Under the pieces are notes generated by a model, which saw nothing but the letters and a program-made list of their open reading frames with translations, ran no database searches and was not told the origin of the DNA. DNA of 64,000 nt from Opitutaceae bacterium EW11 (GTDB lineage: Bacteria > Verrucomicrobiota > Verrucomicrobiia > Opitutales > Opitutaceae): assembly GCA_003054665.1 (NCBI GenBank), contig QAYY01000011.1, forward strand, positions 346,654 to 410,653, in the 5' to 3' direction. Each line of letters begins with the position of its first letter. Positions within the stretch are counted from its first letter, which is position 1. The position numbers and the translations under genes were made by a program. Positions 1 through 64,000 of the stretch are shown here, in pieces.

Positions 1-1
1 T

Positions 2-709
2 GCACGGACGATGGAGAAGGCGAGCGTCCGCGACTTGGTTCTGGAAACACGAGTATATGAAGAGCAGCCGGAGTGGCTCCGAATCGTTCCAAACCTCTGG
101 GTCAACCCCGACGACGATCTGCTGCTTAGGTTCGAGTTCGAGAACGATCTCTCGTATAATGGATACCTCATCTTTCAGTCCACGGTCGGAGACTACCGAG
201 AGTATCAACTTCCAGAATCTGGTATGCCTGCTGGTTTTGGCTCGAATGCGAGAAACTCCAAAGTACTGTCGGTCTGGGATTCCGGTGCGGAGCCCGTTCT
301 GTACGAATTCAGTCATTTCCTAAAGCCGGGGCACTCGCTTGCCCCTGGAAGAATATATGCCCGCCTACACATTTCTCCCTATGTTGCTTCCCGATCTCCA
401 ATCCGGCTTTTGAGCCTGATTCCGTACAAAGTGGCGGTATCGGCTCCCGAAGGTGGATTCGTCGAAAGTCCCCGTGTCTACATGCGGGGGTATGCAGCCA
501 AAGTGGACGATAGGTCCGTGGACGTACTCGAATCATCGCAGAGATTGGCCATGGTGCCTGTGTCTGCAGGACAGCACATTGTCGAAATGGAATACGTTGG
601 AACCTTGCGAATCTGGAGTGGTGCGGTAGTTAGCTTGGTGACTTGGATTGCGCTGGGCCTATATGTCGCTCGCAGCGTTGGCTGCTGGCCAGCCCGAAGC
701 TCCAACTAA
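2..709 (+). CDS. C-terminal part of a large polytopic membrane protein, truncated by the window start
   Basis: The frame is open to the window edge, so this is the 3' end of a longer gene; an internal ATG lies at 11. The visible ~235 residues align by eye with the C-terminal extracytoplasmic regions of the two large membrane proteins at 3351-6158 and 7758-10568. Shared landmarks are a 'LETRV'/'METRV' segment, a 'LPxxGxxxGFG' loop, a 'SL(W/T)xSG' segment, a 'GY(R/A)' beta segment and a last membrane span (about residues 200-222). It is therefore the tail of a third paralogue, presumably a GT-C-like enzyme or other glycan-handling membrane protein. It converges on the SDR gene at 729. Function is not known. 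Confidence 0.7.
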   Translation, partial: ARTMEKASVRDLVLETRVYEEQPEWLRIVPNLWVNPDDDLLLRFEFENDLSYNGYLIFQSTVGDYREYQLPESGMPAGFGSNARNSKVLSVWDSGAEPVLYEFSHFLKPGHSLAPGRIYARLHISPYVASRSPIRLLSLIPYKVAVSAPEGGFVESPRVYMRGYAAKVDDRSVDVLESSQRLAMVPVSAGQHIVEMEYVGTLRIWSGAVVSLVTWIALGLYVARSVGCWPARSSN

Positions 710-728
710 ACCGGATATGCTGTCGACC

Positions 729-1556
729 TCAGCTGAGCTTCAGGTTGCGCTCTTCAGGGACGATCCGGCGGAGCATGTACACGTCGGAGTTGCTCAACTG
801 AGACACGTGATCGCCAAGGTGCTTCCAGGGATCCCACGGCGCGCTGATTAGGCGGCCGGTTATCCCGTCACTGCGAGCGGAAAGCAGGAATTCCACGAGA
901 CCCAATGCATTCTCAAGCGGCGCACCGCCAGTCTTTTTTTGTTTCAGTGCTGCGCTGTACTCTGCTTCTCCCGCAATTGCCGGGCCAAGCGCAAGTACTT
1001 CGTCTGTGAGCCGGGTGTTGATCGCTCCAGGAGCGATTGCGTTAATGTCTATAGCCCGGTCCTTGAGTTCTTCGGCCAGATTCTCCACAAGCCGCACAAC
1101 GGCGGTCTTGGCGACCCCATAGGCGGAAAAGTTGGGGCGCGATTTGGTGGCTCCTCCTCCGGAGAAACACACGATCTTGGCCCGTCCCTGGTCGGGGCGC
1201 AGTGCTTCGTAGAGGGCGTGAATCGAGTAAAAGGTGCCATCCAGGTTCGCTCGGACGGTTGCGCTCCATTGAAGCGGGTCAAGGGTCATGGCAGGGCCGA
1301 CCGCGCCCTGCATTCCCGCCGCGGTTACCAAAGCGTCGACACGTGGCCAATGAGCTGTGATTTCGGAGGCGGTATGCCGGACTTGAGTCCAATCCGAGAC
1401 ATCGCAGCGAGAAAAGTGGAAGCGTTCTGGGTATCTGGCTGCGATCTCAGTCTGATCGGATCGGGCAATTCCCCATACGCTATTCCCTTTTGAAAGGAGG
1501 TGCTCTGTGAGCGCTCGTCCTATGCCCGTGCTGCTTCCTGTGACGACGATGATCAT
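729..1556 (-). CDS. SDR family NAD(P)-dependent oxidoreductase
   Basis: This is a 275-residue classical short-chain dehydrogenase/reductase. The Rossmann cofactor motif TGSSTGIG is at residues 6-13, a conserved Asn at about 104, catalytic Ser near 132, and the Y-x3-K pair is Y146/K150. The length is normal for a classical SDR. Its ATG overlaps the stop of the upstream acyltransferase gene by 4 nt (ATGA), so the two are translationally coupled. In this context it probably makes or modifies a sugar or acyl moiety for surface glycans, but the substrate cannot be read from the sequence. The C-terminal ~25 residues past the core carry no motif I recognise. Confidence 0.88.
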   Translation of the reverse strand: MIIVVTGSSTGIGRALTEHLLSKGNSVWGIARSDQTEIAARYPERFHFSRCDVSDWTQVRHTASEITAHWPRVDALVTAAGMQGAVGPAMTLDPLQWSATVRANLDGTFYSIHALYEALRPDQGRAKIVCFSGGGATKSRPNFSAYGVAKTAVVRLVENLAEELKDRAIDINAIAPGAINTRLTDEVLALGPAIAGEAEYSAALKQKKTGGAPLENALGLVEFLLSARSDGITGRLISAPWDPWKHLGDHVSQLSNSDVYMLRRIVPEERNLKLS

Positions 1557-2554
1557 GGCTTGAAGAAAAACCGTTGAAGCCGGTGGAGTTCAACACTGGC
1601 GATAAGCGTTGCAACTATGCCGATCAGCATTCCGACGCTAAGAGACCAAGCGGAAGGCGAGGGCTCGCTAAGCCAACGGCCGTGAAAATAATAGTTGTAC
1701 TCGCGGATCAGCGGCTGGTGGATGAGGAATATTTCCAGAGAATGACGGCCGAGAAAGTCCAGTGTCTTTACGGAGGAATTGCTGTCACCGAGATGAGGTC
1801 GAACACCGTACGCGTAGAGTGCGATGATTGCTATTCCGACGAACGCCGAGTAGAAGGTGACTCCTCGTGTATAGGGAATGTAGGCGAGGCAGAAGAGCCC
1901 GATTCCGCTCCACGTGGTCAGGTGTAGAGTGAGGTGACCCTTGCGGAGGATATGGCCGACCATCATTCCCAAAAAGAACGAGGGTACCCGAAAACCGGCA
2001 TGGCCCATAAGCCCACTCTGCCCTGCAAAAAACAGCCCAAGCGCGACTGAGGCACTCACAATTCCCATCCAAAAAACCGCCCTATCGAGCCGCTCCAACT
2101 GCGGGCTAATGAACCAGAAGGCAGCGTAGAGGAAAAGGATGGCCGTGATGAACCAGAATGAATCATTGATGCTGAGTCCGATTTGATCGCCAAACAGGCC
2201 ATGGATGCCCAGAGCGTGGGTGACGATGTTGCTGGCGGAGTACTTGTGCTGAAGGAAGTGTGTGTTTGCTGCGATGTATACTGAGAGGATTAACCAGTAT
2301 GCGGGCATGAGGCGAAGCACCCTGCGTTTCGCGAAATCCCAAAAGCTCTCAGTGCGGGAGTTAAGCGCCAGCCCAAGCCCGCTTAGGATGAGAAAGATAT
2401 CAACGCCAACGTCTCCATGGAGATAGTTGTTCCAGACTAATACTCCCCCCGCGTGATAGAATAGTATGAGGAGTATCGCTACGCCTTTGAGCTCATCCAG
2501 TGTGTGCACACGGCCAACGACCGGAGTGGGAATACGGAGTTCTAGAGCTGGCAT
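1553..2554 (-). CDS. Acyltransferase 3 family membrane protein (OafA/YrhL-like)
   Basis: This 333-residue polytopic membrane protein has the hallmarks of acyltransferase family 3. An N-terminal 'ELKGVAILLILFYH' segment carries the conserved His (about H34), followed by a 'GDVGVDIFLILSG' segment (about 48-59) and about ten hydrophobic spans. Members transfer acetyl or other acyl groups to sugars of O-antigen, exopolysaccharide or peptidoglycan at the cytoplasmic membrane. It heads a two-gene operon with the SDR gene (4-nt overlap) inside a glycan locus, so O-acylation of a surface sugar is the likely role. There is no C-terminal SGNH domain. Confidence 0.88.
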   Translation of the reverse strand: MPALELRIPTPVVGRVHTLDELKGVAILLILFYHAGGVLVWNNYLHGDVGVDIFLILSGLGLALNSRTESFWDFAKRRVLRLMPAYWLILSVYIAANTHFLQHKYSASNIVTHALGIHGLFGDQIGLSINDSFWFITAILFLYAAFWFISPQLERLDRAVFWMGIVSASVALGLFFAGQSGLMGHAGFRVPSFFLGMMVGHILRKGHLTLHLTTWSGIGLFCLAYIPYTRGVTFYSAFVGIAIIALYAYGVRPHLGDSNSSVKTLDFLGRHSLEIFLIHQPLIREYNYYFHGRWLSEPSPSAWSLSVGMLIGIVATLIASVELHRLQRFFFKP

Positions 2555-2814
2555 TGGGCATACAGCATAAATGTGTTCTTTCGCTGCTGGCCAGCGGGTT
2601 TCTGCTGCAGGCTACCGAGGAGCTCGGGGGCTCAAATCCACGAATGCTTGGACGAGTGTAGGATACTAAGGGAGTGATCGTTCCGAAGACGTAAGCTCAT
2701 TTCATGCGCACATTCCAAACCGCAGGCCCGGGCAGCTGCACGTCCCTGACGTGTTTTTTGCCCATGCCGGCATCTGGGGCCTCAGCAGCGCGAATTGGAG
2801 GACCGTATCGCCGG

Positions 2815-3327
2815 CTAGAGCTTTACGCGTTCGACTGCGTAGCCGGTGATAACGGCAGGCGCTGATCCATGCGTCTCAGGAGAATGATCCAGAATGTAGA
2901 ATGCATCCAGCCGGGGATATTTATGTTGGTCTTCCGGCAGCAGCAGAATCTCCAGGCTGATCGTCGTCTCGTTTCTCGTCTGATCTCTCCTGACGGAAAC
3001 GATCCGGAATCGTGTTCCTGTCCTGACCACATCGAGGATCCTAACTTTGCCATTATCCGTCCCCACGCTTTTTTCGGTCACGGTGGTCGGCAGGTAGGGA
3101 ACGCTGTTTCCCAAATCTGGAGCGTTAGCTCCTACCAAGGGATAACTGCTCTTTCGGTCCCGCGCTTTGAACACGTAACAATCGCGCTCAAAGATATACT
3201 CGCGACCTGGCAGCATGGTGTACTCAGGTAGGCCGTTCACGTAGGCCGTCTTTGTGCCATTCCGTTGAAGGACAACGAGCGAAACGATGGCGACCACGGC
3301 TGCTAAACCCCAAATCCACTTCGTCAT
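2815..3327 (-). CDS. Small single-span membrane-anchored protein of unknown function
   Basis: About 170 residues: a short basic start, one N-terminal membrane span or uncleaved signal anchor (about residues 5-22), then a soluble, probably periplasmic, beta-rich domain. That domain opens with a 'YTMLPGREYIFERDCYVFK' stretch and contains a 'GTRFRIVSV' strand. I chose the ATG at 3327 over an in-frame GTG at 3336. It lies 23 nt downstream of the large membrane protein gene 3351-6158 and is probably co-transcribed with it, so it may be an accessory subunit. No family assigned. Confidence 0.65.
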   Translation of the reverse strand: MTKWIWGLAAVVAIVSLVVLQRNGTKTAYVNGLPEYTMLPGREYIFERDCYVFKARDRKSSYPLVGANAPDLGNSVPYLPTTVTEKSVGTDNGKVRILDVVRTGTRFRIVSVRRDQTRNETTISLEILLLPEDQHKYPRLDAFYILDHSPETHGSAPAVITGYAVERVKL

Positions 3328-3350
3328 GGAAACCACGACAGCCGCTGGGC

Positions 3351-6158
3351 TCAGCTTGGCAACAGGGAATTAGGGGTTCGCGCGAGGCGCGCGGCTTCGC
3401 CGATTACAAGCAGCAGAAGGATGGCGGCTACGGCCATGCTCCATTGTGCGGCAAAACGCAATGTCGGCGTCCCCCGTAGCCGAATCTCTGCAATGTGTGT
3501 CCCCGCGGGAACATCGTAGCTCAACAGGCCTTGTCGAGTAGGTCGGTTCGGGACCGGCTGACCGTCAAGACTAACGCGATAGCCGGGCTGCCAGACGCGG
3601 AACGTCTCCACGACGGCTGCGGAATCCGTGCGAGTGCGGAGCTGCAGAGGCTGTAGTGAGAGAACTTCGACAGGAGTCTGTGATGCATCGTAATCCAGGA
3701 TGCGAACGCGCCCCACAGAGAGGACGGCAGGCCACGTATCTGCAGCCCCCGCGCCCTCGCGCTTGAACGCGATTTCCAGGTCCTCCTGATCTGGCCCAGA
3801 GTTCCACAGGGAAAGCGTGTGCTGGTGCTCATCTGCAGTTCCAAAGCCCTGGTTTAGGCCCGCCTGGGGAAGCATGTAGTCGCGATAGATGTTTTTGCTC
3901 CTGACGATCAGCCATCCGCGCATGTTCGGGTCACGCCAGCGGAATTGGACCAGCCGACGTTGCCCTGGATCGAGACGGATATGGGGCTCCAGGTAGAGCC
4001 ACGCTGGATATAGCTGGTCCTGTCGGACGATCATAGTCTGCCACTCCGCGTGCAGGCAGGATGCGATCGCATCGGCATACTGATCGGGTCCTAGATGTGG
4101 ATTCTCCGCACTTTTTGCCTGCCAAACTCTGGTTTCGAGACGGTAGTCCGCAACCCCATGCGTGAGATATGGGCTGGCGGGCAGCAAATCATAGTGAAAC
4201 CGTGAAAGTGCCCGATTCTCTGACCGAAGATGTCTAGATGTAGTCTGAGCGTCGTGCCGAAATTCCCACGAGAACCGAACTACGTGATAGTGCTCCCACA
4301 ACGTCCAGATCGATCCGAGGAATAGGATTGCGTGCAAAAGTACCCGTCTTGAGACGAGATTTGCGAGTTCAGCATACGCAAACACCCAAAGAAGAGGTGC
4401 GGTAGCGGGAAGAAACCGAAGTGAATACGCCACCCCAATCACTCGAGTGATCTCATCTGGAGCCGCTTGCCATCCGAATCTCCACATGTTGCCTAGCGGG
4501 ATGAGGGCTACGACCAGTAGCAGGATAGAAATAGCTAGTGGGCGAGTGCTCCGCGGCCGCGCTTGGAGACTGAGCAAGACAGCGATTGCGAAGACCATCC
4601 ATGCAGCAATTCCGAGTTGATCTGTGCCTCCAGCGGATATTGAGCGGAAAAATCCCGAGAGCGCTCCTTTCGTTTGCGCAAGAAAGACGTCAACCTTCCC
4701 ATGGTCGACGATCGAATTCCCATAGACTGTTGCGACGCCGATGGCGCACAGCAGAGGGATGAGATCAGGTTTCGCGCTTAGGTAAGTGCTTGCGCCGTGT
4801 CTATTGACCAGCGTTGCCACGCATAGCGCCGCCGTGAATGTGAGGGTTTCCGGAAGGGCATATGCGTGCAGCATTGCGAACGAAAGCACGCATACGACCG
4901 CACTCCCGACGCCAAATCCAATGGCCACCGCAGAGGAAGCTACTCGAAGGATTCCGGCTCCAAACACCATGGCCGAAAGTACGAGCGCGGGAATGAGAAC
5001 GTTCCGGAAAGGATCCGAAAGGCTTCCGGGATGGGAAAGAGGCGAAAGCTCCCGCATAGATAGTGCATATCCGAGCCCTACGACGCCCGCAGCGACGACC
5101 GCGAAGGCGAGTCCGATCCAGGTGCAACGATCCAGGGGGGCGGAATACAGCCGGCAGAGTAGGCAGAAACCCGCTGCACAGCAGGTGATTAATGCAACAG
5201 GCGGATGGCACCACCACAGCCCCGCTAGTGCCACCCCCAGCCAAGTCCACGCCCGCGTGCGCTCAGTCTCAAGTACGCGTACTAGGCAAAGCCCCACAAG
5301 GACCACCAATGGGACCGCTGCACTCGTCATGTACATGTCGTGCCGGATCTGCGGAAGCGTGATTGCCGGAGAGGCGGTGAATAATAGCGAAATGATAAAC
5401 GCCAGCCACGGACGCTGCGGACGTAGACGACGGAGCCCGACGTACAACGAACCCGCAGCCCCAGCGAAACAGATGAAGACGGTTAAGTGCTGAATTGCGA
5501 GCGGGCTGAGCCGCTCCCATGTAACTTGGTCAAGGATTGATCCCAAGTAGTGATGGGCGGGGGCTGTCCGAAAAGGGTGTACGTTCCCGTTCCACGCAAA
5601 CGCGCCCTGGCCGGCAAGAACAGGGAAGTGCCCGGAGCGTGTTTGCTCCAGGAAGTCGGTCATGAGGTCGCCATACCACCGCTCATCGACAACCCCGACG
5701 ATGAACGGAGTAAAGTAAGCCGACCAACTGGCGAACAGGAACAGGAAAATAACTCCCATTCGAATCCGCTCGCTCGGGCAAGGACGAGGGCCTTCTGCGA
5801 GATGAGATAAGAAGCGTACTCCTTCGGCCGTCAAAACTGCGAAGGCAATCGTCGAGCTACGGTCGATCAGTAGTTCTCTGCTCAGCCAAAAAGAAGAAAG
5901 TGCGACTAGAGCGAAGACAGGCAGAAGGACCGCAACGAATCCGAGACCTGTTCGGAATAGCGGAACTAGATTGCGCCCCAAGCATACAGCCGCGACCGCA
6001 GTCGCATTGGCGAGAGTGTTTGGGGTGAGCATTTGCTGACCGCTCAGTCCAGACCAAGCGGCCAGAGCGGCCAATGCCACCGCGCAATCCGTTGCGCAGA
6101 GGGACCAACGACGCAGCCACGAGGGGGGTTTTTGGGCTGCATCGGGGTGATTGCACAT
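3351..6158 (-). CDS. Large polytopic membrane protein, GT-C-like/PTPS-related type
   Basis: 935 residues. The N-terminal ~630 residues form a dozen or more membrane spans. The motif 'FPVLAGQGAFAWNG' followed by H-P-x-R-T-A-P lies at about 178-200, in the first large periplasmic loop, and recurs almost unchanged in the paralogue at 7758-10568. An extracytoplasmic beta-rich domain (about 640-900) and a final span (about 905-925) follow. The architecture resembles GT-C lipid-linked sugar transferases and the '6-pyruvoyl-tetrahydropterin synthase-related' membrane family; I cannot say which sugar or acceptor is used. It is divergent from the flavoprotein gene at 6248 and followed closely by the small membrane-anchored gene. 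Confidence 0.75.
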   Translation of the reverse strand: MCNHPDAAQKPPSWLRRWSLCATDCAVALAALAAWSGLSGQQMLTPNTLANATAVAAVCLGRNLVPLFRTGLGFVAVLLPVFALVALSSFWLSRELLIDRSSTIAFAVLTAEGVRFLSHLAEGPRPCPSERIRMGVIFLFLFASWSAYFTPFIVGVVDERWYGDLMTDFLEQTRSGHFPVLAGQGAFAWNGNVHPFRTAPAHHYLGSILDQVTWERLSPLAIQHLTVFICFAGAAGSLYVGLRRLRPQRPWLAFIISLLFTASPAITLPQIRHDMYMTSAAVPLVVLVGLCLVRVLETERTRAWTWLGVALAGLWWCHPPVALITCCAAGFCLLCRLYSAPLDRCTWIGLAFAVVAAGVVGLGYALSMRELSPLSHPGSLSDPFRNVLIPALVLSAMVFGAGILRVASSAVAIGFGVGSAVVCVLSFAMLHAYALPETLTFTAALCVATLVNRHGASTYLSAKPDLIPLLCAIGVATVYGNSIVDHGKVDVFLAQTKGALSGFFRSISAGGTDQLGIAAWMVFAIAVLLSLQARPRSTRPLAISILLLVVALIPLGNMWRFGWQAAPDEITRVIGVAYSLRFLPATAPLLWVFAYAELANLVSRRVLLHAILFLGSIWTLWEHYHVVRFSWEFRHDAQTTSRHLRSENRALSRFHYDLLPASPYLTHGVADYRLETRVWQAKSAENPHLGPDQYADAIASCLHAEWQTMIVRQDQLYPAWLYLEPHIRLDPGQRRLVQFRWRDPNMRGWLIVRSKNIYRDYMLPQAGLNQGFGTADEHQHTLSLWNSGPDQEDLEIAFKREGAGAADTWPAVLSVGRVRILDYDASQTPVEVLSLQPLQLRTRTDSAAVVETFRVWQPGYRVSLDGQPVPNRPTRQGLLSYDVPAGTHIAEIRLRGTPTLRFAAQWSMAVAAILLLLVIGEAARLARTPNSLLPS

Positions 6159-6247
6159 AGCCTACGACAGCGATGACGGCCCCCTGCTGACAACGTGAAA
6201 GTATCTCTTGTCGTTGCTGCTCATTTTGCTGTGATCTTGCGTTTTCG

Positions 6248-7729
6248 ATGATACCTGAGCGCGTTCAGCTTCTTGTGATCGGTGCAGGGCCGGCTGGCTT
6301 AACAGCGGCGCTGGAATCCCAGAAAACAGGCCAATCCACTGCGGTTGTGGAAAAGGACCCCACGTATGTCGGTGGAATTTCTCGTACCGTGCAGTACCAC
6401 GGCTATCGATTCGACATCGGTGGGCACCGTTTTTTTAGCAAGAGCGACGAGGTCACGCGATGGTGGAAAGAGCGTCTCCCGGATGATTTCATTTCGGTGA
6501 AGCGCATGTCTCGGATCTTCTATCGTCGGAAGTTTTTTGACTATCCACTGAAACCGTGGAACGCGCTTAGTGGCCTCGGCCTTTTCACGAGTATCGCATG
6601 CGTCTGTAGCTACGGGTGGGCGCGGCTATTCCCCATTAAGCCGGAGCGATCGTTTCAGGACTGGGTCACGAACCGATTTGGGAAGAGGTTGTTTTCGATC
6701 TTCTTCAAGACCTATACGGAAAAGGTGTGGGGAATCCCAACGAATGAATTGAGCGCAGATTGGGCTGCCCAACGCATCAAGGGGCTCTCTCTATCCAGTG
6801 CGATCGTGAATGCGTTCAAGGGCAAACAGAAGAAGAAGGGCTCCGCGGTAATCAAGACCTTGATCGACACCTTCCAATACCCACGACTTGGTCCGGGGCA
6901 GATGTGGGAGAAAGCTGCCAGCGATTTCGTGGGACAGGGAGGTTCGCTCGAAATGGGAGCCCGCGCGACCAAGATTCTTCATCGCGATGGTCGTGTGGTG
7001 GGTGTCGAGATCAGATGGGCTGACGGGACAGTTCGCACGGTCGAGGCTGAGCATTACATCGTATCCATGCCGTTGCGCGAAACAGTTTTGGCGTTCGACC
7101 CACCATTGCCAGAAGCAGCGAGGGAGGCGGCCAAAAGGCTTAGCTATCGTGACTTTCTCACGGTTGCGCTTGTCGTCGAAGGGGAGAATCCGTTTCCCGA
7201 CAACTGGATATACATCCATGATCCGTCCGTGAAACTCGGGCGTATTCAGAATTTCAAGAACTGGAGCGACGCGCTGATCGGTCGACCGGGCACAACTTGT
7301 CTCGGGCTCGAGTACTTCTGCTTCGAGGGCGATGGCCTCTGGAATTCGCCGGACGACGAATTGATCGAGCTTGGTAAACGTGAACTCGCGCAGCTCGGTC
7401 TTGCCCGCGCCGAGCAGGTGAAGGACGGATCCGTTGTGCGAATAGAAAAAGCCTACCCGGTGTACGATCCTGGGTATCTTGAACGGGTGGACACGATCCG
7501 CCGAGTGCTCGAATCAGCGGCGCGGAATCTCCAGGTCGTTGGTCGCAATGGCATGCACAAATACAACAACCAGGACCACTCGATGATGACGGCTCTGTTG
7601 GCCGCGAAGAATCTTCACGGAGGTCGCTTCAATCTCTGGAATGTGAACAGCGACGCCGAGTACCACGAGGAAGCGAAAGAGAGTCCCGACAGATCTGGAC
7701 GTCTGATGCCAGACCGGCTGAGCCGTTGA
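6248..7729 (+). CDS. FAD-dependent oxidoreductase of the UDP-galactopyranose mutase / protoporphyrinogen-oxidase-like superfamily
   Basis: 493 residues, beginning with a dinucleotide-binding beta-alpha-beta fold whose GAGPAG motif is at 12-17, followed by 'VEKDPTYVGGISRT' and a 'GGHRFFSK' loop that is characteristic of this superfamily. The C-terminal part carries 'KAYPVYDPGY' and a 'GRNGMHKYNNQDHS' segment near the second flavin contact. Related proteins sit in polysaccharide loci and are often annotated as UDP-galactopyranose mutases or amine-oxidase-like flavoproteins. It is the only plus-strand gene in a minus-strand glycan block and lies between two paralogous membrane proteins. Role: probably sugar or sugar-lipid redox/isomerisation; the exact reaction is not determinable. 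Confidence 0.85.
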   Translation: MIPERVQLLVIGAGPAGLTAALESQKTGQSTAVVEKDPTYVGGISRTVQYHGYRFDIGGHRFFSKSDEVTRWWKERLPDDFISVKRMSRIFYRRKFFDYPLKPWNALSGLGLFTSIACVCSYGWARLFPIKPERSFQDWVTNRFGKRLFSIFFKTYTEKVWGIPTNELSADWAAQRIKGLSLSSAIVNAFKGKQKKKGSAVIKTLIDTFQYPRLGPGQMWEKAASDFVGQGGSLEMGARATKILHRDGRVVGVEIRWADGTVRTVEAEHYIVSMPLRETVLAFDPPLPEAAREAAKRLSYRDFLTVALVVEGENPFPDNWIYIHDPSVKLGRIQNFKNWSDALIGRPGTTCLGLEYFCFEGDGLWNSPDDELIELGKRELAQLGLARAEQVKDGSVVRIEKAYPVYDPGYLERVDTIRRVLESAARNLQVVGRNGMHKYNNQDHSMMTALLAAKNLHGGRFNLWNVNSDAEYHEEAKESPDRSGRLMPDRLSR

Positions 7730-7757
7730 TCCGGAGTTGCCCAGCCTCTCTAGCTGA

Positions 7758-10568
7758 CTAGCGCGACGGCGGCGGCAGTGGTGGAACCGAGTCGGGGATC
7801 GGAAGCCGCTCGGTTTCGAGAATCTGCCCGAAGAAGGACGGTTCTGCACTCGACCCTTGAATGCGATTGAGGCCAATGGTTACGTCGCGCAGCGAAGAAT
7901 CGAACGAAAAAACCGGCTGGTCTAGCACCGTCTTCCCGTCGAACTGGACCGTGATTCTGTTGCGCAGGCGTTCGATCGGTGCCGGGTCTTTCCCACTCAA
8001 CTTGGGATGCCCGAGAGGATACAGCGCACCGGTACTAATCACGAATTCGTGTTCGGCGAAGTAGTCGGCCTCGATCGGCTGACTTGCCCAGTACATACCA
8101 CGCCCCCAGATATCCATACCCACGCGGATATGGGTCGGGTCTTGGTAGATCACGAAGATGAAAGTCGCAGCCTGCGGTATTCCAGTCGTAAGGAGCGGTT
8201 GGGATCTCCCGACGTTTTCGCGAGGGAGCACGACTCGCAGGCGGAGGGGGCCTGCAGCCTGAGCATAGGTGCGCCATGCGTGCCAACCCCACGACGACGC
8301 GGCCAGGACCAGACACGCTGCGATAATCGGCAGTTTTTGCTTCCAAATGGTCCGCGTTGCTCCATCCAGCACCTGCTGTCCTCGTTCCAGGCTGCGAGGG
8401 AGGAACGTGAAAACGCCACAGAGAATAATCACAGCGCACCATCCTACGCAGCTCGACCAGAAACTGATTCGAAGCCACCAAGGACCATCGTACCGAATTT
8501 CTACTTTGCTCTCGCCTCCGGGCACAGATGCCATGACTAGCCCATCCGGCGAACGCTGAACTCGTGAAGTGTGGCCGTCCACCATGGCCCGATAGCCGTC
8601 GATAAAAATTCTTGGGATCTCGATGTAACCAGGTTCTGAAACCCGAACGGTTGCGCGAAACGGTACGAGAGATTCTACACGAATAGGCAGTTTTTCCGGA
8701 TCGAGTTCCCGAAGCTTGAAATCGGCAAAATTCAACAGCCGCGCCGATCCCATTTCCGGCCCGATCAGCTGGAACTGGATGATTTCGGTTTCCGGTGAGC
8801 TGGTCCAGAGTGTGAGGGAGTGCCTGTTACTGGGCTCCATTCCGAACCCGCGCGGCTGGCCCGCTTGGGGAAGCGGATAGACACGGATTGTATTCGGGCC
8901 GATAATGCGCAGAACACCGGTCAAAGGCGGAGAGCGAAACGTCAGGTCGAGAATATAACGTCTGCCGGGCTCAAGCTTTATCGTGGGCTTCAGCTCGGCA
9001 ATGTCGCCCGAACCGCTGCTTGCTGTGAGACGTCCGGTCTGAACCTCCCGGCCCCAGGCCTCCGAAGCTTTCCAATTACTGACCAGTTCGTCCGCTGTCT
9101 CGCGTTTCAAAACTCGGGTCTCCATCACCGGATCCATTACGCCGTTTTCGAAGGATGGCGGGAGGGTGAACATCGCATATGCAATCAGTGTCAGGTTGAT
9201 GTTCTCCGGCGCATGACTGTACCGGGTGTACGCAGTGTCTGCCCGTGACGCGTAACCTCGGCTGATGAATCGCCAAGATTGGTATACTGTCCAGAACGAG
9301 ACTACGATGAGCGCCAATGCAGTAAGATCTCGGAGCACTTTCGGCACCCCATCAAACCTGGGCCAGTTCCGAATCCTCGCAGCGCCAAAGAGGAAGAGGG
9401 CGGTGATGATGGGATAGAGACGTTGCATGGGCCACGGGCCGTTTATCGTAATCGCGAACGTCGGCATGTGATCCCAAAGCCACGCAGTCAGAAGTGGAAC
9501 AGGGATGGTGAAGGCAAGAAGTGCCAGAGCTACGGTCACGAGGACGAGCGACGCGAAACTGCGTCTCAAGACTGAGAACACCCATGCAAGGCCGAGCAAT
9601 GCCCAGTATGAATAGCCAAGTTGGAAGTCACCGAGCTTGTTGGCCGCAGCGCTAACCGGAAGCAGGCTCGAATGAAACGCACCAAGAATCTCCTTCACGA
9701 CCGCCTCCGGTGCGCGCGCGGCGGACATTGAACTGTAGCTCCGGACGGAGAGGGCGGAGGTGAAGACAAAGCCGGCAAGTATCATTCCGATCGCCACCGC
9801 CGGTATGATCGCCTTCATCTCTCGCGACCGAAGCCTGAGCGCGAACAATAGCGGAAGATGGGCGAGTACCGACGCAAGTGAGAGCCACCATGCCACTGGA
9901 GGGTGGGCCCACCAACAGGCGGCAAGTCCGCACGCGAGAAGCAGGTAGGTCCCGAACCCCCGTCGACCATCCAGAGCACGGAGATTCGCCGCCACGACCA
10001 GAGGCACGTAGGGCACGGCCATAACAGTCATGTAGAGGTCCATGGCGTACGCGGCCGCGAGCACGCCGGGGCTGAGCAGGTAGGCGGCTGTGAACACCAG
10101 AGAGAGCTGTGACGATGCTTCGGTCGAACGCCGGAGGCACTGATAGCAACTGAATGCGGCCGCGACCAGACTGAGGGCCAGTGCGAGATTCTGGAGGGCC
10201 CAGAAATTCAGTTGCCGAAAAGTTGCGAGATCGAGAGCCTGCGCGAGCGTCGTGAGGTAGGGAGCGGTGCGGACCGGATGGATACGACCGTTGAAAGCGA
10301 ACTCGCTTTGACCGACGAGCGTTGGAATTACGCCAGCGCGCGCTTGTGTCACGGCGTCGGCAACCGCAAGGCTGTAATTGTACGCTTCGCTGGTGCCTAG
10401 ACTGCGTGTGGTGACGAACGGTCCCGCCGCAAACAATCCGGTGGCGAACAGGATTCCCACGTGGATTACGTAGGGTTTCCACTCTGCTCCATGCGGTCGC
10501 CTCGACCAACTAATCCAACCCAAAGCAGCCAGCGGCACGACTAGAAGTACGATGAGCGGCCAGAGCAT
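7758..10568 (-). CDS. Large polytopic membrane protein, paralogue of the 3351-6158 protein with an extra C-terminal module
   Basis: 936 residues. Residues 1-430 are membrane spans with the 'GQSEFAFNG' then H-P-V-R-T-A-P motif at about 86-103, as in the paralogue upstream. A beta-rich extracytoplasmic domain follows (about 480-695), then two more spans (about 700-725 and 745-762). A C-terminal soluble module (about 774-915) has no counterpart in the 935-residue paralogue but resembles copies found in the 1067-residue protein at 12497-15700. A proline-rich end (P-P-L-P-P-P) closes the chain. Probably a GT-C-like glycan enzyme of the cytoplasmic membrane; substrate unknown. A 115-nt leader separates it from the epimerase gene. 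Confidence 0.75.
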   Translation of the reverse strand: MLWPLIVLLVVPLAALGWISWSRRPHGAEWKPYVIHVGILFATGLFAAGPFVTTRSLGTSEAYNYSLAVADAVTQARAGVIPTLVGQSEFAFNGRIHPVRTAPYLTTLAQALDLATFRQLNFWALQNLALALSLVAAAFSCYQCLRRSTEASSQLSLVFTAAYLLSPGVLAAAYAMDLYMTVMAVPYVPLVVAANLRALDGRRGFGTYLLLACGLAACWWAHPPVAWWLSLASVLAHLPLLFALRLRSREMKAIIPAVAIGMILAGFVFTSALSVRSYSSMSAARAPEAVVKEILGAFHSSLLPVSAAANKLGDFQLGYSYWALLGLAWVFSVLRRSFASLVLVTVALALLAFTIPVPLLTAWLWDHMPTFAITINGPWPMQRLYPIITALFLFGAARIRNWPRFDGVPKVLRDLTALALIVVSFWTVYQSWRFISRGYASRADTAYTRYSHAPENINLTLIAYAMFTLPPSFENGVMDPVMETRVLKRETADELVSNWKASEAWGREVQTGRLTASSGSGDIAELKPTIKLEPGRRYILDLTFRSPPLTGVLRIIGPNTIRVYPLPQAGQPRGFGMEPSNRHSLTLWTSSPETEIIQFQLIGPEMGSARLLNFADFKLRELDPEKLPIRVESLVPFRATVRVSEPGYIEIPRIFIDGYRAMVDGHTSRVQRSPDGLVMASVPGGESKVEIRYDGPWWLRISFWSSCVGWCAVIILCGVFTFLPRSLERGQQVLDGATRTIWKQKLPIIAACLVLAASSWGWHAWRTYAQAAGPLRLRVVLPRENVGRSQPLLTTGIPQAATFIFVIYQDPTHIRVGMDIWGRGMYWASQPIEADYFAEHEFVISTGALYPLGHPKLSGKDPAPIERLRNRITVQFDGKTVLDQPVFSFDSSLRDVTIGLNRIQGSSAEPSFFGQILETERLPIPDSVPPLPPPSR

Positions 10569-10588
10569 GTCGTGACGAAGAGTGATTT

Positions 10589-10632
10589 GCCTCCCGGAGG
10601 CAATCGCGGCTTAAGGGCTCCCGCCGGGAGGC
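10589..10632 (-). promoter_or_regulatory. Inverted repeat in the leader of the 7758-10568 gene
   Basis: A perfect 9-bp inverted repeat (10589-10597 and 10624-10632, GCCTCCCGG/CCGGGAGGC) lies 21 nt upstream of the ATG at 10568, in the 115-nt gap after the epimerase gene. No U-tract follows it, so a leader hairpin that affects translation, or a processing site, is more likely than a terminator. Confidence 0.3.
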
Positions 10633-10683
10633 GGCAGGGACGTGAGGTGGATGCCCCTGCGATACCGGTCCGCGAGCTGAAGG

Positions 10684-11658
10684 TCAGTGGCGGGTCTCGT
10701 ACACCCAGCGATTTGCCTCGAGCCACCGGAGTGTCTTCACGATTCCTTGTTCAATCGACAGCTTTGGTTTCCAGCCGGTGTCTTGGATCTTTTTCGTGTC
10801 GAGGAAAATGAACGGATTGTCGCCAATCCAGCCGCGGTCTCCACCCGTGTATCGAATTTCTGGCTGCAATCTCAGCGCACCGCAGATGAAGCGGATGCTA
10901 TCGTTGACTTGTACATACTCGGCGGTTCCGAGATTGTAGATCTGTGTGCGGTGCTTGGCAGCTGCGGCAGTCCCAAGGCGTGTTACGTGAAGGATCGCGT
11001 CGACGCAGTCCTGGACGTAAAGATAGCTCTTACGCTGCGTACCATTACCCAGCACCTTGAGGTGGCCGGGGTGTTCAACCAATTGCTTATAGAAATCGAA
11101 CACGTGGCCGTGCGTGTAGCGCTCACCGAGTATTGAAACGAAACGGAAGATGTATCCCTCGAAGCCGAACCCCTCACCGTAGGCGGAAATCAGACCTTCG
11201 CCGGCGATCTTGGAAGCTCCGTAGAGCGATGTCTGGATTGGGAACGGCGCAGCTTCCGGCGTCGGGATCACTGCTGCTTCACCGTAACACGAACCGGTTG
11301 AAGAGAAACCAATCCGCTTGATGCCGTTGGCGCGCATTGCCTCAAGCACGTTGAACGTGGCAATCGTGTTCTGCTCCAGGTCCTTCTTCGGATGCTCCGT
11401 GCCGAACCGCACGTCAGCATTGGCGGCGAAATGGAAGACGAAATCGCATCCCTTCATTGCGGCTGTGAGTGCCGGCAGATCCAGGTTGTCTCCCCGTACT
11501 AGCTTGAAGTGTGGATTCTTCTGGGCGCTTTCCAGGAAACGCTCCTGCCCGGTGCAGAAGTTGTCCCACCCGACAACTGAGATGCCGTCGACCAGAAGTC
11601 GATCGATGAGGTTTGAACCGATGAATCCGGCTGCGCCGGTCACGAACACGGTGTGCAT
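10684..11658 (-). CDS. NAD-dependent epimerase/dehydratase (UDP-glucose 4-epimerase-like)
   Basis: A 324-residue extended SDR. The cofactor motif GxxGxxG is at 8-14 (TGAAGFIG), 'FHFAANADVR' at about 75-84, a catalytic Ser/Thr region at about 119-123, and the catalytic pair is Y146/K150. The sequence fits the NDP-sugar epimerase/dehydratase group that supplies nucleotide sugars, such as UDP-galactose or UDP-uronate derivatives, for glycosyltransferases. It lies 18 nt after the methyltransferase gene and is likely in the same transcript. Specific substrate not determinable from motifs. Confidence 0.9.
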   Translation of the reverse strand: MHTVFVTGAAGFIGSNLIDRLLVDGISVVGWDNFCTGQERFLESAQKNPHFKLVRGDNLDLPALTAAMKGCDFVFHFAANADVRFGTEHPKKDLEQNTIATFNVLEAMRANGIKRIGFSSTGSCYGEAAVIPTPEAAPFPIQTSLYGASKIAGEGLISAYGEGFGFEGYIFRFVSILGERYTHGHVFDFYKQLVEHPGHLKVLGNGTQRKSYLYVQDCVDAILHVTRLGTAAAAKHRTQIYNLGTAEYVQVNDSIRFICGALRLQPEIRYTGGDRGWIGDNPFIFLDTKKIQDTGWKPKLSIEQGIVKTLRWLEANRWVYETRH

Positions 11659-11676
11659 GGAGAAAGGCGGTGCCCG

Positions 11677-12459
11677 TTAACGGGCAAGGGGCTCCAGTCG
11701 GGGGGTGAGGGCCAGACCAATACAGAGATTGTTGGAGATGAAGGGCAGGAAAGGAAGAGGGAAGAAACTGCGGGCGCGTACTGCGAAGTACGGGTGCAGC
11801 TCTTCCATGATCTCGTGCGGGAGATTGATGTGTTCGCGCTTGTAGAACCACGAGTAGTCGCCGCCGAAATGCTTTTTATAGACTCGTTCGGCGGACATCT
11901 TTCGGGCTAAGGTGTAGGCGAGGCTGCCTTCGGTCGGAATCACGACCAAGAACCGCCCGGTACGTTTATTCAGAAGCCGATGCGCCTCGCGGATCGTTGC
12001 GGGAAGATCGGGAAGATGCTCCAGAACGTGAACCGCGATCACTCGATCGAAGAAGCCGTCGGAGAAGTCCAAACGCTTTTGGCAGTCTCCGACAATTGCG
12101 TTTACTCGGGGAAAGTTCTTGCGGATCTCCGCCGCCATGTTTTCGCGGAGCTCAAGCGCGTAGTAATTCCGTTCCTGTTCCGCAGTAAGCTTCTCGTAGT
12201 GGATGTGCTCACCCAGTCCCGCGCCGATCTCAAGGGTCGTGACGAAATTCGGCTGAGAGTGCCGGACGGGGAAATTGTGGTTGAACGTCTCCACAATCCC
12301 AAAGCGCTTTGGCAGCACTTGGTGCCAGAGCTTCATGAATTCGTCGCTGATGCGCTTCTGCTCTGGGGTGAGCGGCGGAAGCACTTTGGGCCATTTGGCT
12401 GTTTGCATTGCTGTCAAGGGAAGCGGAAAAAGCTGAGACGAAAAGGGTGAAATGACCAT
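11677..12459 (-). CDS. Class I SAM-dependent methyltransferase
   Basis: About 260 residues with a Rossmann-like SAM-binding core. Motif I is 'LEIGAGLGEH', followed by an acidic residue at the end of strand 2, then 'IVGDCQKRLDF' and the post-motif 'DRVIAVHVLEHLPD' typical of class I methyltransferases. The frame extends upstream into the preceding gene, so I start at the ATG at 12459. A Shine-Dalgarno-like AGGAGG abuts that ATG with no spacing, so the next ATG at 12408, where the family-like sequence begins, is a real alternative. It follows the 1067-residue membrane protein by 37 nt and precedes the epimerase. Likely role: methylation of a sugar or lipid-linked glycan. Confidence 0.85.
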   Translation of the reverse strand: MVISPFSSQLFPLPLTAMQTAKWPKVLPPLTPEQKRISDEFMKLWHQVLPKRFGIVETFNHNFPVRHSQPNFVTTLEIGAGLGEHIHYEKLTAEQERNYYALELRENMAAEIRKNFPRVNAIVGDCQKRLDFSDGFFDRVIAVHVLEHLPDLPATIREAHRLLNKRTGRFLVVIPTEGSLAYTLARKMSAERVYKKHFGGDYSWFYKREHINLPHEIMEELHPYFAVRARSFFPLPFLPFISNNLCIGLALTPRLEPLAR

Positions 12460-12496
12460 CCTCCTGCCGCCCGGGCAAGCACGGTCTTTGGTGCCA

Positions 12497-15400
12497 TCAC
12501 TGACTGGCGGGCGGTTTGGTCTGTCTGGACTTTCTGATGATCGTGCCGGTAAAGACAGATTCACAGGTCGAGATGCCGATTTTGTTCTCGCCGAGCTGGA
12601 GTGTTGCCGTGGCCGTCGAATGTGTGGGTTGATCCCAAGCAAAAGCTTCGCGTCCATCGAGCCAGACTCGGGTGGCTGACTCGATTCCTGTCAGGGGTTG
12701 ATTCTCGAAAAGCGAGCCCATCGAAATCCAGAGTTCGTGCTCAATGGACAGGTCGACCTTGATCGGTGGAGAACTCGGGCCTCCAATTCCCCAATGATCT
12801 GCGCCAATCGATATCGTGTCTGGGCCCAGGTATTTTACGTACACCGCATCCCCAGCACCGGTCATTCCGGTTACGATGAGCGGTTCCGCGTGCCCCTGCC
12901 GATCGGTTGGAAAACGGACACGAAGTCGGATGGGGCCATCTCCAGGAATGATCGCGGGCTTCCAGACCGGAATAAGAGGCACTGTGGCGACATCGCCCGT
13001 TGCCGCGTTTTTCCACGGCTCGAGCCGCCAGCGAGCTGATTCTTTGTCCACAGTCGAATGCCGCCAAACGATTTCGCCGTCTTTCCGAAGCCGGTATTCT
13101 GACTTTCCCTCTTCAAGGACGAATCCCAGTGGAACCCGATCGCTGACACCGATCAGGGTGGTGCTTTCGCGACCGTCTTCGCTCCTCCAGATCAACTCTG
13201 CGTCTCTGTGGTCCCGTCGCCTGACGGAGAGTGTGCCATTCGAATTTCGGCTAACCAGCGAGAGGATTGGGATACGGTCTGAGTTATTCGGCAGAAAGAA
13301 CGCGGGCAGTTGAGTCTCCGCCACGGAGGGCACGGGAATGTAGGATAGTCGGAGCGTCTCTCCACCGAAAACATGTCGAGCCGGCCCTCGCTTCTGTGTG
13401 TTGGACAGAGGGACGATTTCGATCCGTGAGTCATCTTTTCTGGAAGAACCACAACTCCACACCTGTGCCCCATCCACCCAGATACGGTAGCCCGGATTCC
13501 CTCCCGGTTTGGCCGCCCCAATCGGTTCGACACTGATCGCATGGGGCACTTCGTACACCACTTCAACAGGCGCGGAAGTCTCATCCACGCCGGGAGATGA
13601 GTGCACGAAGCGCACGTAAGTCGGCTTGGAGTACTCAATCGAGATCATCTCCGTTTCCATCCCAAGCCCAATGGATGCGATTGGCTCCATTGTTCCATAC
13701 CTGTCGCGCGGAAGCAGCAGTTGAGCTTCGAAGACTCTATCAGTGGACCTACGTTCGGCCAACCAGTCGACAGACGGTCGGGAGACTTGAGCTTCAGAGA
13801 GAACACCCCCGAATTCGGGGGCTGTCCAGATTACCCGATCTCGTTTGCCCCACACGATCCGGCTTGGCGGGATTGAGTAGCACGGCACCTGAAGATTCAG
13901 GCATTGTTTGCCATCCAATCTCACTACGACTCGGTTCTGCAGCTGCTGCTGTTCGGCCTCGGGTCGGTCTTTCCACCACGGATGGTCGAGAGGCGGATAG
14001 AATGCCCCAACTTCAAGATCCATCTTCATGGGTTTGCCGGGGGTGTACGTGAACGCCGGCCCGGGCAGGTCTCCGTAGGGATGATGTTCGAAGATGAACC
14101 GCGCGGTCCCCGGGCTGAGATACTGGACCAGAAGCGCGTCGGCTTCTTCATAGATTCCAGCCACAAAAACCGGTTCTGTTGTACCAGCTGCTCGAGTGGC
14201 TGGGAACGTGATGTCGAGGGAGCGAGCCCCTGGAGGCTCGGCGAAGTGCGACAGGATGGGCCAGGCAGCTCGGTCAAACCGCCGTGCGATCGCGGTATAG
14301 TCGTTCCGATGACGGTCTCTCAGCCATCCATGCGAATGCAGGCTGGCGAAAAAGTTGAATGCCGCTCCTACGAGCAGGGTCGAGATGCTGGCCGTAGTGA
14401 CCATACGCGACAGCCAACTCCGCCGTGTGCCGAACAACGATACGGTTAGGGTCACCAATCCCAGAAGCACAGGCTGGAAGTCCAACATGTACCGGTTGGC
14501 TCGAACGCCTGCTGCAGCCATCGGCGCGGCCGCGACGGCGAACCAGACCGCAGTAAAAACAAAGGCCGCGCTGGATGCACTGCCAGGTATCAGTTTCTTC
14601 CATCGCCAGACTACCGCGGCGAGCAGCGCCACGACTAACGGACCCATGTACGCCTGGCCATGCGCCTGCTCGTAGCTCCAATATTGGGCCGGACGAACGA
14701 TGTCTGGCACCGGAGCGACGAATGGGAAATATGGATACAACTGTGGCTTGGCGAAATAGTAGTACCTCAGGTTGTGCCACACCCACGAGACGGAGAACAT
14801 CTTGGGCGGCATCCCGTTCACTTGGAATCTGAAGCCGAACTCGAGAGGGTGCCCGAATCGGGCGAAATTGTAGCCCAGGAGTCCAATCAGAATCGCGGTG
14901 GCGGGGAATCCGGCAAACAGCCAGGGCTGCAAGAGCGCCCAGCGATTGCGCGCTCCGTTTTTCCAATTCTGGTGCGTGCACCACGCGGCCAATACCGGCA
15001 ACAGAATCAGGAGTGGAAGCAGCGTACCGCGTGAGGCCCCAGCCATCCCAATGGCGAATCCAGCCAGTGAAAGCCATCTACCCTTGTGCGTTTTGTGGAA
15101 GAGCGCTTGGGTGCAAGCGAGAAGCCCAACCATGCTCCAAAAGTAGCCGGAGCTTGCAGCGACCTCGTAGAAAAGTGAGCGGCGTAGCGTTGGGAGCGCG
15201 CCTGTACAGAGACCCATCGCAAGAACCAAGACGGACCAGATCCATACCGGTGTGCTGGGCGCGGCGTGCCGCTTCCAAGTAGCCACCCATGCCACGCTGG
15301 TCCAAAAACCAAGAACGACAAAAAGGAGGGCGACAAACGGTTCGTTGGGGTAGGCGCCGGTGAGAAGAAAAACCGGCATGAAGATCGCGAGGATAGGGGC

Positions 15401-15700
15401 GGCCCCAAAATAGAGATAATACCTGTCCTTGTAAAAACTCGCATCTAGGAGGAACGGTTCTGGCACGGGGTGCCCGTCACTCGCGACGTAGCTGACGTGC
15501 GGATGCGGAGTGACCCGCATCGAGAGTTCACCTGCTGCGAATCCCGCTGTTTGTCTCGTATAGTACTCAACTGGACGGGGACTTAGTTCCGTCAGATGCG
15601 GGCCTTCCATGGAAATGGAGGTCCAGAGGATCACCGCAGTGGCTATGAACAAGGAAACCCAGCCCGCCACGCTGCCCACCCCGACACGCATTCCCGTCAT
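12497..15700 (-). CDS. Large GT-C-like membrane protein with repeated extracytoplasmic modules
   Basis: 1067 residues. Residues 1-480 contain about ten membrane spans. The rest is extracytoplasmic and appears to contain several copies of one beta-rich module: about 494-605, 656-750 and 924-1022, plus a weak copy at about 783-880. Copies share an opening 'FPxxxxGxxEP', a central acidic/aromatic patch and a closing '(V/I)W(L/V)DG' or 'VRLDG' strand. The last copy resembles the C-terminal module of the 936-residue protein at 7758-10568. The ATG lies 2 nt after the stop of the upstream GT2 gene, so they are coupled. Possibly a lipid-linked sugar transferase whose modules bind the nascent glycan; that is inference. 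Confidence 0.75.
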   Translation of the reverse strand: MTGMRVGVGSVAGWVSLFIATAVILWTSISMEGPHLTELSPRPVEYYTRQTAGFAAGELSMRVTPHPHVSYVASDGHPVPEPFLLDASFYKDRYYLYFGAAPILAIFMPVFLLTGAYPNEPFVALLFVVLGFWTSVAWVATWKRHAAPSTPVWIWSVLVLAMGLCTGALPTLRRSLFYEVAASSGYFWSMVGLLACTQALFHKTHKGRWLSLAGFAIGMAGASRGTLLPLLILLPVLAAWCTHQNWKNGARNRWALLQPWLFAGFPATAILIGLLGYNFARFGHPLEFGFRFQVNGMPPKMFSVSWVWHNLRYYYFAKPQLYPYFPFVAPVPDIVRPAQYWSYEQAHGQAYMGPLVVALLAAVVWRWKKLIPGSASSAAFVFTAVWFAVAAAPMAAAGVRANRYMLDFQPVLLGLVTLTVSLFGTRRSWLSRMVTTASISTLLVGAAFNFFASLHSHGWLRDRHRNDYTAIARRFDRAAWPILSHFAEPPGARSLDITFPATRAAGTTEPVFVAGIYEEADALLVQYLSPGTARFIFEHHPYGDLPGPAFTYTPGKPMKMDLEVGAFYPPLDHPWWKDRPEAEQQQLQNRVVVRLDGKQCLNLQVPCYSIPPSRIVWGKRDRVIWTAPEFGGVLSEAQVSRPSVDWLAERRSTDRVFEAQLLLPRDRYGTMEPIASIGLGMETEMISIEYSKPTYVRFVHSSPGVDETSAPVEVVYEVPHAISVEPIGAAKPGGNPGYRIWVDGAQVWSCGSSRKDDSRIEIVPLSNTQKRGPARHVFGGETLRLSYIPVPSVAETQLPAFFLPNNSDRIPILSLVSRNSNGTLSVRRRDHRDAELIWRSEDGRESTTLIGVSDRVPLGFVLEEGKSEYRLRKDGEIVWRHSTVDKESARWRLEPWKNAATGDVATVPLIPVWKPAIIPGDGPIRLRVRFPTDRQGHAEPLIVTGMTGAGDAVYVKYLGPDTISIGADHWGIGGPSSPPIKVDLSIEHELWISMGSLFENQPLTGIESATRVWLDGREAFAWDQPTHSTATATLQLGENKIGISTCESVFTGTIIRKSRQTKPPASQ

Positions 15701-15702
15701 CC

Positions 15703-16659
15703 TTAGAACCGTCGAGCTGGATGGACGTCCGGGGAAAACCCTTCGGACCGATCCACGATGAACTTCGGGCGGGCGCGCACCTCTTCGTAGATACGGCCGA
15801 TATACTCGCCCAGGATGCCGACGCTGATCAGTTGGATGCCGCCCATGAAGAGGACGAGAATGACGATGGTGGGATTGCCAAGCGGGAACGGGAAATTCGC
15901 CAGCTTCATCACGAGGTAAACCAGCGCGATGAGAAACGACAGGCCGGCCATGAAGAATCCGAACTGCGTGCTCAACGTGAGGGCGTAGGTGGAGAAACAG
16001 AAGATCCCGTTGAAACCAATGCGCAGCGAACCGAGAAACCGGTTGTAGTTCGTTTCGCCGGCGAAGCGCGGCGGGCGGTCGAAGGGAATGATGATCTGCT
16101 TGAAGCCGACGACCGCGACCATGCCGCGGAGAAAGCCATGGCTCTCCTTCAGCTTCACGACTTCCGCCACCACCCGGCGCGACATCAGCCGAAAGTCGCC
16201 CGTATTCGGCGGAATCTTCACGTCGGCGATCTTGTTGATGACGTTGTACCCGGTCCGGGCCACCAACTTCTTCAACCAGGGTTCACCTGTCCGTTGCCGC
16301 CGCTGCGGAAGCACCACGTCGTAGCCTTCGCGCCATTTCTCGATCATCTGTCCCACCAGTTCGGGAGGATCCTGCATGTCGACGTCCATCACGATGACGG
16401 CATCGCCGGTGGAGTAGGTGAGCCCAGCCAGGGTGGCCATGGGTTGCCCGAACCGACGCGAGAACCTCAGCAGCTTGATCCGCTCGTCCTTCGCGCGTTC
16501 TTCCAGGATCACCTCCTCGGTCCGGTCGGGTGAGGGATCGAGCGAAAAGATCAGTTCGTAGTCTTCGGTAATGGCGGAAAGAAGAGGACGAATCCGCCGA
16601 AGGAATTCGGGGATGTTTTTCTCTTCCTTGTAGACCGGAACGACGATGCTGAGGAGCAT
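15703..16659 (-). CDS. Membrane-anchored family 2 glycosyltransferase (GtrB/DPM1-like)
   Basis: 318 residues from the ATG at 16659; the frame runs 30 codons further upstream, but family similarity starts at 'MLLSIVVPVYKEEKN'. The GT-A core carries D-V-D at about 92-94 within 'MDVDMQDPPE'. Two C-terminal membrane spans lie at about 235-255 and 265-290, followed by 'GEYIGRIYEEVRARP', as in GtrB-type enzymes. These transfer a sugar from a nucleotide donor to undecaprenyl phosphate at the inner face of the membrane. The product would be the natural donor for the GT-C-like 1067-residue protein encoded 2 nt downstream, which supports a donor/transferase pair. Confidence 0.9.
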   Translation of the reverse strand: MLLSIVVPVYKEEKNIPEFLRRIRPLLSAITEDYELIFSLDPSPDRTEEVILEERAKDERIKLLRFSRRFGQPMATLAGLTYSTGDAVIVMDVDMQDPPELVGQMIEKWREGYDVVLPQRRQRTGEPWLKKLVARTGYNVINKIADVKIPPNTGDFRLMSRRVVAEVVKLKESHGFLRGMVAVVGFKQIIIPFDRPPRFAGETNYNRFLGSLRIGFNGIFCFSTYALTLSTQFGFFMAGLSFLIALVYLVMKLANFPFPLGNPTIVILVLFMGGIQLISVGILGEYIGRIYEEVRARPKFIVDRSEGFSPDVHPARRF

Positions 16660-16773
16660 GGTGCGAAGTGGGAGGGACAAGTCATGAGGGGAATCCGGAC
16701 GAGACTCCAGAAAATCGTTGAGGCGGGTCCGCGCGAAGCCATCCCGCATAGGCGGTGGGTTTGGCCAACAAGC

Positions 16774-16801
16774 AAAAGGCGCGCCGAAAGGACACGCCTT
16801 G
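16774..16801 (-). terminator. Candidate intrinsic terminator after the 1207-residue gene
   Basis: Read on the minus strand, a 6-bp stem (AAGGCG/CGCCTT, arms at 16795-16800 and 16776-16781) closes a GC-rich loop and runs directly into a short T-rich stretch. It lies 25 nt after the stop of the gene at 16826-20449 and before the GT2 gene, so the GT2/1067-residue pair may have its own promoter. Confidence 0.45.
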
Positions 16802-16825
16802 GGACGATGCTCGGTCCCTCGGGGG

Positions 16826-19800
16826 CTACTCGAAATCGATGTTGACGATTCGGAACGACCGCGACCGCGTATCCGGCGAAGCCAGCGGGTAGCTCTGATC
16901 GGCGCTCAAGGCCAACTTGGTTTCTTCGACGTCCGAGAGCGGGACGACAAACCTCTCGGTTTTGTCCAGTTGAAGTGAACGTGTCTCGATCTTGCCTGCC
17001 GCTTCCACCGTGAGCGGCAGATCGCTGCGGGCAGGGAAACGAACCACCTCGACGTAGGCTTTGCGGAAACGCTCCGTCGCGGGGAAGGTGAACGAGACGC
17101 GGCGGTCCACCCAACCGTCCGTATCCGCGCGATCAATGCCGAAACGATAGCCCGAGGGATGCCAGCCGCGCGCAAACAGGTCCGAGCGGCTGACGTTTTC
17201 GAACGAGATATTCTTCACCAGGAGCGAACGTTCACGGGTGTCTCCGGTGATGGTGAACACACCATCGGCCTCGAGTTGGACGTCGTTCTTGGTCGCCGGA
17301 ATCAGAGGGAGATACAGGGTCCGGTAGTTCGCTTTCGGAATATTCAGTGTCTCGTACGGCTTGCCGTTCAGACTGACCCGGACGGTGGCCTTGGGCAGGC
17401 TGGCCCAGCCGGGCATCTCGAAATCGAGTTTGAGGACCTTGAAATCGTCGAACGCCGGAGTGGCGATCGAAGCCTTCTGCGCGAGCCAGCCGTCCTCGTC
17501 CATCCCTGTCAGCGTCGCTTTCTCACCCTTCGGGTTCGCGAGTTGGCCGAAACCGGAAAGGTCGGTTTGGTCGTCGATGGCGATTTCGCGAACAAAGGCG
17601 GAGACGGAGCGCTTGTCCTCCTTCTCGTCGTACACTCGGGCCCCGGAGAAGTGCATCGAGATGCTCGTGATGTTGGTCGCCTCCGTGATCAGGCGGGTGA
17701 GTTTGAACTCGCCGCTCTTCAGGTGGACGACCTCGGTCGGCTTGTCGTTGATCGAGACTGTCAGATCGACGCCGTCCTTCTGAAACTCCGGCAGGTCGGG
17801 AACGAAACCTTTGAAGGTGAGAACCTGGCCGGGATGCGACGGGCCCATCTTGAAATAGGCGTCCTGTCCGATCCATCCGTCCTCGAACAACCCGGAGTAT
17901 TCGAGTCCTGGGTACTTCGAAAGATCCCACGGGAAGCTGGAGATGCGGGTCGGGCGCGGCAGCGCCTGATACTGCTCGTCGGTGATGACCGAAATATCGC
18001 GCGTGAAACCGACGAGGCGGCGGTCATCCAGGTTGTACTTGTTGCCGTAGAGCCGCATCAGCCCGGTCTTTTCCTTCGCGATGGGCGCGGCCTTCTCGTT
18101 GAAGTCGACTGTGATGTAGGCCTGCTGTTCGAAGTACTCCGGCTTGATGATGGGCGACACGACGCGCGCGGAACCGTGGCCGACGAAGGGAAGCTTGTAG
18201 TCGTCTTCGCCGATCACCACCGCGTGGTCCGGCAGCTTCGAGCGACCGTAGCCCAGCGACGTGCAGGTGAAGTCGATCATCACACGCAGCTTTGGCGACG
18301 GGTGGATGATCTGGAACAGGTTGTACCGGCCCGTGCCGTGGAAATAGACTTTTTTGTGCGTGATCGGCTCGGGCTCGCGCTGGAAGAATGCCGCCTTGAA
18401 ACGAGCAGAGGAGTAATAGTGTGGGCTCAGTTCCGAGTGGATGAAGACCAGCCGGTCCTTCAGTTCGCTCTCGAGCTTGTACTGGTACATGTTCTCGTAC
18501 CGCCAGCCCGTGCCCGGGTTCGCCTTGTTGAAGTGGTCGAGATCCGCACGCACCGCCACGAACAGCCGGTCGCCGTAGCTGAGGTGGCGAGAACTGGTTT
18601 CCGTCCAATTGTTGTCCAGCTTCTGGATCGACATCACTCGGTAATCGGGGACGTCGCCCTTCATCAGCTCGTCGGGGAGGAGGAACCGCAACATCGCGAG
18701 TTTCTCGATGATACGCGCTTGCGGGCCGAGGTCGGGATCGGGCGTCCGCAGGAACTTCAACACCGCGATATTGGCGATGTTGTCCATGTAGCTGCGGGAG
18801 AGGAAACGCGTGTCGATGCCCTGCGTGTACTGCGAAAGCATCTTTGCCGTGACGACGTTGCTGATATCGCTCTCGATGCCGCCGTACTTCAGATCCTTCG
18901 GAGGCGTGAAGCGGACGCCCAGTTCGGAGGCGCCCACAACTTCGGTGAGGCCGCCGCCGTACGTGCCGAGGGACGCGTAGGAGTAGTAGACGTGCGACGG
19001 GATCGTGCAGGCGATGTAGATGCCCATCACGACGGCGCCCTTGCGCGGCGAGTAGCGTGCCATCAGCCAGGCGAAGCCTTGGGCGAGGAACAGTGTGACG
19101 ACCGGCTGGGCGAACATCGCCAGCTTGAACAAGCCGAAGTCCTGGCCCTTGAAGAAGAGGAAGAACCCGAGCGGGAACATGACTGCCGCCAGGTACCCGA
19201 CGGGCGAGTTCTGCATCACGTTCGAGAAGGCGCGGGCAAGAAGGTAGACGAGAAGCACGCTGCCGACGACGATCTGGATCGAGATCAGCGGATCGATGCC
19301 GACGACGCCGAAGGGGTGGAGACCGACGAGCATCGGGATGAACGAAGGCACCAGAGTCCACGGGAACAGCACCAAGCCGCCGGCCTGATCGTTGATTTCG
19401 GTCATCGCACCCAGGCCGGCGGAGCCGACCGACTGCATGACCAGCGTATTCACGAACTCATACGTGCTCGTTCCGAGAAAGAGGAACGTGAGCACTGCGG
19501 CGCCGACGATGAACAGCGCGTAGCCCTTGAGCTTTGCCGTGGCGGTATAACGCAGCCGGACGGCGAAGAGGAGAATCGAAAGCGCGACGAAGGGCGAGAC
19601 CTCGGGGTAGAGAATGCCGAGGCAGCAGGTCAGGATGCCTGCCAGCACCAGCTTTCTCGGATTGAGCGAGCGGGTGGTCAGCAGCACCGACGAGGTGGCG
19701 AGGAGAAGAGCGATACCGCCCACCTGGGCGATGAGCTGGTAGAGCGTGCCCAGTCCGAAGAGGGGGCTCATCGCGAAGAGGGCGCATCCGAGGAGCGCGA

Positions 19801-20449
19801 TCTTGCGGTGGCGGCCGCGGTAGACCGCCGCGGCGCCCAGGGCGAAGATCTGAAGCATGCTGAGCATCAGGATCGCCGGCATGAAAACCTCGTGAGGATT
19901 GAGGCCGGTCAGGGAGGAGACCCACGACACCGTCAGCTCCGAACCGGGCCGGATCTGCTGCAGCGCGTGCATGTACCAGTAGTGCTGCGCGTAGTCCGAT
20001 CCCTCGAGCTGGGTTTGCAGCGGGATGTCGTAGTAGCCGTGGTTTAGGAAACGATCGGCGGCCAGACAGTAGTTGGCCATGTCGTCGTTGCCGTACGAAA
20101 TCCAGTTGAAGCCGAAGCGCAGCAGCGGCCAGCCGGTGTAAAGCAGGTAACCGCAGACGATGAGGAAGAACGGCGCCAGTTTCCGCCACGGAAGCTTCGG
20201 TCTCCGCCAGACAAATACAGCCGCCGCCGCCAGGCCCAACGCGACGGTCAGCCAGGGGCCGAACGTCCGGACCGGGATGCCCCACACATTCAGCCGCGTC
20301 ATGATCGAGACGAGCAGCGCCAGACCGACGGTGGGCGCGATGAACCAGCTCCAGAGCAGCCCTTGGCGCGGCTTGAGCGCGCTGACGACTGCCTGACCGA
20401 TGAAGGTCAAGTAGAGGAAGAGGCCGATAACGAGCAGGATGGCGATCAT
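16826..20449 (-). CDS. Very large membrane protein with three C-terminal beta repeats
   Basis: 1207 residues. The N-terminal 1-500 region is polytopic, with about twelve spans and a 'NDDMANYCLAADR' loop (about 121-133) that could hold an acidic catalytic site. A mixed extracytoplasmic region (about 510-845) follows, then three tandem beta modules (about 846-960, 978-1085, 1100-1207). Each has 'DGW' near its start (857-859, 986-988, 1111-1113) and ends in an 'RS-x-x-x-V-x-x-I' strand. The architecture suggests a GT-C-like transferase or related surface-glycan enzyme with sugar-binding modules; no biochemical assignment is possible. The gene lies about 100 nt downstream of the double glycosyltransferase gene. 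Confidence 0.75.
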   Translation of the reverse strand: MIAILLVIGLFLYLTFIGQAVVSALKPRQGLLWSWFIAPTVGLALLVSIMTRLNVWGIPVRTFGPWLTVALGLAAAAVFVWRRPKLPWRKLAPFFLIVCGYLLYTGWPLLRFGFNWISYGNDDMANYCLAADRFLNHGYYDIPLQTQLEGSDYAQHYWYMHALQQIRPGSELTVSWVSSLTGLNPHEVFMPAILMLSMLQIFALGAAAVYRGRHRKIALLGCALFAMSPLFGLGTLYQLIAQVGGIALLLATSSVLLTTRSLNPRKLVLAGILTCCLGILYPEVSPFVALSILLFAVRLRYTATAKLKGYALFIVGAAVLTFLFLGTSTYEFVNTLVMQSVGSAGLGAMTEINDQAGGLVLFPWTLVPSFIPMLVGLHPFGVVGIDPLISIQIVVGSVLLVYLLARAFSNVMQNSPVGYLAAVMFPLGFFLFFKGQDFGLFKLAMFAQPVVTLFLAQGFAWLMARYSPRKGAVVMGIYIACTIPSHVYYSYASLGTYGGGLTEVVGASELGVRFTPPKDLKYGGIESDISNVVTAKMLSQYTQGIDTRFLSRSYMDNIANIAVLKFLRTPDPDLGPQARIIEKLAMLRFLLPDELMKGDVPDYRVMSIQKLDNNWTETSSRHLSYGDRLFVAVRADLDHFNKANPGTGWRYENMYQYKLESELKDRLVFIHSELSPHYYSSARFKAAFFQREPEPITHKKVYFHGTGRYNLFQIIHPSPKLRVMIDFTCTSLGYGRSKLPDHAVVIGEDDYKLPFVGHGSARVVSPIIKPEYFEQQAYITVDFNEKAAPIAKEKTGLMRLYGNKYNLDDRRLVGFTRDISVITDEQYQALPRPTRISSFPWDLSKYPGLEYSGLFEDGWIGQDAYFKMGPSHPGQVLTFKGFVPDLPEFQKDGVDLTVSINDKPTEVVHLKSGEFKLTRLITEATNITSISMHFSGARVYDEKEDKRSVSAFVREIAIDDQTDLSGFGQLANPKGEKATLTGMDEDGWLAQKASIATPAFDDFKVLKLDFEMPGWASLPKATVRVSLNGKPYETLNIPKANYRTLYLPLIPATKNDVQLEADGVFTITGDTRERSLLVKNISFENVSRSDLFARGWHPSGYRFGIDRADTDGWVDRRVSFTFPATERFRKAYVEVVRFPARSDLPLTVEAAGKIETRSLQLDKTERFVVPLSDVEETKLALSADQSYPLASPDTRSRSFRIVNIDFE

Positions 20450-20553
20450 GCGTGCAAAACGGGAAAAGTGGAACGAGACCTACCGGGCGGTTCGAAACGC
20501 GCGGAGGGTCGGGCAGTAAAAGTCGACTGACATGGAGGATTCCGGGGCAGGCA

Positions 20554-23547
20554 TCAATACCGGATGCCCATGGCGGCCAACCGGGCGGTGAGCGCGCCGG
20601 TGAACCGCGCTTTCCGGGCATAGTGGTTGATCGTCTGAAAATCGCTGTGCCGGTCGCCGTGAAACCGGCTGCGGATCTTGATCATCTCCTCGTTGCCCAC
20701 CGTGTGAATCTGCTGGCTTGTCTTCTGTTCGCGGTGAACGCGGAAGCAACCCAGGAAGTAGGGGACGCGGACGATCTTGGCGTTCGACTGCTGGAAACGC
20801 GCCAGCAGATCCCAATCGAGGGCGAACTGGAATGAGGGATCGATACCGCCGGCCTTGTCCCAAATCCGCTTCCGCCAGAAGAGGGTTTCCTGGGGAACGT
20901 AGTCGATCCATTCGAGTGTCTTGGGATCGTGGGGCGGCATGATCCACCGGCCGACTTCACGATCCTCGCCGTCGATGATGATCCGATGACCGTAGATCGC
21001 GTCGACGTCCGGATGCTTCGCGAAGTATTCCGCGACGTACCGCAGCGCTCGAGGGGAGATGAAATCGTCGGAATTGAGCCACGCCATCACATCGTCGGGT
21101 CCGAGGTCGTTCTTCAGATGCTCGAAGCCTTTCCGGACGGCGTCGGCCTGGCCTTTGTCGCGGACCGATTCCCAATGGTGCAGGCGGTCCGCGTAGCGCG
21201 CGACGATCTGCGGGGTGGCGTCCTTCGAACCGCCGTCCTGGACCACGTAGTAGAGGTGGGGATACTTCTGGTTCAGCACGCTGAGCATCGTGCTCTCGAT
21301 GAACGCAGCCTGCCCGTACGAGGGCGTGACGATCGCGACCTTAGGCAGCTTCTCAGGACGGAGCCTCGGGGAGGGAAACTTATCCCATTTGATCGGGCGC
21401 GGCTCGTAGTGCTGCAGCACGCCGATCTGCATCCAGTAGTCCTCCACCACTTTCTTGAAGAGCCAGTCGTTGAACGGATCCCAGTACTTCAGCTGGCAGT
21501 GTTTTTTGGCGGCGAGCCAGAGCTTGTTCAGACGCCCCATCGGTGCGGCGGCGTCCATCGCGAGCTGACGGATCACGGCTTCGCGCTCCACGCAGGCGCG
21601 GTGCAGGTTCTGGATGACCGCTTCCTTCTGAGCCAGGAGCTTGGTGAAAAACTTGACCTGCTCCAGCGCGGCGTATCCAGCCGCATAGTTCGACACCGAG
21701 TCGCGGAGCGACTGGATTTCGAGATCTTTCGCCGCCACCAATGCCTCAATGTTCCGAATGTGGGTATCGCGGTCGCTGAACAGCTGGGACCACCGTTCGG
21801 CGTCGGGAGGCAGCTTGGCCAAGATGTCGGCCAGGCGCTTGTTTTCGGTCCCGACATTGGCGATGTGAGCGTCTTTGTCGGCAATCACCGTGCTGAGCTG
21901 GGCGACGGTCGTCTGGAAGTTCTTGATATGTCCGTCCTGCTGGATGATCAGCTGCTCGCGCTCGTTGCAGATCTGTTTGAGCGACGCGATCTCCGCGTCC
22001 TTGGTGTCGGCTTCGGCTTTGAGCTCGGCGATCTCCGCGTCCTTCTCCGCGCATTCCGCCTCGAGTTCGGCCTTGATCGCCTCCATCTCCTGCTTCCGTT
22101 CCTCGGCGGCGCGTTTGAGTCCGGCGATCTCCGAATCCTTCACGTCGGCCGCGTGCTTCAGGCTGCCGATCTCATGGTCCTTCGCGTTCGACTCCTGCTT
22201 GAGGGAGGCGATCTCGTGGTCCTTGGTGTCGGCTTCGCGCTTCAGGGAGACGATTTCGGTGTCCTTGATGTCGGCTTCGCGCTTCAGCTCCTCGATCTTG
22301 TGCTGGCGTTCGACCCGGTCCGTCTGGAGCGCGGCATAGCGCGGCGTGACTGCGTCGATGAAGCGCAGCGTCTCCGCCGAAACGTTTTTCGCCTCCTGGA
22401 CGTGGTCCAGCGGGCCTCGGCGGCTGAGCAGCAGCTCGATCCCCGCGATCACGTCGGCCGTCCGGATCAGCTTCACGCAGGGCGCATCTCCGAAGCGGCA
22501 GTCCCAATTGCACCCGAAGCAGGGGAGTGGTTGGACGACGGATACGGTTCGTTCGCCCACCGGTTTGAAACGCGGCCAGTGTCCGCCGCCGAAGATTCCG
22601 ACGACCGAACGCCCCACCGCCGCCGCAATGTGCATCGCCCCCGTGTCGTGGCCGACATACATCAGCGATTCCGCCAGCAACGCCGCCAAGAGCGGGATCT
22701 CGCCATCGCGGCCCAGCCAAATCGCAGGTGTTTGACCTCCGCGGTGGCGGAGTTCGGTCGTGACGTCATCGATCAGCGCCTGCTCGGAAACGTGCCCCAG
22801 CATCAGGACGGGCAGCTTCTTTTCGCGCTGAAGCCAGAGGATCAACTCCGCGAAATTCGGATTCGGCCACGCCTTGATGGACACGTTGGCGAGTCCACAC
22901 GGGAAAAGCGCGATGAACTGGCCCAGCGGGAGCTTTTTCTCCGCCAGGAACCGCCGTGCTTTCTCCGTCGCTTCGGCTGGAACCGTGAGTTGCGGCGCGG
23001 AACGCGATATCGGTTGCGCGAGGAGGTGATCGACGAGCCGGTGATTGTTGTCCCAATCGAGCTTTCGCTCATCCGCCGGCACGATCTCGTTGAAGGCGGT
23101 CGACCATTCGACGCCGAGTTCCAGTTTGAGCGTGTTGACGAAATGAGGATCGACCGCGCGCCGACCGAGCACGACACGTCTCGCGGCGGGGAAATGCGTG
23201 GCGATCGCGACCTCCAACCATGTGCGGTTCAGCGTCGCCGCTACGACAATGTCCGGCCGAAGCTCGTCGAGCTTGTCGAACGTCGATGCGAGCGCATCGC
23301 GGGAGGCCCCGGGCTGCTGCGTGAAAGGGTTGATCGGCACCACCAGCCACTCCGTTTTTGGGGAAAACAGGGGCGCCAGGGCGTCGTATCCGGGCCGGAC
23401 CAGCATCGTATGGCGGGCGTCGGGCCACGCCGCCTGGAGTTGGGCCAAGGCGGAGGAGAATATCACCAGGTCGCCAAGGGTGTCGGGGCGGATGTAGACG
23501 ATGCTTTTCGGCTGATCGGGCACAGAAAAACGTCCACGTGAAGACAA
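20554..23547 (-). CDS. Bifunctional glycosyltransferase: GT9 domain, long coiled coil, GT2 domain
   Basis: 997 residues in three parts. Residues 16-375 match GT9/ADP-heptose:LPS heptosyltransferases ('IRPDTLGDLVIFSSAL' at 20-35, 'GHDTGAMHIAAAVG' at 299-312, and a four-Cys cluster at about 343-357). Residues 404-660 are a predicted coiled coil containing 14-residue repeats of the pattern L-K-x-x-A-D-x-K-D-x-E-I-x-S. Residues 734-960 are a GT2 domain ('VTPSYGQAAFIESTMLSVLNQ-' type opening, D-G-G-S, and N-S-D-D at 825-828). The start is uncertain: a TTG at 23547 or a GTG at 23523. The enzyme is presumably cytosolic and acts on lipid-linked or core oligosaccharide. Confidence 0.88.
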   Translation of the reverse strand: MSSRGRFSVPDQPKSIVYIRPDTLGDLVIFSSALAQLQAAWPDARHTMLVRPGYDALAPLFSPKTEWLVVPINPFTQQPGASRDALASTFDKLDELRPDIVVAATLNRTWLEVAIATHFPAARRVVLGRRAVDPHFVNTLKLELGVEWSTAFNEIVPADERKLDWDNNHRLVDHLLAQPISRSAPQLTVPAEATEKARRFLAEKKLPLGQFIALFPCGLANVSIKAWPNPNFAELILWLQREKKLPVLMLGHVSEQALIDDVTTELRHRGGQTPAIWLGRDGEIPLLAALLAESLMYVGHDTGAMHIAAAVGRSVVGIFGGGHWPRFKPVGERTVSVVQPLPCFGCNWDCRFGDAPCVKLIRTADVIAGIELLLSRRGPLDHVQEAKNVSAETLRFIDAVTPRYAALQTDRVERQHKIEELKREADIKDTEIVSLKREADTKDHEIASLKQESNAKDHEIGSLKHAADVKDSEIAGLKRAAEERKQEMEAIKAELEAECAEKDAEIAELKAEADTKDAEIASLKQICNEREQLIIQQDGHIKNFQTTVAQLSTVIADKDAHIANVGTENKRLADILAKLPPDAERWSQLFSDRDTHIRNIEALVAAKDLEIQSLRDSVSNYAAGYAALEQVKFFTKLLAQKEAVIQNLHRACVEREAVIRQLAMDAAAPMGRLNKLWLAAKKHCQLKYWDPFNDWLFKKVVEDYWMQIGVLQHYEPRPIKWDKFPSPRLRPEKLPKVAIVTPSYGQAAFIESTMLSVLNQKYPHLYYVVQDGGSKDATPQIVARYADRLHHWESVRDKGQADAVRKGFEHLKNDLGPDDVMAWLNSDDFISPRALRYVAEYFAKHPDVDAIYGHRIIIDGEDREVGRWIMPPHDPKTLEWIDYVPQETLFWRKRIWDKAGGIDPSFQFALDWDLLARFQQSNAKIVRVPYFLGCFRVHREQKTSQQIHTVGNEEMIKIRSRFHGDRHSDFQTINHYARKARFTGALTARLAAMGIRY
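21975..22296 (-). repeat. Imperfect 42-bp tandem repeats encoding the coiled-coil linker
   Basis: Within the double glycosyltransferase gene, six near-identical 14-codon units begin at residues 421, 435, 449, 463, 477 and 491, with a further unit at 509 and a partial one at 523; an extra four residues break the period at 491-508. Units at the 421 and 435 positions are the most alike. Such arrays can vary in copy number by slippage. Confidence 0.7.
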
Positions 23548-23711
23548 GCCCGGTTCATAGGCGAGCCTGTTTTACCAGCGTACCGGAGGAGTGGCGACAG
23601 GCCTCCCGGTTGGGCACGCGAAGTGCCGCGCGGCCCGGACGGGATGCGAGAGGCCTTCGACGCACTTTTCCGCACCAAGCCGAGCCTCATGAAACTATGG
23701 GACCGGGGCGT

Positions 23712-24230
23712 TTATTCGCCGCGTTTTGCCGCCTCGATGATTTCCCGGGCCCGTTTCGGCCCGCTGCGCCTGACGACGTTGAAGGCCTTTCCATCCACCG
23801 CGTTGTAGTTGGCGAAAAACGCCTCGATTTCGCGGAGAGCGTCAGGCGGAAGTTCGGACAGAGTCTGATCGTCCTGCTCCTGCCGACTGACCAGAGTCTT
23901 GGCGATGAGCCGGTCATTCCGCTCGGACTTTCGTCCTTCCGACTGGCGCGCTTCAATCACCCCGAGCAGCCGACAGCGAAGCAGGCAGCCGGCAAACGCA
24001 GGCTCCTCCATCAGCACGAGCACGTCGAGCGGGTCGCCGTCTTCCGCTAGCGTGCCGGGAATGAAACCGAAGTCGTAGGGGAAACTCATCCCGAGCGGCA
24101 GCACCTTTCGGAGCAGAAACAGGCCGGATTCGGGATCGAAGCTGTATTTGTTGCGAGACCCCCGCGGCGTCTCGATCACCACCTGAAGGGAGCCGTCATC
24201 GGAAAAGGAGGGCAGTTTTTCCAGATTCAC
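23712..24230 (-). CDS. ppa: Inorganic pyrophosphatase (family I)
   Basis: 172 residues with the family I signature D-G-D-P-L-D-V (about 63-69) and the surrounding 'YDFGFIPGTLAEDGDPLDVL' block. Metal-binding Asp residues are present, and 'SERNDRLIA' and 'FFANYNAVDGK' follow as in soluble PPases. It hydrolyses PPi released by nucleotidyl transfer and sugar activation, in the cytosol. The start codon is GTG at 24228-24230, 4 nt after the stop of the DUF421 gene, so the two genes form an operon. Length and motifs are intact. Confidence 0.92.
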   Translation of the reverse strand: MNLEKLPSFSDDGSLQVVIETPRGSRNKYSFDPESGLFLLRKVLPLGMSFPYDFGFIPGTLAEDGDPLDVLVLMEEPAFAGCLLRCRLLGVIEARQSEGRKSERNDRLIAKTLVSRQEQDDQTLSELPPDALREIEAFFANYNAVDGKAFNVVRRSGPKRAREIIEAAKRGE

Positions 24231-24234
24231 GACT

Positions 24235-24804
24235 TCAGCCCTCGATTTCGATTTTCACGGTCTGGACGCCGTTTTCCACTGCCACCGTAGCTGCGTGCGG
24301 AGTTCGAATGACGCTGATATCGCCGCTGCGTTCGAGGACGGCCAGCCGCACCAGCTTCGGATCCGTCAACGATCCGTTGGACCTCAGGTCCTCCTGCAGA
24401 TCGTGCACCGAGAGGTGGTGGCGCTTGAGCAGCTCCAGATCGACCTGCCCATCCTGAATGACGACGGCCGAATGCCCTTTCACCCATTGTCCGAAACGGT
24501 GGTTCCAGCAGGCCAGGCGGGTGATGCCGTTGTGAAGAAGAACGAGCAGGAACCCCACCCAGAGCGTAGAGAAAAACGGCGCCGAGCCGTTGATCGCACG
24601 GGCGAGCGTCGAGGCCAGAACGAAGGTGAGGAGGATATCGAGAGCGTTCTTGGAGGCGAAAAAACGCTTGTGGGCCAGCCGGAGCATGAGCAACGCCGCC
24701 CCGAAAACCACCACGGCCCGGAGGCTGATCTGAAAAGCCGTGAGATGCCTCGGCTCCACACTCAGCCCAAGCCACGGGTCGAGAACCTGATGTATCCAGT
24801 CCAT
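24235..24804 (-). CDS. DUF421 family membrane protein (YetF-like)
   Basis: About 189 residues from the ATG at 24804; the frame extends 48 low-complexity codons upstream, which I consider non-coding. Three N-terminal spans (about 23-45, 52-70, 72-95) are followed by a cytosolic beta domain beginning 'GHSAVVIQDGQVD' and containing 'LLKRHHLSVHDLQEDLR', which is diagnostic of DUF421. The family's role is poorly defined; some members affect spore or envelope properties. It is the first gene of a two-gene operon with inorganic pyrophosphatase. Confidence 0.85.
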   Translation of the reverse strand: MDWIHQVLDPWLGLSVEPRHLTAFQISLRAVVVFGAALLMLRLAHKRFFASKNALDILLTFVLASTLARAINGSAPFFSTLWVGFLLVLLHNGITRLACWNHRFGQWVKGHSAVVIQDGQVDLELLKRHHLSVHDLQEDLRSNGSLTDPKLVRLAVLERSGDISVIRTPHAATVAVENGVQTVKIEIEG

Positions 24805-25029
24805 GGGGTTTTGCACCGAAGCGCTTGGTGCACTGCGGCTTGACCTGGATGCGATGGTGGGGTTCGCAGGCGGGCGAAAACTTCGCTTTAGGGGCTCTGC
24901 ACTCGTCTCCGACGTCATCCCGGGCGTTGTTTTCGCGTCTCTCTTCACCTACCGAGCGTATCCGGTTCCAGGAGTTCCAACTGTGACAAACCTGCACAGG
25001 TGCTTGACCGACAGGCTGCATTGGAGTGA

Positions 25030-26460
<1,431 letters not shown>

Positions 26461-26567
26461 ACTCACCCCGCTTCAGCCGGGCAGCGGTTCGCCACGCGGG
26501 TTGCGAGCGGCGTACCCCGGCTGCCGTTCTTCGCGGATTCGTCCTTTAGTTTCCCTCCACCGACTTC

Positions 26568-28325
26568 ATGCCCCGCTCCTTTCAAGACTGGGTCCACTGG
26601 CTGGAACTCGGCCCGGGCGCGCAATGGATCCGCCGCCTCGCGCTCATGCTGGGCGTGCTGATCCTCTCCACGCTGATCGGCTACAAGCAGTTTCGCGGGC
26701 CGCAGACCGAGGTCACGCTGGCGCAGGCGGTGGTGGGGCGGCAGCTGGCGGACGGAAACGGATACACGACGCTGGTCAACTACCCGCAGTCGGCGGCGTG
26801 GCTCCAGGCGCATGGACAGCGGTGGAGCACGAAGCCGTTCCCGGAGCTCCATTCTGCGCCGCTTTACCCGCTGGCGATCGCAGCCGCGCTCAAACTGATT
26901 CCGACGTCGTTCCGTAGCTACTTCTTCGATACGGCTCTGGCGCCGCCCGACGGCTTCATGCCCGATTATCTCCTGCTGGGCCTGAACGTGGCGCTTTTCT
27001 GGATCGCCGCCATGCAGACGTTTCGGCTCGGAGTCGCGCTCTTCGATCGGACGGTGGCGTGGACCGCCGTCGGCGGACTGATGCTTTCGGCGCCGGTGTG
27101 GGCGCAAACCGTGGCGGTCAACGGGACGCCGCTGACGATGGTGCTGCTTTTGGCCGCAGTGCAGCTCTGCGTCCGGGTGGATCGCGGAGTCAGCGAACAG
27201 GCTGTGCCGATCTTCAGCCTGCTCGCCTTGGGTGTGGTTTGCGGGCTTCTGTTTCTCGCCGATTATGCGGCGGGATTGGCTGCGATCCCGGTGGTGGTCT
27301 TTGTCTGGCTCTCGTTCGCCGGCGAGCGGTGGAAGGCGATGTCGGCGGTGATCGCGGGATTCCTTCTGATCGCAAGTCCCTGGTGCACGTTCATGATCGC
27401 CCGCACCGGCAGTCCGGTCGGCCTTGCGTGGCAGGACGTGGCTCTGAAGCCGGACGGGACGGCGGCGGATCCCGCCGTGGTGAAGGCGACGCTCTCCGCT
27501 TCGGCGCCCGCGATCGACTTGGCCAAACTCTCGAACAAGGGGCTCACCCGCCTCCAGTCGGCCGTGCAGCAGCATCTCTGGACCGGCGGAGGCATGTTGT
27601 TCACGGCCTTTTTTGTGGCGGGGTTTCTCTATCGATTCCGCGACCCGCGAGTCGGCCGTCTCCGGATGGTGTTCCTCGGCCTGCTCGTCACGCTGCTCTT
27701 GGCCAACGCGTTTCTCGATTCGGGCACGGGCGAGCGGCAACCTCTCGCCGTCGCCGCGCCGCTGATCGTCCTCTTTGGCGCCGGGTTTTGTGCTGTGTTG
27801 ATCGCGAGCAACGATCAGCTGGCGCCGTACGCGCGTTGGGTGCTCGCCGCAGTGCTGGCCCTCCAGGCCGTTCCGCTGGCGAAAGACGCTCTCGAGCCGC
27901 GCCGGATCCATTTCCAGTACCCGCCGTACTATCCGGCGCTGTTTATCGGCATGCGCGACGAGATGCTGCGCCGCGGCGGCGATAATCCCGGGTGGATGGC
28001 CGACGTGCCGGCGGGCGCCGCTTGGTACAGCGGGCTTCGCGTCTGGGCGCAACCGGCGAGTCTGCGGGAATTCTACACGATCGGCGTCGATCAGCCGATG
28101 ATCGCCCTCGTGCTCTCGCCGAAGACGCTGGATCGCCCTTATTTTTCCGAGCTTGGCCGCAAACCGGACGTGGCTACCGCGCGTTTCGGCGACTGGTACG
28201 ACGTGTATTCGAGTCTTGTTACAGGAAAACCCGCCCCGGGTTTTCCGCTTAGTCTGCCGCAGAAGATCGCGGACAATTTCTACGTCCTCATCGATCCGCT
28301 CGCCCAGCCGTACCGGCGAAAGTAA
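26568..28325 (+). CDS. Polytopic membrane protein, GT39/ArnT-like
   Basis: 585 residues. An N-terminal span (about 24-42) is followed by a periplasmic loop with 'GNGYTTLVNYP' and 'HSAPLYPL', a layout seen in ArnT/PMT-like GT-C enzymes. About nine further spans follow, then a soluble C-terminal ~150 residues containing 'PAGAAWYSGLRVWAQP'. The family usually transfers sugars from lipid carriers on the outer face of the cytoplasmic membrane. It lies 107 nt after the NtrC-type regulator and upstream of an outer-membrane barrel and a Wzc-type kinase, pointing to exopolysaccharide assembly. Specific substrate unknown. Confidence 0.75.
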   Translation: MPRSFQDWVHWLELGPGAQWIRRLALMLGVLILSTLIGYKQFRGPQTEVTLAQAVVGRQLADGNGYTTLVNYPQSAAWLQAHGQRWSTKPFPELHSAPLYPLAIAAALKLIPTSFRSYFFDTALAPPDGFMPDYLLLGLNVALFWIAAMQTFRLGVALFDRTVAWTAVGGLMLSAPVWAQTVAVNGTPLTMVLLLAAVQLCVRVDRGVSEQAVPIFSLLALGVVCGLLFLADYAAGLAAIPVVVFVWLSFAGERWKAMSAVIAGFLLIASPWCTFMIARTGSPVGLAWQDVALKPDGTAADPAVVKATLSASAPAIDLAKLSNKGLTRLQSAVQQHLWTGGGMLFTAFFVAGFLYRFRDPRVGRLRMVFLGLLVTLLLANAFLDSGTGERQPLAVAAPLIVLFGAGFCAVLIASNDQLAPYARWVLAAVLALQAVPLAKDALEPRRIHFQYPPYYPALFIGMRDEMLRRGGDNPGWMADVPAGAAWYSGLRVWAQPASLREFYTIGVDQPMIALVLSPKTLDRPYFSELGRKPDVATARFGDWYDVYSSLVTGKPAPGFPLSLPQKIADNFYVLIDPLAQPYRRK

Positions 28326-28367
28326 TTGCCCGCCGTGGCCGCCAAAACCAGCTTCCGCCCATCGCTC

Positions 28368-29555
28368 ATGCTGAAGAACGGGCGCCTGTTTCTCCCTGTG
28401 CTCCTCCTCGTCGCCGTCCCGGTCGTGCGGGCGGTTTACGCGCCGATTCCGACCCAGGAGCAGGGGAAGGCGCTGACGGTTTACCTCGGCGGCGGAGCGT
28501 ACTACGACACGAACATCTTCGGCGCCGCCTCCGGCGAAATCGACAGTCTCGTCTGCCAGTTCCTGCCCAGCCTCGCGTTCAACGCCTCCGTCGGAAAACA
28601 GACCTTCGCCTCGGCCGCCTACCGCGCTTCGCTGGACTATATCGCGAACCGCCCCGGCAAGAAGCTCCTCGACAGCCACGAACTCGCGGCGCGTCTCGCG
28701 CACACGTTCAACCCCGAGAGCGAAATCGACCTGAGCGATTCTTATCAGATTTCCAAGAACCCCGAGTCGCTTCTCCCCGGAGTCGGCACGATCAGCGGCG
28801 ACCAGTCCTACCGGCGCAATCAGCTCGATGCGCGGTTCTCCCTCGGCCTCACCCGTCGGACCGGCCTCCTTTTCAAGATGCGCCAAAGCACGATGGCGTA
28901 CGAAGAGTCGCGGCTCGGCGACGAACTCGATCGCAGCGAGTGGACCGCCGGCGTCACGGCCGGGCACTCGCTGCTCCCCACGCTCAAGGCCTCCGCCGAA
29001 TACCGGTATCAGCGAATCGATTACTGGACCAGCGGCTGGTTCAAGGACAAGCAGTCCCATTTTCTCCTCGCCGGCACCGACTGGGCGCTCAACAGCCGTG
29101 TCGCCGCGAGCGTGCGCATCGGCGCCGAATACCGCATGCGCCGGAGCGCCCACGATATTGCGACGCCGTACGCCGAGATCGGCGTGAAACGCGATTACGC
29201 CAAGGATTCCTTCGTTTCCGTCGGCTACAGCTACTCTCTGGAGGAGACGTCCGGCGTGCAGCGGTTCACCGACGTCGCCGTCAACCGTCTGTTCGTCAAC
29301 TGGCAGCATGTGCTGACTCCGAAGCTCGTCGGTTCGGCTCTGGTCGATTGGGATCCGTCCATTCTCCAGGGCAGGCCGGGAGTGAGCCCGAATCGAAACG
29401 AAACGAATACGCGTATTGGGCTCACCCTGACGTACCGCGTTCTCGCAAATTGGTCGCTTTCATCGAGCCTCGACATCGATCGAATCCGCTCCGACGAGCC
29501 TGGGCGCGGATTATCCCGCGAGCGGGTGGGGGTGTCGGCCCGCTACGCGTTCTAG
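28368..29555 (+). CDS. Outer-membrane beta-barrel protein (BBP2-like)
   Basis: 395 residues from the ATG at 28368; a longer frame begins at a TTG at 28326. A signal peptide is clear (basic start, hydrophobic 'LFLPVLLLVAVPVV', Ala-rich cleavage region near residue 20). The mature chain is made of alternating amphipathic beta strands and ends '...SARYAF', the C-terminal aromatic residue recognised by the BAM machinery. It resembles barrels that accompany exopolysaccharide export loci and sits directly upstream of the Wzc-type kinase. A role as an exopolysaccharide outer-membrane component is inferred from context. Confidence 0.82.
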   Translation: MLKNGRLFLPVLLLVAVPVVRAVYAPIPTQEQGKALTVYLGGGAYYDTNIFGAASGEIDSLVCQFLPSLAFNASVGKQTFASAAYRASLDYIANRPGKKLLDSHELAARLAHTFNPESEIDLSDSYQISKNPESLLPGVGTISGDQSYRRNQLDARFSLGLTRRTGLLFKMRQSTMAYEESRLGDELDRSEWTAGVTAGHSLLPTLKASAEYRYQRIDYWTSGWFKDKQSHFLLAGTDWALNSRVAASVRIGAEYRMRRSAHDIATPYAEIGVKRDYAKDSFVSVGYSYSLEETSGVQRFTDVAVNRLFVNWQHVLTPKLVGSALVDWDPSILQGRPGVSPNRNETNTRIGLTLTYRVLANWSLSSSLDIDRIRSDEPGRGLSRERVGVSARYAF

Positions 29556-29727
29556 CGGCGGACAACGCCGGCCGGTCCGCCCGTGGCCGTCCCTGGTTGT
29601 CGACGGCCTGTCAACGAAGCGGCAGCCACGCGGGCACAGCGCGGGCGCCGCCAATGCCTATGCGCTTTTCCCAGGGCACAAAGAGCTTGCTGCTGGACGA
29701 GGCGCGAAGTTCGCTCGTCGCGGTTCA

Positions 29728-31917
29728 ATGGCATCCACCCACGCCAGCCGCGAAGGCGCATCGCTCGCCGATTTCTTTCAGCTGCTTCGTCTGCGGAAGG
29801 CGCTGATTTTTCTGATCCTTAGTCTGGTCGTGGTCACGACTGCGGTGGTTACCGCGCTGATGCCGAAGTGGTACGTGTCGACGTTGAACGTGCGGGTGGA
29901 AAAACCGGAAGGGGAGGTGAAGCTTTTCCAGAATCAGCAGTCGGCGTATTACGATCCGTATTTTCTGCAGGATCAGTTCAAGATCATGCAGTCGGCCAAG
30001 ATCCTGTACCCGGTGATCGAGCGACTGCAGCTGAACGAAAAGCTGGCGGCTTCTCAGGGGAGCAGCGTCCCTCTGCCGACCGACGTCACATACCTTCTTC
30101 TCGTCAACAAGATGATCCGCATCGAAACGCCGCGCGGTTCGTCGTTGATCGAGATCGAGGTTTCCGCGCAAGACCCGGCGTTGGCGGCGGCGATCGCCAA
30201 CGAGATCGGCACCGCGTATTCGGCGGACCGGATTGATTTCGCGACGTCGCAGCAGCGCGAGGGGCTGGCCCAGCTGCGGAAAGAACTCGAGAAGCAGGAA
30301 AAGGTGGTCACAAGCCAGCGCGACTTGGTCGAAAAGCTGCGGAAGGATTTGAACATCTCCGGCGTCGATTTGAGCGCGCGCTACAGCGACATGGAGGTGG
30401 AGACGCTACGCCAGATGCAGAATTCGCTCATCGCGCTGAGCGTCGACGCGATCGGCCGCAAGACCCGTTACGAACGGTTCAAGAGCATCCCTCCCGAGGA
30501 GCGGCTCAACCTCGTCAACTCCGAGCTGATCCAGGACCCGAACATCCAGAATCTCCTCCAGGCCTATCTGGTCGCCGATCAGAACGTCGCCAAGCTGAAG
30601 ACCCGTCTCGGCGAGGCGCACCCGGAGCTGATCGCGGCGATGGAGAACCGGGCGAAAATCAGGGAGCAGCTGGACGGACAGCTGCGTGGTTACGAAAACG
30701 CCCTCGAGATCGCCTACAAGGAAGCCGATGCGCGTGTGGCGGAACTCAAGAACCAGCTCGGCCAGGCCAAGGTGGACCAGATCCTCTCCGCCCGGGAACG
30801 CATGCGACCGTTCGAAGAGGCGCTGCAGAAACTCGAGGACGACACGCGCCTGCTCTCCACCACGAAGCTCACGCTGCGTCAGCGCGAAATCGATTTCCAG
30901 GTGCCGAAGCGCACGATCGAGATCCTGAACGTCGCCGAACCCGCCCGCCGGGCCTCGCGGCCGAACTGGTCTCTGAATCTCGTTTTTGCCGTGCTGTTCG
31001 GCACCATTCTCGGAGTCGGCACGGCGGTGTTGGTGGAGTATTTCGACACCAGCTTCCGCAATGTCGCAGAAGTTGAGGCGCGCCTCCAGCGCCCCGTCCT
31101 CGGTGTGATTCCCAACGCTCCGGATCCTCTGAAAAAAGACGCAGCCGGCGAAGATCCGGCGGAGCTCGAGCCGTTTCGCGTCCTCCACACCAATCTCAAT
31201 CTTGCGCTCAAGAGCGACGCCCGTGGCCGCACGCTGATCTTACTTTCCGCAGGTCCCGGCGAAGGCAAATCGACCACGCTCCTCCGATTGGCCCGCGCGA
31301 TGGCCAAGGCAGGGGAACGCGTTCTCCTGATCGACTCCGACCTCCGGCGGCCGACCCAGCACCAGCTTGCCGGACTCCGCAAGGAACCCGGCTTGGCCGA
31401 AGTGCTCCAAGGCAAGGCGACGCTGCAGTCGGTCACCCAGCGCGAGATCCAGCCCAACTTCGATTTCATCCCCTGCGGATCGGTCGGGTCGTTTTCGCTC
31501 ACCCTGCTTTACGTCGACCGTCTCAAGGCGCTCATCCAGGAACTGCGCGGCCAGTACGACCGGATCGTATTCGACGCTCCTCCGATCATCGGTGTGAGCG
31601 ACGCCTCCGTCCTCGCCAGCGTGATGGACGACGTGCTGCTGCTCGTGCAGCACCGGCGAAATCCGCAGAGCATGGTGATGCGCGCGCAGCAGATCATCGA
31701 AGGCCTCGGAAAAACGATCGTGGGCATCGTGCTCAACCGCGTGCCCCGCAATTCGGGCGAGGACTACGGGTATTACACCCACAACTACGCCTACTACAGT
31801 TCGCACGGTCGCCGTCGTTCGCGCCGTTCGCGTCGGGACGACGCCGACGGCGAGAGCGATTCGCGCGGAGACCGCATCGAGTACGTCGAACGCGAGCGCC
31901 GTCGCAGCAAGGAGTAA
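29728..31917 (+). CDS. Polysaccharide co-polymerase / tyrosine autokinase (Wzc-like)
   Basis: 729 residues. A Wzz-type chain-length domain lies between two spans (about 26-45 and 417-436), with long coiled-coil helices in the periplasmic part. The cytosolic BY-kinase has Walker A GPGEGKST at 509-516, Walker A' 'LLIDSDLRRP' at 533-542 and Walker B 'VFDAPP' at 614-619. A Tyr cluster (residues 680, 682, 683, 687, 689, 690) follows, which is the autophosphorylation tail. Unlike many Wzc proteins it then continues with ~35 strongly basic and acidic residues. It controls polymer length and export of exopolysaccharide or capsule. Confidence 0.93.
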   Translation: MASTHASREGASLADFFQLLRLRKALIFLILSLVVVTTAVVTALMPKWYVSTLNVRVEKPEGEVKLFQNQQSAYYDPYFLQDQFKIMQSAKILYPVIERLQLNEKLAASQGSSVPLPTDVTYLLLVNKMIRIETPRGSSLIEIEVSAQDPALAAAIANEIGTAYSADRIDFATSQQREGLAQLRKELEKQEKVVTSQRDLVEKLRKDLNISGVDLSARYSDMEVETLRQMQNSLIALSVDAIGRKTRYERFKSIPPEERLNLVNSELIQDPNIQNLLQAYLVADQNVAKLKTRLGEAHPELIAAMENRAKIREQLDGQLRGYENALEIAYKEADARVAELKNQLGQAKVDQILSARERMRPFEEALQKLEDDTRLLSTTKLTLRQREIDFQVPKRTIEILNVAEPARRASRPNWSLNLVFAVLFGTILGVGTAVLVEYFDTSFRNVAEVEARLQRPVLGVIPNAPDPLKKDAAGEDPAELEPFRVLHTNLNLALKSDARGRTLILLSAGPGEGKSTTLLRLARAMAKAGERVLLIDSDLRRPTQHQLAGLRKEPGLAEVLQGKATLQSVTQREIQPNFDFIPCGSVGSFSLTLLYVDRLKALIQELRGQYDRIVFDAPPIIGVSDASVLASVMDDVLLLVQHRRNPQSMVMRAQQIIEGLGKTIVGIVLNRVPRNSGEDYGYYTHNYAYYSSHGRRRSRRSRRDDADGESDSRGDRIEYVERERRRSKE

Positions 31918-32307
31918 GCTCCGACCGTGGCGCCGCCGCCAACGGGATATCTCGGCGCCTCGCGCGATAGCGTACCCTGCGGCCCTAAACCCGTTCGCCA
32001 AGAACGCCCCGCCTGAGGCGAGAGGAGCCGGCTGTACGCTGGCCAATTCGCTCGTGCGACTCCGGCAGACAACCCGGAGGGGCGAACTGAGCAGCGGAGC
32101 GTCGATTGATCCGGCGTGACGATGGCCCTTACCGAACCGCCCCCCGGCACAAGTTTGCCTGGAGCTAGGGCAGCGCCGGGTGGGAGAGTGGCCGGCTGCG
32201 GCGGAGGTCCGAAGCAGTTTTACCTCACTCGGAGGAAGGGAAACGCTCGAACGGTCGACGTGCTGCTGCGCGTTTTCCTGGAGCCGAAGAATCTGTCAAA
32301 AAAGCTA
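31918..32307. other. Intergenic stretch without a recognisable gene
   Basis: About 390 nt between the Wzc-type gene and the tRNA promoter. Frames here have no family resemblance and atypical composition. A G+C-rich stretch at about 32005-32035 can fold (gcctgaggc-type pairing), but no terminator with a U-tract was found. Confidence 0.5.
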
Positions 32308-32335
32308 TTGACGGACGTCTGCAGCACTTTACTCA
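32308..32335 (+). promoter_or_regulatory. Likely sigma-70-type promoter of tRNA-Gly
   Basis: TTGACG at 32308-32313 and TACTCA at 32330-32335, separated by 16 nt, end 14 nt before the tRNA 5' end. The -35 box is strong and the -10 box imperfect. Confidence 0.55.
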
Positions 32336-32349
32336 TGTCCCCCTGCTCT

Positions 32350-32399
<50 letters not shown>

Positions 32400-32425
<26 letters not shown>

Positions 32426-32521
32426 TTTTGGAGAAACCGCCGGAAACCACCCCGGCGGTTTTTTCGTGTCCAAGCGCGACAGCTTTAGTCGGTTGCGCAA
32501 GCACCTCCAAAGGGCTGCCTG
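32400..32521 (+). repeat. Left copy of a ~120-bp direct repeat (tRNA-Gly 3' end plus downstream DNA); attL-like
   Basis: Starting in the T arm of tRNA-Gly and running past its terminator, this segment is repeated at 37589-37709 in the same orientation. The first ~65 positions differ at only about four; similarity falls to roughly 80% beyond the hairpin. The two copies bracket about 5.1 kb of accessory genes. Confidence 0.7.
32435..32466 (+). terminator. Intrinsic terminator of tRNA-Gly
   Basis: A perfect 9-bp stem (AACCGCCGG at 32435-32443, CCGGCGGTT at 32452-32460) with an 8-nt loop is followed by a T run. It starts 9 nt after the encoded CCA. Confidence 0.85.
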
Positions 32522-33012
32522 CGATCACCAGCCCCCGGTCAGGCCCCGAAACGCCCCCTCCAAATGTGCTTATTGGTGTGTTCAGTGTGCTCAGAGGTGT
32601 GTCCCAAAACGAAGTAGGTGGGACGTGATCGGAGCTGGACGCCTCCGCTTCGCCTTGGCTGACCAATACCATCCAGCAACACAGCCCGGGGCCCGTGCTT
32701 TCGACTCCATCGTACCGGCTTCACGCCGACGACGGCAAATGACGGCAACCGCGCCGCCCCTCCTGCACCCGGGGCCGCCGCGCCGCAGGCCCGTGTAGCG
32801 AATCGCTCCATACACGACTGCGCGATGGATCGGCGCGGATGGATGCGTAAGGCTGAGCGTTGCTGTGCGTTTGTTTTGTTGGGTCTTTCATCCATATGCC
32901 CGTTGAGCTTGCCTCGCGCTTGGCGCACCAATTCTGCGCAACAGCGTGTTTGCATCGGTGACTTGCAGGCCGCCATGGTGGAGATCCGGCTGCCTTGGAG
33001 CAGCGGCCTTTA
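32522..33012. other. Non-coding stretch between attL-like repeat and the island operon
   Basis: About 490 nt with no gene I can support. Minus-strand frames here are Arg/Pro/Ala-rich and resemble no family. Nothing resembling an integrase gene remains, although this is where one would be expected. The promoter of the operon that starts at 33013 should lie here, but I could not fix its boxes. Confidence 0.5.
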
Positions 33013-33933
33013 ATGATGACAACGGCGGCAGAGAGAATCCCAGCAGGCACCCAAGTGGTGGCCCAACTCGAAGTTCACGGCACCAATGGCGCAATGGTTC
33101 ACCCCCGCGGCGCAGTGGGCATCGTTGCGCGCACGCCTGCCGGAACCGAGAGCCTCTACTTGGTGCGTTTTCCCGATGGATTCGAGGCCTCGTTCACGCG
33201 CGACCAACTCCAGGCCCTGAAGCAATTCAAAGAGGGTATGCCGGGCGCGCCCAGCACCGACTTTGATCTGGAAAACGCCATCCTCTATCGCTGCGTCGTC
33301 GGATCACGCGCTTACGGGCTGGAAACGGAAGCTTCCGACACCGACCTCCGGGGTGTCTTCATCGCTCCCACGGAAATGCTTTGGTCGCTCTTCGGCGCGC
33401 CGGAACAGTTTGAGGACAACGAAGCGCAAACCTGCTACTGGGAGCTGCAGAAGTTTTTGGTGATGGCGCTCAAGGCCAACCCTAACGTCCTGGAATGCCT
33501 CTATTCCCCGCTCTGCGAAAAGGTCACACCCCTGGGAGAACGGCTCCTTTCGATTCGTGAGTCTTTCCTGTCCCAGATGATCTTCCAGACGTTCAACGGT
33601 TACGCGCTTAGCCAGTTCAAGAAGCTCGAGCAGGACCTGCGGAACCAGGGTGCGGTGCGATGGAAACACGCCATGCATCTGCTGCGGCTTCTCTTGACCG
33701 GCGCCGCCGCGCTCAGACTTCATCGCGTGCCCGTCCGCGTGGAGAAGCACCGAGACATGTTGCTTGCGGTGAAGGGCGGCGAGATTCCGTGGGAAGAGGT
33801 GACGCGCTGGCGGCAGACGCTCCACGCCGACTTTGAACGCGCCCTACAAGAAACCAAACTGCCAGAGCGGCCTGATTACGAAACCGTGAACATGTTCCTG
33901 ATTCGAGCCCGTCGGGAGCATGCAGCCAGCTGA
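33013..33933 (+). CDS. RlaP-type nucleotidyltransferase with N-terminal SH3-like barrel
   Basis: 306 residues from tandem ATGs at 33013/33016, with GGAG at 32997-33000. Residues 8-70 look like a small SH3/KOW-type barrel ('PRGAVGIV...YLVRFPDG'). The Pol-beta nucleotidyltransferase signature G-S-R-A-Y-G lies at 97-102 with D109 and D111 (S-D-T-D-L-R-G) as metal ligands. The helical C-terminal part, including 'NPNVLECLYSP' and 'HAMHLLRLLLTGAAALR', fits the RlaP/YcgL family (PF10127-like), which is named for association with RNA ligases. The stop overlaps the next ATG by 14 nt. A role in RNA-end modification or repair is inferred. Confidence 0.85.
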   Translation: MMTTAAERIPAGTQVVAQLEVHGTNGAMVHPRGAVGIVARTPAGTESLYLVRFPDGFEASFTRDQLQALKQFKEGMPGAPSTDFDLENAILYRCVVGSRAYGLETEASDTDLRGVFIAPTEMLWSLFGAPEQFEDNEAQTCYWELQKFLVMALKANPNVLECLYSPLCEKVTPLGERLLSIRESFLSQMIFQTFNGYALSQFKKLEQDLRNQGAVRWKHAMHLLRLLLTGAAALRLHRVPVRVEKHRDMLLAVKGGEIPWEEVTRWRQTLHADFERALQETKLPERPDYETVNMFLIRARREHAAS

Positions 33934-34573
33934 TCTCGTGATCCGACGCATCGACCTCGTGTATTGGTTAGGCCTTTGGAACGACCTGAATCTCCGCGGC
34001 GATCCAGAGGCGTGGCACGCTCGCCTTATCGAGGCGTATAGCGAACCGCATCGGAAGTACCACAACCTGGAACACCTCGCCGAGTGCCTGGCCGTTTTCG
34101 ATCGGCTTCAGGCGAACGCGACAGACCCGCATCTCGCAGAACTCGCGCTGTGGTTTCATGACGCTGTTTTCGACCCTCGGTCTGGCGACAATGAGGAGCG
34201 TAGCACGACGTTGGCGCGGTCGTGCCTCGTGGAGGCGGGCATGTCCGTCGAGCACGTGCAACACGTGGAAGAACTGATCCTGGCGACCAAGCGTCACCAA
34301 CCTACGGCTGCGGATGCGCAGCTCGTCTGTGACGCCGATCTCGCGATATTGGGTCAACCGCCCGATCGATATTGGAAGTACGAGAACTCCATTGCGCAGG
34401 AATACGACTGGGTGCCTCGTGACGTTTATCGCCTGAAACGCTCAGAGATTCTGGAGCAGTTTCTTGCTCGAGAAATCCTCTATCAGACGAGGCAAGCGCG
34501 TGACTGCTTCGAACAGCAGGCTCGGCACAATCTAACGGCTGGCATCGCGCGCCTTCGCACCACCACCTCATGA
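33920..34573 (+). CDS. HD superfamily metal-dependent phosphohydrolase
   Basis: 217 residues resembling COG4339 predicted HD hydrolases. Metal ligands are visible as H48 and H52 in 'KYHNLEHL' and H80-D81 in 'WFHDAVFD'; a conserved N-E-E lies at 91-93 and a later Asp in 'VCDADLAILG' (about D135). The usual length is about 200 residues. It overlaps both neighbours, by 14 nt at the 5' end and 4 nt (ATGA) at the 3' end, so it is translated together with two nucleotidyltransferases. In such operons an HD enzyme could remove phosphate or cyclic phosphate from RNA or nucleotide ends; this is inference. Confidence 0.85.
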   Translation: MQPADLVIRRIDLVYWLGLWNDLNLRGDPEAWHARLIEAYSEPHRKYHNLEHLAECLAVFDRLQANATDPHLAELALWFHDAVFDPRSGDNEERSTTLARSCLVEAGMSVEHVQHVEELILATKRHQPTAADAQLVCDADLAILGQPPDRYWKYENSIAQEYDWVPRDVYRLKRSEILEQFLAREILYQTRQARDCFEQQARHNLTAGIARLRTTTS

Positions 34574-35364
34574 ACGAACCTCGTCTCCAGCGTATCGTTT
34601 CAGCCCAGCCGTATCCGCTGCTTTTCGCCACGATCAGCGGTGCACACCTCTACGGATTTCCGTCACCGGACTCCGACTACGACGTGCGAGGCGCGCACAT
34701 CTTGCTGCTGCGGCAGGTGATTGGACTGACCGTCGAAAACGAAACCGTCGAAGATTCACGCATCATCGAGGGCCTGGAGATGGACATCGTGAGCCACGAC
34801 GTGAAGAAGTTCTTCGGCCTGATGCTGAAGAAGAACGGCTACGTTCTCGAACAACTCTACTCGCCGCTGATTGTTCGAACCACGCCTGAGCACGAGGAAG
34901 CCAAAGCTATCGCGCACGGGTGCATCACGCGGCACCATTCGCACCACTACCTGGGATTCGCCGAGACACAGTGGAAATTGTTTTCGAAAGAATCGCCGCG
35001 CCGAGTGAAGCCGCTGCTGTACGTGTACCGGGTACTCCTGACCGGCATCTGGCTCATGCGCACCGGCAAGATTGAAGCGAATCTCGTCACCTTGAACGAA
35101 AGCTTCCGGCTGCCCTACGTTCCCGATCTGGTCGCGCGCAAACTCGCAGGCCCGGAGCAATCGACGCTAGATGAGGCAGACGTCGCGTTTCACGAGGCTG
35201 AATATCTGAGGCTGCGATCACTCCTAGAGCAGGCCTCTGCCGAGAGCAGCCTGCCTGAAGCGCCAAGTGAGCAAACGCGCGGCGCCCTAAACGACCTACT
35301 TGTGCGCTGCAGAATGTCCTCCGCAGCTGGGACGCATCGCGTCGAGTCCCGCCCAACCCTATGA
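34570..35364 (+). CDS. Second RlaP-type nucleotidyltransferase
   Basis: 264 residues of the same Pol-beta/RlaP type as the gene at 33013 but lacking the N-terminal barrel. The signature is S-G-A-H-L-Y-G at 23-29, with D36 and D38 in S-D-Y-D-V-R-G. Note Ala/His in place of the usual Ser-Arg after Gly; a Ser precedes the Gly. The C-terminal helices carry 'NGYVLEQLYSPLIV' and 'KPLLYVYRVLLTGIWLMRTG', matching the corresponding region of the first copy. The start overlaps the HD gene stop by 4 nt. Two diverged paralogues in one operon suggest distinct substrates or a heteromer. Confidence 0.85.
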   Translation: MNEPRLQRIVSAQPYPLLFATISGAHLYGFPSPDSDYDVRGAHILLLRQVIGLTVENETVEDSRIIEGLEMDIVSHDVKKFFGLMLKKNGYVLEQLYSPLIVRTTPEHEEAKAIAHGCITRHHSHHYLGFAETQWKLFSKESPRRVKPLLYVYRVLLTGIWLMRTGKIEANLVTLNESFRLPYVPDLVARKLAGPEQSTLDEADVAFHEAEYLRLRSLLEQASAESSLPEAPSEQTRGALNDLLVRCRMSSAAGTHRVESRPTL

Positions 35365-35401
35365 AGCGAATCACCGTTTTTCAGCGACCTGAGACGGGAC
35401 A

Positions 35402-36139
35402 ATGACTCCGCGAATTCAACCAATCGCTGCGGGGCTCACATTGCTCATACCGGCCCAATCGGATCCTGAGCGGAATGCGGTCGCGGAGGCATTCAAGGAA
35501 GCTGGAGGCACAGTTCTGCCACTCGACCGGTTCTGGGAACCTCCTGCGCTGGAGCCGAGCTCAGTCCGCATCTATGGCCCTGATACGTTTTGTTTGGTCC
35601 TGCAGCAGAAGCTCGGGCTGATGCTCAATAGCCCTGCCGATGATCTGCTTCTCAGGCTTCCCAAGGAGTTGCTGGGGCGCACACTTCGCTCAAGCCCTCT
35701 CGCGGGACTCGACGGTGTAATCTATCCGGCGTTCGTGAAGCCGGTAATTCCGAAGCAGTTTCGGGCAGGGGTTTTCCCCTCGCATGAGTCACTCCGAACG
35801 GAAGCGCAGGGTCTCCCGGCGCACACCCGCGTTTTGATCTCTGAGGTGGTCAACTTCACTGCCGAGGTGCGAGCCTTTGTGCTCGGTGGAAAAGTTCTAG
35901 ACGCCTCCATCTACGAGGGAGGAAACTCAGAAATCCTGCTAGCCCGCCGGACCGCTGAATCGGCAGCGCAGGCCGTTTCCCTGCCAGTCGCCCTCGTGGC
36001 CGACGTCGGTTACATCGAGAACCGCGGCTGGGCAGTTATTGAGTTCAATGCAGCCTGGGGAGCAGGCCTAAACGGCTGCGATGCTCGGAAGGTACTTCCC
36101 GTGATCGTTCGGGCATCCAGTGCCGGCAGGCTTCAATGA
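35402..36139 (+). CDS. ATP-grasp domain protein (R2K-clade-like)
   Basis: 245 residues. ATP-grasp features are visible: 'AFVKPVIPKQF' with K113 and K118 for nucleotide binding, 'ISEVVNFTAEVRAFVLGGKV' (about 146-165) with acidic and Arg residues, 'ADVGYIENRGW' (D201) and the metal-binding 'VIEFNAAWG' (E214, N216). The pattern fits the R2K clade, family 3 type. Known ATP-grasp enzymes form amide, thioester or related bonds via acyl-phosphates; R2K members are uncharacterised. The gene is 37 nt after the second RlaP gene and last in the operon, so it may carry out the final ligation or tagging step. Confidence 0.78.
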   Translation: MTPRIQPIAAGLTLLIPAQSDPERNAVAEAFKEAGGTVLPLDRFWEPPALEPSSVRIYGPDTFCLVLQQKLGLMLNSPADDLLLRLPKELLGRTLRSSPLAGLDGVIYPAFVKPVIPKQFRAGVFPSHESLRTEAQGLPAHTRVLISEVVNFTAEVRAFVLGGKVLDASIYEGGNSEILLARRTAESAAQAVSLPVALVADVGYIENRGWAVIEFNAAWGAGLNGCDARKVLPVIVRASSAGRLQ

Positions 36140-36185
36140 GTTCTCAAGACGGCGTCCGAATTCCGTGCGGAGGGGGATCCAGGCA

Positions 36186-36207
36186 GGCCGCGAGCAAGCT
36201 CGCGGCC
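36186..36207. repeat. Perfect palindrome between convergent genes (REP-like or bidirectional terminator)
   Basis: Ten-base arms (GGCCGCGAGC and its complement) flank an AA spacer. It lies between the stop of the ATP-grasp gene and the stop of the convergent minus-strand gene at 36251. No U-tract is present; a shorter related 14-base palindrome occurs inside the coding sequence near 37260-37275. Confidence 0.5.
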
Positions 36208-36250
36208 TACGAGGGAACACGGGACTTACGGCGTCGTATTTGGTGGCGCT

Positions 36251-36784
36251 CTATGCCTGAACTTTGCTCAACAGCTTGCGCAGTGCTTTGAACTCCGCAG
36301 CGCGCTTTTCCCTGAATCGGCGCTGGCGGTCGGCATTGGTTTGGCGTTTTTCATCAGCTGACTTGCGTGGCCGTCCCGCATGCAGCGAAAGCGGCAAATC
36401 TACGGACGGCGTATAAATGTTGCGGCGCTTGAAGGCCAGCGGGGCATGAGCAAGCGCGAGCGCTCGCAATGCGGGACTCTCGTTTTGCTCGTTAAAGGTT
36501 GGTTCGGCTAGGACGCGTGAGGAAGTGAAAACCCAGTCTGGTGGTTGGATACGCGCTTTGACCGCCAGGTGCTCTGCGTAGGCGGCGAGCCAGGCGTCGG
36601 CGATTTCTCCTTGGGCGAACTTGCGGCTTAGGCGTGGCGGCTCCTCGGCGACTGCAACAGCAGCGAGGGGGCGCGACGAAACTAGCCGCAGCTCGTGGAG
36701 CCAGTCGCGCAGATGCCGCCCGAAGTCAGCGAGTGACTCCGATTGTTCGGCGACGGCTTTGAGAGTGGATGGGCGTTGGCTCAT
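36251..36784 (-). CDS. Basic-tailed partner protein of the AbiEii-like nucleotidyltransferase
   Basis: 177 residues, no family recognised. The N-terminal ~110 residues are mostly helical. The C-terminal ~40 are strongly basic ('GRPRKSADEKRQTNADRQR...' style), a nucleic-acid-binding-type tail common in mobile-element proteins. Its ATG overlaps the stop of the upstream nucleotidyltransferase gene by 4 nt, so the two are co-translated. This arrangement suggests a toxin-antitoxin-like pair in which this would be the nucleic-acid-binding partner, though the order is unusual for AbiE (antitoxin normally first). Confidence 0.65.
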   Translation of the reverse strand: MSQRPSTLKAVAEQSESLADFGRHLRDWLHELRLVSSRPLAAVAVAEEPPRLSRKFAQGEIADAWLAAYAEHLAVKARIQPPDWVFTSSRVLAEPTFNEQNESPALRALALAHAPLAFKRRNIYTPSVDLPLSLHAGRPRKSADEKRQTNADRQRRFREKRAAEFKALRKLLSKVQA

Positions 36785-37329
36785 TTCGAAGGTTTGAGCG
36801 CGGATGCGACGACCTCCCTGGCGGCTTTCGAGAGCGCGTCGTGAGGGAAGAATTTGTCGTGGATGGTTTCAGCGGCATCCACCGATTTGAGGTTCATCTT
36901 TGTGACCAGAAAACGGATGTCGGCATAGTCGCCGGCGTAGCCCGGCAGGGGAGGGCGGCAGGCGCGCAGCTTCATTGCCAGCAGGTATTGCGCGGTGGGA
37001 ACACTGATCCGCAGTCCTTCACCGAATTCGTCGCCGGCTAATTCACGCTTGGCCTCTTTCTCTGCGAGAAACTGCTTCACGTTACCGTTCAGCCAGTCCT
37101 CCGGCAGATCGAGCTCTGCCGCTATTTTTTTCGCCAACTTCTGCGCGATGGCTGCGGGTCGGACCAGCGCGTCGACATCCTTGGTCGCATCGCGCGAACC
37201 GTACACCAGCGTAAAGACGGCACCGCCGTACAGCGATACCTCCAACGTGACGCCATCCGCGCGAGCAAGCTCGCCCAAGCGACGCAGCGCCTGGGTGATT
37301 CGCCCTCGATTTAAAGCTTCGTATGGCAT
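36781..37329 (-). CDS. AbiEii/DUF6036-like nucleotidyltransferase
   Basis: 182 residues. The nucleotidyltransferase signature reads 'YGGAVFTLVYGSRDATKDVD', with G35/G36 and the acidic pair D51/D53. A later conserved block 'SVPTAQYLLAMKLRACRP' (about 110-127) with a following 'D-x-x-D-I-R-F-L' is typical of the AbiEii/DUF6036 group. AbiEii toxins of type IV modules are nucleotidyltransferases that modify tRNA ends. It is first of a two-gene unit with the basic partner, and a 26-nt palindrome sits directly upstream of its ATG. Confidence 0.82.
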   Translation of the reverse strand: MPYEALNRGRITQALRRLGELARADGVTLEVSLYGGAVFTLVYGSRDATKDVDALVRPAAIAQKLAKKIAAELDLPEDWLNGNVKQFLAEKEAKRELAGDEFGEGLRISVPTAQYLLAMKLRACRPPLPGYAGDYADIRFLVTKMNLKSVDAAETIHDKFFPHDALSKAAREVVASALKPSK

Positions 37330-37355
37330 GATAAAACGTTACGTAACGCTTTATC
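37330..37355 (-). promoter_or_regulatory. 26-nt palindrome abutting the start codon (candidate autoregulatory operator)
   Basis: A near-perfect inverted repeat centred on CGTTACGTAACG with GATAAA-type outer arms (12 of 13 pairs match) ends directly next to the ATG at 37327-37329. It leaves no room for a Shine-Dalgarno site, so binding here could control both transcription and translation, or the mRNA is leaderless. Confidence 0.6.
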
Positions 37356-37588
37356 GATTGGCAAGCGCTGAATCCGTGTCGGTTGCGCGATGGCCTGCGT
37401 CACTTCACGACACCAGCCGCCATGCGCACCAACGTGAACACGGCGGTGCGTATCTCGGGACGTAGTTGCGGCCACGCGGAAACGATATCAGCCAATTCCA
37501 AACCGGCTTGTGTGCTCAGTTGCGTGTCAGCGGGTGCTGCTGACTCTGTAACTTGCGCACGCGTAGGCGTATCCAAACTTTGGTTGTT
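37356..37588. other. Non-coding stretch between the AbiEii-like gene and the attR-like repeat
   Basis: About 230 nt without a supportable gene. It should contain the promoter of the nucleotidyltransferase pair. No integrase or recombination directionality factor remnant was seen. Confidence 0.45.
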
Positions 37589-37709
37589 GAGTTCGAGCCT
37601 CTTCGCCCGCTCCATTTTGGAGAAATCGCCCGAAACCACCCGGCGGTTTTTTCGCGCCCAAGGGCAACGTCTTTGAAGGGGTTGCACAAGTCCCTCCAAA
37701 CGCTGCCTG
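37589..37709 (+). repeat. Right copy of the tRNA-Gly 3'-end repeat; attR-like
   Basis: This copies the T arm, acceptor 3' strand, CCA and terminator of tRNA-Gly, followed by ~55 nt of more diverged flank. The tRNA 5' half is absent. The hairpin is weakened by two changes relative to the left copy. It ends exactly at the stop codon of the GH78 gene, suggesting that it keeps the ancestral chromosomal flank. Confidence 0.7.
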
Positions 37710-40133
37710 TCAGGGAGCCAAGACCGTGTGGCCGGGGTGGAGCGGTTGGCGGCGGCCCTGCCAGACGAACTCGCCCGAGACGGTCGCAGGCAGATCGATC
37801 TCACCGCGCACCGATTCGCCGTCGCGCTGCACCGCGACGCGGATCTGGCCCTGCGGAGGAGCCACGACGCCTTCGATGCGCTGCAGGCGCCCGAGGTGCG
37901 GCTCGATGCGCACGCTTTTGAAGCCAGGGCTCGCCGGCTCCACGCCACACACGGTGGCGAGGAACTCATACACCGGCGACGCACTCCATGCATGGCAGTC
38001 GCTGCGCGTTGGCTCCGGCCGTTCGGCAAACGTGGTCAATCCTCTCGCGACCATGTCGCGCCAGGGACCCAGCTCGTCGAGGTAGCGGTCGCCGAGTCCC
38101 GCGCGCTTCATCGCGCGAAGCAGATAAAAGCGAAAATAGACCGTGCACGGGACCAACGACGTGTCGGCGAGCGTGCGCTCGATCAGCGCACGCGCCGCCG
38201 GTCCGTCGAAAGCGCCGGCAAGAATCGCCAAAGCCTGCGCATGCTGGCTGAAGCTCTTCTTTTCCGGAGTGTCGGCGACGAGGAGGCGTTGCGAATCCCA
38301 ACAGCGCGCCAGCACCGACCGGCGGATTGCCTGCGCCTGGGCGGTCCGGATCGCGGCTTCCTGTTCCCGGCCGAACGCCCGGGCAAGTGCGGCACCCTGC
38401 TCGAGCGCGATGGCGTATTGCAGCGAAAGGATCGAACTCCCGCCGGTGCGCGCGCCGGGAGCCTCGCCGCCGGACCGCGCGTCATCGTTCCACGGCCAGG
38501 CGTCGGGCCAGTCGACGAACGACCAGTACGGAAGCGGGCCGAGAAGTCCGGTCCCGACATCGACCCGATCACCAAACCACGCGAGGACGCTGTCCACTCC
38601 GCGCTGCTGCGCAGCCACGAACTCCAGGTCCTCGCAGTGCATCCAATAGTCGTGCACCATGCCGATCCAGAAGAGTGAAAACGGGCTGATCACCTGTGGG
38701 CTGGCGGAGGGATAACGACTTTGGGTCAGCCCCTCGGGAAGCCGTGAACGGTCGTAGAGAGCGATGGCGTTGCGCATCAGCCGGTCGTCACCGGAAAGGT
38801 ACAGCGAGATCAGTGCCTGTATCCGCGTGTCGCCTACATACTGCAGTCGCTCGTAGTACGGGCAGTCCATGTAGGTGTCGACGGCGCAAAGTCGCGCCGT
38901 GCGCCAGCCCACTTCCCAGATCTTTTCCAGGCTCGGATCGTCGCTGACGAACCGTGCCTGCAACCGGAAAGGATAACCCGTCGCATCGGCCGCGAAATCG
39001 TCGATCGTGAGCGACTGGTCCGCCGTCGTCACCCGCAGTTCGACAAATCGCCAGGTGCGATAATCGAGGGTCGCAAAGACACGCCGTTCGCCGCCGTCCG
39101 GTCGGAATCGGTCCCTCGTTCCGACGAGCGAACGGCCCTCGATGTCGTCTCGATTGCCTTTGCGCCTCTGCGCGTCGATCAGAGCCTCGGCGTAGGCGCA
39201 TTCGATCGTGGCGCCCCGCCCGCCGCTGACGGTGAGGCGCGGGAAGGCGTTGGTTTCGAAGCCCTGATCCAGGAGCACCGTTGCCGTGGTGTGGGGCGGA
39301 AGGTTCCAGGCGGAGCGTCCTTCGACAAAACCCTCTGGCGGAGTGGCGCCTTCGCTGCGGCGCACCGACGCTAGGCGCTGGACTTTCTCCTCGGCGAAGG
39401 GGAGTTCGCGGGGAACCAGCCAGCGCTCGATGTCGGTCCCAACACCCAAAGGCAGGCCCGCGTCGAGCACGCGCGGAGTCGTCCAGCCCTGATCGTCAAA
39501 GCCAACGTCGCGCCAACCCCAGAGATGTTTCGAACCATCGATGTCATCGCCGGGCGACACGACGATGAAGGTTCGGAGCGCGGCGCGGTCCAGCGGAAGC
39601 GGCGTCCACGCGCGATCCACGTGCACGTGCCAGCCCTCGCCACCGGTATCAACGATCCGCGCCAGGCCCCCGTCGCCCTGCAAGATCAGCCCCGTGCCGA
39701 TGCTCATCTGCGCCAGCGGCCGGTATTCGCCGTAATTCCAGACCTGGACCGCCAGGGCGTTCCGGCCGGCGCGCAGCCACGGGGCGAGGTCGACGGTGTC
39801 GAATCGCCACCGCATCGGCTCGCCCGCCTGGGGGCCGAAACACACGGACGTGCCGTTGACGAAGAGCCGGTAACGGTTGTCCGCGGAAACGGATACGACA
39901 AACCGCGCCGGTGCCTCCGCGAGCGAAAATTCCCGGCGGAAGAGGTAGACGCCGTAATCCGTGAGCGACTCCCCGGGCGCCGTGATCCAGCGTGCGCGCC
40001 ATGCCCGATCCAGGCGCATCTCCTCGGGCCTAAGAGGATCGGGCGCAAGCTCCGGACGGGCAGCGCGACCGTCCGCCAGCCACGCCAACGTCAAAAACGG
40101 GACCATGACAACCAGGGGCGGGATGCGACGCAT
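37710..40133 (-). CDS. Alpha-L-rhamnosidase-like glycoside hydrolase (GH78)
   Basis: 807 residues from the ATG at 40133, where a signal peptide begins ('MRRIPPLVVMVPFLTLAWLA', cleavage near Ala-rich residues 20-26); 20 further upstream codons are open. An N-terminal beta-sandwich region (about 40-300) is followed by a catalytic (alpha/alpha)6 barrel containing 'MDCPYYERLQYVGDTR', the GH78 active-site block with acidic residues, then 'WSFVDWPDAWPW'. A C-terminal beta domain ends the protein. It would remove terminal alpha-linked rhamnose from plant or microbial glycans in the periplasm or outside the cell. It stands alone beside the island boundary. Confidence 0.88.
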   Translation of the reverse strand: MRRIPPLVVMVPFLTLAWLADGRAARPELAPDPLRPEEMRLDRAWRARWITAPGESLTDYGVYLFRREFSLAEAPARFVVSVSADNRYRLFVNGTSVCFGPQAGEPMRWRFDTVDLAPWLRAGRNALAVQVWNYGEYRPLAQMSIGTGLILQGDGGLARIVDTGGEGWHVHVDRAWTPLPLDRAALRTFIVVSPGDDIDGSKHLWGWRDVGFDDQGWTTPRVLDAGLPLGVGTDIERWLVPRELPFAEEKVQRLASVRRSEGATPPEGFVEGRSAWNLPPHTTATVLLDQGFETNAFPRLTVSGGRGATIECAYAEALIDAQRRKGNRDDIEGRSLVGTRDRFRPDGGERRVFATLDYRTWRFVELRVTTADQSLTIDDFAADATGYPFRLQARFVSDDPSLEKIWEVGWRTARLCAVDTYMDCPYYERLQYVGDTRIQALISLYLSGDDRLMRNAIALYDRSRLPEGLTQSRYPSASPQVISPFSLFWIGMVHDYWMHCEDLEFVAAQQRGVDSVLAWFGDRVDVGTGLLGPLPYWSFVDWPDAWPWNDDARSGGEAPGARTGGSSILSLQYAIALEQGAALARAFGREQEAAIRTAQAQAIRRSVLARCWDSQRLLVADTPEKKSFSQHAQALAILAGAFDGPAARALIERTLADTSLVPCTVYFRFYLLRAMKRAGLGDRYLDELGPWRDMVARGLTTFAERPEPTRSDCHAWSASPVYEFLATVCGVEPASPGFKSVRIEPHLGRLQRIEGVVAPPQGQIRVAVQRDGESVRGEIDLPATVSGEFVWQGRRQPLHPGHTVLAP

Positions 40134-40345
40134 GATGCTCGGAGGGCTAAGCCACTCAGTGCCAAAGGTGAAGAAGCATCCATCCGGCGGCAAATGGGTC
40201 GAGACGCCTCCCTTGCCGCAGGGCTGGATGATCCGTTGCGACGGTGCTGGATGCTCCCGCCTGTTATTCCGACTTCTCCCTGGCGCTCGTCCTCGAGAAA
40301 CGGCGTTTTGTCCCCGCGCTCGACGAGCGCGGGCTCACGCGGGAA

Positions 40346-41401
40346 CTACAGCTGGAGAAGGATCGTCGCCCGGCCGGCGACGGGTTGGCCGCCGTGCACG
40401 GCCGGGAGGAACAGCCAATCCCGGGCGTCGCGGCGCAGGTGGGATGAGAATTCACTTAATCCGTCGTCTGATGGAACGACGTCGACCACGTGCCCTTCGG
40501 CGTCCACCTCCACGGTGACAGTCAAGTCCACCTTTCTCGCCACCGGATACTTCTGGCGGTCCAGGGAAACGAAGTACGCGCTGGGGGCGACGTCCCCGCC
40601 TCTATGCACCTGAAGCCAATCATGGCGGGCGGAGCGGTACCAGGCCCGGCGTGTCATCGCGCTGTTCGGATCGAGGAGCGGGAGCAGCGACTTGAATGCA
40701 TCGAGCGCCGCCTGCGGGCCGAGGTAGGTGTCTCCCGAATACGAGTGAAAAAGCACGTCTCCCTCACGGTTCACGACTACCAGACAGGGGATGCCGGGAC
40801 CGGCCCATTTTTCCAACAGGCGCACTCGTCCGAGTGCCGTATACTTTACCGCCGGCCATGGCATGGACTGTGAGGTGATGTACGCCCTCTGCTCATCGGC
40901 ATCGTTGTCGTTGCTGACAAAGATCATCTCAAAACGTGCGGCTGCGGGACCCTCCTTGAGCTTCTTGTATTCCTCGATCAGGCCCGGAGTGAAGCGCCGG
41001 CATGGGCCGCACCAGTGAGCGGAAAAATACACCAGGTAGAATTCCGGCTCAGGGCCGGGCATGGTGTAGTCGACCAGCTTGCCATTGTTTAGCTGCGTCA
41101 GTTTGCCTCTGAGTGCCTGCGCCACCGGTGAGTTCGATGCAGCCCAGTCGGTCGCCGATGGCGCGCCCTGGTTTCGCGATGCGGCCACGCGACCGAGGCT
41201 TGTGTCGTCAAGCTGCTCCACGGGCACGAGTCTGCTGGTGCCCTTTCCGGTAACCAAGACGAGCGGGCCATATACGCCTCCGATCGTCCCGGAGATTTGT
41301 TTCCCATCTCTGGTGACCAACGTCTCTCCGAAACAGTCACACGCCGAAGCGGCTATGAGCACAATAGAAGCGATGCGACGAAACCCTCCGGGAAGAATCA
41401 T
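40346..41401 (-). CDS. Periplasmic thioredoxin-like protein with a TonB-C-like C-terminal domain
   Basis: 351 residues. A signal peptide/lipoprotein-like N-terminus (hydrophobic 10-20, Cys at 21) is followed by a small SHD1-like beta segment ('LVTRDGKQISGTIGGVYG', about 28-45). A thioredoxin fold follows with the redox motif W-C-G-P-C at 130-134 in 'SAHWCGPCRRFTP', as in nucleoredoxin/tryparedoxin-like proteins. The last ~85 residues ('VTVEVDAEGHVVDVV' and 'RDARDWLFLPAVHGG') resemble the TonB C-terminal fold. It probably reduces or exchanges disulfides in the envelope. The fusion is unusual; the TonB-like assignment is by eye. Confidence 0.8.
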   Translation of the reverse strand: MILPGGFRRIASIVLIAASACDCFGETLVTRDGKQISGTIGGVYGPLVLVTGKGTSRLVPVEQLDDTSLGRVAASRNQGAPSATDWAASNSPVAQALRGKLTQLNNGKLVDYTMPGPEPEFYLVYFSAHWCGPCRRFTPGLIEEYKKLKEGPAAARFEMIFVSNDNDADEQRAYITSQSMPWPAVKYTALGRVRLLEKWAGPGIPCLVVVNREGDVLFHSYSGDTYLGPQAALDAFKSLLPLLDPNSAMTRRAWYRSARHDWLQVHRGGDVAPSAYFVSLDRQKYPVARKVDLTVTVEVDAEGHVVDVVPSDDGLSEFSSHLRRDARDWLFLPAVHGGQPVAGRATILLQL

Positions 41402-41568
41402 ATAGCGCTGGATTCGCAGGCGTCGTACTCAGCATCCCTCACACCGTCAACCGTTCGGGGTCTTGCGGACAGGTTGCCGGTGAGCATCGCTGGCCACGAC
41501 CGACGCCGGTGGCCAGTCAGGAGCCAGGACGTGAGCCCCTCGGGCTCGCCTGATCCTCACTGCTGCTA

Positions 41569-41973
41569 CTACCAAGGGCGCGGGATTTGCCAGGGTGTGC
41601 GGCTGCGTTGAGAGCGGGAAAAGGTGCGGCGGGAACGTTCGATGCGTTCAGCGTTTTGCACCGTCCAGTGGTCCAGCCGCGAGACGTGCTGGGCGAGCTC
41701 TTTGCCGAGAGCTGTCAGTCTGTATTCCACGCGAGGCGGTGATTGGTCGTAGACGCGCCGCCGCACGATGCCGTTCTCTTCGAGGCGCCTCAGTTTCTCA
41801 GCCAGTACTTTGGCCGATATCGTTCCCAAGCCACGGCGGATGTCGGCGAAGCGCCGCATACCCTGCTCAAGCTGCAGGAGGGCCAGCAGTGTCCAGCGGT
41901 CGCCGATCAGTCGGAACATGCTTCGCGACGGGCAAACGGCAGAAGACAGAGCAGGAATCCGCGGAGCGATCAT
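41569..41973 (-). CDS. HxlR family transcriptional regulator
   Basis: 134 residues with the HxlR winged-helix pattern: Cys14-Pro, 'LIGDRWTLLALLQLEQGMRRFADI', 'ISAKVLAEKLRRLEENGIVRR', 'SPPRVEYRLTALGKEL' and a Trp near the end of the wing. Family members sense electrophiles or redox state through the N-terminal Cys and often repress a divergent oxidoreductase or DoxX gene. Here a DoxX-family gene lies divergently 92 nt away, so autoregulation plus control of doxX is likely. Confidence 0.88.
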   Translation of the reverse strand: MIAPRIPALSSAVCPSRSMFRLIGDRWTLLALLQLEQGMRRFADIRRGLGTISAKVLAEKLRRLEENGIVRRRVYDQSPPRVEYRLTALGKELAQHVSRLDHWTVQNAERIERSRRTFSRSQRSRTPWQIPRPW

Positions 41974-42040
41974 ACTTACGAAAAAGTGCCTTCTGCCGAA
42001 AACCGCAAACCCGGCTTAGGATGACGCCACGATACTTACG
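41972..42040. promoter_or_regulatory. Divergent control region with paired ATACTTACG motifs
   Basis: The 9-mer ATACTTACG occurs at 41972-41980 (overlapping the HxlR start codon) and again at 42032-42040, just upstream of the DoxX ATG. Two identical 9-mers spaced 60 nt apart in a regulator's divergent promoter region are candidate HxlR binding sites. The first also contains an ACTT-N6-AAGT dyad. Confidence 0.4.
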
Positions 42041-42065
42041 GCGCTCCGCCGGATTCTCTTCCGCC

Positions 42066-42716
42066 ATGAATACTTCCTCTGAACGGGTTGGTTTCCTCAT
42101 TCTCCGATTCGCGATTGCCGCGGTGTTTGCCGCCCACGCGGCTTTGAAACTGCTGGTGTATACTTTGCCGGGCACGGCCGCGTTCTTCCGGGACCACGGG
42201 ATTCCCGGTTGGACGGCGTATCCTGTATTTGCGGCCGAACTCGTTGGAGCAGCGCTCATGGGCGCCGGGGTTGCGGTTCGTTGGACGAGCTTCTTGCTCG
42301 CCGCGATCATGGTTGGAGCGATTTACGTGCACGCGCCCAACGGTTGGGGCTTCACCTCTCCGGGCGGCGGTTGGGAGTACCCGGCGTTCTTGTTCGCCGT
42401 CCTGACCGCGCTGGGCCTGACCCATCCGCGGCGCGGGGCGGCTGCGACGGTCGCGCTCGTGGCGACGACGCTCGGGTTCTCCCTGTTCAGCCAATGCCCC
42501 CCACAGCCATTTCTTTCGAAAGACTCCGCGAGCGGACACCAGACGTTTCCAAATACATCAGGGCAGCCTCGCGGCTCGGACACTCTTCTCGGGCGATTCC
42601 CTCTTTACGAGGCGATCTACTGGAGCAGGGCGGGATCCACCGGAGGAGGGGATCACGTCGTTTTGGTCGCGGCGTCCGTCTCGGTTTCCTGGTCAGGGAC
42701 GACGGTCTTGATCTGA
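42066..42716 (+). CDS. DoxX family membrane protein with an unexplained C-terminal tail
   Basis: 216 residues from the ATG at 42066. Residues 1-145 form four spans in the DoxX pattern ('FLILRFAIAAVFAAHAALKLL', 'VFAAELVGAALMGAGVAVRW', 'GGWEYPAFLFAVLTALGL'). DoxX proteins are small quinone- or redox-linked membrane proteins of ~130-150 residues. The last ~65 residues are non-hydrophobic, match nothing, and overlap the convergent LysR gene by 64 nt, so the authentic stop has probably been lost by a frameshift near 42500 or the tail is read-through. Divergent from the HxlR gene. Confidence 0.78.
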   Translation: MNTSSERVGFLILRFAIAAVFAAHAALKLLVYTLPGTAAFFRDHGIPGWTAYPVFAAELVGAALMGAGVAVRWTSFLLAAIMVGAIYVHAPNGWGFTSPGGGWEYPAFLFAVLTALGLTHPRRGAAATVALVATTLGFSLFSQCPPQPFLSKDSASGHQTFPNTSGQPRGSDTLLGRFPLYEAIYWSRAGSTGGGDHVVLVAASVSVSWSGTTVLI

Positions 42717-43585
42717 AGACGCAGTAGTTCGACGAACCTCTGGAGGAGGGGAGACGAGTCGTTGGTTCGCCACACGGCGCCGAAGTCCACCGGCGGGCAA
42801 TCCGTGCGGACGAGCGACAATGGAACTCCGGGACGAGGACGCACGTGATCGGGCGCGGCAGAAATACCGTAGCCGCTGGCCACGTGTCCAAATAGTCCGT
42901 CCAGCGTGTGCTCGGTCCTCACCAGGCGCGGATTGAAGCCGCTGAGCCTGCACTGCTGGATGAAATAGCCGCGAAATCCACCAGCTTCTTTTTCACCGAG
43001 ATCGATCCAGTGCTCTTTCGCCAAGTCCGACAACCGGACTTGCTTCGCCTTCGCAAACGGGTGCCCCGTGGGCAGGATCGCGTTGATATAAACCCGCTTG
43101 ATGGAGAGAAACTCCAGGTCGCTCTCGTTTCCAATAAACTCTCGGGCGATGAAGCCGACGTGCGCTTCTCCGGAGCGCAGCATGGAAATCTGGTCTTTCA
43201 CCGCTGCGTCGCGCACCGCGATTTCCACGCGGCTGTTCTTGCGACGGAATTCGTCCACCACCGTTGCAACGAACTGCGCGTCGATACGCCAATCGGTGCA
43301 CAGGAGCAATTCACCGACCGCACCCCGGGCGATCTGCTGCGCCTCCGTCACGGCAATGTCCACCTGGATCAGAATCTTGTTGATCGAGGCATAAAAGGCC
43401 TTTCCCGCGTCGGTGAGCGCCACGTGGGAACGATCCCGGGTGAATAATCGAGTGCCCACTTCCTGCTCCAAAGACTGGATCTGCCGACTCAGCGCCGATT
43501 GCGCGACACGGAGCTGCTCCGCGGCTCGGCTGAAGCTCAGCAGCTCGGCCACCCCTTTGAAGTACCGGAGTTGGCGCAGTTCCAT
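42653..43585 (-). CDS. LysR family transcriptional regulator
   Basis: 310 residues. The N-terminal winged HTH (1-60) reads 'MELRQLRYFKGVAELLSFSRAAEQLRVAQSALSRQIQSLEQEVG'. The effector-binding domain (about 90-295) follows. It is the last gene after the marR-adaptor-RND-tolC genes on this strand (93 nt after tolC) and may be co-transcribed. It resembles the other LysR protein at 59757 over the HTH. Inducer unknown. Confidence 0.9.
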   Translation of the reverse strand: MELRQLRYFKGVAELLSFSRAAEQLRVAQSALSRQIQSLEQEVGTRLFTRDRSHVALTDAGKAFYASINKILIQVDIAVTEAQQIARGAVGELLLCTDWRIDAQFVATVVDEFRRKNSRVEIAVRDAAVKDQISMLRSGEAHVGFIAREFIGNESDLEFLSIKRVYINAILPTGHPFAKAKQVRLSDLAKEHWIDLGEKEAGGFRGYFIQQCRLSGFNPRLVRTEHTLDGLFGHVASGYGISAAPDHVRPRPGVPLSLVRTDCPPVDFGAVWRTNDSSPLLQRFVELLRLQIKTVVPDQETETDAATKTT

Positions 43586-43678
43586 AGGGTTCGGTTTTTA
43601 GCAGGAAGCGGCCCGATGTCAGGCCTCGGATTGATGCCCTCACGCGGCGCCGGATCGGCTCCGGCGCCGCAGGGTGGT

Positions 43679-45034
43679 TCACAGTTTTCCGCTCAGGAAG
43701 TAGAGCTGGAGGAGCGCGATGTGGCGTTGGCAGAGCGCGCCGGTGAGATCGGCCTCGGATTTGCGGAGTTGCGCCTCGGCTTCGAGTGCGGCGGCTTCGA
43801 GGGCCAGACCGTTGGCCGCCGACTGATGGGCGAGCTCTGCGGCCCGGATGCGGAAACTGACGGCTTGCCGCGCCAGCGCGATTTGCTCGTCGGCGTAGAC
43901 CAGATCCTGGTGCGCGAGTCGGATTTGACGAGCGGCCTCTTCCTCGAGGCGGTCGCGATTCACCTCCGCCGCGCGGCTCCGGGAGAGCGCGCGGGCCACA
44001 TCGGCGCGACGTCGCCCGAAGTCGAATACATCCCAACTGAGGGTCAGCCCGGCGATCGCGTTGTTCTGCGACACGAGCGGGACGCCGCTTTGCGCATGCG
44101 CCCCGGCGACGAGGGACACCTCGGGGATGTAGGCCTGACGCGAGGCGCGAACTCCCGCCTTGGCCTTTTCCACCGTCGCTGCCGCGATCATGCGCTCCGG
44201 GTTGTTGACCGCCAGGGCGGTCCAATACGTGACGGGATGATCCTCGCGCACCGGTAGTTGATCCGAAACGACAAGGTTCTCCCGACCGGCCAGGCCAAGG
44301 AGATCGCCGAGCTGTAGCGAAAGCCGCGCGTAGTCCTGCTGGCTGCGCGTCAGCTCCGAACGGGCCTGGATGACGGCGGCGCGAAGGCCGAGGACCGTAT
44401 CGTCCAGCAATTCTCCGTTGCGCTCGGCGTTTTCGGCGTCGCGCAGCCGGCGGTCCTGCCAGGCAAGCATGGCCTGCTTCTCCGCTCGGCGACGCGCCTC
44501 GACCTGCAGTCCGGCGAAGAGCTGCTCCACGCCGAAACGCACTTTTGCGTCGATCTGGGCCGATTGACGTTGCGCTTCGGCGACGCCGGCCTTGGCGGCG
44601 CGGACGCCGCTTTCGATTCGCCAGAGTTGGGTGAGCGGCTGGGCAAACATCAGCGAGCCGATTCGTGGCATGTGGCTCCCTCGGGCGAGCGAGAGATCCT
44701 GCGTCGGGAACTGCGACACGGAAAGACCCAGGCCCAGCGAGGCGCTCGTGTCGTTGAACACGGAAGTCATCGAGCCCTGACCCACTTTCACCTCGAGCGG
44801 ATCGTTGAGGTACGTGGCCGCGCCGCACGCGCGGAGCAGAGGCAGCCGTTGGCGCTGAGCGAACTGGAGTTCGGCCGAGGCGGTGTCGACGCCGAGCCGA
44901 CCCAGCTGCGCGACCTTGCTCTTGCTCATTGCGAGCGAGAGCGCTTCGTCGAGCGTCAGCGGTGCGGTGGCGGTAGTCTGAGCCGAGCAGAGGCTGACGG
45001 CGGTCAGAGTGGTGAGGAGGAGCAGGCGTTTCAC
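43679..45034 (-). CDS. TolC-family outer-membrane efflux protein (efflux system 1)
   Basis: 451 residues from the GTG at 45034, which overlaps the RND stop by 4 nt. A signal peptide ('MKRLLLLTTLTAVSLCSA') is followed by two OEP repeats rich in long helices, with a beta-strand segment in each half ('GLTLSWDVFDFG' in the second). It forms the outer-membrane channel for the RND pump encoded immediately upstream. The frame extends 31 codons 5' but those lie inside the RND gene. Usual length. Confidence 0.9.
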   Translation of the reverse strand: MKRLLLLTTLTAVSLCSAQTTATAPLTLDEALSLAMSKSKVAQLGRLGVDTASAELQFAQRQRLPLLRACGAATYLNDPLEVKVGQGSMTSVFNDTSASLGLGLSVSQFPTQDLSLARGSHMPRIGSLMFAQPLTQLWRIESGVRAAKAGVAEAQRQSAQIDAKVRFGVEQLFAGLQVEARRRAEKQAMLAWQDRRLRDAENAERNGELLDDTVLGLRAAVIQARSELTRSQQDYARLSLQLGDLLGLAGRENLVVSDQLPVREDHPVTYWTALAVNNPERMIAAATVEKAKAGVRASRQAYIPEVSLVAGAHAQSGVPLVSQNNAIAGLTLSWDVFDFGRRRADVARALSRSRAAEVNRDRLEEEAARQIRLAHQDLVYADEQIALARQAVSFRIRAAELAHQSAANGLALEAAALEAEAQLRKSEADLTGALCQRHIALLQLYFLSGKL

Positions 45035-48000
45035 GATTGACCCTCCGTCTTCGGAACCGCGGGAACAGCGCGCATGACGACGCCGTAGAGCGCGGGGATG
45101 ACCACGAGCGTCACGACCATCGACCAAATGATTCCGACCGAGAAGGCGCCCGCGAGGGGAGCCCAGAGCGGTGATCTGGCGATGATCATGGGGAGCATGC
45201 CGACGGCCGCGGCCATCGACGTAAGGAAGATCGGGCGCAGTCGGCGGATGCCTGCGCCGATGCCGGCGGCGACTGCATCCAGCCTTTCGTGCCGGCGCAG
45301 GTGATTCGCGTAGTCGACGAGAATCAGCGAGTTGCGGATAACGATCCCGACGAGGCTGATCATGCCGACGCCCGCGGTGAAACTGAGCACGTTGTGCGTC
45401 AGCACGAGACCGAGCAGCGCGCCGAAAGCCGTGAGCGGGATGGCGAGCATCACCAGCAGCGTCTCTCGTACGGTCCGGAACTCGAAGAGAATGACGCCGA
45501 AGATCAGCACGATGCTGGCGGCCAGCGCGGCGAACATCTGCTTGGAGGTCTTCTGCTGCGTCTCGTATTCTCCGCCGAAGTCGAAGCGGTAGCCCGGAGG
45601 CAGCTTGATCTCCGCGACCGCTTTCTGCAGCGGTGTCGCGATCTCCGAGGGAAGCGTGTCCGCGTCGGGCGTGACGAACACGGTCAACGCGCGGACTCCG
45701 TTGCGGTGCGCGATCTGCGAAGGCGCCCAGGTCGGGATCGGTGTGGCAACTTCGGATACAGGGACCGGCGCATTGGTCAATGCGGTCCGCAGCATGAAGG
45801 TGTCGAGCGAGGTGAAGTCCTCCCGGTGCGGTGTGTCCAGCCGGAGGACAATCGGGACGGACGCGTCGTGCTCCCAGAGCTGCGTGATCGGCATGCCGGA
45901 GAAGCCGGTGCGGACCTGCGCGGCGATGAGCGTCGTGGCGAGCCCGAGCCGGTTCGCCAGCTCGTGATTGACGTCCAGGTCGATCGCAAAGCCGTCGCGG
46001 AAGTCGTCCCGCACCTGGGTGGCGCCGGGAATCCTTTCCGCGATTGCGCGGACCTTGTCGCCGTATTCGCGCAGGGTTGCGGCTTCGGGCCCGAAGATGC
46101 GCACCTCAACAGGAGCACCGTATTCCTCGCCTTGCTGGAGCTCCTTCACGTCGATGCGGACGCCGGGAGCGAAGTGGGCGAGTTTTGTGGTGTATTCATG
46201 TACCAACTCGCCCGTTTCCTTGGCGCTGCGCGTGCTGACGAGCAGCATCCCGTAGCTGGGCCGTGGAAATTCCGGCGCGAAGCTGTAGTACACGCGCGGC
46301 GCGGCGGTGCCGACGAACGCGGCGAACTTCGGGATGCGTTTGTCGGCGGCGATCAGCGCCTCGACGGAGCGCACCGTGCGATCGGTCGCCTCCAGGCGGG
46401 TGCCAAGCGGCATGTCGATCTCGATCACGAACTGGTCGCGTTCGGCCGCGGGAAAGAACTGCTGCTTGATCAGGGGCATCAGCAGCGCGGCGGCCGGCAG
46501 GGTCAGCAGAGCGGCCACGGTGGTGAGGATCGGGCGTTTGACGGCGCGCCGGATCACGCGCTCATACACCCAGACCACTTTGTCGAGGACAACTGCGCCG
46601 AGACTCCGATGGTTGCCCTTGAGAGCGGTTCGGATGAAGAGCTCGCACAGCATCGGCGTGACGAGCAGCGCGACGAGGAGGGACAGGCTGAGCGCAATGG
46701 CGACCGTGACCGGCAATGCCCAGATGAACTCAGCCGAGTTGCCGGTCAGGAACCAGTTCAGCGGTGCGAACGCCAGGATGATGGCGATGGTCGCGGTGAT
46801 GACCGGCGCGATCAACTCGTGGGCGCTGCGCCAAGCGGCGTCCCAACGGGACATGCCGAGGTCGAGGTTTTCCACGTAGGCATCGACGATCACGATGGCG
46901 TCGTCCACTGCCATGCCGAGCACGACGATGAGAGCCGCGAGCGACACCTGGTGCAGCTCGATGCCCAGCGCCCGCAGGACGGAAAACGTGGCGGCGATCG
47001 TGATCGGGATGGCAAGCGCCGCGGTGGCGGCGACTTTTGGCGGCAACAGAATCGCCGTTACCAAAAGAACTGCCGCAATCGCGATGAAGAATTCCTTGAT
47101 GAAGTGGCCGATCGCGGCATCGACGATGGACGGCTGGTTGTTGATGACCACGACGTCGACGTCTTTCGGCAAAAGCGCCTTCGCCTGTTCGAGCTGCTGC
47201 TGAATCGCTTTGCCGAAATCGACGATGTTTCGCCCGGGCTGCATTTCCGCTGAGATCATCAGCGCGGCGTCGTTGCGGCCGTTGACGCGGATAAACGATT
47301 CCGGGTCGCATATGCCGCGCTTCACACTGGCCACGTCGCCGATCCGCACGATGCGGTTCTGAACCGGATCGGAAAAGACCACCTGCTGGCGCACATCCTC
47401 GGTGGTGGTCAACCGCCCCACCGTGTGAAGCGGAGCCTCGATGTCGCCCGACTTGATCGTGCCGGTGGAGGGCATGGAGTTCTGCAGCATCAACGAGGCG
47501 GATACAGCCGGCAGGCTCACGCCGTATCGAGCAAGCCGCTGGGAATCGGCCTCGACGTAGATAGCGTCGTTCCGGTCACCGTAGCGTTTGAGGCGGCCCA
47601 TGCCGTTCACGACGCGCAGGCTGTCTTCGATCCGTTCCGTGTACCGGCGGAGTTCGTCGTAGTTGCGCTGCGGCGACGATACGCTGATCAAAAGCGCCAC
47701 CGAATCGCCGAAGTCCGAATTGACGAAGGGCAAGGCGGCGGGCGGGAGCGAGGTGGTTTTCAGCTCTGCCAGGCCCAGCCGTAGTCGCGACCAGAAGGCT
47801 TTCTGGTCCTTCACCCACTCGTTGAGCTGAACGGTGACGACCACAACGCCATCGCGGGTGACGGACTTGGTCTTCTTTCCGTCGATTTCGGTGAACGAAA
47901 ACAGATATTGCTCGAGCGGCCGGGTGACCTGCTGCTCGACCTCGGCGGTTTTCGCGCCGGGGTAAACGACCGCAACGACGGCCTGGAAGACCGAGATCGT

Positions 48001-48114
48001 CGGCGTGTCCTGCCGCGACATCGTCAGCAGCGAGTTGAGTCCGACGGCCAACGCGGCCAAGCAGAACACGAAGATCACCTGCCGGTGACGGAGGGGCCAG
48101 GTCAGGATGCTCAT
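45031..48114 (-). CDS. RND efflux permease (efflux system 1)
   Basis: 1027 residues with the standard RND layout: span 1 near 15-33, a large periplasmic loop, spans 2-6, a second loop and spans 8-12. The proton-relay acidic pair is visible as V-D-D-A-I-V in span 4, and the span-10/11 counterpart reads 'VGIVIRNSLILVDYAN', with Arg where AcrB has Lys. The gene overlaps the adaptor gene by 4 nt upstream and tolC by 4 nt downstream. Drug or small-molecule efflux; substrate unknown. Confidence 0.92.
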   Translation of the reverse strand: MSILTWPLRHRQVIFVFCLAALAVGLNSLLTMSRQDTPTISVFQAVVAVVYPGAKTAEVEQQVTRPLEQYLFSFTEIDGKKTKSVTRDGVVVVTVQLNEWVKDQKAFWSRLRLGLAELKTTSLPPAALPFVNSDFGDSVALLISVSSPQRNYDELRRYTERIEDSLRVVNGMGRLKRYGDRNDAIYVEADSQRLARYGVSLPAVSASLMLQNSMPSTGTIKSGDIEAPLHTVGRLTTTEDVRQQVVFSDPVQNRIVRIGDVASVKRGICDPESFIRVNGRNDAALMISAEMQPGRNIVDFGKAIQQQLEQAKALLPKDVDVVVINNQPSIVDAAIGHFIKEFFIAIAAVLLVTAILLPPKVAATAALAIPITIAATFSVLRALGIELHQVSLAALIVVLGMAVDDAIVIVDAYVENLDLGMSRWDAAWRSAHELIAPVITATIAIILAFAPLNWFLTGNSAEFIWALPVTVAIALSLSLLVALLVTPMLCELFIRTALKGNHRSLGAVVLDKVVWVYERVIRRAVKRPILTTVAALLTLPAAALLMPLIKQQFFPAAERDQFVIEIDMPLGTRLEATDRTVRSVEALIAADKRIPKFAAFVGTAAPRVYYSFAPEFPRPSYGMLLVSTRSAKETGELVHEYTTKLAHFAPGVRIDVKELQQGEEYGAPVEVRIFGPEAATLREYGDKVRAIAERIPGATQVRDDFRDGFAIDLDVNHELANRLGLATTLIAAQVRTGFSGMPITQLWEHDASVPIVLRLDTPHREDFTSLDTFMLRTALTNAPVPVSEVATPIPTWAPSQIAHRNGVRALTVFVTPDADTLPSEIATPLQKAVAEIKLPPGYRFDFGGEYETQQKTSKQMFAALAASIVLIFGVILFEFRTVRETLLVMLAIPLTAFGALLGLVLTHNVLSFTAGVGMISLVGIVIRNSLILVDYANHLRRHERLDAVAAGIGAGIRRLRPIFLTSMAAAVGMLPMIIARSPLWAPLAGAFSVGIIWSMVVTLVVIPALYGVVMRAVPAVPKTEGQS

Positions 48115-49154
48115 GGCTTCTCCGCGATGCTGAGGCTCGTGCCCTCGAAGAGCGTGTGCGGGACGTTGAGGACGACCTGATCGCCGTCCTTCAGTCCCGA
48201 GACGATTTCAACGTCGCTCGCGCGGAGCGCACCGACTTCGACGATCTGTCGAACCGCGACGTGACGCGCCGGATCAACCGACCACACGAAGAGCGAACCG
48301 TCGGGATCCTTTTGCACGACTCCCGGCGGGACCGTCACCGCGCTGCGGTTCTGGCCGGTCAGAATGTGCCCCACCACCACCGTGCCGGGCCGGAGATCGC
48401 CCTGCGGGTTCTGCAAACGCACCTTTACCGTGAATGCCCGGGAGAGAATGTCTGCGCGCGGAACAATCGCCTCCACCACGCCGTGGTGGGCGGTTGCGCC
48501 GGATGCGGGAACGCTCACTTCCACGTTCTGCCCGATTTGCACCCTGGAGATGTCGACCTCCGCTACGCCGAGGTTCGCCCACACATCGCCTTCCGTGCGA
48601 ACCGTGAAAACGGCAACCCCGGGAGTCACGACGACGCCTGCTTCAATGCCGCGCTTTTCGACCCAGCCGTCGAACGGCGCCGTCAGTTCCGTGTATCCGA
48701 GTTGGCGCTGCGCCAAATCGAGCGCCGCTCCGGACTGCTTCAGCGCGGCTTCGATTTTGTCGAAATCCGTGTCGGTGAGGCTGCCGGCCTTGTGCAGGCG
48801 GGAGAGCCGTGCGTGACGCGCCCGGACCTCATCGTACTGCGCCTCGGCGATCGCGAAACTCTTCTGGAAGTCCGTTGGATCGAGGTGGGCTAGCGGTTGG
48901 CCCTTTCGCACCTGCATGCCGTCGGCGACGTCGACGGACGCGACCCGGCCAGGTACCTGGAACGCGATGTCGGCGTTTCCTATCGGCTCGATCGCGCCGG
49001 AAGAGATGACTTCGACCGCGACGTCATGGGCCCGCACGACGTGCACGTTGACCGGTTTGGGCAGCGACTGGACCGCGCCGTGATCGCGCTGGCAGCCGCC
49101 GGCGAGGACCAGAGCGGCGATTGCTGCCGCAACTCTATGGGACTTTGTATTCAT
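48111..49154 (-). CDS. RND periplasmic adaptor lipoprotein (efflux system 1)
   Basis: 347 residues. A lipoprotein signal peptide ends in L-A-G-G-C (Cys at about 21). Lipoyl halves ('IAFQVPGRVASVDVADGMQVRKGQPLAHLD' region and 'LTAPFDGWVEKRGIEAG') flank an alpha hairpin, followed by beta-barrel and membrane-proximal domains. It links the RND permease to TolC. It follows the MarR gene by 8 nt and overlaps the permease by 4 nt, so all four genes form one operon. Confidence 0.9.
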   Translation of the reverse strand: MNTKSHRVAAAIAALVLAGGCQRDHGAVQSLPKPVNVHVVRAHDVAVEVISSGAIEPIGNADIAFQVPGRVASVDVADGMQVRKGQPLAHLDPTDFQKSFAIAEAQYDEVRARHARLSRLHKAGSLTDTDFDKIEAALKQSGAALDLAQRQLGYTELTAPFDGWVEKRGIEAGVVVTPGVAVFTVRTEGDVWANLGVAEVDISRVQIGQNVEVSVPASGATAHHGVVEAIVPRADILSRAFTVKVRLQNPQGDLRPGTVVVGHILTGQNRSAVTVPPGVVQKDPDGSLFVWSVDPARHVAVRQIVEVGALRASDVEIVSGLKDGDQVVLNVPHTLFEGTSLSIAEKP

Positions 49155-49162
49155 TTATAGGA

Positions 49163-49765
49163 TCAAGGAAGATGAGTTTCTTGGGTTGAGCCGGGGCTGC
49201 CGCGATGGAGGGCTTCACTGCTGCGGCCGAGCCCGCGAAGCAGTTGAAAGTAGCCGGCGCACAAGGTCCTTTGGTCTCCGGGCTGCACCAAGCTGGCTGC
49301 GCCTTCAGCCGCTCGGAGGTAGGAGTTGATGGCCGCATCAACCGCGTCCTGTCCCGCGGCGGTGATGCGCACGTAAATCACGCGCCGGTCGCTTTTGTCC
49401 CGTGTTCGGGTGACCCAGTCGGTCGATTCCAGCCTGTCGAGTACCTCGGTGATCGACGCGCGTGCCACGCCTGCGTGTTCGGCGAGAACGGATGCGGAAA
49501 GCGGTTCCGGCTCGGTGGAAAACAGGATGACAAGGATGGAGAACTGCAGGTCTGTGAGGCGGTGCTGCTCGAGCGAGCGTCGGAGGCTGCGATGGAGGAG
49601 CGTCGCCGTTTCCGAGTGGAGGAGCGCGAGTCGGCAACGCATGGCGTCAATGCCCGGGCGCCGCTCGGCGATCGCGAGGAGCGTCCGGACGGCAAAGGAC
49701 GTTTCAGCCGGAATTAAGGCGGGGACGCTGGTCTGGTCGCGGTGGTTTTCGTTGAAACTTGGCAC
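49163..49765 (-). CDS. MarR family regulator heading efflux operon 1
   Basis: 200 residues with a winged HTH (about 70-145: 'LTDLQFSILVILFSTEPEPLSASVLAEHAGVARASITEVLDRLE' and wing 'RTRDKSDRRVIYVRIT'). The N-terminal ~40 and C-terminal ~30 residues extend beyond the ~145-residue norm. As first gene of the operon it probably represses its own transcription until a substrate of the pump binds. Confidence 0.9.
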   Translation of the reverse strand: MPSFNENHRDQTSVPALIPAETSFAVRTLLAIAERRPGIDAMRCRLALLHSETATLLHRSLRRSLEQHRLTDLQFSILVILFSTEPEPLSASVLAEHAGVARASITEVLDRLESTDWVTRTRDKSDRRVIYVRITAAGQDAVDAAINSYLRAAEGAASLVQPGDQRTLCAGYFQLLRGLGRSSEALHRGSPGSTQETHLP

Positions 49766-49966
49766 GGCTCCACTGTACGTCGCGGCTGGCCAGGCCCGGA
49801 AATGCTGAGTCCAGCTACTCGTGATGCCGGCGTGAGATCAGGACCGAACGGCCGGCACGCGTTGCTCACGAGTGGGGAAGCAGAGAGCGGATAGGGAAAG
49901 CTCCCCAACGCGCGCCGGGCGGCATGGCAATGCCGGAACAGAAGGAGCCGTGACCGGGCCCTACCG

Positions 49967-50401
49967 CTACGTTCTCGCGGACCTGTCGGCGCGCGCAGGT
50001 TTTCGCTTCCGGCGCACGCCGTCTCCGCAGGCTCGATCCCGCGTGTCTCGCCCGGAACCGTTCGCGGCGAGCGGAGTTCCGCGGTGACGAGGCTTGCTCC
50101 GGGCACGCTCCGTCGCGAGCGGCAGCGGGGTGGCGAACACGATGTAGCGTGCACGCAGAGACTGAAGCACGTCAGAGAGGAAGGCGGAAAGAAGCTCCGC
50201 TCCAGCTGACCCGCCGAGGGTGGCGAGGGCGCGGCTCACCAGCTCCACCGTCGCCGAGCGAGTGCCCGTCACCACCCGTGATGTATCCGAAGTGTCAAGA
50301 CCACAGCGGAGGGAGAACTCGAGCTGCGAGCCGCCGAACTGCTGACGGATTATCCTCTTAAGTGCTCTTTGCGTCCTGTGGGTGCGAAATTTGACCTGCA
50401 T
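49967..50401 (-). CDS. XRE-like small HTH protein
   Basis: 144 residues from the ATG at 50401; the frame is open 31 codons further. A helix-turn-helix-like region lies at about 10-60 ('LKRIIRQQFGGSQLEFSLRCGLDTSDTSRVVTGTRS'), followed by helices and then ~45 arginine-rich disordered residues. It resembles small phage-repressor-type regulators. It is flanked by gaps and is probably monocistronic; target unknown. Confidence 0.6.
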   Translation of the reverse strand: MQVKFRTHRTQRALKRIIRQQFGGSQLEFSLRCGLDTSDTSRVVTGTRSATVELVSRALATLGGSAGAELLSAFLSDVLQSLRARYIVFATPLPLATERARSKPRHRGTPLAANGSGRDTRDRACGDGVRRKRKPARADRSART

Positions 50402-50507
50402 GGCGAGGGTGCGTGTTGGCGCGCCGAGTTGCACGAGGGTACTCGCAGTTCGCAGCTGCGGGAAATGCCGAGGCGCGCTAGCGCCGATGCCCAAACGCGA
50501 TCAGCCT

Positions 50508-51512
50508 CTAGAACTCGTACCCGAACAGGAGCCTCAGGCGGCCGTAGTTCTGGAGTCTCAGGTCTGGAAGGTTGCGCTGGTACTGGTGCTGGAGCCCAAC
50601 GCTGAACGTCTCGGTGAGCTTGCGGGAGAACTCCAGGGTGTGCTCGATCCCAGAACTCGCGATTTCGAACGAATGGTACACCGCGCTCCGCTGCGTCAGC
50701 CTGGCGTTCCACGGCAGCGAGACTTCTGATTCCACGAAGACGGATTCTACGCGTCGATGCACCCGCAGGGGCGAGTTCAGAGCCCATCCGTTGAACAGGT
50801 TCTCGCTCACGCCCAAGCTGACGGTGTGGTTCGGGCGTTGGATCGGAGAGAAACCGATGCCGAGCTCCTGTTGCGCGACCACGTACGGCGTGGCGGCTCC
50901 GTTGATATGAGCGTTGCGATTCCACTCGATCACCGGCCGGTAGACGCTGAACAGGCGATTGGGAAGGAGATGTTTCCAGTACGCGCTGCCCTTCAGCTCG
51001 TCGTTCTGCTTCTCGGAATTCTGGGTGCGGTACTCGTAGTGCAGGTCGCCTTTCACTTGGTCCGACGCTGCTTTTCTGGACAACTGCGCGTCCAGGACGA
51101 TGGCTCTGCGCTCGCTCGCATCTTGTATCGCCTCGGTCGAGACGCAGAGCCGGCCGGTCCAGGGGCGCGGACCGCTTCTTGCCCGCGGAGGCGCGGTGCC
51201 GCCCGGGATCGCGCCGGCGAGGACCTCTTCGGACTTTTCCGGCGTTTCCCGCACAGAGACGGCCTTATCCTTCGCGGCTTCGGGGATCACTTTGGCATCG
51301 TTTCGCGCTACTCGGATATCTCCGAAGCGGTTTGCTCTGAAAACGACGGTTTCGCCCTCGATCCGAAGCAACGTGCCCTGAACTCGATCGCCATCTTTGA
51401 AAACCAGGACGTCGGCCGTCGCGTTCGCAGGCAACAGAGCCCAAGCCGAGAGGAGCCCGGCTGCGAACACGCACCGGTGGCATCCCGTGAGGGGCTTGCT
51501 GGCGGAGCGCAA
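50508..51512 (-). CDS. DUF481-like outer-membrane barrel protein
   Basis: About 334 residues from a TTG at 51512, which avoids overlap with the gene ending at 51523; the frame is open to 51623. A signal peptide lies in the first ~30 residues ('FAAGLLSAWALLPANATA'). An SHD1/YdiY-like segment ('LVFKDGDRVQGTLLRIEGETVVFRANRFGDIRV') precedes a barrel of amphipathic strands that ends in 'LLFGYEF', a C-terminal Phe typical of BAM clients. YdiY-like proteins are of unknown function. The start is uncertain. Confidence 0.7.
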   Translation of the reverse strand: MRSASKPLTGCHRCVFAAGLLSAWALLPANATADVLVFKDGDRVQGTLLRIEGETVVFRANRFGDIRVARNDAKVIPEAAKDKAVSVRETPEKSEEVLAGAIPGGTAPPRARSGPRPWTGRLCVSTEAIQDASERRAIVLDAQLSRKAASDQVKGDLHYEYRTQNSEKQNDELKGSAYWKHLLPNRLFSVYRPVIEWNRNAHINGAATPYVVAQQELGIGFSPIQRPNHTVSLGVSENLFNGWALNSPLRVHRRVESVFVESEVSLPWNARLTQRSAVYHSFEIASSGIEHTLEFSRKLTETFSVGLQHQYQRNLPDLRLQNYGRLRLLFGYEF

Positions 51513-51522
51513 TCGAGAAGCG

Positions 51523-52047
51523 TCAGCTGGACCAATCAAGATCGATCCACCGGTCTTCGGGTTGGTCGGCTGGTCCCAGCGGGTCTTCGCTTGCGCGTTT
51601 CCCCTCGTTTTGCGCTGGGTCACGCTCGTTCAAAGACAGCCTGTTGCTGGGGTCCCGATCGCGCCGCCACGCGGCGGTCCGCAGCCACGCGATTGCGTCG
51701 TAGAGGCGGGGGAATACGTGGGCCCGTGTGTTTGGATCCTCGATGATGGGAAGAAGCCGGCGGAGACGTTCGCGATAAATCGAGTGAGCGATGAACGCTA
51801 CCCGAGCCGTCTGCACGGTCCGAAGCGCAACGCCATAAATCAAGGCCTGCATCGCGGCTTGGTCGTCTGTGGTCTGTTCCGCCGCTGCGTCGGAAATGAG
51901 GATCGCGTGCCGCCAGTATTCTTTACGAACGCGATCCCGGATGAAGTCCAGTTCCTGGGCAAGAAGAGGTACGGTAACGGATGAATTGACAAACGTTACT
52001 ATAATCTCTTCCGAGCAAATGTGGGAAATGCTTCGGAGTGTCATCAT
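51523..52047 (-). CDS. STAS/SpoIIAA-like protein of unknown function
   Basis: 174 residues. Tandem ATGs at 52047/52044 are preceded at 6 nt by AGGAGG, one of the strongest Shine-Dalgarno sites in the window, so I discard the upstream 78 codons. The chain has alternating beta strands and helices: 'EIIVTFVNSSVTV', a helix, 'AILISDAAAEQT', 'ALRTVQTARVAFIAH', and 'ARAHVFPRLYDAIAWL', which resembles the last helix of SpoIIAA/STAS-like proteins. A disordered acidic tail follows. Function unknown, perhaps signalling. Confidence 0.6.
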   Translation of the reverse strand: MMTLRSISHICSEEIIVTFVNSSVTVPLLAQELDFIRDRVRKEYWRHAILISDAAAEQTTDDQAAMQALIYGVALRTVQTARVAFIAHSIYRERLRRLLPIIEDPNTRAHVFPRLYDAIAWLRTAAWRRDRDPSNRLSLNERDPAQNEGKRASEDPLGPADQPEDRWIDLDWSS

Positions 52048-52266
52048 AGAGTCCTCCTGACGTGTAATACGGATGGAGAGTAGCGTTGTGGCTTGGTATA
52101 CGCGGCCCTCCCGCCCCAGCTGAAAACGGTGTGTCGGATTCCGGTGCCTCCATATCCATGCGGTGAACCCCGGGATGATAACAGCCTGGTTCGGCGGTCC
52201 AAATGCTTCCGCAGCATCGTGCTCTTCTCGAAAAAGCATTTCGAGGCTGCAGGGGACAGGGATACA

Positions 52267-52371
52267 ATGACCGCGCCGCATATGTATGCTGTCCTGATCA
52301 TCCTCATGCTGTTTGTCGCCGTCACTTATCTCGACAGCGACCCAGGCCGCCCCGGCGATGGCGGGAACTGA
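52267..52371 (+). CDS. Single-span microprotein (34 residues)
   Basis: ATG at 52267 with an AGGG at 5-8 nt upstream; stop at 52369. The chain begins MTAPHMYAV and contains one hydrophobic span (about 7-20) followed by an acidic, Gly/Pro tail (LDSDPGRPGDGGN). A similar 29-residue protein is encoded at 53983 just before efflux system 2. Small single-span proteins can bind RND pumps (AcrZ is the known case). Convergent with the MarR gene at 52438. Confidence 0.45.
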   Translation: MTAPHMYAVLIILMLFVAVTYLDSDPGRPGDGGN

Positions 52372-52437
52372 CGTGTTTCCTTTTTGAAGCGGCGGCGCTG
52401 GGCGGCCTTGCCGACGGCGGACTGCACGGATGTATAC

Positions 52438-52938
52438 TCACCCGTTTTTCAGACCCGTCTCTGCTGACAATCTGGTTACCGCCTGCAGATATCGATAGAT
52501 CGAGAATGCCGTGTGGTGACGTCCTTCATCGGTAAGGCCAAACGGCCTTGTTCGCCGGCCCTCGGTGAACGCGGATTCCACGAGGTCCATCGACGCCAGC
52601 TGCTTCAAAATCACCCGCACGGACCTGCGTTCCATGTAGTAGGCGAGGTCCACGGGCGAAACCGGGACGGGGTCTCGAGAATAGAGAAAAACGAGCGCAT
52701 AGAACTGCGCTTCACTGAGTCTCTGTAGCTTGAGCTCACGCTTCAACGCGGCGCGGATTCCGTCTGCATGATCGAATCGGGCGAAGACTTCTTCACAGAA
52801 GGACGCGTCGGCTATGCCGCTTTGCCGCGCCATCTGCGTGAGGTAGGCAAAAACCCGATACCGACTGCGCTCTATGTTGGGCGCGACGGGTGGCAGAGGT
52901 TCTGAAGTGGGAAGGATCGCTGGATTAGGCTGAGACAT
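52438..52938 (-). CDS. MarR-like winged-helix regulator
   Basis: 166 residues with a MarR-type core: 'LKLQRLSEAQFYALVFLYSRDPVPVSPVDLAYYMERRSVRVILKQLASMDLVES' and wing 'GRRTRPFGLTDEG'. Neither neighbour is an enzyme; it lies between the microprotein and another MarR gene. Probable local repressor. Confidence 0.82.
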   Translation of the reverse strand: MSQPNPAILPTSEPLPPVAPNIERSRYRVFAYLTQMARQSGIADASFCEEVFARFDHADGIRAALKRELKLQRLSEAQFYALVFLYSRDPVPVSPVDLAYYMERRSVRVILKQLASMDLVESAFTEGRRTRPFGLTDEGRHHTAFSIYRYLQAVTRLSAETGLKNG

Positions 52939-53028
52939 GGATGGTAGCGCCGCATGCCGGCATGGCAGAAGTCCCTGTACTCCATCGGCCGGGGAGAGGC
53001 GGAAAATGAAATGACTCGGCGGCGCGAT

Positions 53029-53583
53029 TCAGAGTTCGACGCATTGGATCCCGTCCTTCACCTGAGCATAGGCATCGAGCGAATCGCGTATCCTCGCCGC
53101 TCCGACGTGCCGCGTGACCTGCGTGGCCATTTCCAGGTAATCCTGGCACGCTGTGCGCAGGACTTCCCGGCCAACGTCGGTCAGCTGCACGCAGACAAAT
53201 CGTCGGTCCGTGCCACTTCGGATCCTGGTCGCCAGGCCCTTCCGCACCAACCGATCCACAGCTTCCGTGACCGCGGAGCGAGAAACCTTCGCATGATCCG
53301 CGAGAGCCGCAGCAGAGACGGCTTCGGTTTCCCGGGCCTGCAACACGAGAGAGAGGCGGAATTGAAGATCCGTGAGATGATGTCGTACATACGAGCGCCT
53401 CAATAGCAGCTGTAACCGCGAGGCGATATCCAGGTGGGCAATGACCAGCTGACACCCTTCCGAATTCAGGTCGTGTCTGAACTCAGCCACCAGGGCGAGT
53501 TGCTTCGCCCATAGTGGCATATCGGGTTGGCACGGGTTTGACGGGTCACCGGCACACGCATCGAAACGAGATGCCCTTTGCAT
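53029..53583 (-). CDS. MarR family regulator divergent from efflux system 2
   Basis: 184 residues, with winged HTH 'LTDLQFRLSLVLQARETEAVSAAALADHAKVSRSAVTEAVDRLVRKGLATRIRSGTDRRF', closely similar to the MarR protein at 49163 across the HTH. It is divergent from the plus-strand unit (microprotein, adaptor, RND, TolC) starting at 53983, so repression of that pump operon is likely. Start could be lower than 53583 (another Met follows at residue 22). Confidence 0.88.
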   Translation of the reverse strand: MQRASRFDACAGDPSNPCQPDMPLWAKQLALVAEFRHDLNSEGCQLVIAHLDIASRLQLLLRRSYVRHHLTDLQFRLSLVLQARETEAVSAAALADHAKVSRSAVTEAVDRLVRKGLATRIRSGTDRRFVCVQLTDVGREVLRTACQDYLEMATQVTRHVGAARIRDSLDAYAQVKDGIQCVEL

Positions 53584-53982
53584 GCCCCAGCATACAAGCT
53601 GGAGATCGTCAGTTGAAATACCTCTTCTCGCTATCTGTCATACCTCGCCGAGATAAGGCGACAGGCGCGAGTCTCGGCGGATTCCGCCACCCGGAGCCTC
53701 GAATAGCCTCGAGCTATCGGATGATTAATCAAGAAAGCGTGCGCCTGATAATCGAACGCACTTGTACATAGAGCGCGTTCGGCGCCTGCGGGCGCTCTGG
53801 CGAGCCGTTTTAGACAAAGGGTGGAAACCTGTTTCTGGAACGGCGTTCGTTCGCGCCGGGCATGCTCCGGGGACGTTTATGCCAACTAGAGATAAGCCTG
53901 CGCGCTAGTAAGCATTTCACGGAAAACGACGGGGCCGGTATTATCGCATCATGCATTCCTCGTTAGGCGTAAGCGCTCATCC
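53584..53982. promoter_or_regulatory. Divergent control region between marR and efflux operon 2
   Basis: About 400 nt with no gene. Two inverted repeats stand out: 8-bp arms CGCCGAGA/TCTCGGCG at 53646-53653 and 53672-53679, and 6-bp arms GAACGC/GCGTTC at 53754-53759 and 53775-53780. These are candidate MarR operators. No clear -35/-10 pair fixed. Confidence 0.4.
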
Positions 53983-54072
53983 ATGGCTGTTGCGGCCATA
54001 GTCGTCATCGCTGCCCTGATTCTTCTGGTGGGCTGGGACACCTGGGAGGATCCAGGTTCACACGAGGAATAA
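53983..54072 (+). CDS. Single-span microprotein (29 residues) upstream of efflux system 2
   Basis: The ATG at 53983 opens a frame encoding MAVAAIVVIAALILLVGW followed by the acidic tail DTWEDPGSHEE, with stop TAA at 54070. The chain is one membrane span plus tail, like the 34-residue protein at 52267. The Shine-Dalgarno site is weak. It lies 42 nt before the adaptor gene and would be co-transcribed with it. Confidence 0.45.
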   Translation: MAVAAIVVIAALILLVGWDTWEDPGSHEE

Positions 54073-54114
54073 AACATAAGCCTCCCGACACCCGGTCGGA
54101 TTGGACGCACCTTC

Positions 54115-55218
54115 ATGAAACTACGCACTGTTATAGTCACCGCAATCGTGGCGGTCCTGATACTTGGAGCCCTGCTCGGCTACAAGTTCTCGCAAATCCG
54201 CAAGGGCATGGCCGAACACGCGGCGATGAAAATCCCGCCGGTGACGGTCAGCGCCGCCACTGCGAGCGCCCAAACTTGGCCCAACAGCCTCGCGGCAGTC
54301 GGATCGCTCACCAGCTTTCGTGGCGTGATGCTGAAGACGGAGCTGGATGGTCTGGTGACAGACGTTGCCGCGAATTCCGGCGCGGTCGTGCAACAGGGAG
54401 AGGCACTGGTTTTGCTCGATACCTCCGCGGAGGTTGCGCAGCTGAAGGGACTCGAGGCCCAGGCGAAGCTGGCGGACTTGAGCCTGCGTCGGGCGCGAGA
54501 GTTGCGAGAAAACAATACCAATTCTCCGGCTGACGTGGACGCCGCCGAAGCTACCGACGCGCAGGCTCAGGCATTGGTTGACCAGCTTCGGGTGACGATT
54601 GCGAAAAAGCATATATCCGCGCCGTTCGCCGGGAGGCTCGGGATCGTCAACGTGTATCCCGGGCAATACCTCTCAAAGGGCGAGTCGCTCGTTGTCCTCG
54701 AAAGCGTCGATCCGATCCACGTGGACTTCTCGCTGCCCCAACAGGATCTGCCGCGCCTAGCTCTCGGGCAGGAGGTGGCTATCTTCGTCGATGCCTTCCC
54801 GGGACGGACGTTTACCGCGAAGGTTTCGGCGCTTAGCCCTCGGATCGATGGGCCGACTCGAGCGGTTGATATTCGTGCGACGCTGTCGAATCCGGACGAT
54901 CTATTGCGACCGGGCATGTATGCCCGCGCCGAAGTGATGCTTCCGGCGTCCGAGGGAGCCATCGTCGTGCCCTCGGCGGCGATCATCCACAACCCCTACG
55001 GCGAGGCTGTTTTTGTGATTGAGCAGGGCAGGGTGCAGCAGCGGTTCGTCAAGACCGGTCCGCAACGGGGCGATCTCGTCCTGGTCGTGGACGGATTGAG
55101 ATCCGGCGAACAGGTCGTCACGGCGGGGCAGATCAAACTGCGCAACGGGAGCGAGGTGCGCGTCGACAACTCCGCCGCTCCCGAGGGCACCGCCACCCCC
55201 AAGCCGACCGAGAGCTGA
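54115..55218 (+). CDS. RND periplasmic adaptor (efflux system 2)
   Basis: 367 residues. An N-terminal span or signal anchor (about 6-24) is followed by lipoyl halves ('LDGLVTDVAANSGAVVQQGEALVLLD' region and 'ISAPFAGRLGIVNVYPGQYL'), an alpha hairpin between them, the beta-barrel segment ('LGQEVAIFVDAFPG') and a membrane-proximal part. No lipobox was seen, unlike system 1. The RND gene follows after 10 nt. Confidence 0.9.
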   Translation: MKLRTVIVTAIVAVLILGALLGYKFSQIRKGMAEHAAMKIPPVTVSAATASAQTWPNSLAAVGSLTSFRGVMLKTELDGLVTDVAANSGAVVQQGEALVLLDTSAEVAQLKGLEAQAKLADLSLRRARELRENNTNSPADVDAAEATDAQAQALVDQLRVTIAKKHISAPFAGRLGIVNVYPGQYLSKGESLVVLESVDPIHVDFSLPQQDLPRLALGQEVAIFVDAFPGRTFTAKVSALSPRIDGPTRAVDIRATLSNPDDLLRPGMYARAEVMLPASEGAIVVPSAAIIHNPYGEAVFVIEQGRVQQRFVKTGPQRGDLVLVVDGLRSGEQVVTAGQIKLRNGSEVRVDNSAAPEGTATPKPTES

Positions 55219-55228
55219 GGATCCCGCG

Positions 55229-58200
55229 ATGCGTTTCACCGACCTTTTCATCCGTCGCCCGATTCTGGCGACGGTCGTGAATGTATTCCTCCTTCTCGGC
55301 GGATGGCTGTGCTTCAAAAGCATGGTCGTGCGCCAATACCCGAAGACGAACAATGCCGTCGTCACGGTCACTACGAATTACCCAGGCGCGAGCGCCGATC
55401 TGATCCGCGGCTTTATCACAACGCCGCTGGAACGTGAAATCGCCTCCGCGGACGGCATCGATTTCCTCGAATCTGCGAGCGCGCCCAACACGTCGATCAT
55501 CACCGCCAAGCTGCGCTTGAACTACGATCCGAACGCAGCGCTGACGCAAATCACGTCCAAGGTGAACCGCGTGCGCAGCGAGCTCCCTGCGGCGGCCGAG
55601 GATCCGATCTTCGACGTTGCCCTGGGAGAGACGATGGCGTCGATGTACCTGAGTTTCTCCAGCGAATCGATGGAGGCCAACCAGATCACGGACTATCTGG
55701 TTCGCGTGGTTCAGCCGAAGCTCGCCGCGATCGAAGGCGTGCAGAAAGCCGAGATCCTGGGCGGGCGCACCTTCGCGATGCGAATCTGGATGAAGGAAGA
55801 TCGCATGGCGGCACTCGGAATTTCGCCGTCGATGCTTCGCGCCAAACTGGCTTCGCAAAACAGCCTTTCTGCGGTCGGCCAAACCAAGGGCAACATGGTC
55901 TCGGTAAATCTCAACGCGAAGACCGATCTGCACACGGCGGAGGAATTTCGGCAGATGGTCGTCCTGGAGAAAGACGGCCGCATCGTTCGCCTGCGCGACG
56001 TGGCGGATGTCATGCTCGGTGCCGAGAACTACGATACGAACCTCACCTTCAACGGTGTCACGGCAACGGGCATGAGCATCAACGTGCTGCCGACGGCAAA
56101 CTCGGTGGATGTGATCAAACGCGTTCGTGCCGCCTGGCCGGATATCGTCAGCCAATTCCCTCCGGGGCTGAAGGCCGCTGTCCTTTATGATGCCACGGAG
56201 TTTATCAACCTCTCCATTTCCGAAGTCATCCACACGATCGTGGAGGCGATGCTCATCGTGGTGGTGGTTATATATTTGTTTCTCGGTTCGTTCCGCTCGG
56301 TGGTCATCCCGATTGTCGCGATCCCGCTCTCTCTCGTCGGCGCCGGCATTCTGATGCTGAGCTTCGGTTTCTCCGTCAACCTGCTGACCTTGCTGGCCAT
56401 GGTCCTGGCGATCGGGTTGGTGGTCGACGACGCGATTGTCGTGGTGGAGAACATACACCGGCACATCGAGGAGGGGTTGTCTCCGACGGCCGCCGCCCTG
56501 AAAGGCGCCCACGAGCTTGTCGGACCGGTGATCGCGATGACGATCACGCTGGCCGCCGTCTACGCTCCGATCGGACTGCAGTCTGGCGTCACGGGGGCGC
56601 TCTTCCGCGAGTTCGCCTTCACGCTTGCCGGTTCGGTCGTGGTGTCGGGCTTTGTCGCCCTGACGCTGACGCCGATGCTCAGCTCAAAGCTGCTGAGGCA
56701 TAACCCGAACCGGCGCGGCTTCGAGGCGCTGCTGGAACGAGCGTTTGAAACGCTCCGCGGGTTTTACGAGCGGCTCCTCGAAAAGGTGCTGGGCAACCGC
56801 GCCGCGGTGGTGGTCGCGGCAGTGGTCGTTTTTGCGAGCATCGTGCCCTTCTTTTTGTTTTCGCAGAGCGAACTCGCGCCGGCGGAGGACCGCGGCGTGG
56901 TGATAGGAATCATCGGCGGCGCGCCCAACGCCAGCCTGGATCAATCGGCACGCCACGTCGGCCAGCTGCAGCCGATGATCGAGCGGCTGTTTCCCGAAAT
57001 GGACGTGACGTTTAATATCCTCGGTTTCGACCCCACCACGGGACTGCCGAATCCGTCCGGCGGAATGAATGCCATGGTGCTCAAGCCCTGGAACCAGCGT
57101 GCCCGCGGAGCCGGTACGATTGCCGCGCACTACACCGCGGCTGCCGGAAACATCGCCGGCATCACGGCCGCCGGCATTTTGCCTCCGTCGTTGCCCGGTG
57201 CATCGAGCGGACTCCCGGTGCAGTTCGTCGTCGGCTCCACGCAGGATCACGCCCGCATCTTCGAGGTATCCAACGAGCTGATGAAACGCGCGCTTGCCAG
57301 CGGCATGTTCGTCTATGCGGACAACGCCCTCAAATACGACCAGCCCCAGAGCGATATCGTGATCGACAAAGACAAGGCTGCGCTTCTCGGCATCGACATG
57401 TCGCAGCTGGGCGCGGATCTGGGCTCCATGCTCGGCGGCGGGTACGTCAACCGTTTTTCAATCGATGGACGCGCCTATAAGGTCACTCCCCAGGTCACGC
57501 GGCTATCCCGCCTCACGACCGATCAGTTGAACGACTTCTATATACCCACGGGAAGCGGGAAGCTCGTGCCACTCTCCACGGTGGCTTCCTTCCAGACGAC
57601 CACGCAGCCGCGCAGCCTCGCCCGGTTTCAGCAGCTCAACTGCGCCACGCTCGGCTTGGTGCCCCGCCCCGGAGTGACGACGGGCGATGCGCTCAAGTGG
57701 CTCAACAACGAGGCGAAGCAGATATTCCCGGAAGGATTCAGCGCCGACTACAAGGGCGAGCTTCGTCAATATGTACAGGAAGGGAGCTCGCTCATGACCA
57801 CGTTCGCTCTCGCGTTGGTCGTAATCTTCCTCGTCCTCGCGGCGCAATATGAAAGCTGGCGCGATCCCTTTATCATTCTCATGGCCGTGCCGCTTTCGCT
57901 CGCCGGCGCGATGGTCTTCATCTTTCTCGGTTTCGCCACCCTCAATATCTATACGGAAGTCGGCTTGATCACCCTGGTCGGCCTGATCACCAAGCACGGC
58001 ATCTTGATGGTCGATTTTGCGAACGGCCTTCAGGAGCAGGGGCATACCGTCCGCGAGGCCATCGAGCACGCCGCCGGAGTGCGCCTGCGGCCGATCCTGA
58101 TGACCACCGCCGCCATGGTGCTCGGAGTTTTGCCGCTCGTCTTCGCCAAAGGCGCCGGGGCCGAGTCCCGCTATAGCATGGGCCTGGTCATCGCCACCGG

Positions 58201-58315
58201 TATGTCGATCGGAACCGCCTTCACGCTCTTCGTCCTGCCGGTCTTTTATACGTTTATCTCCAAGAAGCGCCGCGAGGAAAAGCCTTCCGCGGCAGTGGCC
58301 ACTCCTCACGCCTGA
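55229..58315 (+). CDS. RND efflux permease, HAE1 type (efflux system 2)
   Basis: 1028 residues with full RND architecture and two large periplasmic loops. Span 4 has V-V-D-D-A-I-V-V-V-E-N (proton relay Asp pair) and the later relay segment reads 'VGLITKHGILMVDF' with the Lys found in AcrB-type pumps. It belongs to the hydrophobe/amphiphile exporters and pairs with the adaptor and TolC around it. The MarR gene at 53029 is the probable regulator. Confidence 0.93.
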   Translation: MRFTDLFIRRPILATVVNVFLLLGGWLCFKSMVVRQYPKTNNAVVTVTTNYPGASADLIRGFITTPLEREIASADGIDFLESASAPNTSIITAKLRLNYDPNAALTQITSKVNRVRSELPAAAEDPIFDVALGETMASMYLSFSSESMEANQITDYLVRVVQPKLAAIEGVQKAEILGGRTFAMRIWMKEDRMAALGISPSMLRAKLASQNSLSAVGQTKGNMVSVNLNAKTDLHTAEEFRQMVVLEKDGRIVRLRDVADVMLGAENYDTNLTFNGVTATGMSINVLPTANSVDVIKRVRAAWPDIVSQFPPGLKAAVLYDATEFINLSISEVIHTIVEAMLIVVVVIYLFLGSFRSVVIPIVAIPLSLVGAGILMLSFGFSVNLLTLLAMVLAIGLVVDDAIVVVENIHRHIEEGLSPTAAALKGAHELVGPVIAMTITLAAVYAPIGLQSGVTGALFREFAFTLAGSVVVSGFVALTLTPMLSSKLLRHNPNRRGFEALLERAFETLRGFYERLLEKVLGNRAAVVVAAVVVFASIVPFFLFSQSELAPAEDRGVVIGIIGGAPNASLDQSARHVGQLQPMIERLFPEMDVTFNILGFDPTTGLPNPSGGMNAMVLKPWNQRARGAGTIAAHYTAAAGNIAGITAAGILPPSLPGASSGLPVQFVVGSTQDHARIFEVSNELMKRALASGMFVYADNALKYDQPQSDIVIDKDKAALLGIDMSQLGADLGSMLGGGYVNRFSIDGRAYKVTPQVTRLSRLTTDQLNDFYIPTGSGKLVPLSTVASFQTTTQPRSLARFQQLNCATLGLVPRPGVTTGDALKWLNNEAKQIFPEGFSADYKGELRQYVQEGSSLMTTFALALVVIFLVLAAQYESWRDPFIILMAVPLSLAGAMVFIFLGFATLNIYTEVGLITLVGLITKHGILMVDFANGLQEQGHTVREAIEHAAGVRLRPILMTTAAMVLGVLPLVFAKGAGAESRYSMGLVIATGMSIGTAFTLFVLPVFYTFISKKRREEKPSAAVATPHA

Positions 58316-58379
58316 TTCCGGGCGGAATCGTGCCGGATATAGAACGCTTCACGAAGCCACCTACGCTCCCTTCAGCACT

Positions 58380-59699
58380 ATGAGTAACTATCTTCATCTG
58401 GGTGCCCTCGGCATTCTGACCGCGTTGCTTGCGTTCGGGCCTTGGGCCAGGGGCGCCGATCGCCCGGCGGCGCTGCCGCGCCCGCTCAATCTCGAGGCGG
58501 CGATCACGAATGCCATAGGATATAATCCCGCGCTGCAACGAACGCGGGAACGCATCAAAGAACAGGAAGGCGTGCTGATCGAAGTGAAGAGCGCCCAATT
58601 GCCAAACTTGAGCGCGCAGGGAAGCGCGGGGAAATCGGACAAGGATCTGCTCGAGTCGCCCCTGTATGAAGACAGCCAATGGAAGGTGACGGTGAGTGCG
58701 AGCCAGGTCCTCTATGCCGGAGGCCGTGTGCGGGCACAAATCCGTGGCCAAAGAGAGCAACTTGAGGCCGCGAAGCTGCAGTACACGGCTGCGTTGAACG
58801 ATACGATCCTCCTGGTCCGTCAGCAGTTTTATACGGTGCTATTGTGCAGGCAGCTGATTGCCGTGCATGAAGAGGCGCTGAGCGTGCTGGAGACCGAGTT
58901 GACCCGAGCGCGAAATCGGCAGGCTGCGGGCACGGATTCCGACTTCGATGTGCTCCGGGCGGAGGTGGCCGTGGCGAATGCCAAGCCGCCGCTCATCCGT
59001 GCGCGCAACGATTACCGCGTTTCGCAGGACAAGCTTCGGGCTACCCTCGGCGCGGAGGGCGGCTCGACCAATCAGCCAACCGACCTGGACGTGCAAGGTT
59101 CGCTCGAAGCTCCGACTCGCGAGCTGCTTCTTTCGGACGTCCTCGTCAAGGCCCGTGCCCACCGACCCGAGATCCTGCAGCAAGAACGGTTGCTCAGTGC
59201 GGCGGCAGAAGGCATCGCCGCTTCCCGCAGCGGCTACTTTCCGACGGTGAGTGCTGTCGCCGGCTACGAATGGACCAAACCCTCCCTTGTATCCACTCCT
59301 CGCAACCGCCTCGACGGCTGGACCGCCGGCGTGCAGGCCGATTGGAGCATCTTCGACGGTCGCGCGACCGCCGGGCGAGTCGCGCAGGCCCGCTCCCGTT
59401 TGTATCAAGCGCAGCATTCGGCAGCCGAGCTCGTGCTGACGATCGAAGTGGAGGTGCGTCAGGCCCACTCGGGTTATTGTGAGGCGATCGAACTGTTGAC
59501 CGCCTCCGACAAAACTCTGTCGCAAGCTCGTGAAAGCCTTCGAATCGCGAAAGCGCGATTCGACGCGGGCACCGCCACCCAGCTGGACGTCCTGCAAGCG
59601 CAGTCGGCCCTCACAGAGGCGAATTCAAATCTCGCGCAGGCGCGCTTCTCGTACGTCACGGCGCTCGCCGGACTCGAACGGGCAACCGGCACGCCCTAG
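58380..59699 (+). CDS. TolC-family outer-membrane efflux protein (efflux system 2)
   Basis: 439 residues with signal peptide ('ILTALLAFGPWARGA') and two OEP repeats. The N-terminal repeat opens 'LNLEAAITNAIGYNPAL' and the second contains 'AGVQADWSIFDG'. Spaced 64 nt after the RND stop and completes the tripartite pump. Confidence 0.9.
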   Translation: MSNYLHLGALGILTALLAFGPWARGADRPAALPRPLNLEAAITNAIGYNPALQRTRERIKEQEGVLIEVKSAQLPNLSAQGSAGKSDKDLLESPLYEDSQWKVTVSASQVLYAGGRVRAQIRGQREQLEAAKLQYTAALNDTILLVRQQFYTVLLCRQLIAVHEEALSVLETELTRARNRQAAGTDSDFDVLRAEVAVANAKPPLIRARNDYRVSQDKLRATLGAEGGSTNQPTDLDVQGSLEAPTRELLLSDVLVKARAHRPEILQQERLLSAAAEGIAASRSGYFPTVSAVAGYEWTKPSLVSTPRNRLDGWTAGVQADWSIFDGRATAGRVAQARSRLYQAQHSAAELVLTIEVEVRQAHSGYCEAIELLTASDKTLSQARESLRIAKARFDAGTATQLDVLQAQSALTEANSNLAQARFSYVTALAGLERATGTP

Positions 59700-59756
59700 C
59701 GCTTTGGAGCAACCTCCAGGTTGAGTTCCCCACACCCTGCGCCCATTCTGTTTTTC

Positions 59757-60701
59757 GTGGAGCTACGCCACCTCCGATATTTCGCCGCCGTCGCTGAAAC
59801 CCTGAATTTCAGCCGTGCCGCCGACCGCCTTCACGTCGCTCAATCCGCCCTCAGCCGGCAGATTCGTCACCTGGAGGATGAAATCGGCTTCAAGCTGTTT
59901 GTTCGCACGACCTCCAGCGTGCGCCTCACCGATGCGGGGCGCGTCTTCCTGCAATCGACTCAGAAGCTCCTCGGACAACTCGCGTCTGCCATCACGACGG
60001 CCCAGGCGGTGGCCAAAGGAACGATAGGCGAACTCAATATAGCGAGTGACTGGCGCATCCCAATGGATCTGGTTCCGAAGACCGTTCAGAAATTTCGCCA
60101 CCAGAATCCCAAGGTGACGGTGAACTTTGTTGATCTCGCGGTGGCGGATCAGATCGAAGCACTGCGAGCAGGAGATATACACTTGGCCTTCCTGCCCGAT
60201 TTGGCGATCGGCGCGGCTGAGGATTTTGAGACGATGCACGTGTACACGAGCGACGTTGTTGTGGTGATGTCGACTTCACATCCCCTGGCGAATGCCCCGA
60301 CGGTACGCCTGAGAGAGTTGCGCAAGGAGACGTGGATCGTGGGCCAGGACAAGCCGCGCCGATCGGACTTTCGCACGTTCATGCTGCAGCTTTGCCGGCC
60401 GGCCGGCTTTTCACCGGTATTCGGCCGCACCGCGACGAGCGCGACGGGGTTGCTGACGCTGGTGGGCGCGGGCGAAGGTGTGGGGCTGCTCCCCGAGTTG
60501 GTCATCCCGCGCGACTTTGACGGCGTGCGGCTCGTCAAAACCGACTGCCCGCCGATGAAGATGTATGCCGTGTGGCTCAACAAGGAGCCGGCGCCGTTGA
60601 TTCGGCGCTACCTGGACGCGCTGCAGGCCGAAATGAAAGTGCTCTTCACAGGGTCGAACGCCAAGACCACCGGCTCCAGGACAGGGGCCGTTCTTGGCTA
60701 A
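59757..60701 (+). CDS. LysR family transcriptional regulator
   Basis: 314 residues from the GTG at 59757, where LysR proteins begin ('-ELRHLRYFAAVAETLNFSRAADRLHVAQSALSRQIRHLEDEIG'); a TTG at 59721 is open further up. The effector-binding domain follows (about 90-290). It lies 57 nt after tolC and may belong to the same operon, mirroring the LysR gene beside efflux system 1. Confidence 0.9.
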   Translation: MELRHLRYFAAVAETLNFSRAADRLHVAQSALSRQIRHLEDEIGFKLFVRTTSSVRLTDAGRVFLQSTQKLLGQLASAITTAQAVAKGTIGELNIASDWRIPMDLVPKTVQKFRHQNPKVTVNFVDLAVADQIEALRAGDIHLAFLPDLAIGAAEDFETMHVYTSDVVVVMSTSHPLANAPTVRLRELRKETWIVGQDKPRRSDFRTFMLQLCRPAGFSPVFGRTATSATGLLTLVGAGEGVGLLPELVIPRDFDGVRLVKTDCPPMKMYAVWLNKEPAPLIRRYLDALQAEMKVLFTGSNAKTTGSRTGAVLG

Positions 60702-60734
60702 CGCGAACGGGCGACAGTTTCTGTTTCGTCTGGA

Positions 60735-60752
60735 CAGGGCCCGTTCGGGCCT
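60735..60752. terminator. Hairpin between convergent genes
   Basis: An imperfect stem of about 8 bp around GGCCCG-TT-CGGGCC sits between the LysR stop and the convergent nucleotidyltransferase stop. No T-tract, so assignment as a terminator is weak. Confidence 0.3.
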
Positions 60753-60775
60753 GGCCCATCAGCCGATCCTGCCAC

Positions 60776-61579
60776 TCACAAGTCGTCTACGGGGATGGCT
60801 CCGGACATCCAGTTCAGCTCGCTGTCTTCCATGAACTGCGCGGGCCAACCCTGGGGCGGCGCTTCCCAGGGACGGAAATCTCGCACCTTCTTCACCAGCG
60901 AGTGGAGTCGATCGGTGTTGGGAGCCCGTGTGAAGGCATCGATATCGCGGAGAAAGTCGTCGGGTCTCTCGGGAGCTCGCTCGAGCACGCGAAGGAACCA
61001 CTTGTGATACGGATAGAGGAGTTGGTTGTGGGTGAGGATGAGACGGCCGCAGAAGAGGACCAGTTTGGCACTGGCGAGATTGAGGAGGTAGGGGTTACTC
61101 CGCTTCAGAGCCTGTTCCGTGTACCAACTCCACGCGTCCACTTGCGCATTGAAACGGCGAATACGCTCGGGCATTCCGGCGGTGGGATACCGCGCAGCGG
61201 CGGCGATCATTTCTGCGAGGCGCGTATCGCGGGAAAAGAGGATCTTTGCGTCTTGGAAGGCGAAGCGGGCGGGTTCGCTGCCGCGTTCCGCGACATTCCG
61301 AATCAAGGACATCGCGATATACTTACCGTCCACGTAGCCGTCGGGGTAGGAACACAATTCGCGACTGAAGAAACAGGTCTCCGCCCGAGCCAGGCGTCGC
61401 GCGTACTCGGCGTCTGAAACGACGATCATCACATCGACGTCGGAATCCGGCGCGTTGAACCCATGGGCCAGCGAGCCTCCAAGAATCAGACCTTGGACGT
61501 CCGGTTGCCGGGAAAAGTAGTCCGCCGTCCGCTGCACTGCCTCAGAGTGATGAGCTGCCAAGTTATCCGCGTGGTCCAT
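60776..61579 (-). CDS. MNT-type nucleotidyltransferase
   Basis: 267 residues. The Pol-beta signature reads 'LILGGSLAHGFNAPDSDVDV', with G34-G35-S36 and acidic D47/D49. The C-terminal ~150 residues are helical (an HEPN-like or specificity domain). Unlike RlaP proteins it lacks the 'LE(Q/C)LYSP' helix. Aminoglycoside-modifying, tRNA- or protein-AMPylating relatives exist; substrate unknown. Monocistronic. Confidence 0.78.
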   Translation of the reverse strand: MDHADNLAAHHSEAVQRTADYFSRQPDVQGLILGGSLAHGFNAPDSDVDVMIVVSDAEYARRLARAETCFFSRELCSYPDGYVDGKYIAMSLIRNVAERGSEPARFAFQDAKILFSRDTRLAEMIAAAARYPTAGMPERIRRFNAQVDAWSWYTEQALKRSNPYLLNLASAKLVLFCGRLILTHNQLLYPYHKWFLRVLERAPERPDDFLRDIDAFTRAPNTDRLHSLVKKVRDFRPWEAPPQGWPAQFMEDSELNWMSGAIPVDDL

Positions 61580-61810
61580 TCTTCAGCACCTTCGTGGTCA
61601 CGCGGGGAGTTGCGACATTCCGGAGATCCTAACGATGGAACGCCGGGGCCGTCCGGCTGGTGGTAGGGATTTGGGCGCCGGACTTGGTCGGGTACGGCTC
61701 TTCGGAGGGATACCGGGCGGGCGTGGTCGGGTTCGCCAGGTGGCGTTTTTGCCCGAAGGTCGATGTTGGTACTGGCCTCGAAGGCGCGCGTTCGGGAAGA
61801 AAGTAGTGCG

Positions 61811-62017
61811 ATGCCCTTCAGCTTTGCCATCGCGCCGCTGCTCGACGCGCCGATCCTGCCGGAACGCTATTACTGTATTCGCCATTTCGTGTACCTCCTC
61901 TTCAGCCCGTTCGCTGCGCTGAAGCTCGCCTCGCTCCTGGGCGGATTTGTGTTTGTCGGCCTGATACTCATCCCGCTGATCGTCTGCTATCGTCGCCGGT
62001 GGTTCTTGAAGCTGTAG
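61811..62017 (+). CDS. Small membrane protein (68 residues), uncertain
   Basis: ATG at 61811; the frame is open to 61763. One or two hydrophobic segments (about 27-60, 'LLGGFVFVGLILIPLIVC') end in a basic tail RRRWFLKL. No family recognised and only a weak Shine-Dalgarno site. It may be a small membrane protein or a chance frame. Confidence 0.35.
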   Translation: MPFSFAIAPLLDAPILPERYYCIRHFVYLLFSPFAALKLASLLGGFVFVGLILIPLIVCYRRRWFLKL

Positions 62018-62056
62018 TGCAGCCGCGACGCTGCGATAGGTTACGATAATAAACCC

Positions 62057-62517
62057 ATGACTTCCGGACCAAGTTCGGCGTGCATCGCAATCACCGGCGC
62101 CGCTGGAAATCTCGGCAGTCTCTTGGCGCGACACTTGTTGTCGGCAACGGATGCCTTCTCCCTGGAATCGAAGGCATCTACCACCTTGGCGACGACGGAA
62201 AACAGACCCTACAGGATTTCTTGGATACGTGCGCGGGTACCTGGGGCACGGCAAAACCCTGGAGGCTTCCACTCGCACTGATCTATTTGGCGGCGTCATT
62301 ATGCGAGCTGCAGTCGTTTGTATTTGGCACGCGCTCTCCGCTTACGCGCGACTTCATCGATATCGGCCGGTGCTCTTACTACGGCGACACCACGCGAATG
62401 CGCATGGAGCTGCTGCGCTTGCTGAAGTACCCTTCGTTGCAAAACGGATCCATGACACTCACCCCGCCGATAGCGGAGTCATTTCCGGGTGCAAGAAGAG
62501 CCCAAAGCTCATCTTAA
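62057..62517 (+). pseudogene. Decayed NAD-dependent epimerase/dehydratase
   Basis: Two separated frames preserve parts of one extended SDR. From 62057 the N-terminal 'IAITGAAGNLGSLLARHLL' Rossmann motif is intact. In the +1-shifted frame, from about 62150, the C-terminal block appears ('IYHLGDDGKQTLQDFLDTCAGTWG', 'RSPLTRDFIDIGRCSYYGDTTRMR'). The middle ~180 residues are missing. A perfect 9-bp inverted repeat (62150-62158/62170-62178) lies at the junction. Deletion plus frameshift makes it non-functional. Confidence 0.75.
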
Positions 62518-62608
62518 GGCGCGAGCCGTGACCGCGTGTGGAGGAAAGACAGGCGTCGTTCGCGAGTAGCGGGTTTGTGGCGGTGAGTGGTCATCCTGGG
62601 TGACGAGC

Positions 62609-63436
62609 ATGAAAACGTTGTCCTGGCTGTTCTGGATTTCGGTGGTGGCTTATCCGGTTCTCGGTTCGGAGTCTCGTGACCGGGAGAATCCGTTCGCGAA
62701 CACGATTACTACGCTGTGTACCATAGTTGGCTCGAATGTGGGGACGCAGGTGATCTATCTGGCGGGCGACGGGACGTTCGTTGGTCTATCGACCACTTTC
62801 TATGGCTACACTTCGCAGGCGCCGAACGGGCACCATGGACTCGTGAGGTACCAGCCGGGGTCGGGCACCTACACGGTCCAGCGGGACGCCGTCGATCCGG
62901 ACCACGGATTTCTGTATCTTGATTTTGGTGACGACGTGTCGAGGGAAGAGTATTGGTTTCGGGATGCGCGCGGGGGCGCGCTCGAACCGCGAGGCTCGGG
63001 GAGCTCGTTTTCTGTCCAGCCGCGCACGGTGTTGTCCGGCGCAGCCAACGTGTCGAACCGCACTTGGGTTGAGCCCGGACGCGCGTCCATCACGGGCTTT
63101 ATCGTTCCCGAGGGAACTCGGCAGTTCGTGCTTGTTCGAGCGGTGGGTCCCGGGCTCAGAGAGTACGGGGTAGACGAGGCGCTTGCCACGCCCAGCCTGG
63201 AATTGCATTCGGCTTCCGAAGTGGTCGCGCCGCTCCTCGGTTTTGGTCCGAAAGATCACGGACCGGGTGTCACCGCGGTGACCCGGCTTGCCGGAGCGTT
63301 CCCGCTTGCGGATGGGTCGAACGATCGCTCCGCGCTGTTCATGCTGGAACCGGGCGCACACACGGTGATCACGCGGGGAGAGGCCGCAAAGGGTGAGGTG
63401 CTCACGGAGGTGTACCTGCTCCCCTTCAGCGGGTGA
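62609..63436 (+). CDS. Secreted protein of unknown function (Verrucomicrobiota-style)
   Basis: 275 residues from the ATG at 62609; a GTG lies in frame at 62600. A signal peptide ('MKTLSWLFWISVVAYPVLG') is followed by a small beta domain and a second half with 'RASITGFIVPEGTRQFVLVRAVGPGLREYGV', a block that recurs in secreted proteins of Opitutaceae and relatives. I know no function. It sits alone between a pseudogene and a convergent flavoprotein gene. Confidence 0.75.
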   Translation: MKTLSWLFWISVVAYPVLGSESRDRENPFANTITTLCTIVGSNVGTQVIYLAGDGTFVGLSTTFYGYTSQAPNGHHGLVRYQPGSGTYTVQRDAVDPDHGFLYLDFGDDVSREEYWFRDARGGALEPRGSGSSFSVQPRTVLSGAANVSNRTWVEPGRASITGFIVPEGTRQFVLVRAVGPGLREYGVDEALATPSLELHSASEVVAPLLGFGPKDHGPGVTAVTRLAGAFPLADGSNDRSALFMLEPGAHTVITRGEAAKGEVLTEVYLLPFSG

Positions 63437-63446
63437 CTGTCTGAGC

Positions 63447-64000
63447 TCACCGCCAACCCAATCCGGGCGCGACGTGGGTGAGGAGGGAGGTGAGGATGTG
63501 GACGTTGTATTCAACGCCGAGCTGGTTGGGGATGGTCAGCAGCAGCGTGTCGGCTTCGGCGATGGCTTCGTCTTTCTTGAGCTGCCCGATGAGCGCGTCG
63601 GGTTCGGCGGCGTAGCTCCGGCCGAAGATTGCCCGCGTCGTTGCATCGAGATATCCGATCTGGTCCGACTGCTCGCCGTCGCTTCCGAAGTACGCGCGGT
63701 CGAGGTCGTTCATCACCGGAAAAATACGTCGGCTCACGGAAACACGGGCGGGGCGGTTGTGACCTGCCTCGGCCCAGGCGACTCGAAACGCACGGATCTG
63801 TTTCGCTTGCTGGATGTGGAGCGGCTCGCCGGTTTCGTCGAACTTCAGCGTGGAGCTCTGAAGGTTCATCCCGAGTTTGGCCGCCCAGACAGCGGTCGCA
63901 TTCGTTGCCGAACCCCACCAGATCCGCTCACGCAAACTCTCGGAAAACGGCTCGAGCCGCAAAAGCCCCGGAGGGTTGGGAAACATCGGGCGGGGGTTGG
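63447..64000 (-). CDS. LLM-class flavin-dependent oxidoreductase, 5' end beyond the window
   Basis: The frame stays open to the window end, so only the C-terminal ~185 residues are seen. Visible features are 'RERIWWGSATNATAVWAAKLGMNL' and 'LLLTIPNQLGVEYNVHILTSLLTHVAPGLGWR', matching the end of luciferase-like monooxygenases of F420/FMN-dependent type. Substrate unknown; partner reductase not in view. Confidence 0.8.
   Translation of the reverse strand, partial: NPRPMFPNPPGLLRLEPFSESLRERIWWGSATNATAVWAAKLGMNLQSSTLKFDETGEPLHIQQAKQIRAFRVAWAEAGHNRPARVSVSRRIFPVMNDLDRAYFGSDGEQSDQIGYLDATTRAIFGRSYAAEPDALIGQLKKDEAIAEADTLLLTIPNQLGVEYNVHILTSLLTHVAPGLGWR

Follow-up and report, generated by a model that had tools for sequence, protein, structure and literature searches.

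A conserved GT9-coiled coil-GT2 protein of Opitutaceae as a candidate chain-length ruler for a surface polysaccharide

The protein and its locus

The 64,000-nucleotide stretch of DNA that was analyzed (the window) encodes a protein in which a GT9 domain, a helical rod of ~277 residues and a GT2 domain follow one another from the N-terminus. Coordinates of this gene, its parts and its conserved neighbors are collected in Table 1. Both transferase domains scored above their Pfam cut-offs, GT9 (PF01075) with 59 bits against 22 and GT2 with 70 bits against 23.3. Using AlphaFold with a 24-row alignment, the N-terminal end was modeled as a GT9-type (GT-B) fold and a GT-A domain was found to begin at residue 735, while Foldseek matched the GT9 domain to structures 3tov, 1psw and 2h1h/2gt1 and the GT2 domain to WrtF and the K4 chondroitin polymerase. 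Alignment of 24 relatives demonstrated that D26, K225, E255, D301-T302-G303 and H306 of the GT9 domain are invariant or nearly so; K225 and D301 line up with WaaF residues, and D26, E255 and H306 are conserved. Profile score, GT-B fold and catalytic motifs all place the N-terminal domain in the GT9 family. Its scores against the NCBIfam equivalogs for LPS heptosyltransferases I, II and III (~30-54 bits) were far short of their cut-offs of 134-185. The C-terminus carries a single GT2 only. A hydrophobic segment that could serve as a membrane anchor was sought in the protein and none was seen, nor was there a strong amphipathic helix, the hydrophobic moment of helix 671-702 being unremarkable. 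A sequence-only reading of this DNA had proposed a GT9 and a GT2 joined by a linker, and Pfam, AlphaFold and Foldseek all bore this out.

Table 1. Positions in the window of the GT9-coiled coil-GT2 gene, its parts and its conserved neighbors
Feature	Position	Strand	Remarks
Nucleotide-sugar epimerase/dehydratase	10684..11658	-	Conserved in relatives' loci
SAM methyltransferase	11677..12657	-	Conserved in many relatives' loci
Polyprenyl-phosphate-type GT2	15703..16749	-	PgfS/ArnC-like as best NCBIfam match, below cut-off; conserved neighbor
1207-aa protein	16826..20449	-	~12 hydrophobic segments in N-terminal 456 residues; immediate neighbor in nearly all relatives
GT9-coiled coil-GT2 protein	20554..23547	-	997 aa, TTG start; ORF call, Pfam, AlphaFold
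GT2 (GT-A) domain	20728..21345	-	Residues ~735-940; DGGS and NSDD motifs; Pfam, Foldseek
Conserved segment linking rod to GT2	21439..21633	-	Residues 639-703, AQKEAV to YWMQ; contains helix 671-702
Helical rod (predicted coiled coil)	21547..22377	-	Residues 391-667; AlphaFold
Array of degenerate 42-bp/14-residue units	21977..22298	-	7 copies; KDxEIxxLKxExxx
GT9 (heptosyltransferase-family, GT-B) domain	22414..23514	-	Residues ~12-378; Pfam, Foldseek, alignment

Helices were predicted at residues 391-467, 476-576, 581-667 and 671-702 (AlphaFold, 24-row alignment), and the rod would measure ~41 nm if unbroken, with breaks around 468-475 and 577-580; model confidence over the rod was moderate (pLDDT ~41-71). 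The linker had earlier been put at ~255 residues, and it proved to be present and slightly longer than that. The tandem 14-residue units encoded by 42-bp repeats, also proposed from the sequence, are real: the seven copies are 62-76% identical to a reference copy and lie at a spacing of 42, with one of 54, and TRF found two period-42 arrays. The 14-residue array covers less than half of the rod. A hypermutable or phase-variable repeat is unlikely in the window, since DNA copies of such low identity are old and diverged. Hydrophobicity periodicity at 3.5 was weak in single rod segments, and over the whole rod the observed value was reached by 29 of 2000 shuffles. The segment that follows the rod, from AQKEAV to YWMQ, is 65 residues long in 22 of the 24 relatives and 62 and 64 in the other two.

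Downstream of the gene, the window and its relatives have a common set consisting of a membrane protein of 1207-1219 residues, a polyprenyl-phosphate-type GT2, a methyltransferase and an epimerase. Two further groups of genes were observed on the forward strand. A divergent exopolysaccharide module (26568-31917) encodes a membrane protein, an EpsL-like outer-membrane protein and a Wzz-tyrosine-kinase fusion, and a possible RNA-repair set (32995-36139) comprises two RlaP-type nucleotidyltransferases around an ORF of no assigned family, followed by an R2K ATP-grasp protein.

Left of the window, a separate stretch of the same genome (L066; G000:C3:327000-346900, positions 9199-13122 and 3545-7465) encodes a transaldolase, an SIS isomerase, a nucleotidyltransferase and a GHMP kinase, a set reminiscent of a nucleotide-heptose pathway, and these adjoin a 1306-aa GT4-GT2-GT2 protein. 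The GHMP kinase recurs near relatives (L068, L072, L127). Genes like gmhA, hddA and hddC occur to the left of the window and also close to relatives, with the SIS, GHMP kinase and nucleotidyltransferase proteins all below NCBIfam cut-offs. On the basis of these heptose-nucleotide-like genes, a heptose donor for the GT9 domain is plausible but unproven.

Spread of the family and variation in rod length

The sequence-only reading had suggested a search for this domain order in related genomes. In a collection with one genome per species, many members of the family to which the window belongs proved to encode GT9-rod-GT2 relatives, and the order was kept across Opitutaceae (Verrucomicrobiota). 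Both ends were conserved and the GT9 and GT2 motifs were invariant among the 24 aligned proteins. Named records with the full architecture came from Opitutaceae/Opitutae of Verrucomicrobiota, and partial matches were present in three Acidobacteria.

The rods of the 24 relatives ranged from 130 to 330 residues, a 2.5-fold variation which corresponds to lengths of 19-49 nm if each residue adds 0.1485 nm. Length differences in classes 0, 3 and 4 modulo 7 preserve a coiled-coil core by way of heptads and stutters. Gaps of at least 3 residues were counted in protein pairs at least 55% identical, which share ancestry so that the counts are not independent; multiples of 7 accounted for 265 of 612 linker gaps (43%) versus 16 of 180 (9%) in the GT domains, and classes 0, 3 and 4 held 82% of linker indels as against 42% of the GT-domain indels in these pairs.

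Close pairs of relatives displayed individual steps of this kind. L042 and L043, with 95% identity outside the linker, differed by two gaps of 7 (14 residues apart), and a single 7-residue difference separated L039 from L042. The rods of L047 and L048 differed by two gaps of 7, those of L045 and L048 by one gap of 7 with a further residue outside the rod, and those of L046 and L050 by a gap of 3. When L051 was compared with either L046 or L048, one gap of 46 residues was observed, which matches in length the 138-bp units repeated in tandem in L048 and L052. These 138-bp units are 85-86% identical and the 147-bp units (49 residues) of the Acidobacteria locus L056 reach 95% matches, both being more homogeneous than the repeat in the window. 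In L056 the units lie in a GT9-rod protein at positions 8614-11217, and their similarity suggests a recent expansion of that rod. In a tree of the GT domains the length changes of the closest pairs fell on separate branches. The shortest step commonly seen between the rods of relatives was 7 residues rather than 14. The recent change between L042 and L043 lies beyond the 14-residue array, which is therefore just one of the sources from which length differences arise. Taken together, the alignments support a linker which behaves as a coiled coil varying by register-keeping steps.

Exporter genes and exchange of the distal module

In 11 relatives (L038, L040, L041, L043, L045, L046, L048, L049, L051, L053 and L074) Wzm and Wzt, the latter with a Wzt_C domain, were encoded just upstream of the GT9-rod-GT2 gene, usually accompanied by a methyltransferase (MT) or sulfotransferase-methyltransferase (ST-MT). 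No exporter was present in the stretches covered around the gene in a more distant clade, where Wzt_C was found 12-17 kb off on the same contig in four of six genomes. Within the window there was no ABC exporter gene beside the GT9-rod-GT2 gene. The genome does contain an orthologous Wzm-Wzt-MT trio alone on another contig (C1), with identities of 50% for Wzm, 68-69% for Wzt and ~60% for MT. This orphan trio (L090, G000:C1, 3791-7197) is followed by a protein-kinase-like ORF and an rpoN-like gene. Because the protein of the window nests among exporter-linked relatives in the tree, we infer that the Wzm-Wzt operon was split in its lineage.

The Wzt ATPase domain was 57-80% identical across modifier classes. 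Identity of the Wzt C-domain was 42-47% between the MT and ST-MT classes versus 57-99% within classes, and 20-31% in comparison with an FkbM locus. L040 and L041 have GT domains 95-97% identical and rods of equal length, but Wzt C-domains only 46% identical, an apparent swap of the exporter cassette; the matching methyltransferase of L041 was not found in the 5.3 kb of sequence covered. This pair, together with the pattern of C-domain identity, indicates that the reading domain of the exporter tracks the modifying genes and not GT9. With the GT domains alike and the C-domains unlike, GT9 alone does not set the exported end, and the end signal probably involves more than GT9. A GT9-added sugar that is later methylated or sulfated would fit.

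The distal module itself is exchanged among loci. L091 (G058) carries an FkbM methyltransferase-rod-GT2 protein in a Wzm-Wzt operon of the same order, and in the syntenic exporter operon of L123 (G447) the same slot is occupied by a methyltransferase and a second N-terminal domain, then rod and GT2. A kinase identity was considered for this second domain on account of an aminoglycoside-phosphotransferase-type-like motif, but was set aside, as Pfam and PDB sequence searches were empty; its single-sequence model (pLDDT 37) was unusable. L021 (G068) bears a Rossmann-like N-terminal module on a homologous rod, with rod and GT2 54% identical to those of the window, and this module had no convincing match in Pfam or PDB. 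Two Acidobacteria loci (L055/L056) encode a separate GT9-rod protein followed by a GT4-GT2 protein, where GT4 was assigned by reading and not by Pfam. GT2 paralogues of 446 residues (L028-L037) were rejected as rod-bearing relatives, since they lack a rod and their N-terminal domain is of a different ("RGWCF...") type. With L068:5093-6517, they represent widespread Opitutaceae proteins with the same GT2 domain and the RGWCF-motif domain in place of the rod.

The sequence-only reading would have been contradicted by an invariant repeat number unrelated to any polymer, or by a linker predicted not to form a coiled coil. Neither was found in this comparison of one genome per species, given the conserved order, the register-keeping length variation and the exporter linkage in relatives.

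Proposed function and comparison with known systems

By analogy with characterized systems, we consider there to be an even chance that this is a terminator-ruler-polymerase protein of an ABC-transporter-dependent, O-antigen-like surface polysaccharide, with GT9 in the terminator slot; the slot is assigned from the position of GT9, the exporter linkage and the exchange for methyltransferases. It would be a membrane-proximal assembly protein, presumably oligomeric, on the plan of WbbB and Klebsiella O7 ORF6. Its C-terminal GT2 and partner GTs would extend a lipid-linked chain, and the coiled coil would hold the N-terminal GT9 module ~40 nm away, such that GT9 could reach only chains long enough for the distal end and there add the last (or penultimate) sugar. 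The chain end may then be modified by a partner methyltransferase or sulfo-methyltransferase, with the Wzt C-terminal domain reading the modified end and exporting the chain. Modal chain length would follow from rod length, which evolves in steps of whole heptads or coil units. More tentatively, we extend this to the phylum: GT9 may terminate chains in a series of one-protein rulers of Verrucomicrobiota, ~19-49 nm long, with length tuned by heptads or 46-49-residue coil units and with interchangeable terminator heads.

Of the alternatives, a bifunctional transferase forming two linkages of one glycan, whose coil only oligomerizes and tethers the two GTs near the membrane and is constrained in register without measuring the chain, is possible though rather unlikely. 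The 2.5-fold variation in rod length would be expected if length were near-neutral apart from register, GT9 stays while the end-reading domain of the exporter changes (L040/L041), and coiled coils of known systems also act as scaffolds (PMC11231755). Replacement of the distal module by methyltransferases in syntenic exporter operons, however, fits end modification better than chain building, and a rod of ~40 nm is long for simple tethering. We regard as improbable a role for GT9 at the chain start, in which it would add an adaptor or core heptose-type sugar and GT2 the next residue, making this an initiation or adaptor enzyme with a purely structural rod. WaaC and WaaF, the best-known GT9 enzymes and structural matches of this domain, do assemble the inner core of LPS, and the gmhA-, hddA- and hddC-like genes agree with such a role, but the heptosyltransferase equivalogs match far below cut-off, and relatives which lack GT9 keep the same operon with methyltransferases in that position. 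A chance fusion through a low-complexity linker, with repeats that are drift or a disordered spacer of no coiled-coil structure or function, is very improbable, as the degenerate array, moderate pLDDT and weak single-segment periodicity which it would explain are outweighed by the continuous helix prediction, indels in register-keeping classes, the near-fixed 65-residue segment and conservation through the family.

The coiled-coil ruler model has so far rested on a few enterobacterial systems; under the terminator-ruler-polymerase reading, the GT9-rod-GT2 family would extend it to another phylum and give the terminator slot to another family of transferases. Relatives such as L042 and L043, with whole-heptad rod differences and nearly the same catalytic domains, offer a natural experiment on rod length versus polymer length, and a code between glycan end and exporter becomes testable where end modules are exchanged and Wzt C-domain classes match them.

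In WbdD, WbbB and O7 ORF6, as described in PMC11231755, chains built at one end of a coiled coil are capped by a terminator at its distal end, and the WbdD structure (PMC3482155) is a precedent. In the protein of the window, likewise, a modeled coiled coil separates a distal catalytic module at the N-terminus from a C-terminal GT. The sequence-only reading had suggested a ruler and two transferases in a single polypeptide, an architecture not known to it as described. The order, the coiled-coil-like linker and the ABC exporter of relatives agree with the first part; the second does not hold, since PMC11231755 presents WbbB (K. pneumoniae O12) and ORF6 of O7 as single polypeptides with terminator, coiled coil and two GTs. 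WbbB (Klebsiella pneumoniae O12/Raoultella terrigena) resembles the protein of the window in that one polypeptide joins a glycosyltransferase at the N-terminus, through an extended coiled coil, to GT activity at the C-terminus, and in its ABC-dependent pathway; it differs in carrying GT99 (the beta-Kdo terminator), GT102 and GT103, whereas by both Pfam and fold the modules of the protein of the window are GT9 and a single GT2. K. pneumoniae O7 ORF6 has the same succession of distal N-terminal module, coiled coil and C-terminal GT2, and its methyltransferase is resembled by that of L123, whereas it bears an N-terminal methyltransferase-kinase with a CBM and two GT2 modules. WbdD/WbdA (E. coli O9a/K. 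pneumoniae O3) also place a coiled-coil ruler between terminator and polymerase, although there the methyltransferase-kinase WbdD and the polymerase WbdA are separate proteins; the split GT9-rod and GT4-GT2 layout of the Acidobacteria loci resembles this pair. WaaC and WaaF share the fold and the conserved GD, K and D-T-G-xx-H motifs with the GT9 of the window, which is unlike them in its equivalog scores and its fusion to a coiled coil. A literature search on GT9 or Opitutaceae with coiled coils found nothing relevant. The architecture is therefore a real, conserved and evolving one of a known mechanistic kind, in which, as far as the literature searched shows, GT9 as the head module and the presence in this phylum appear to be new.
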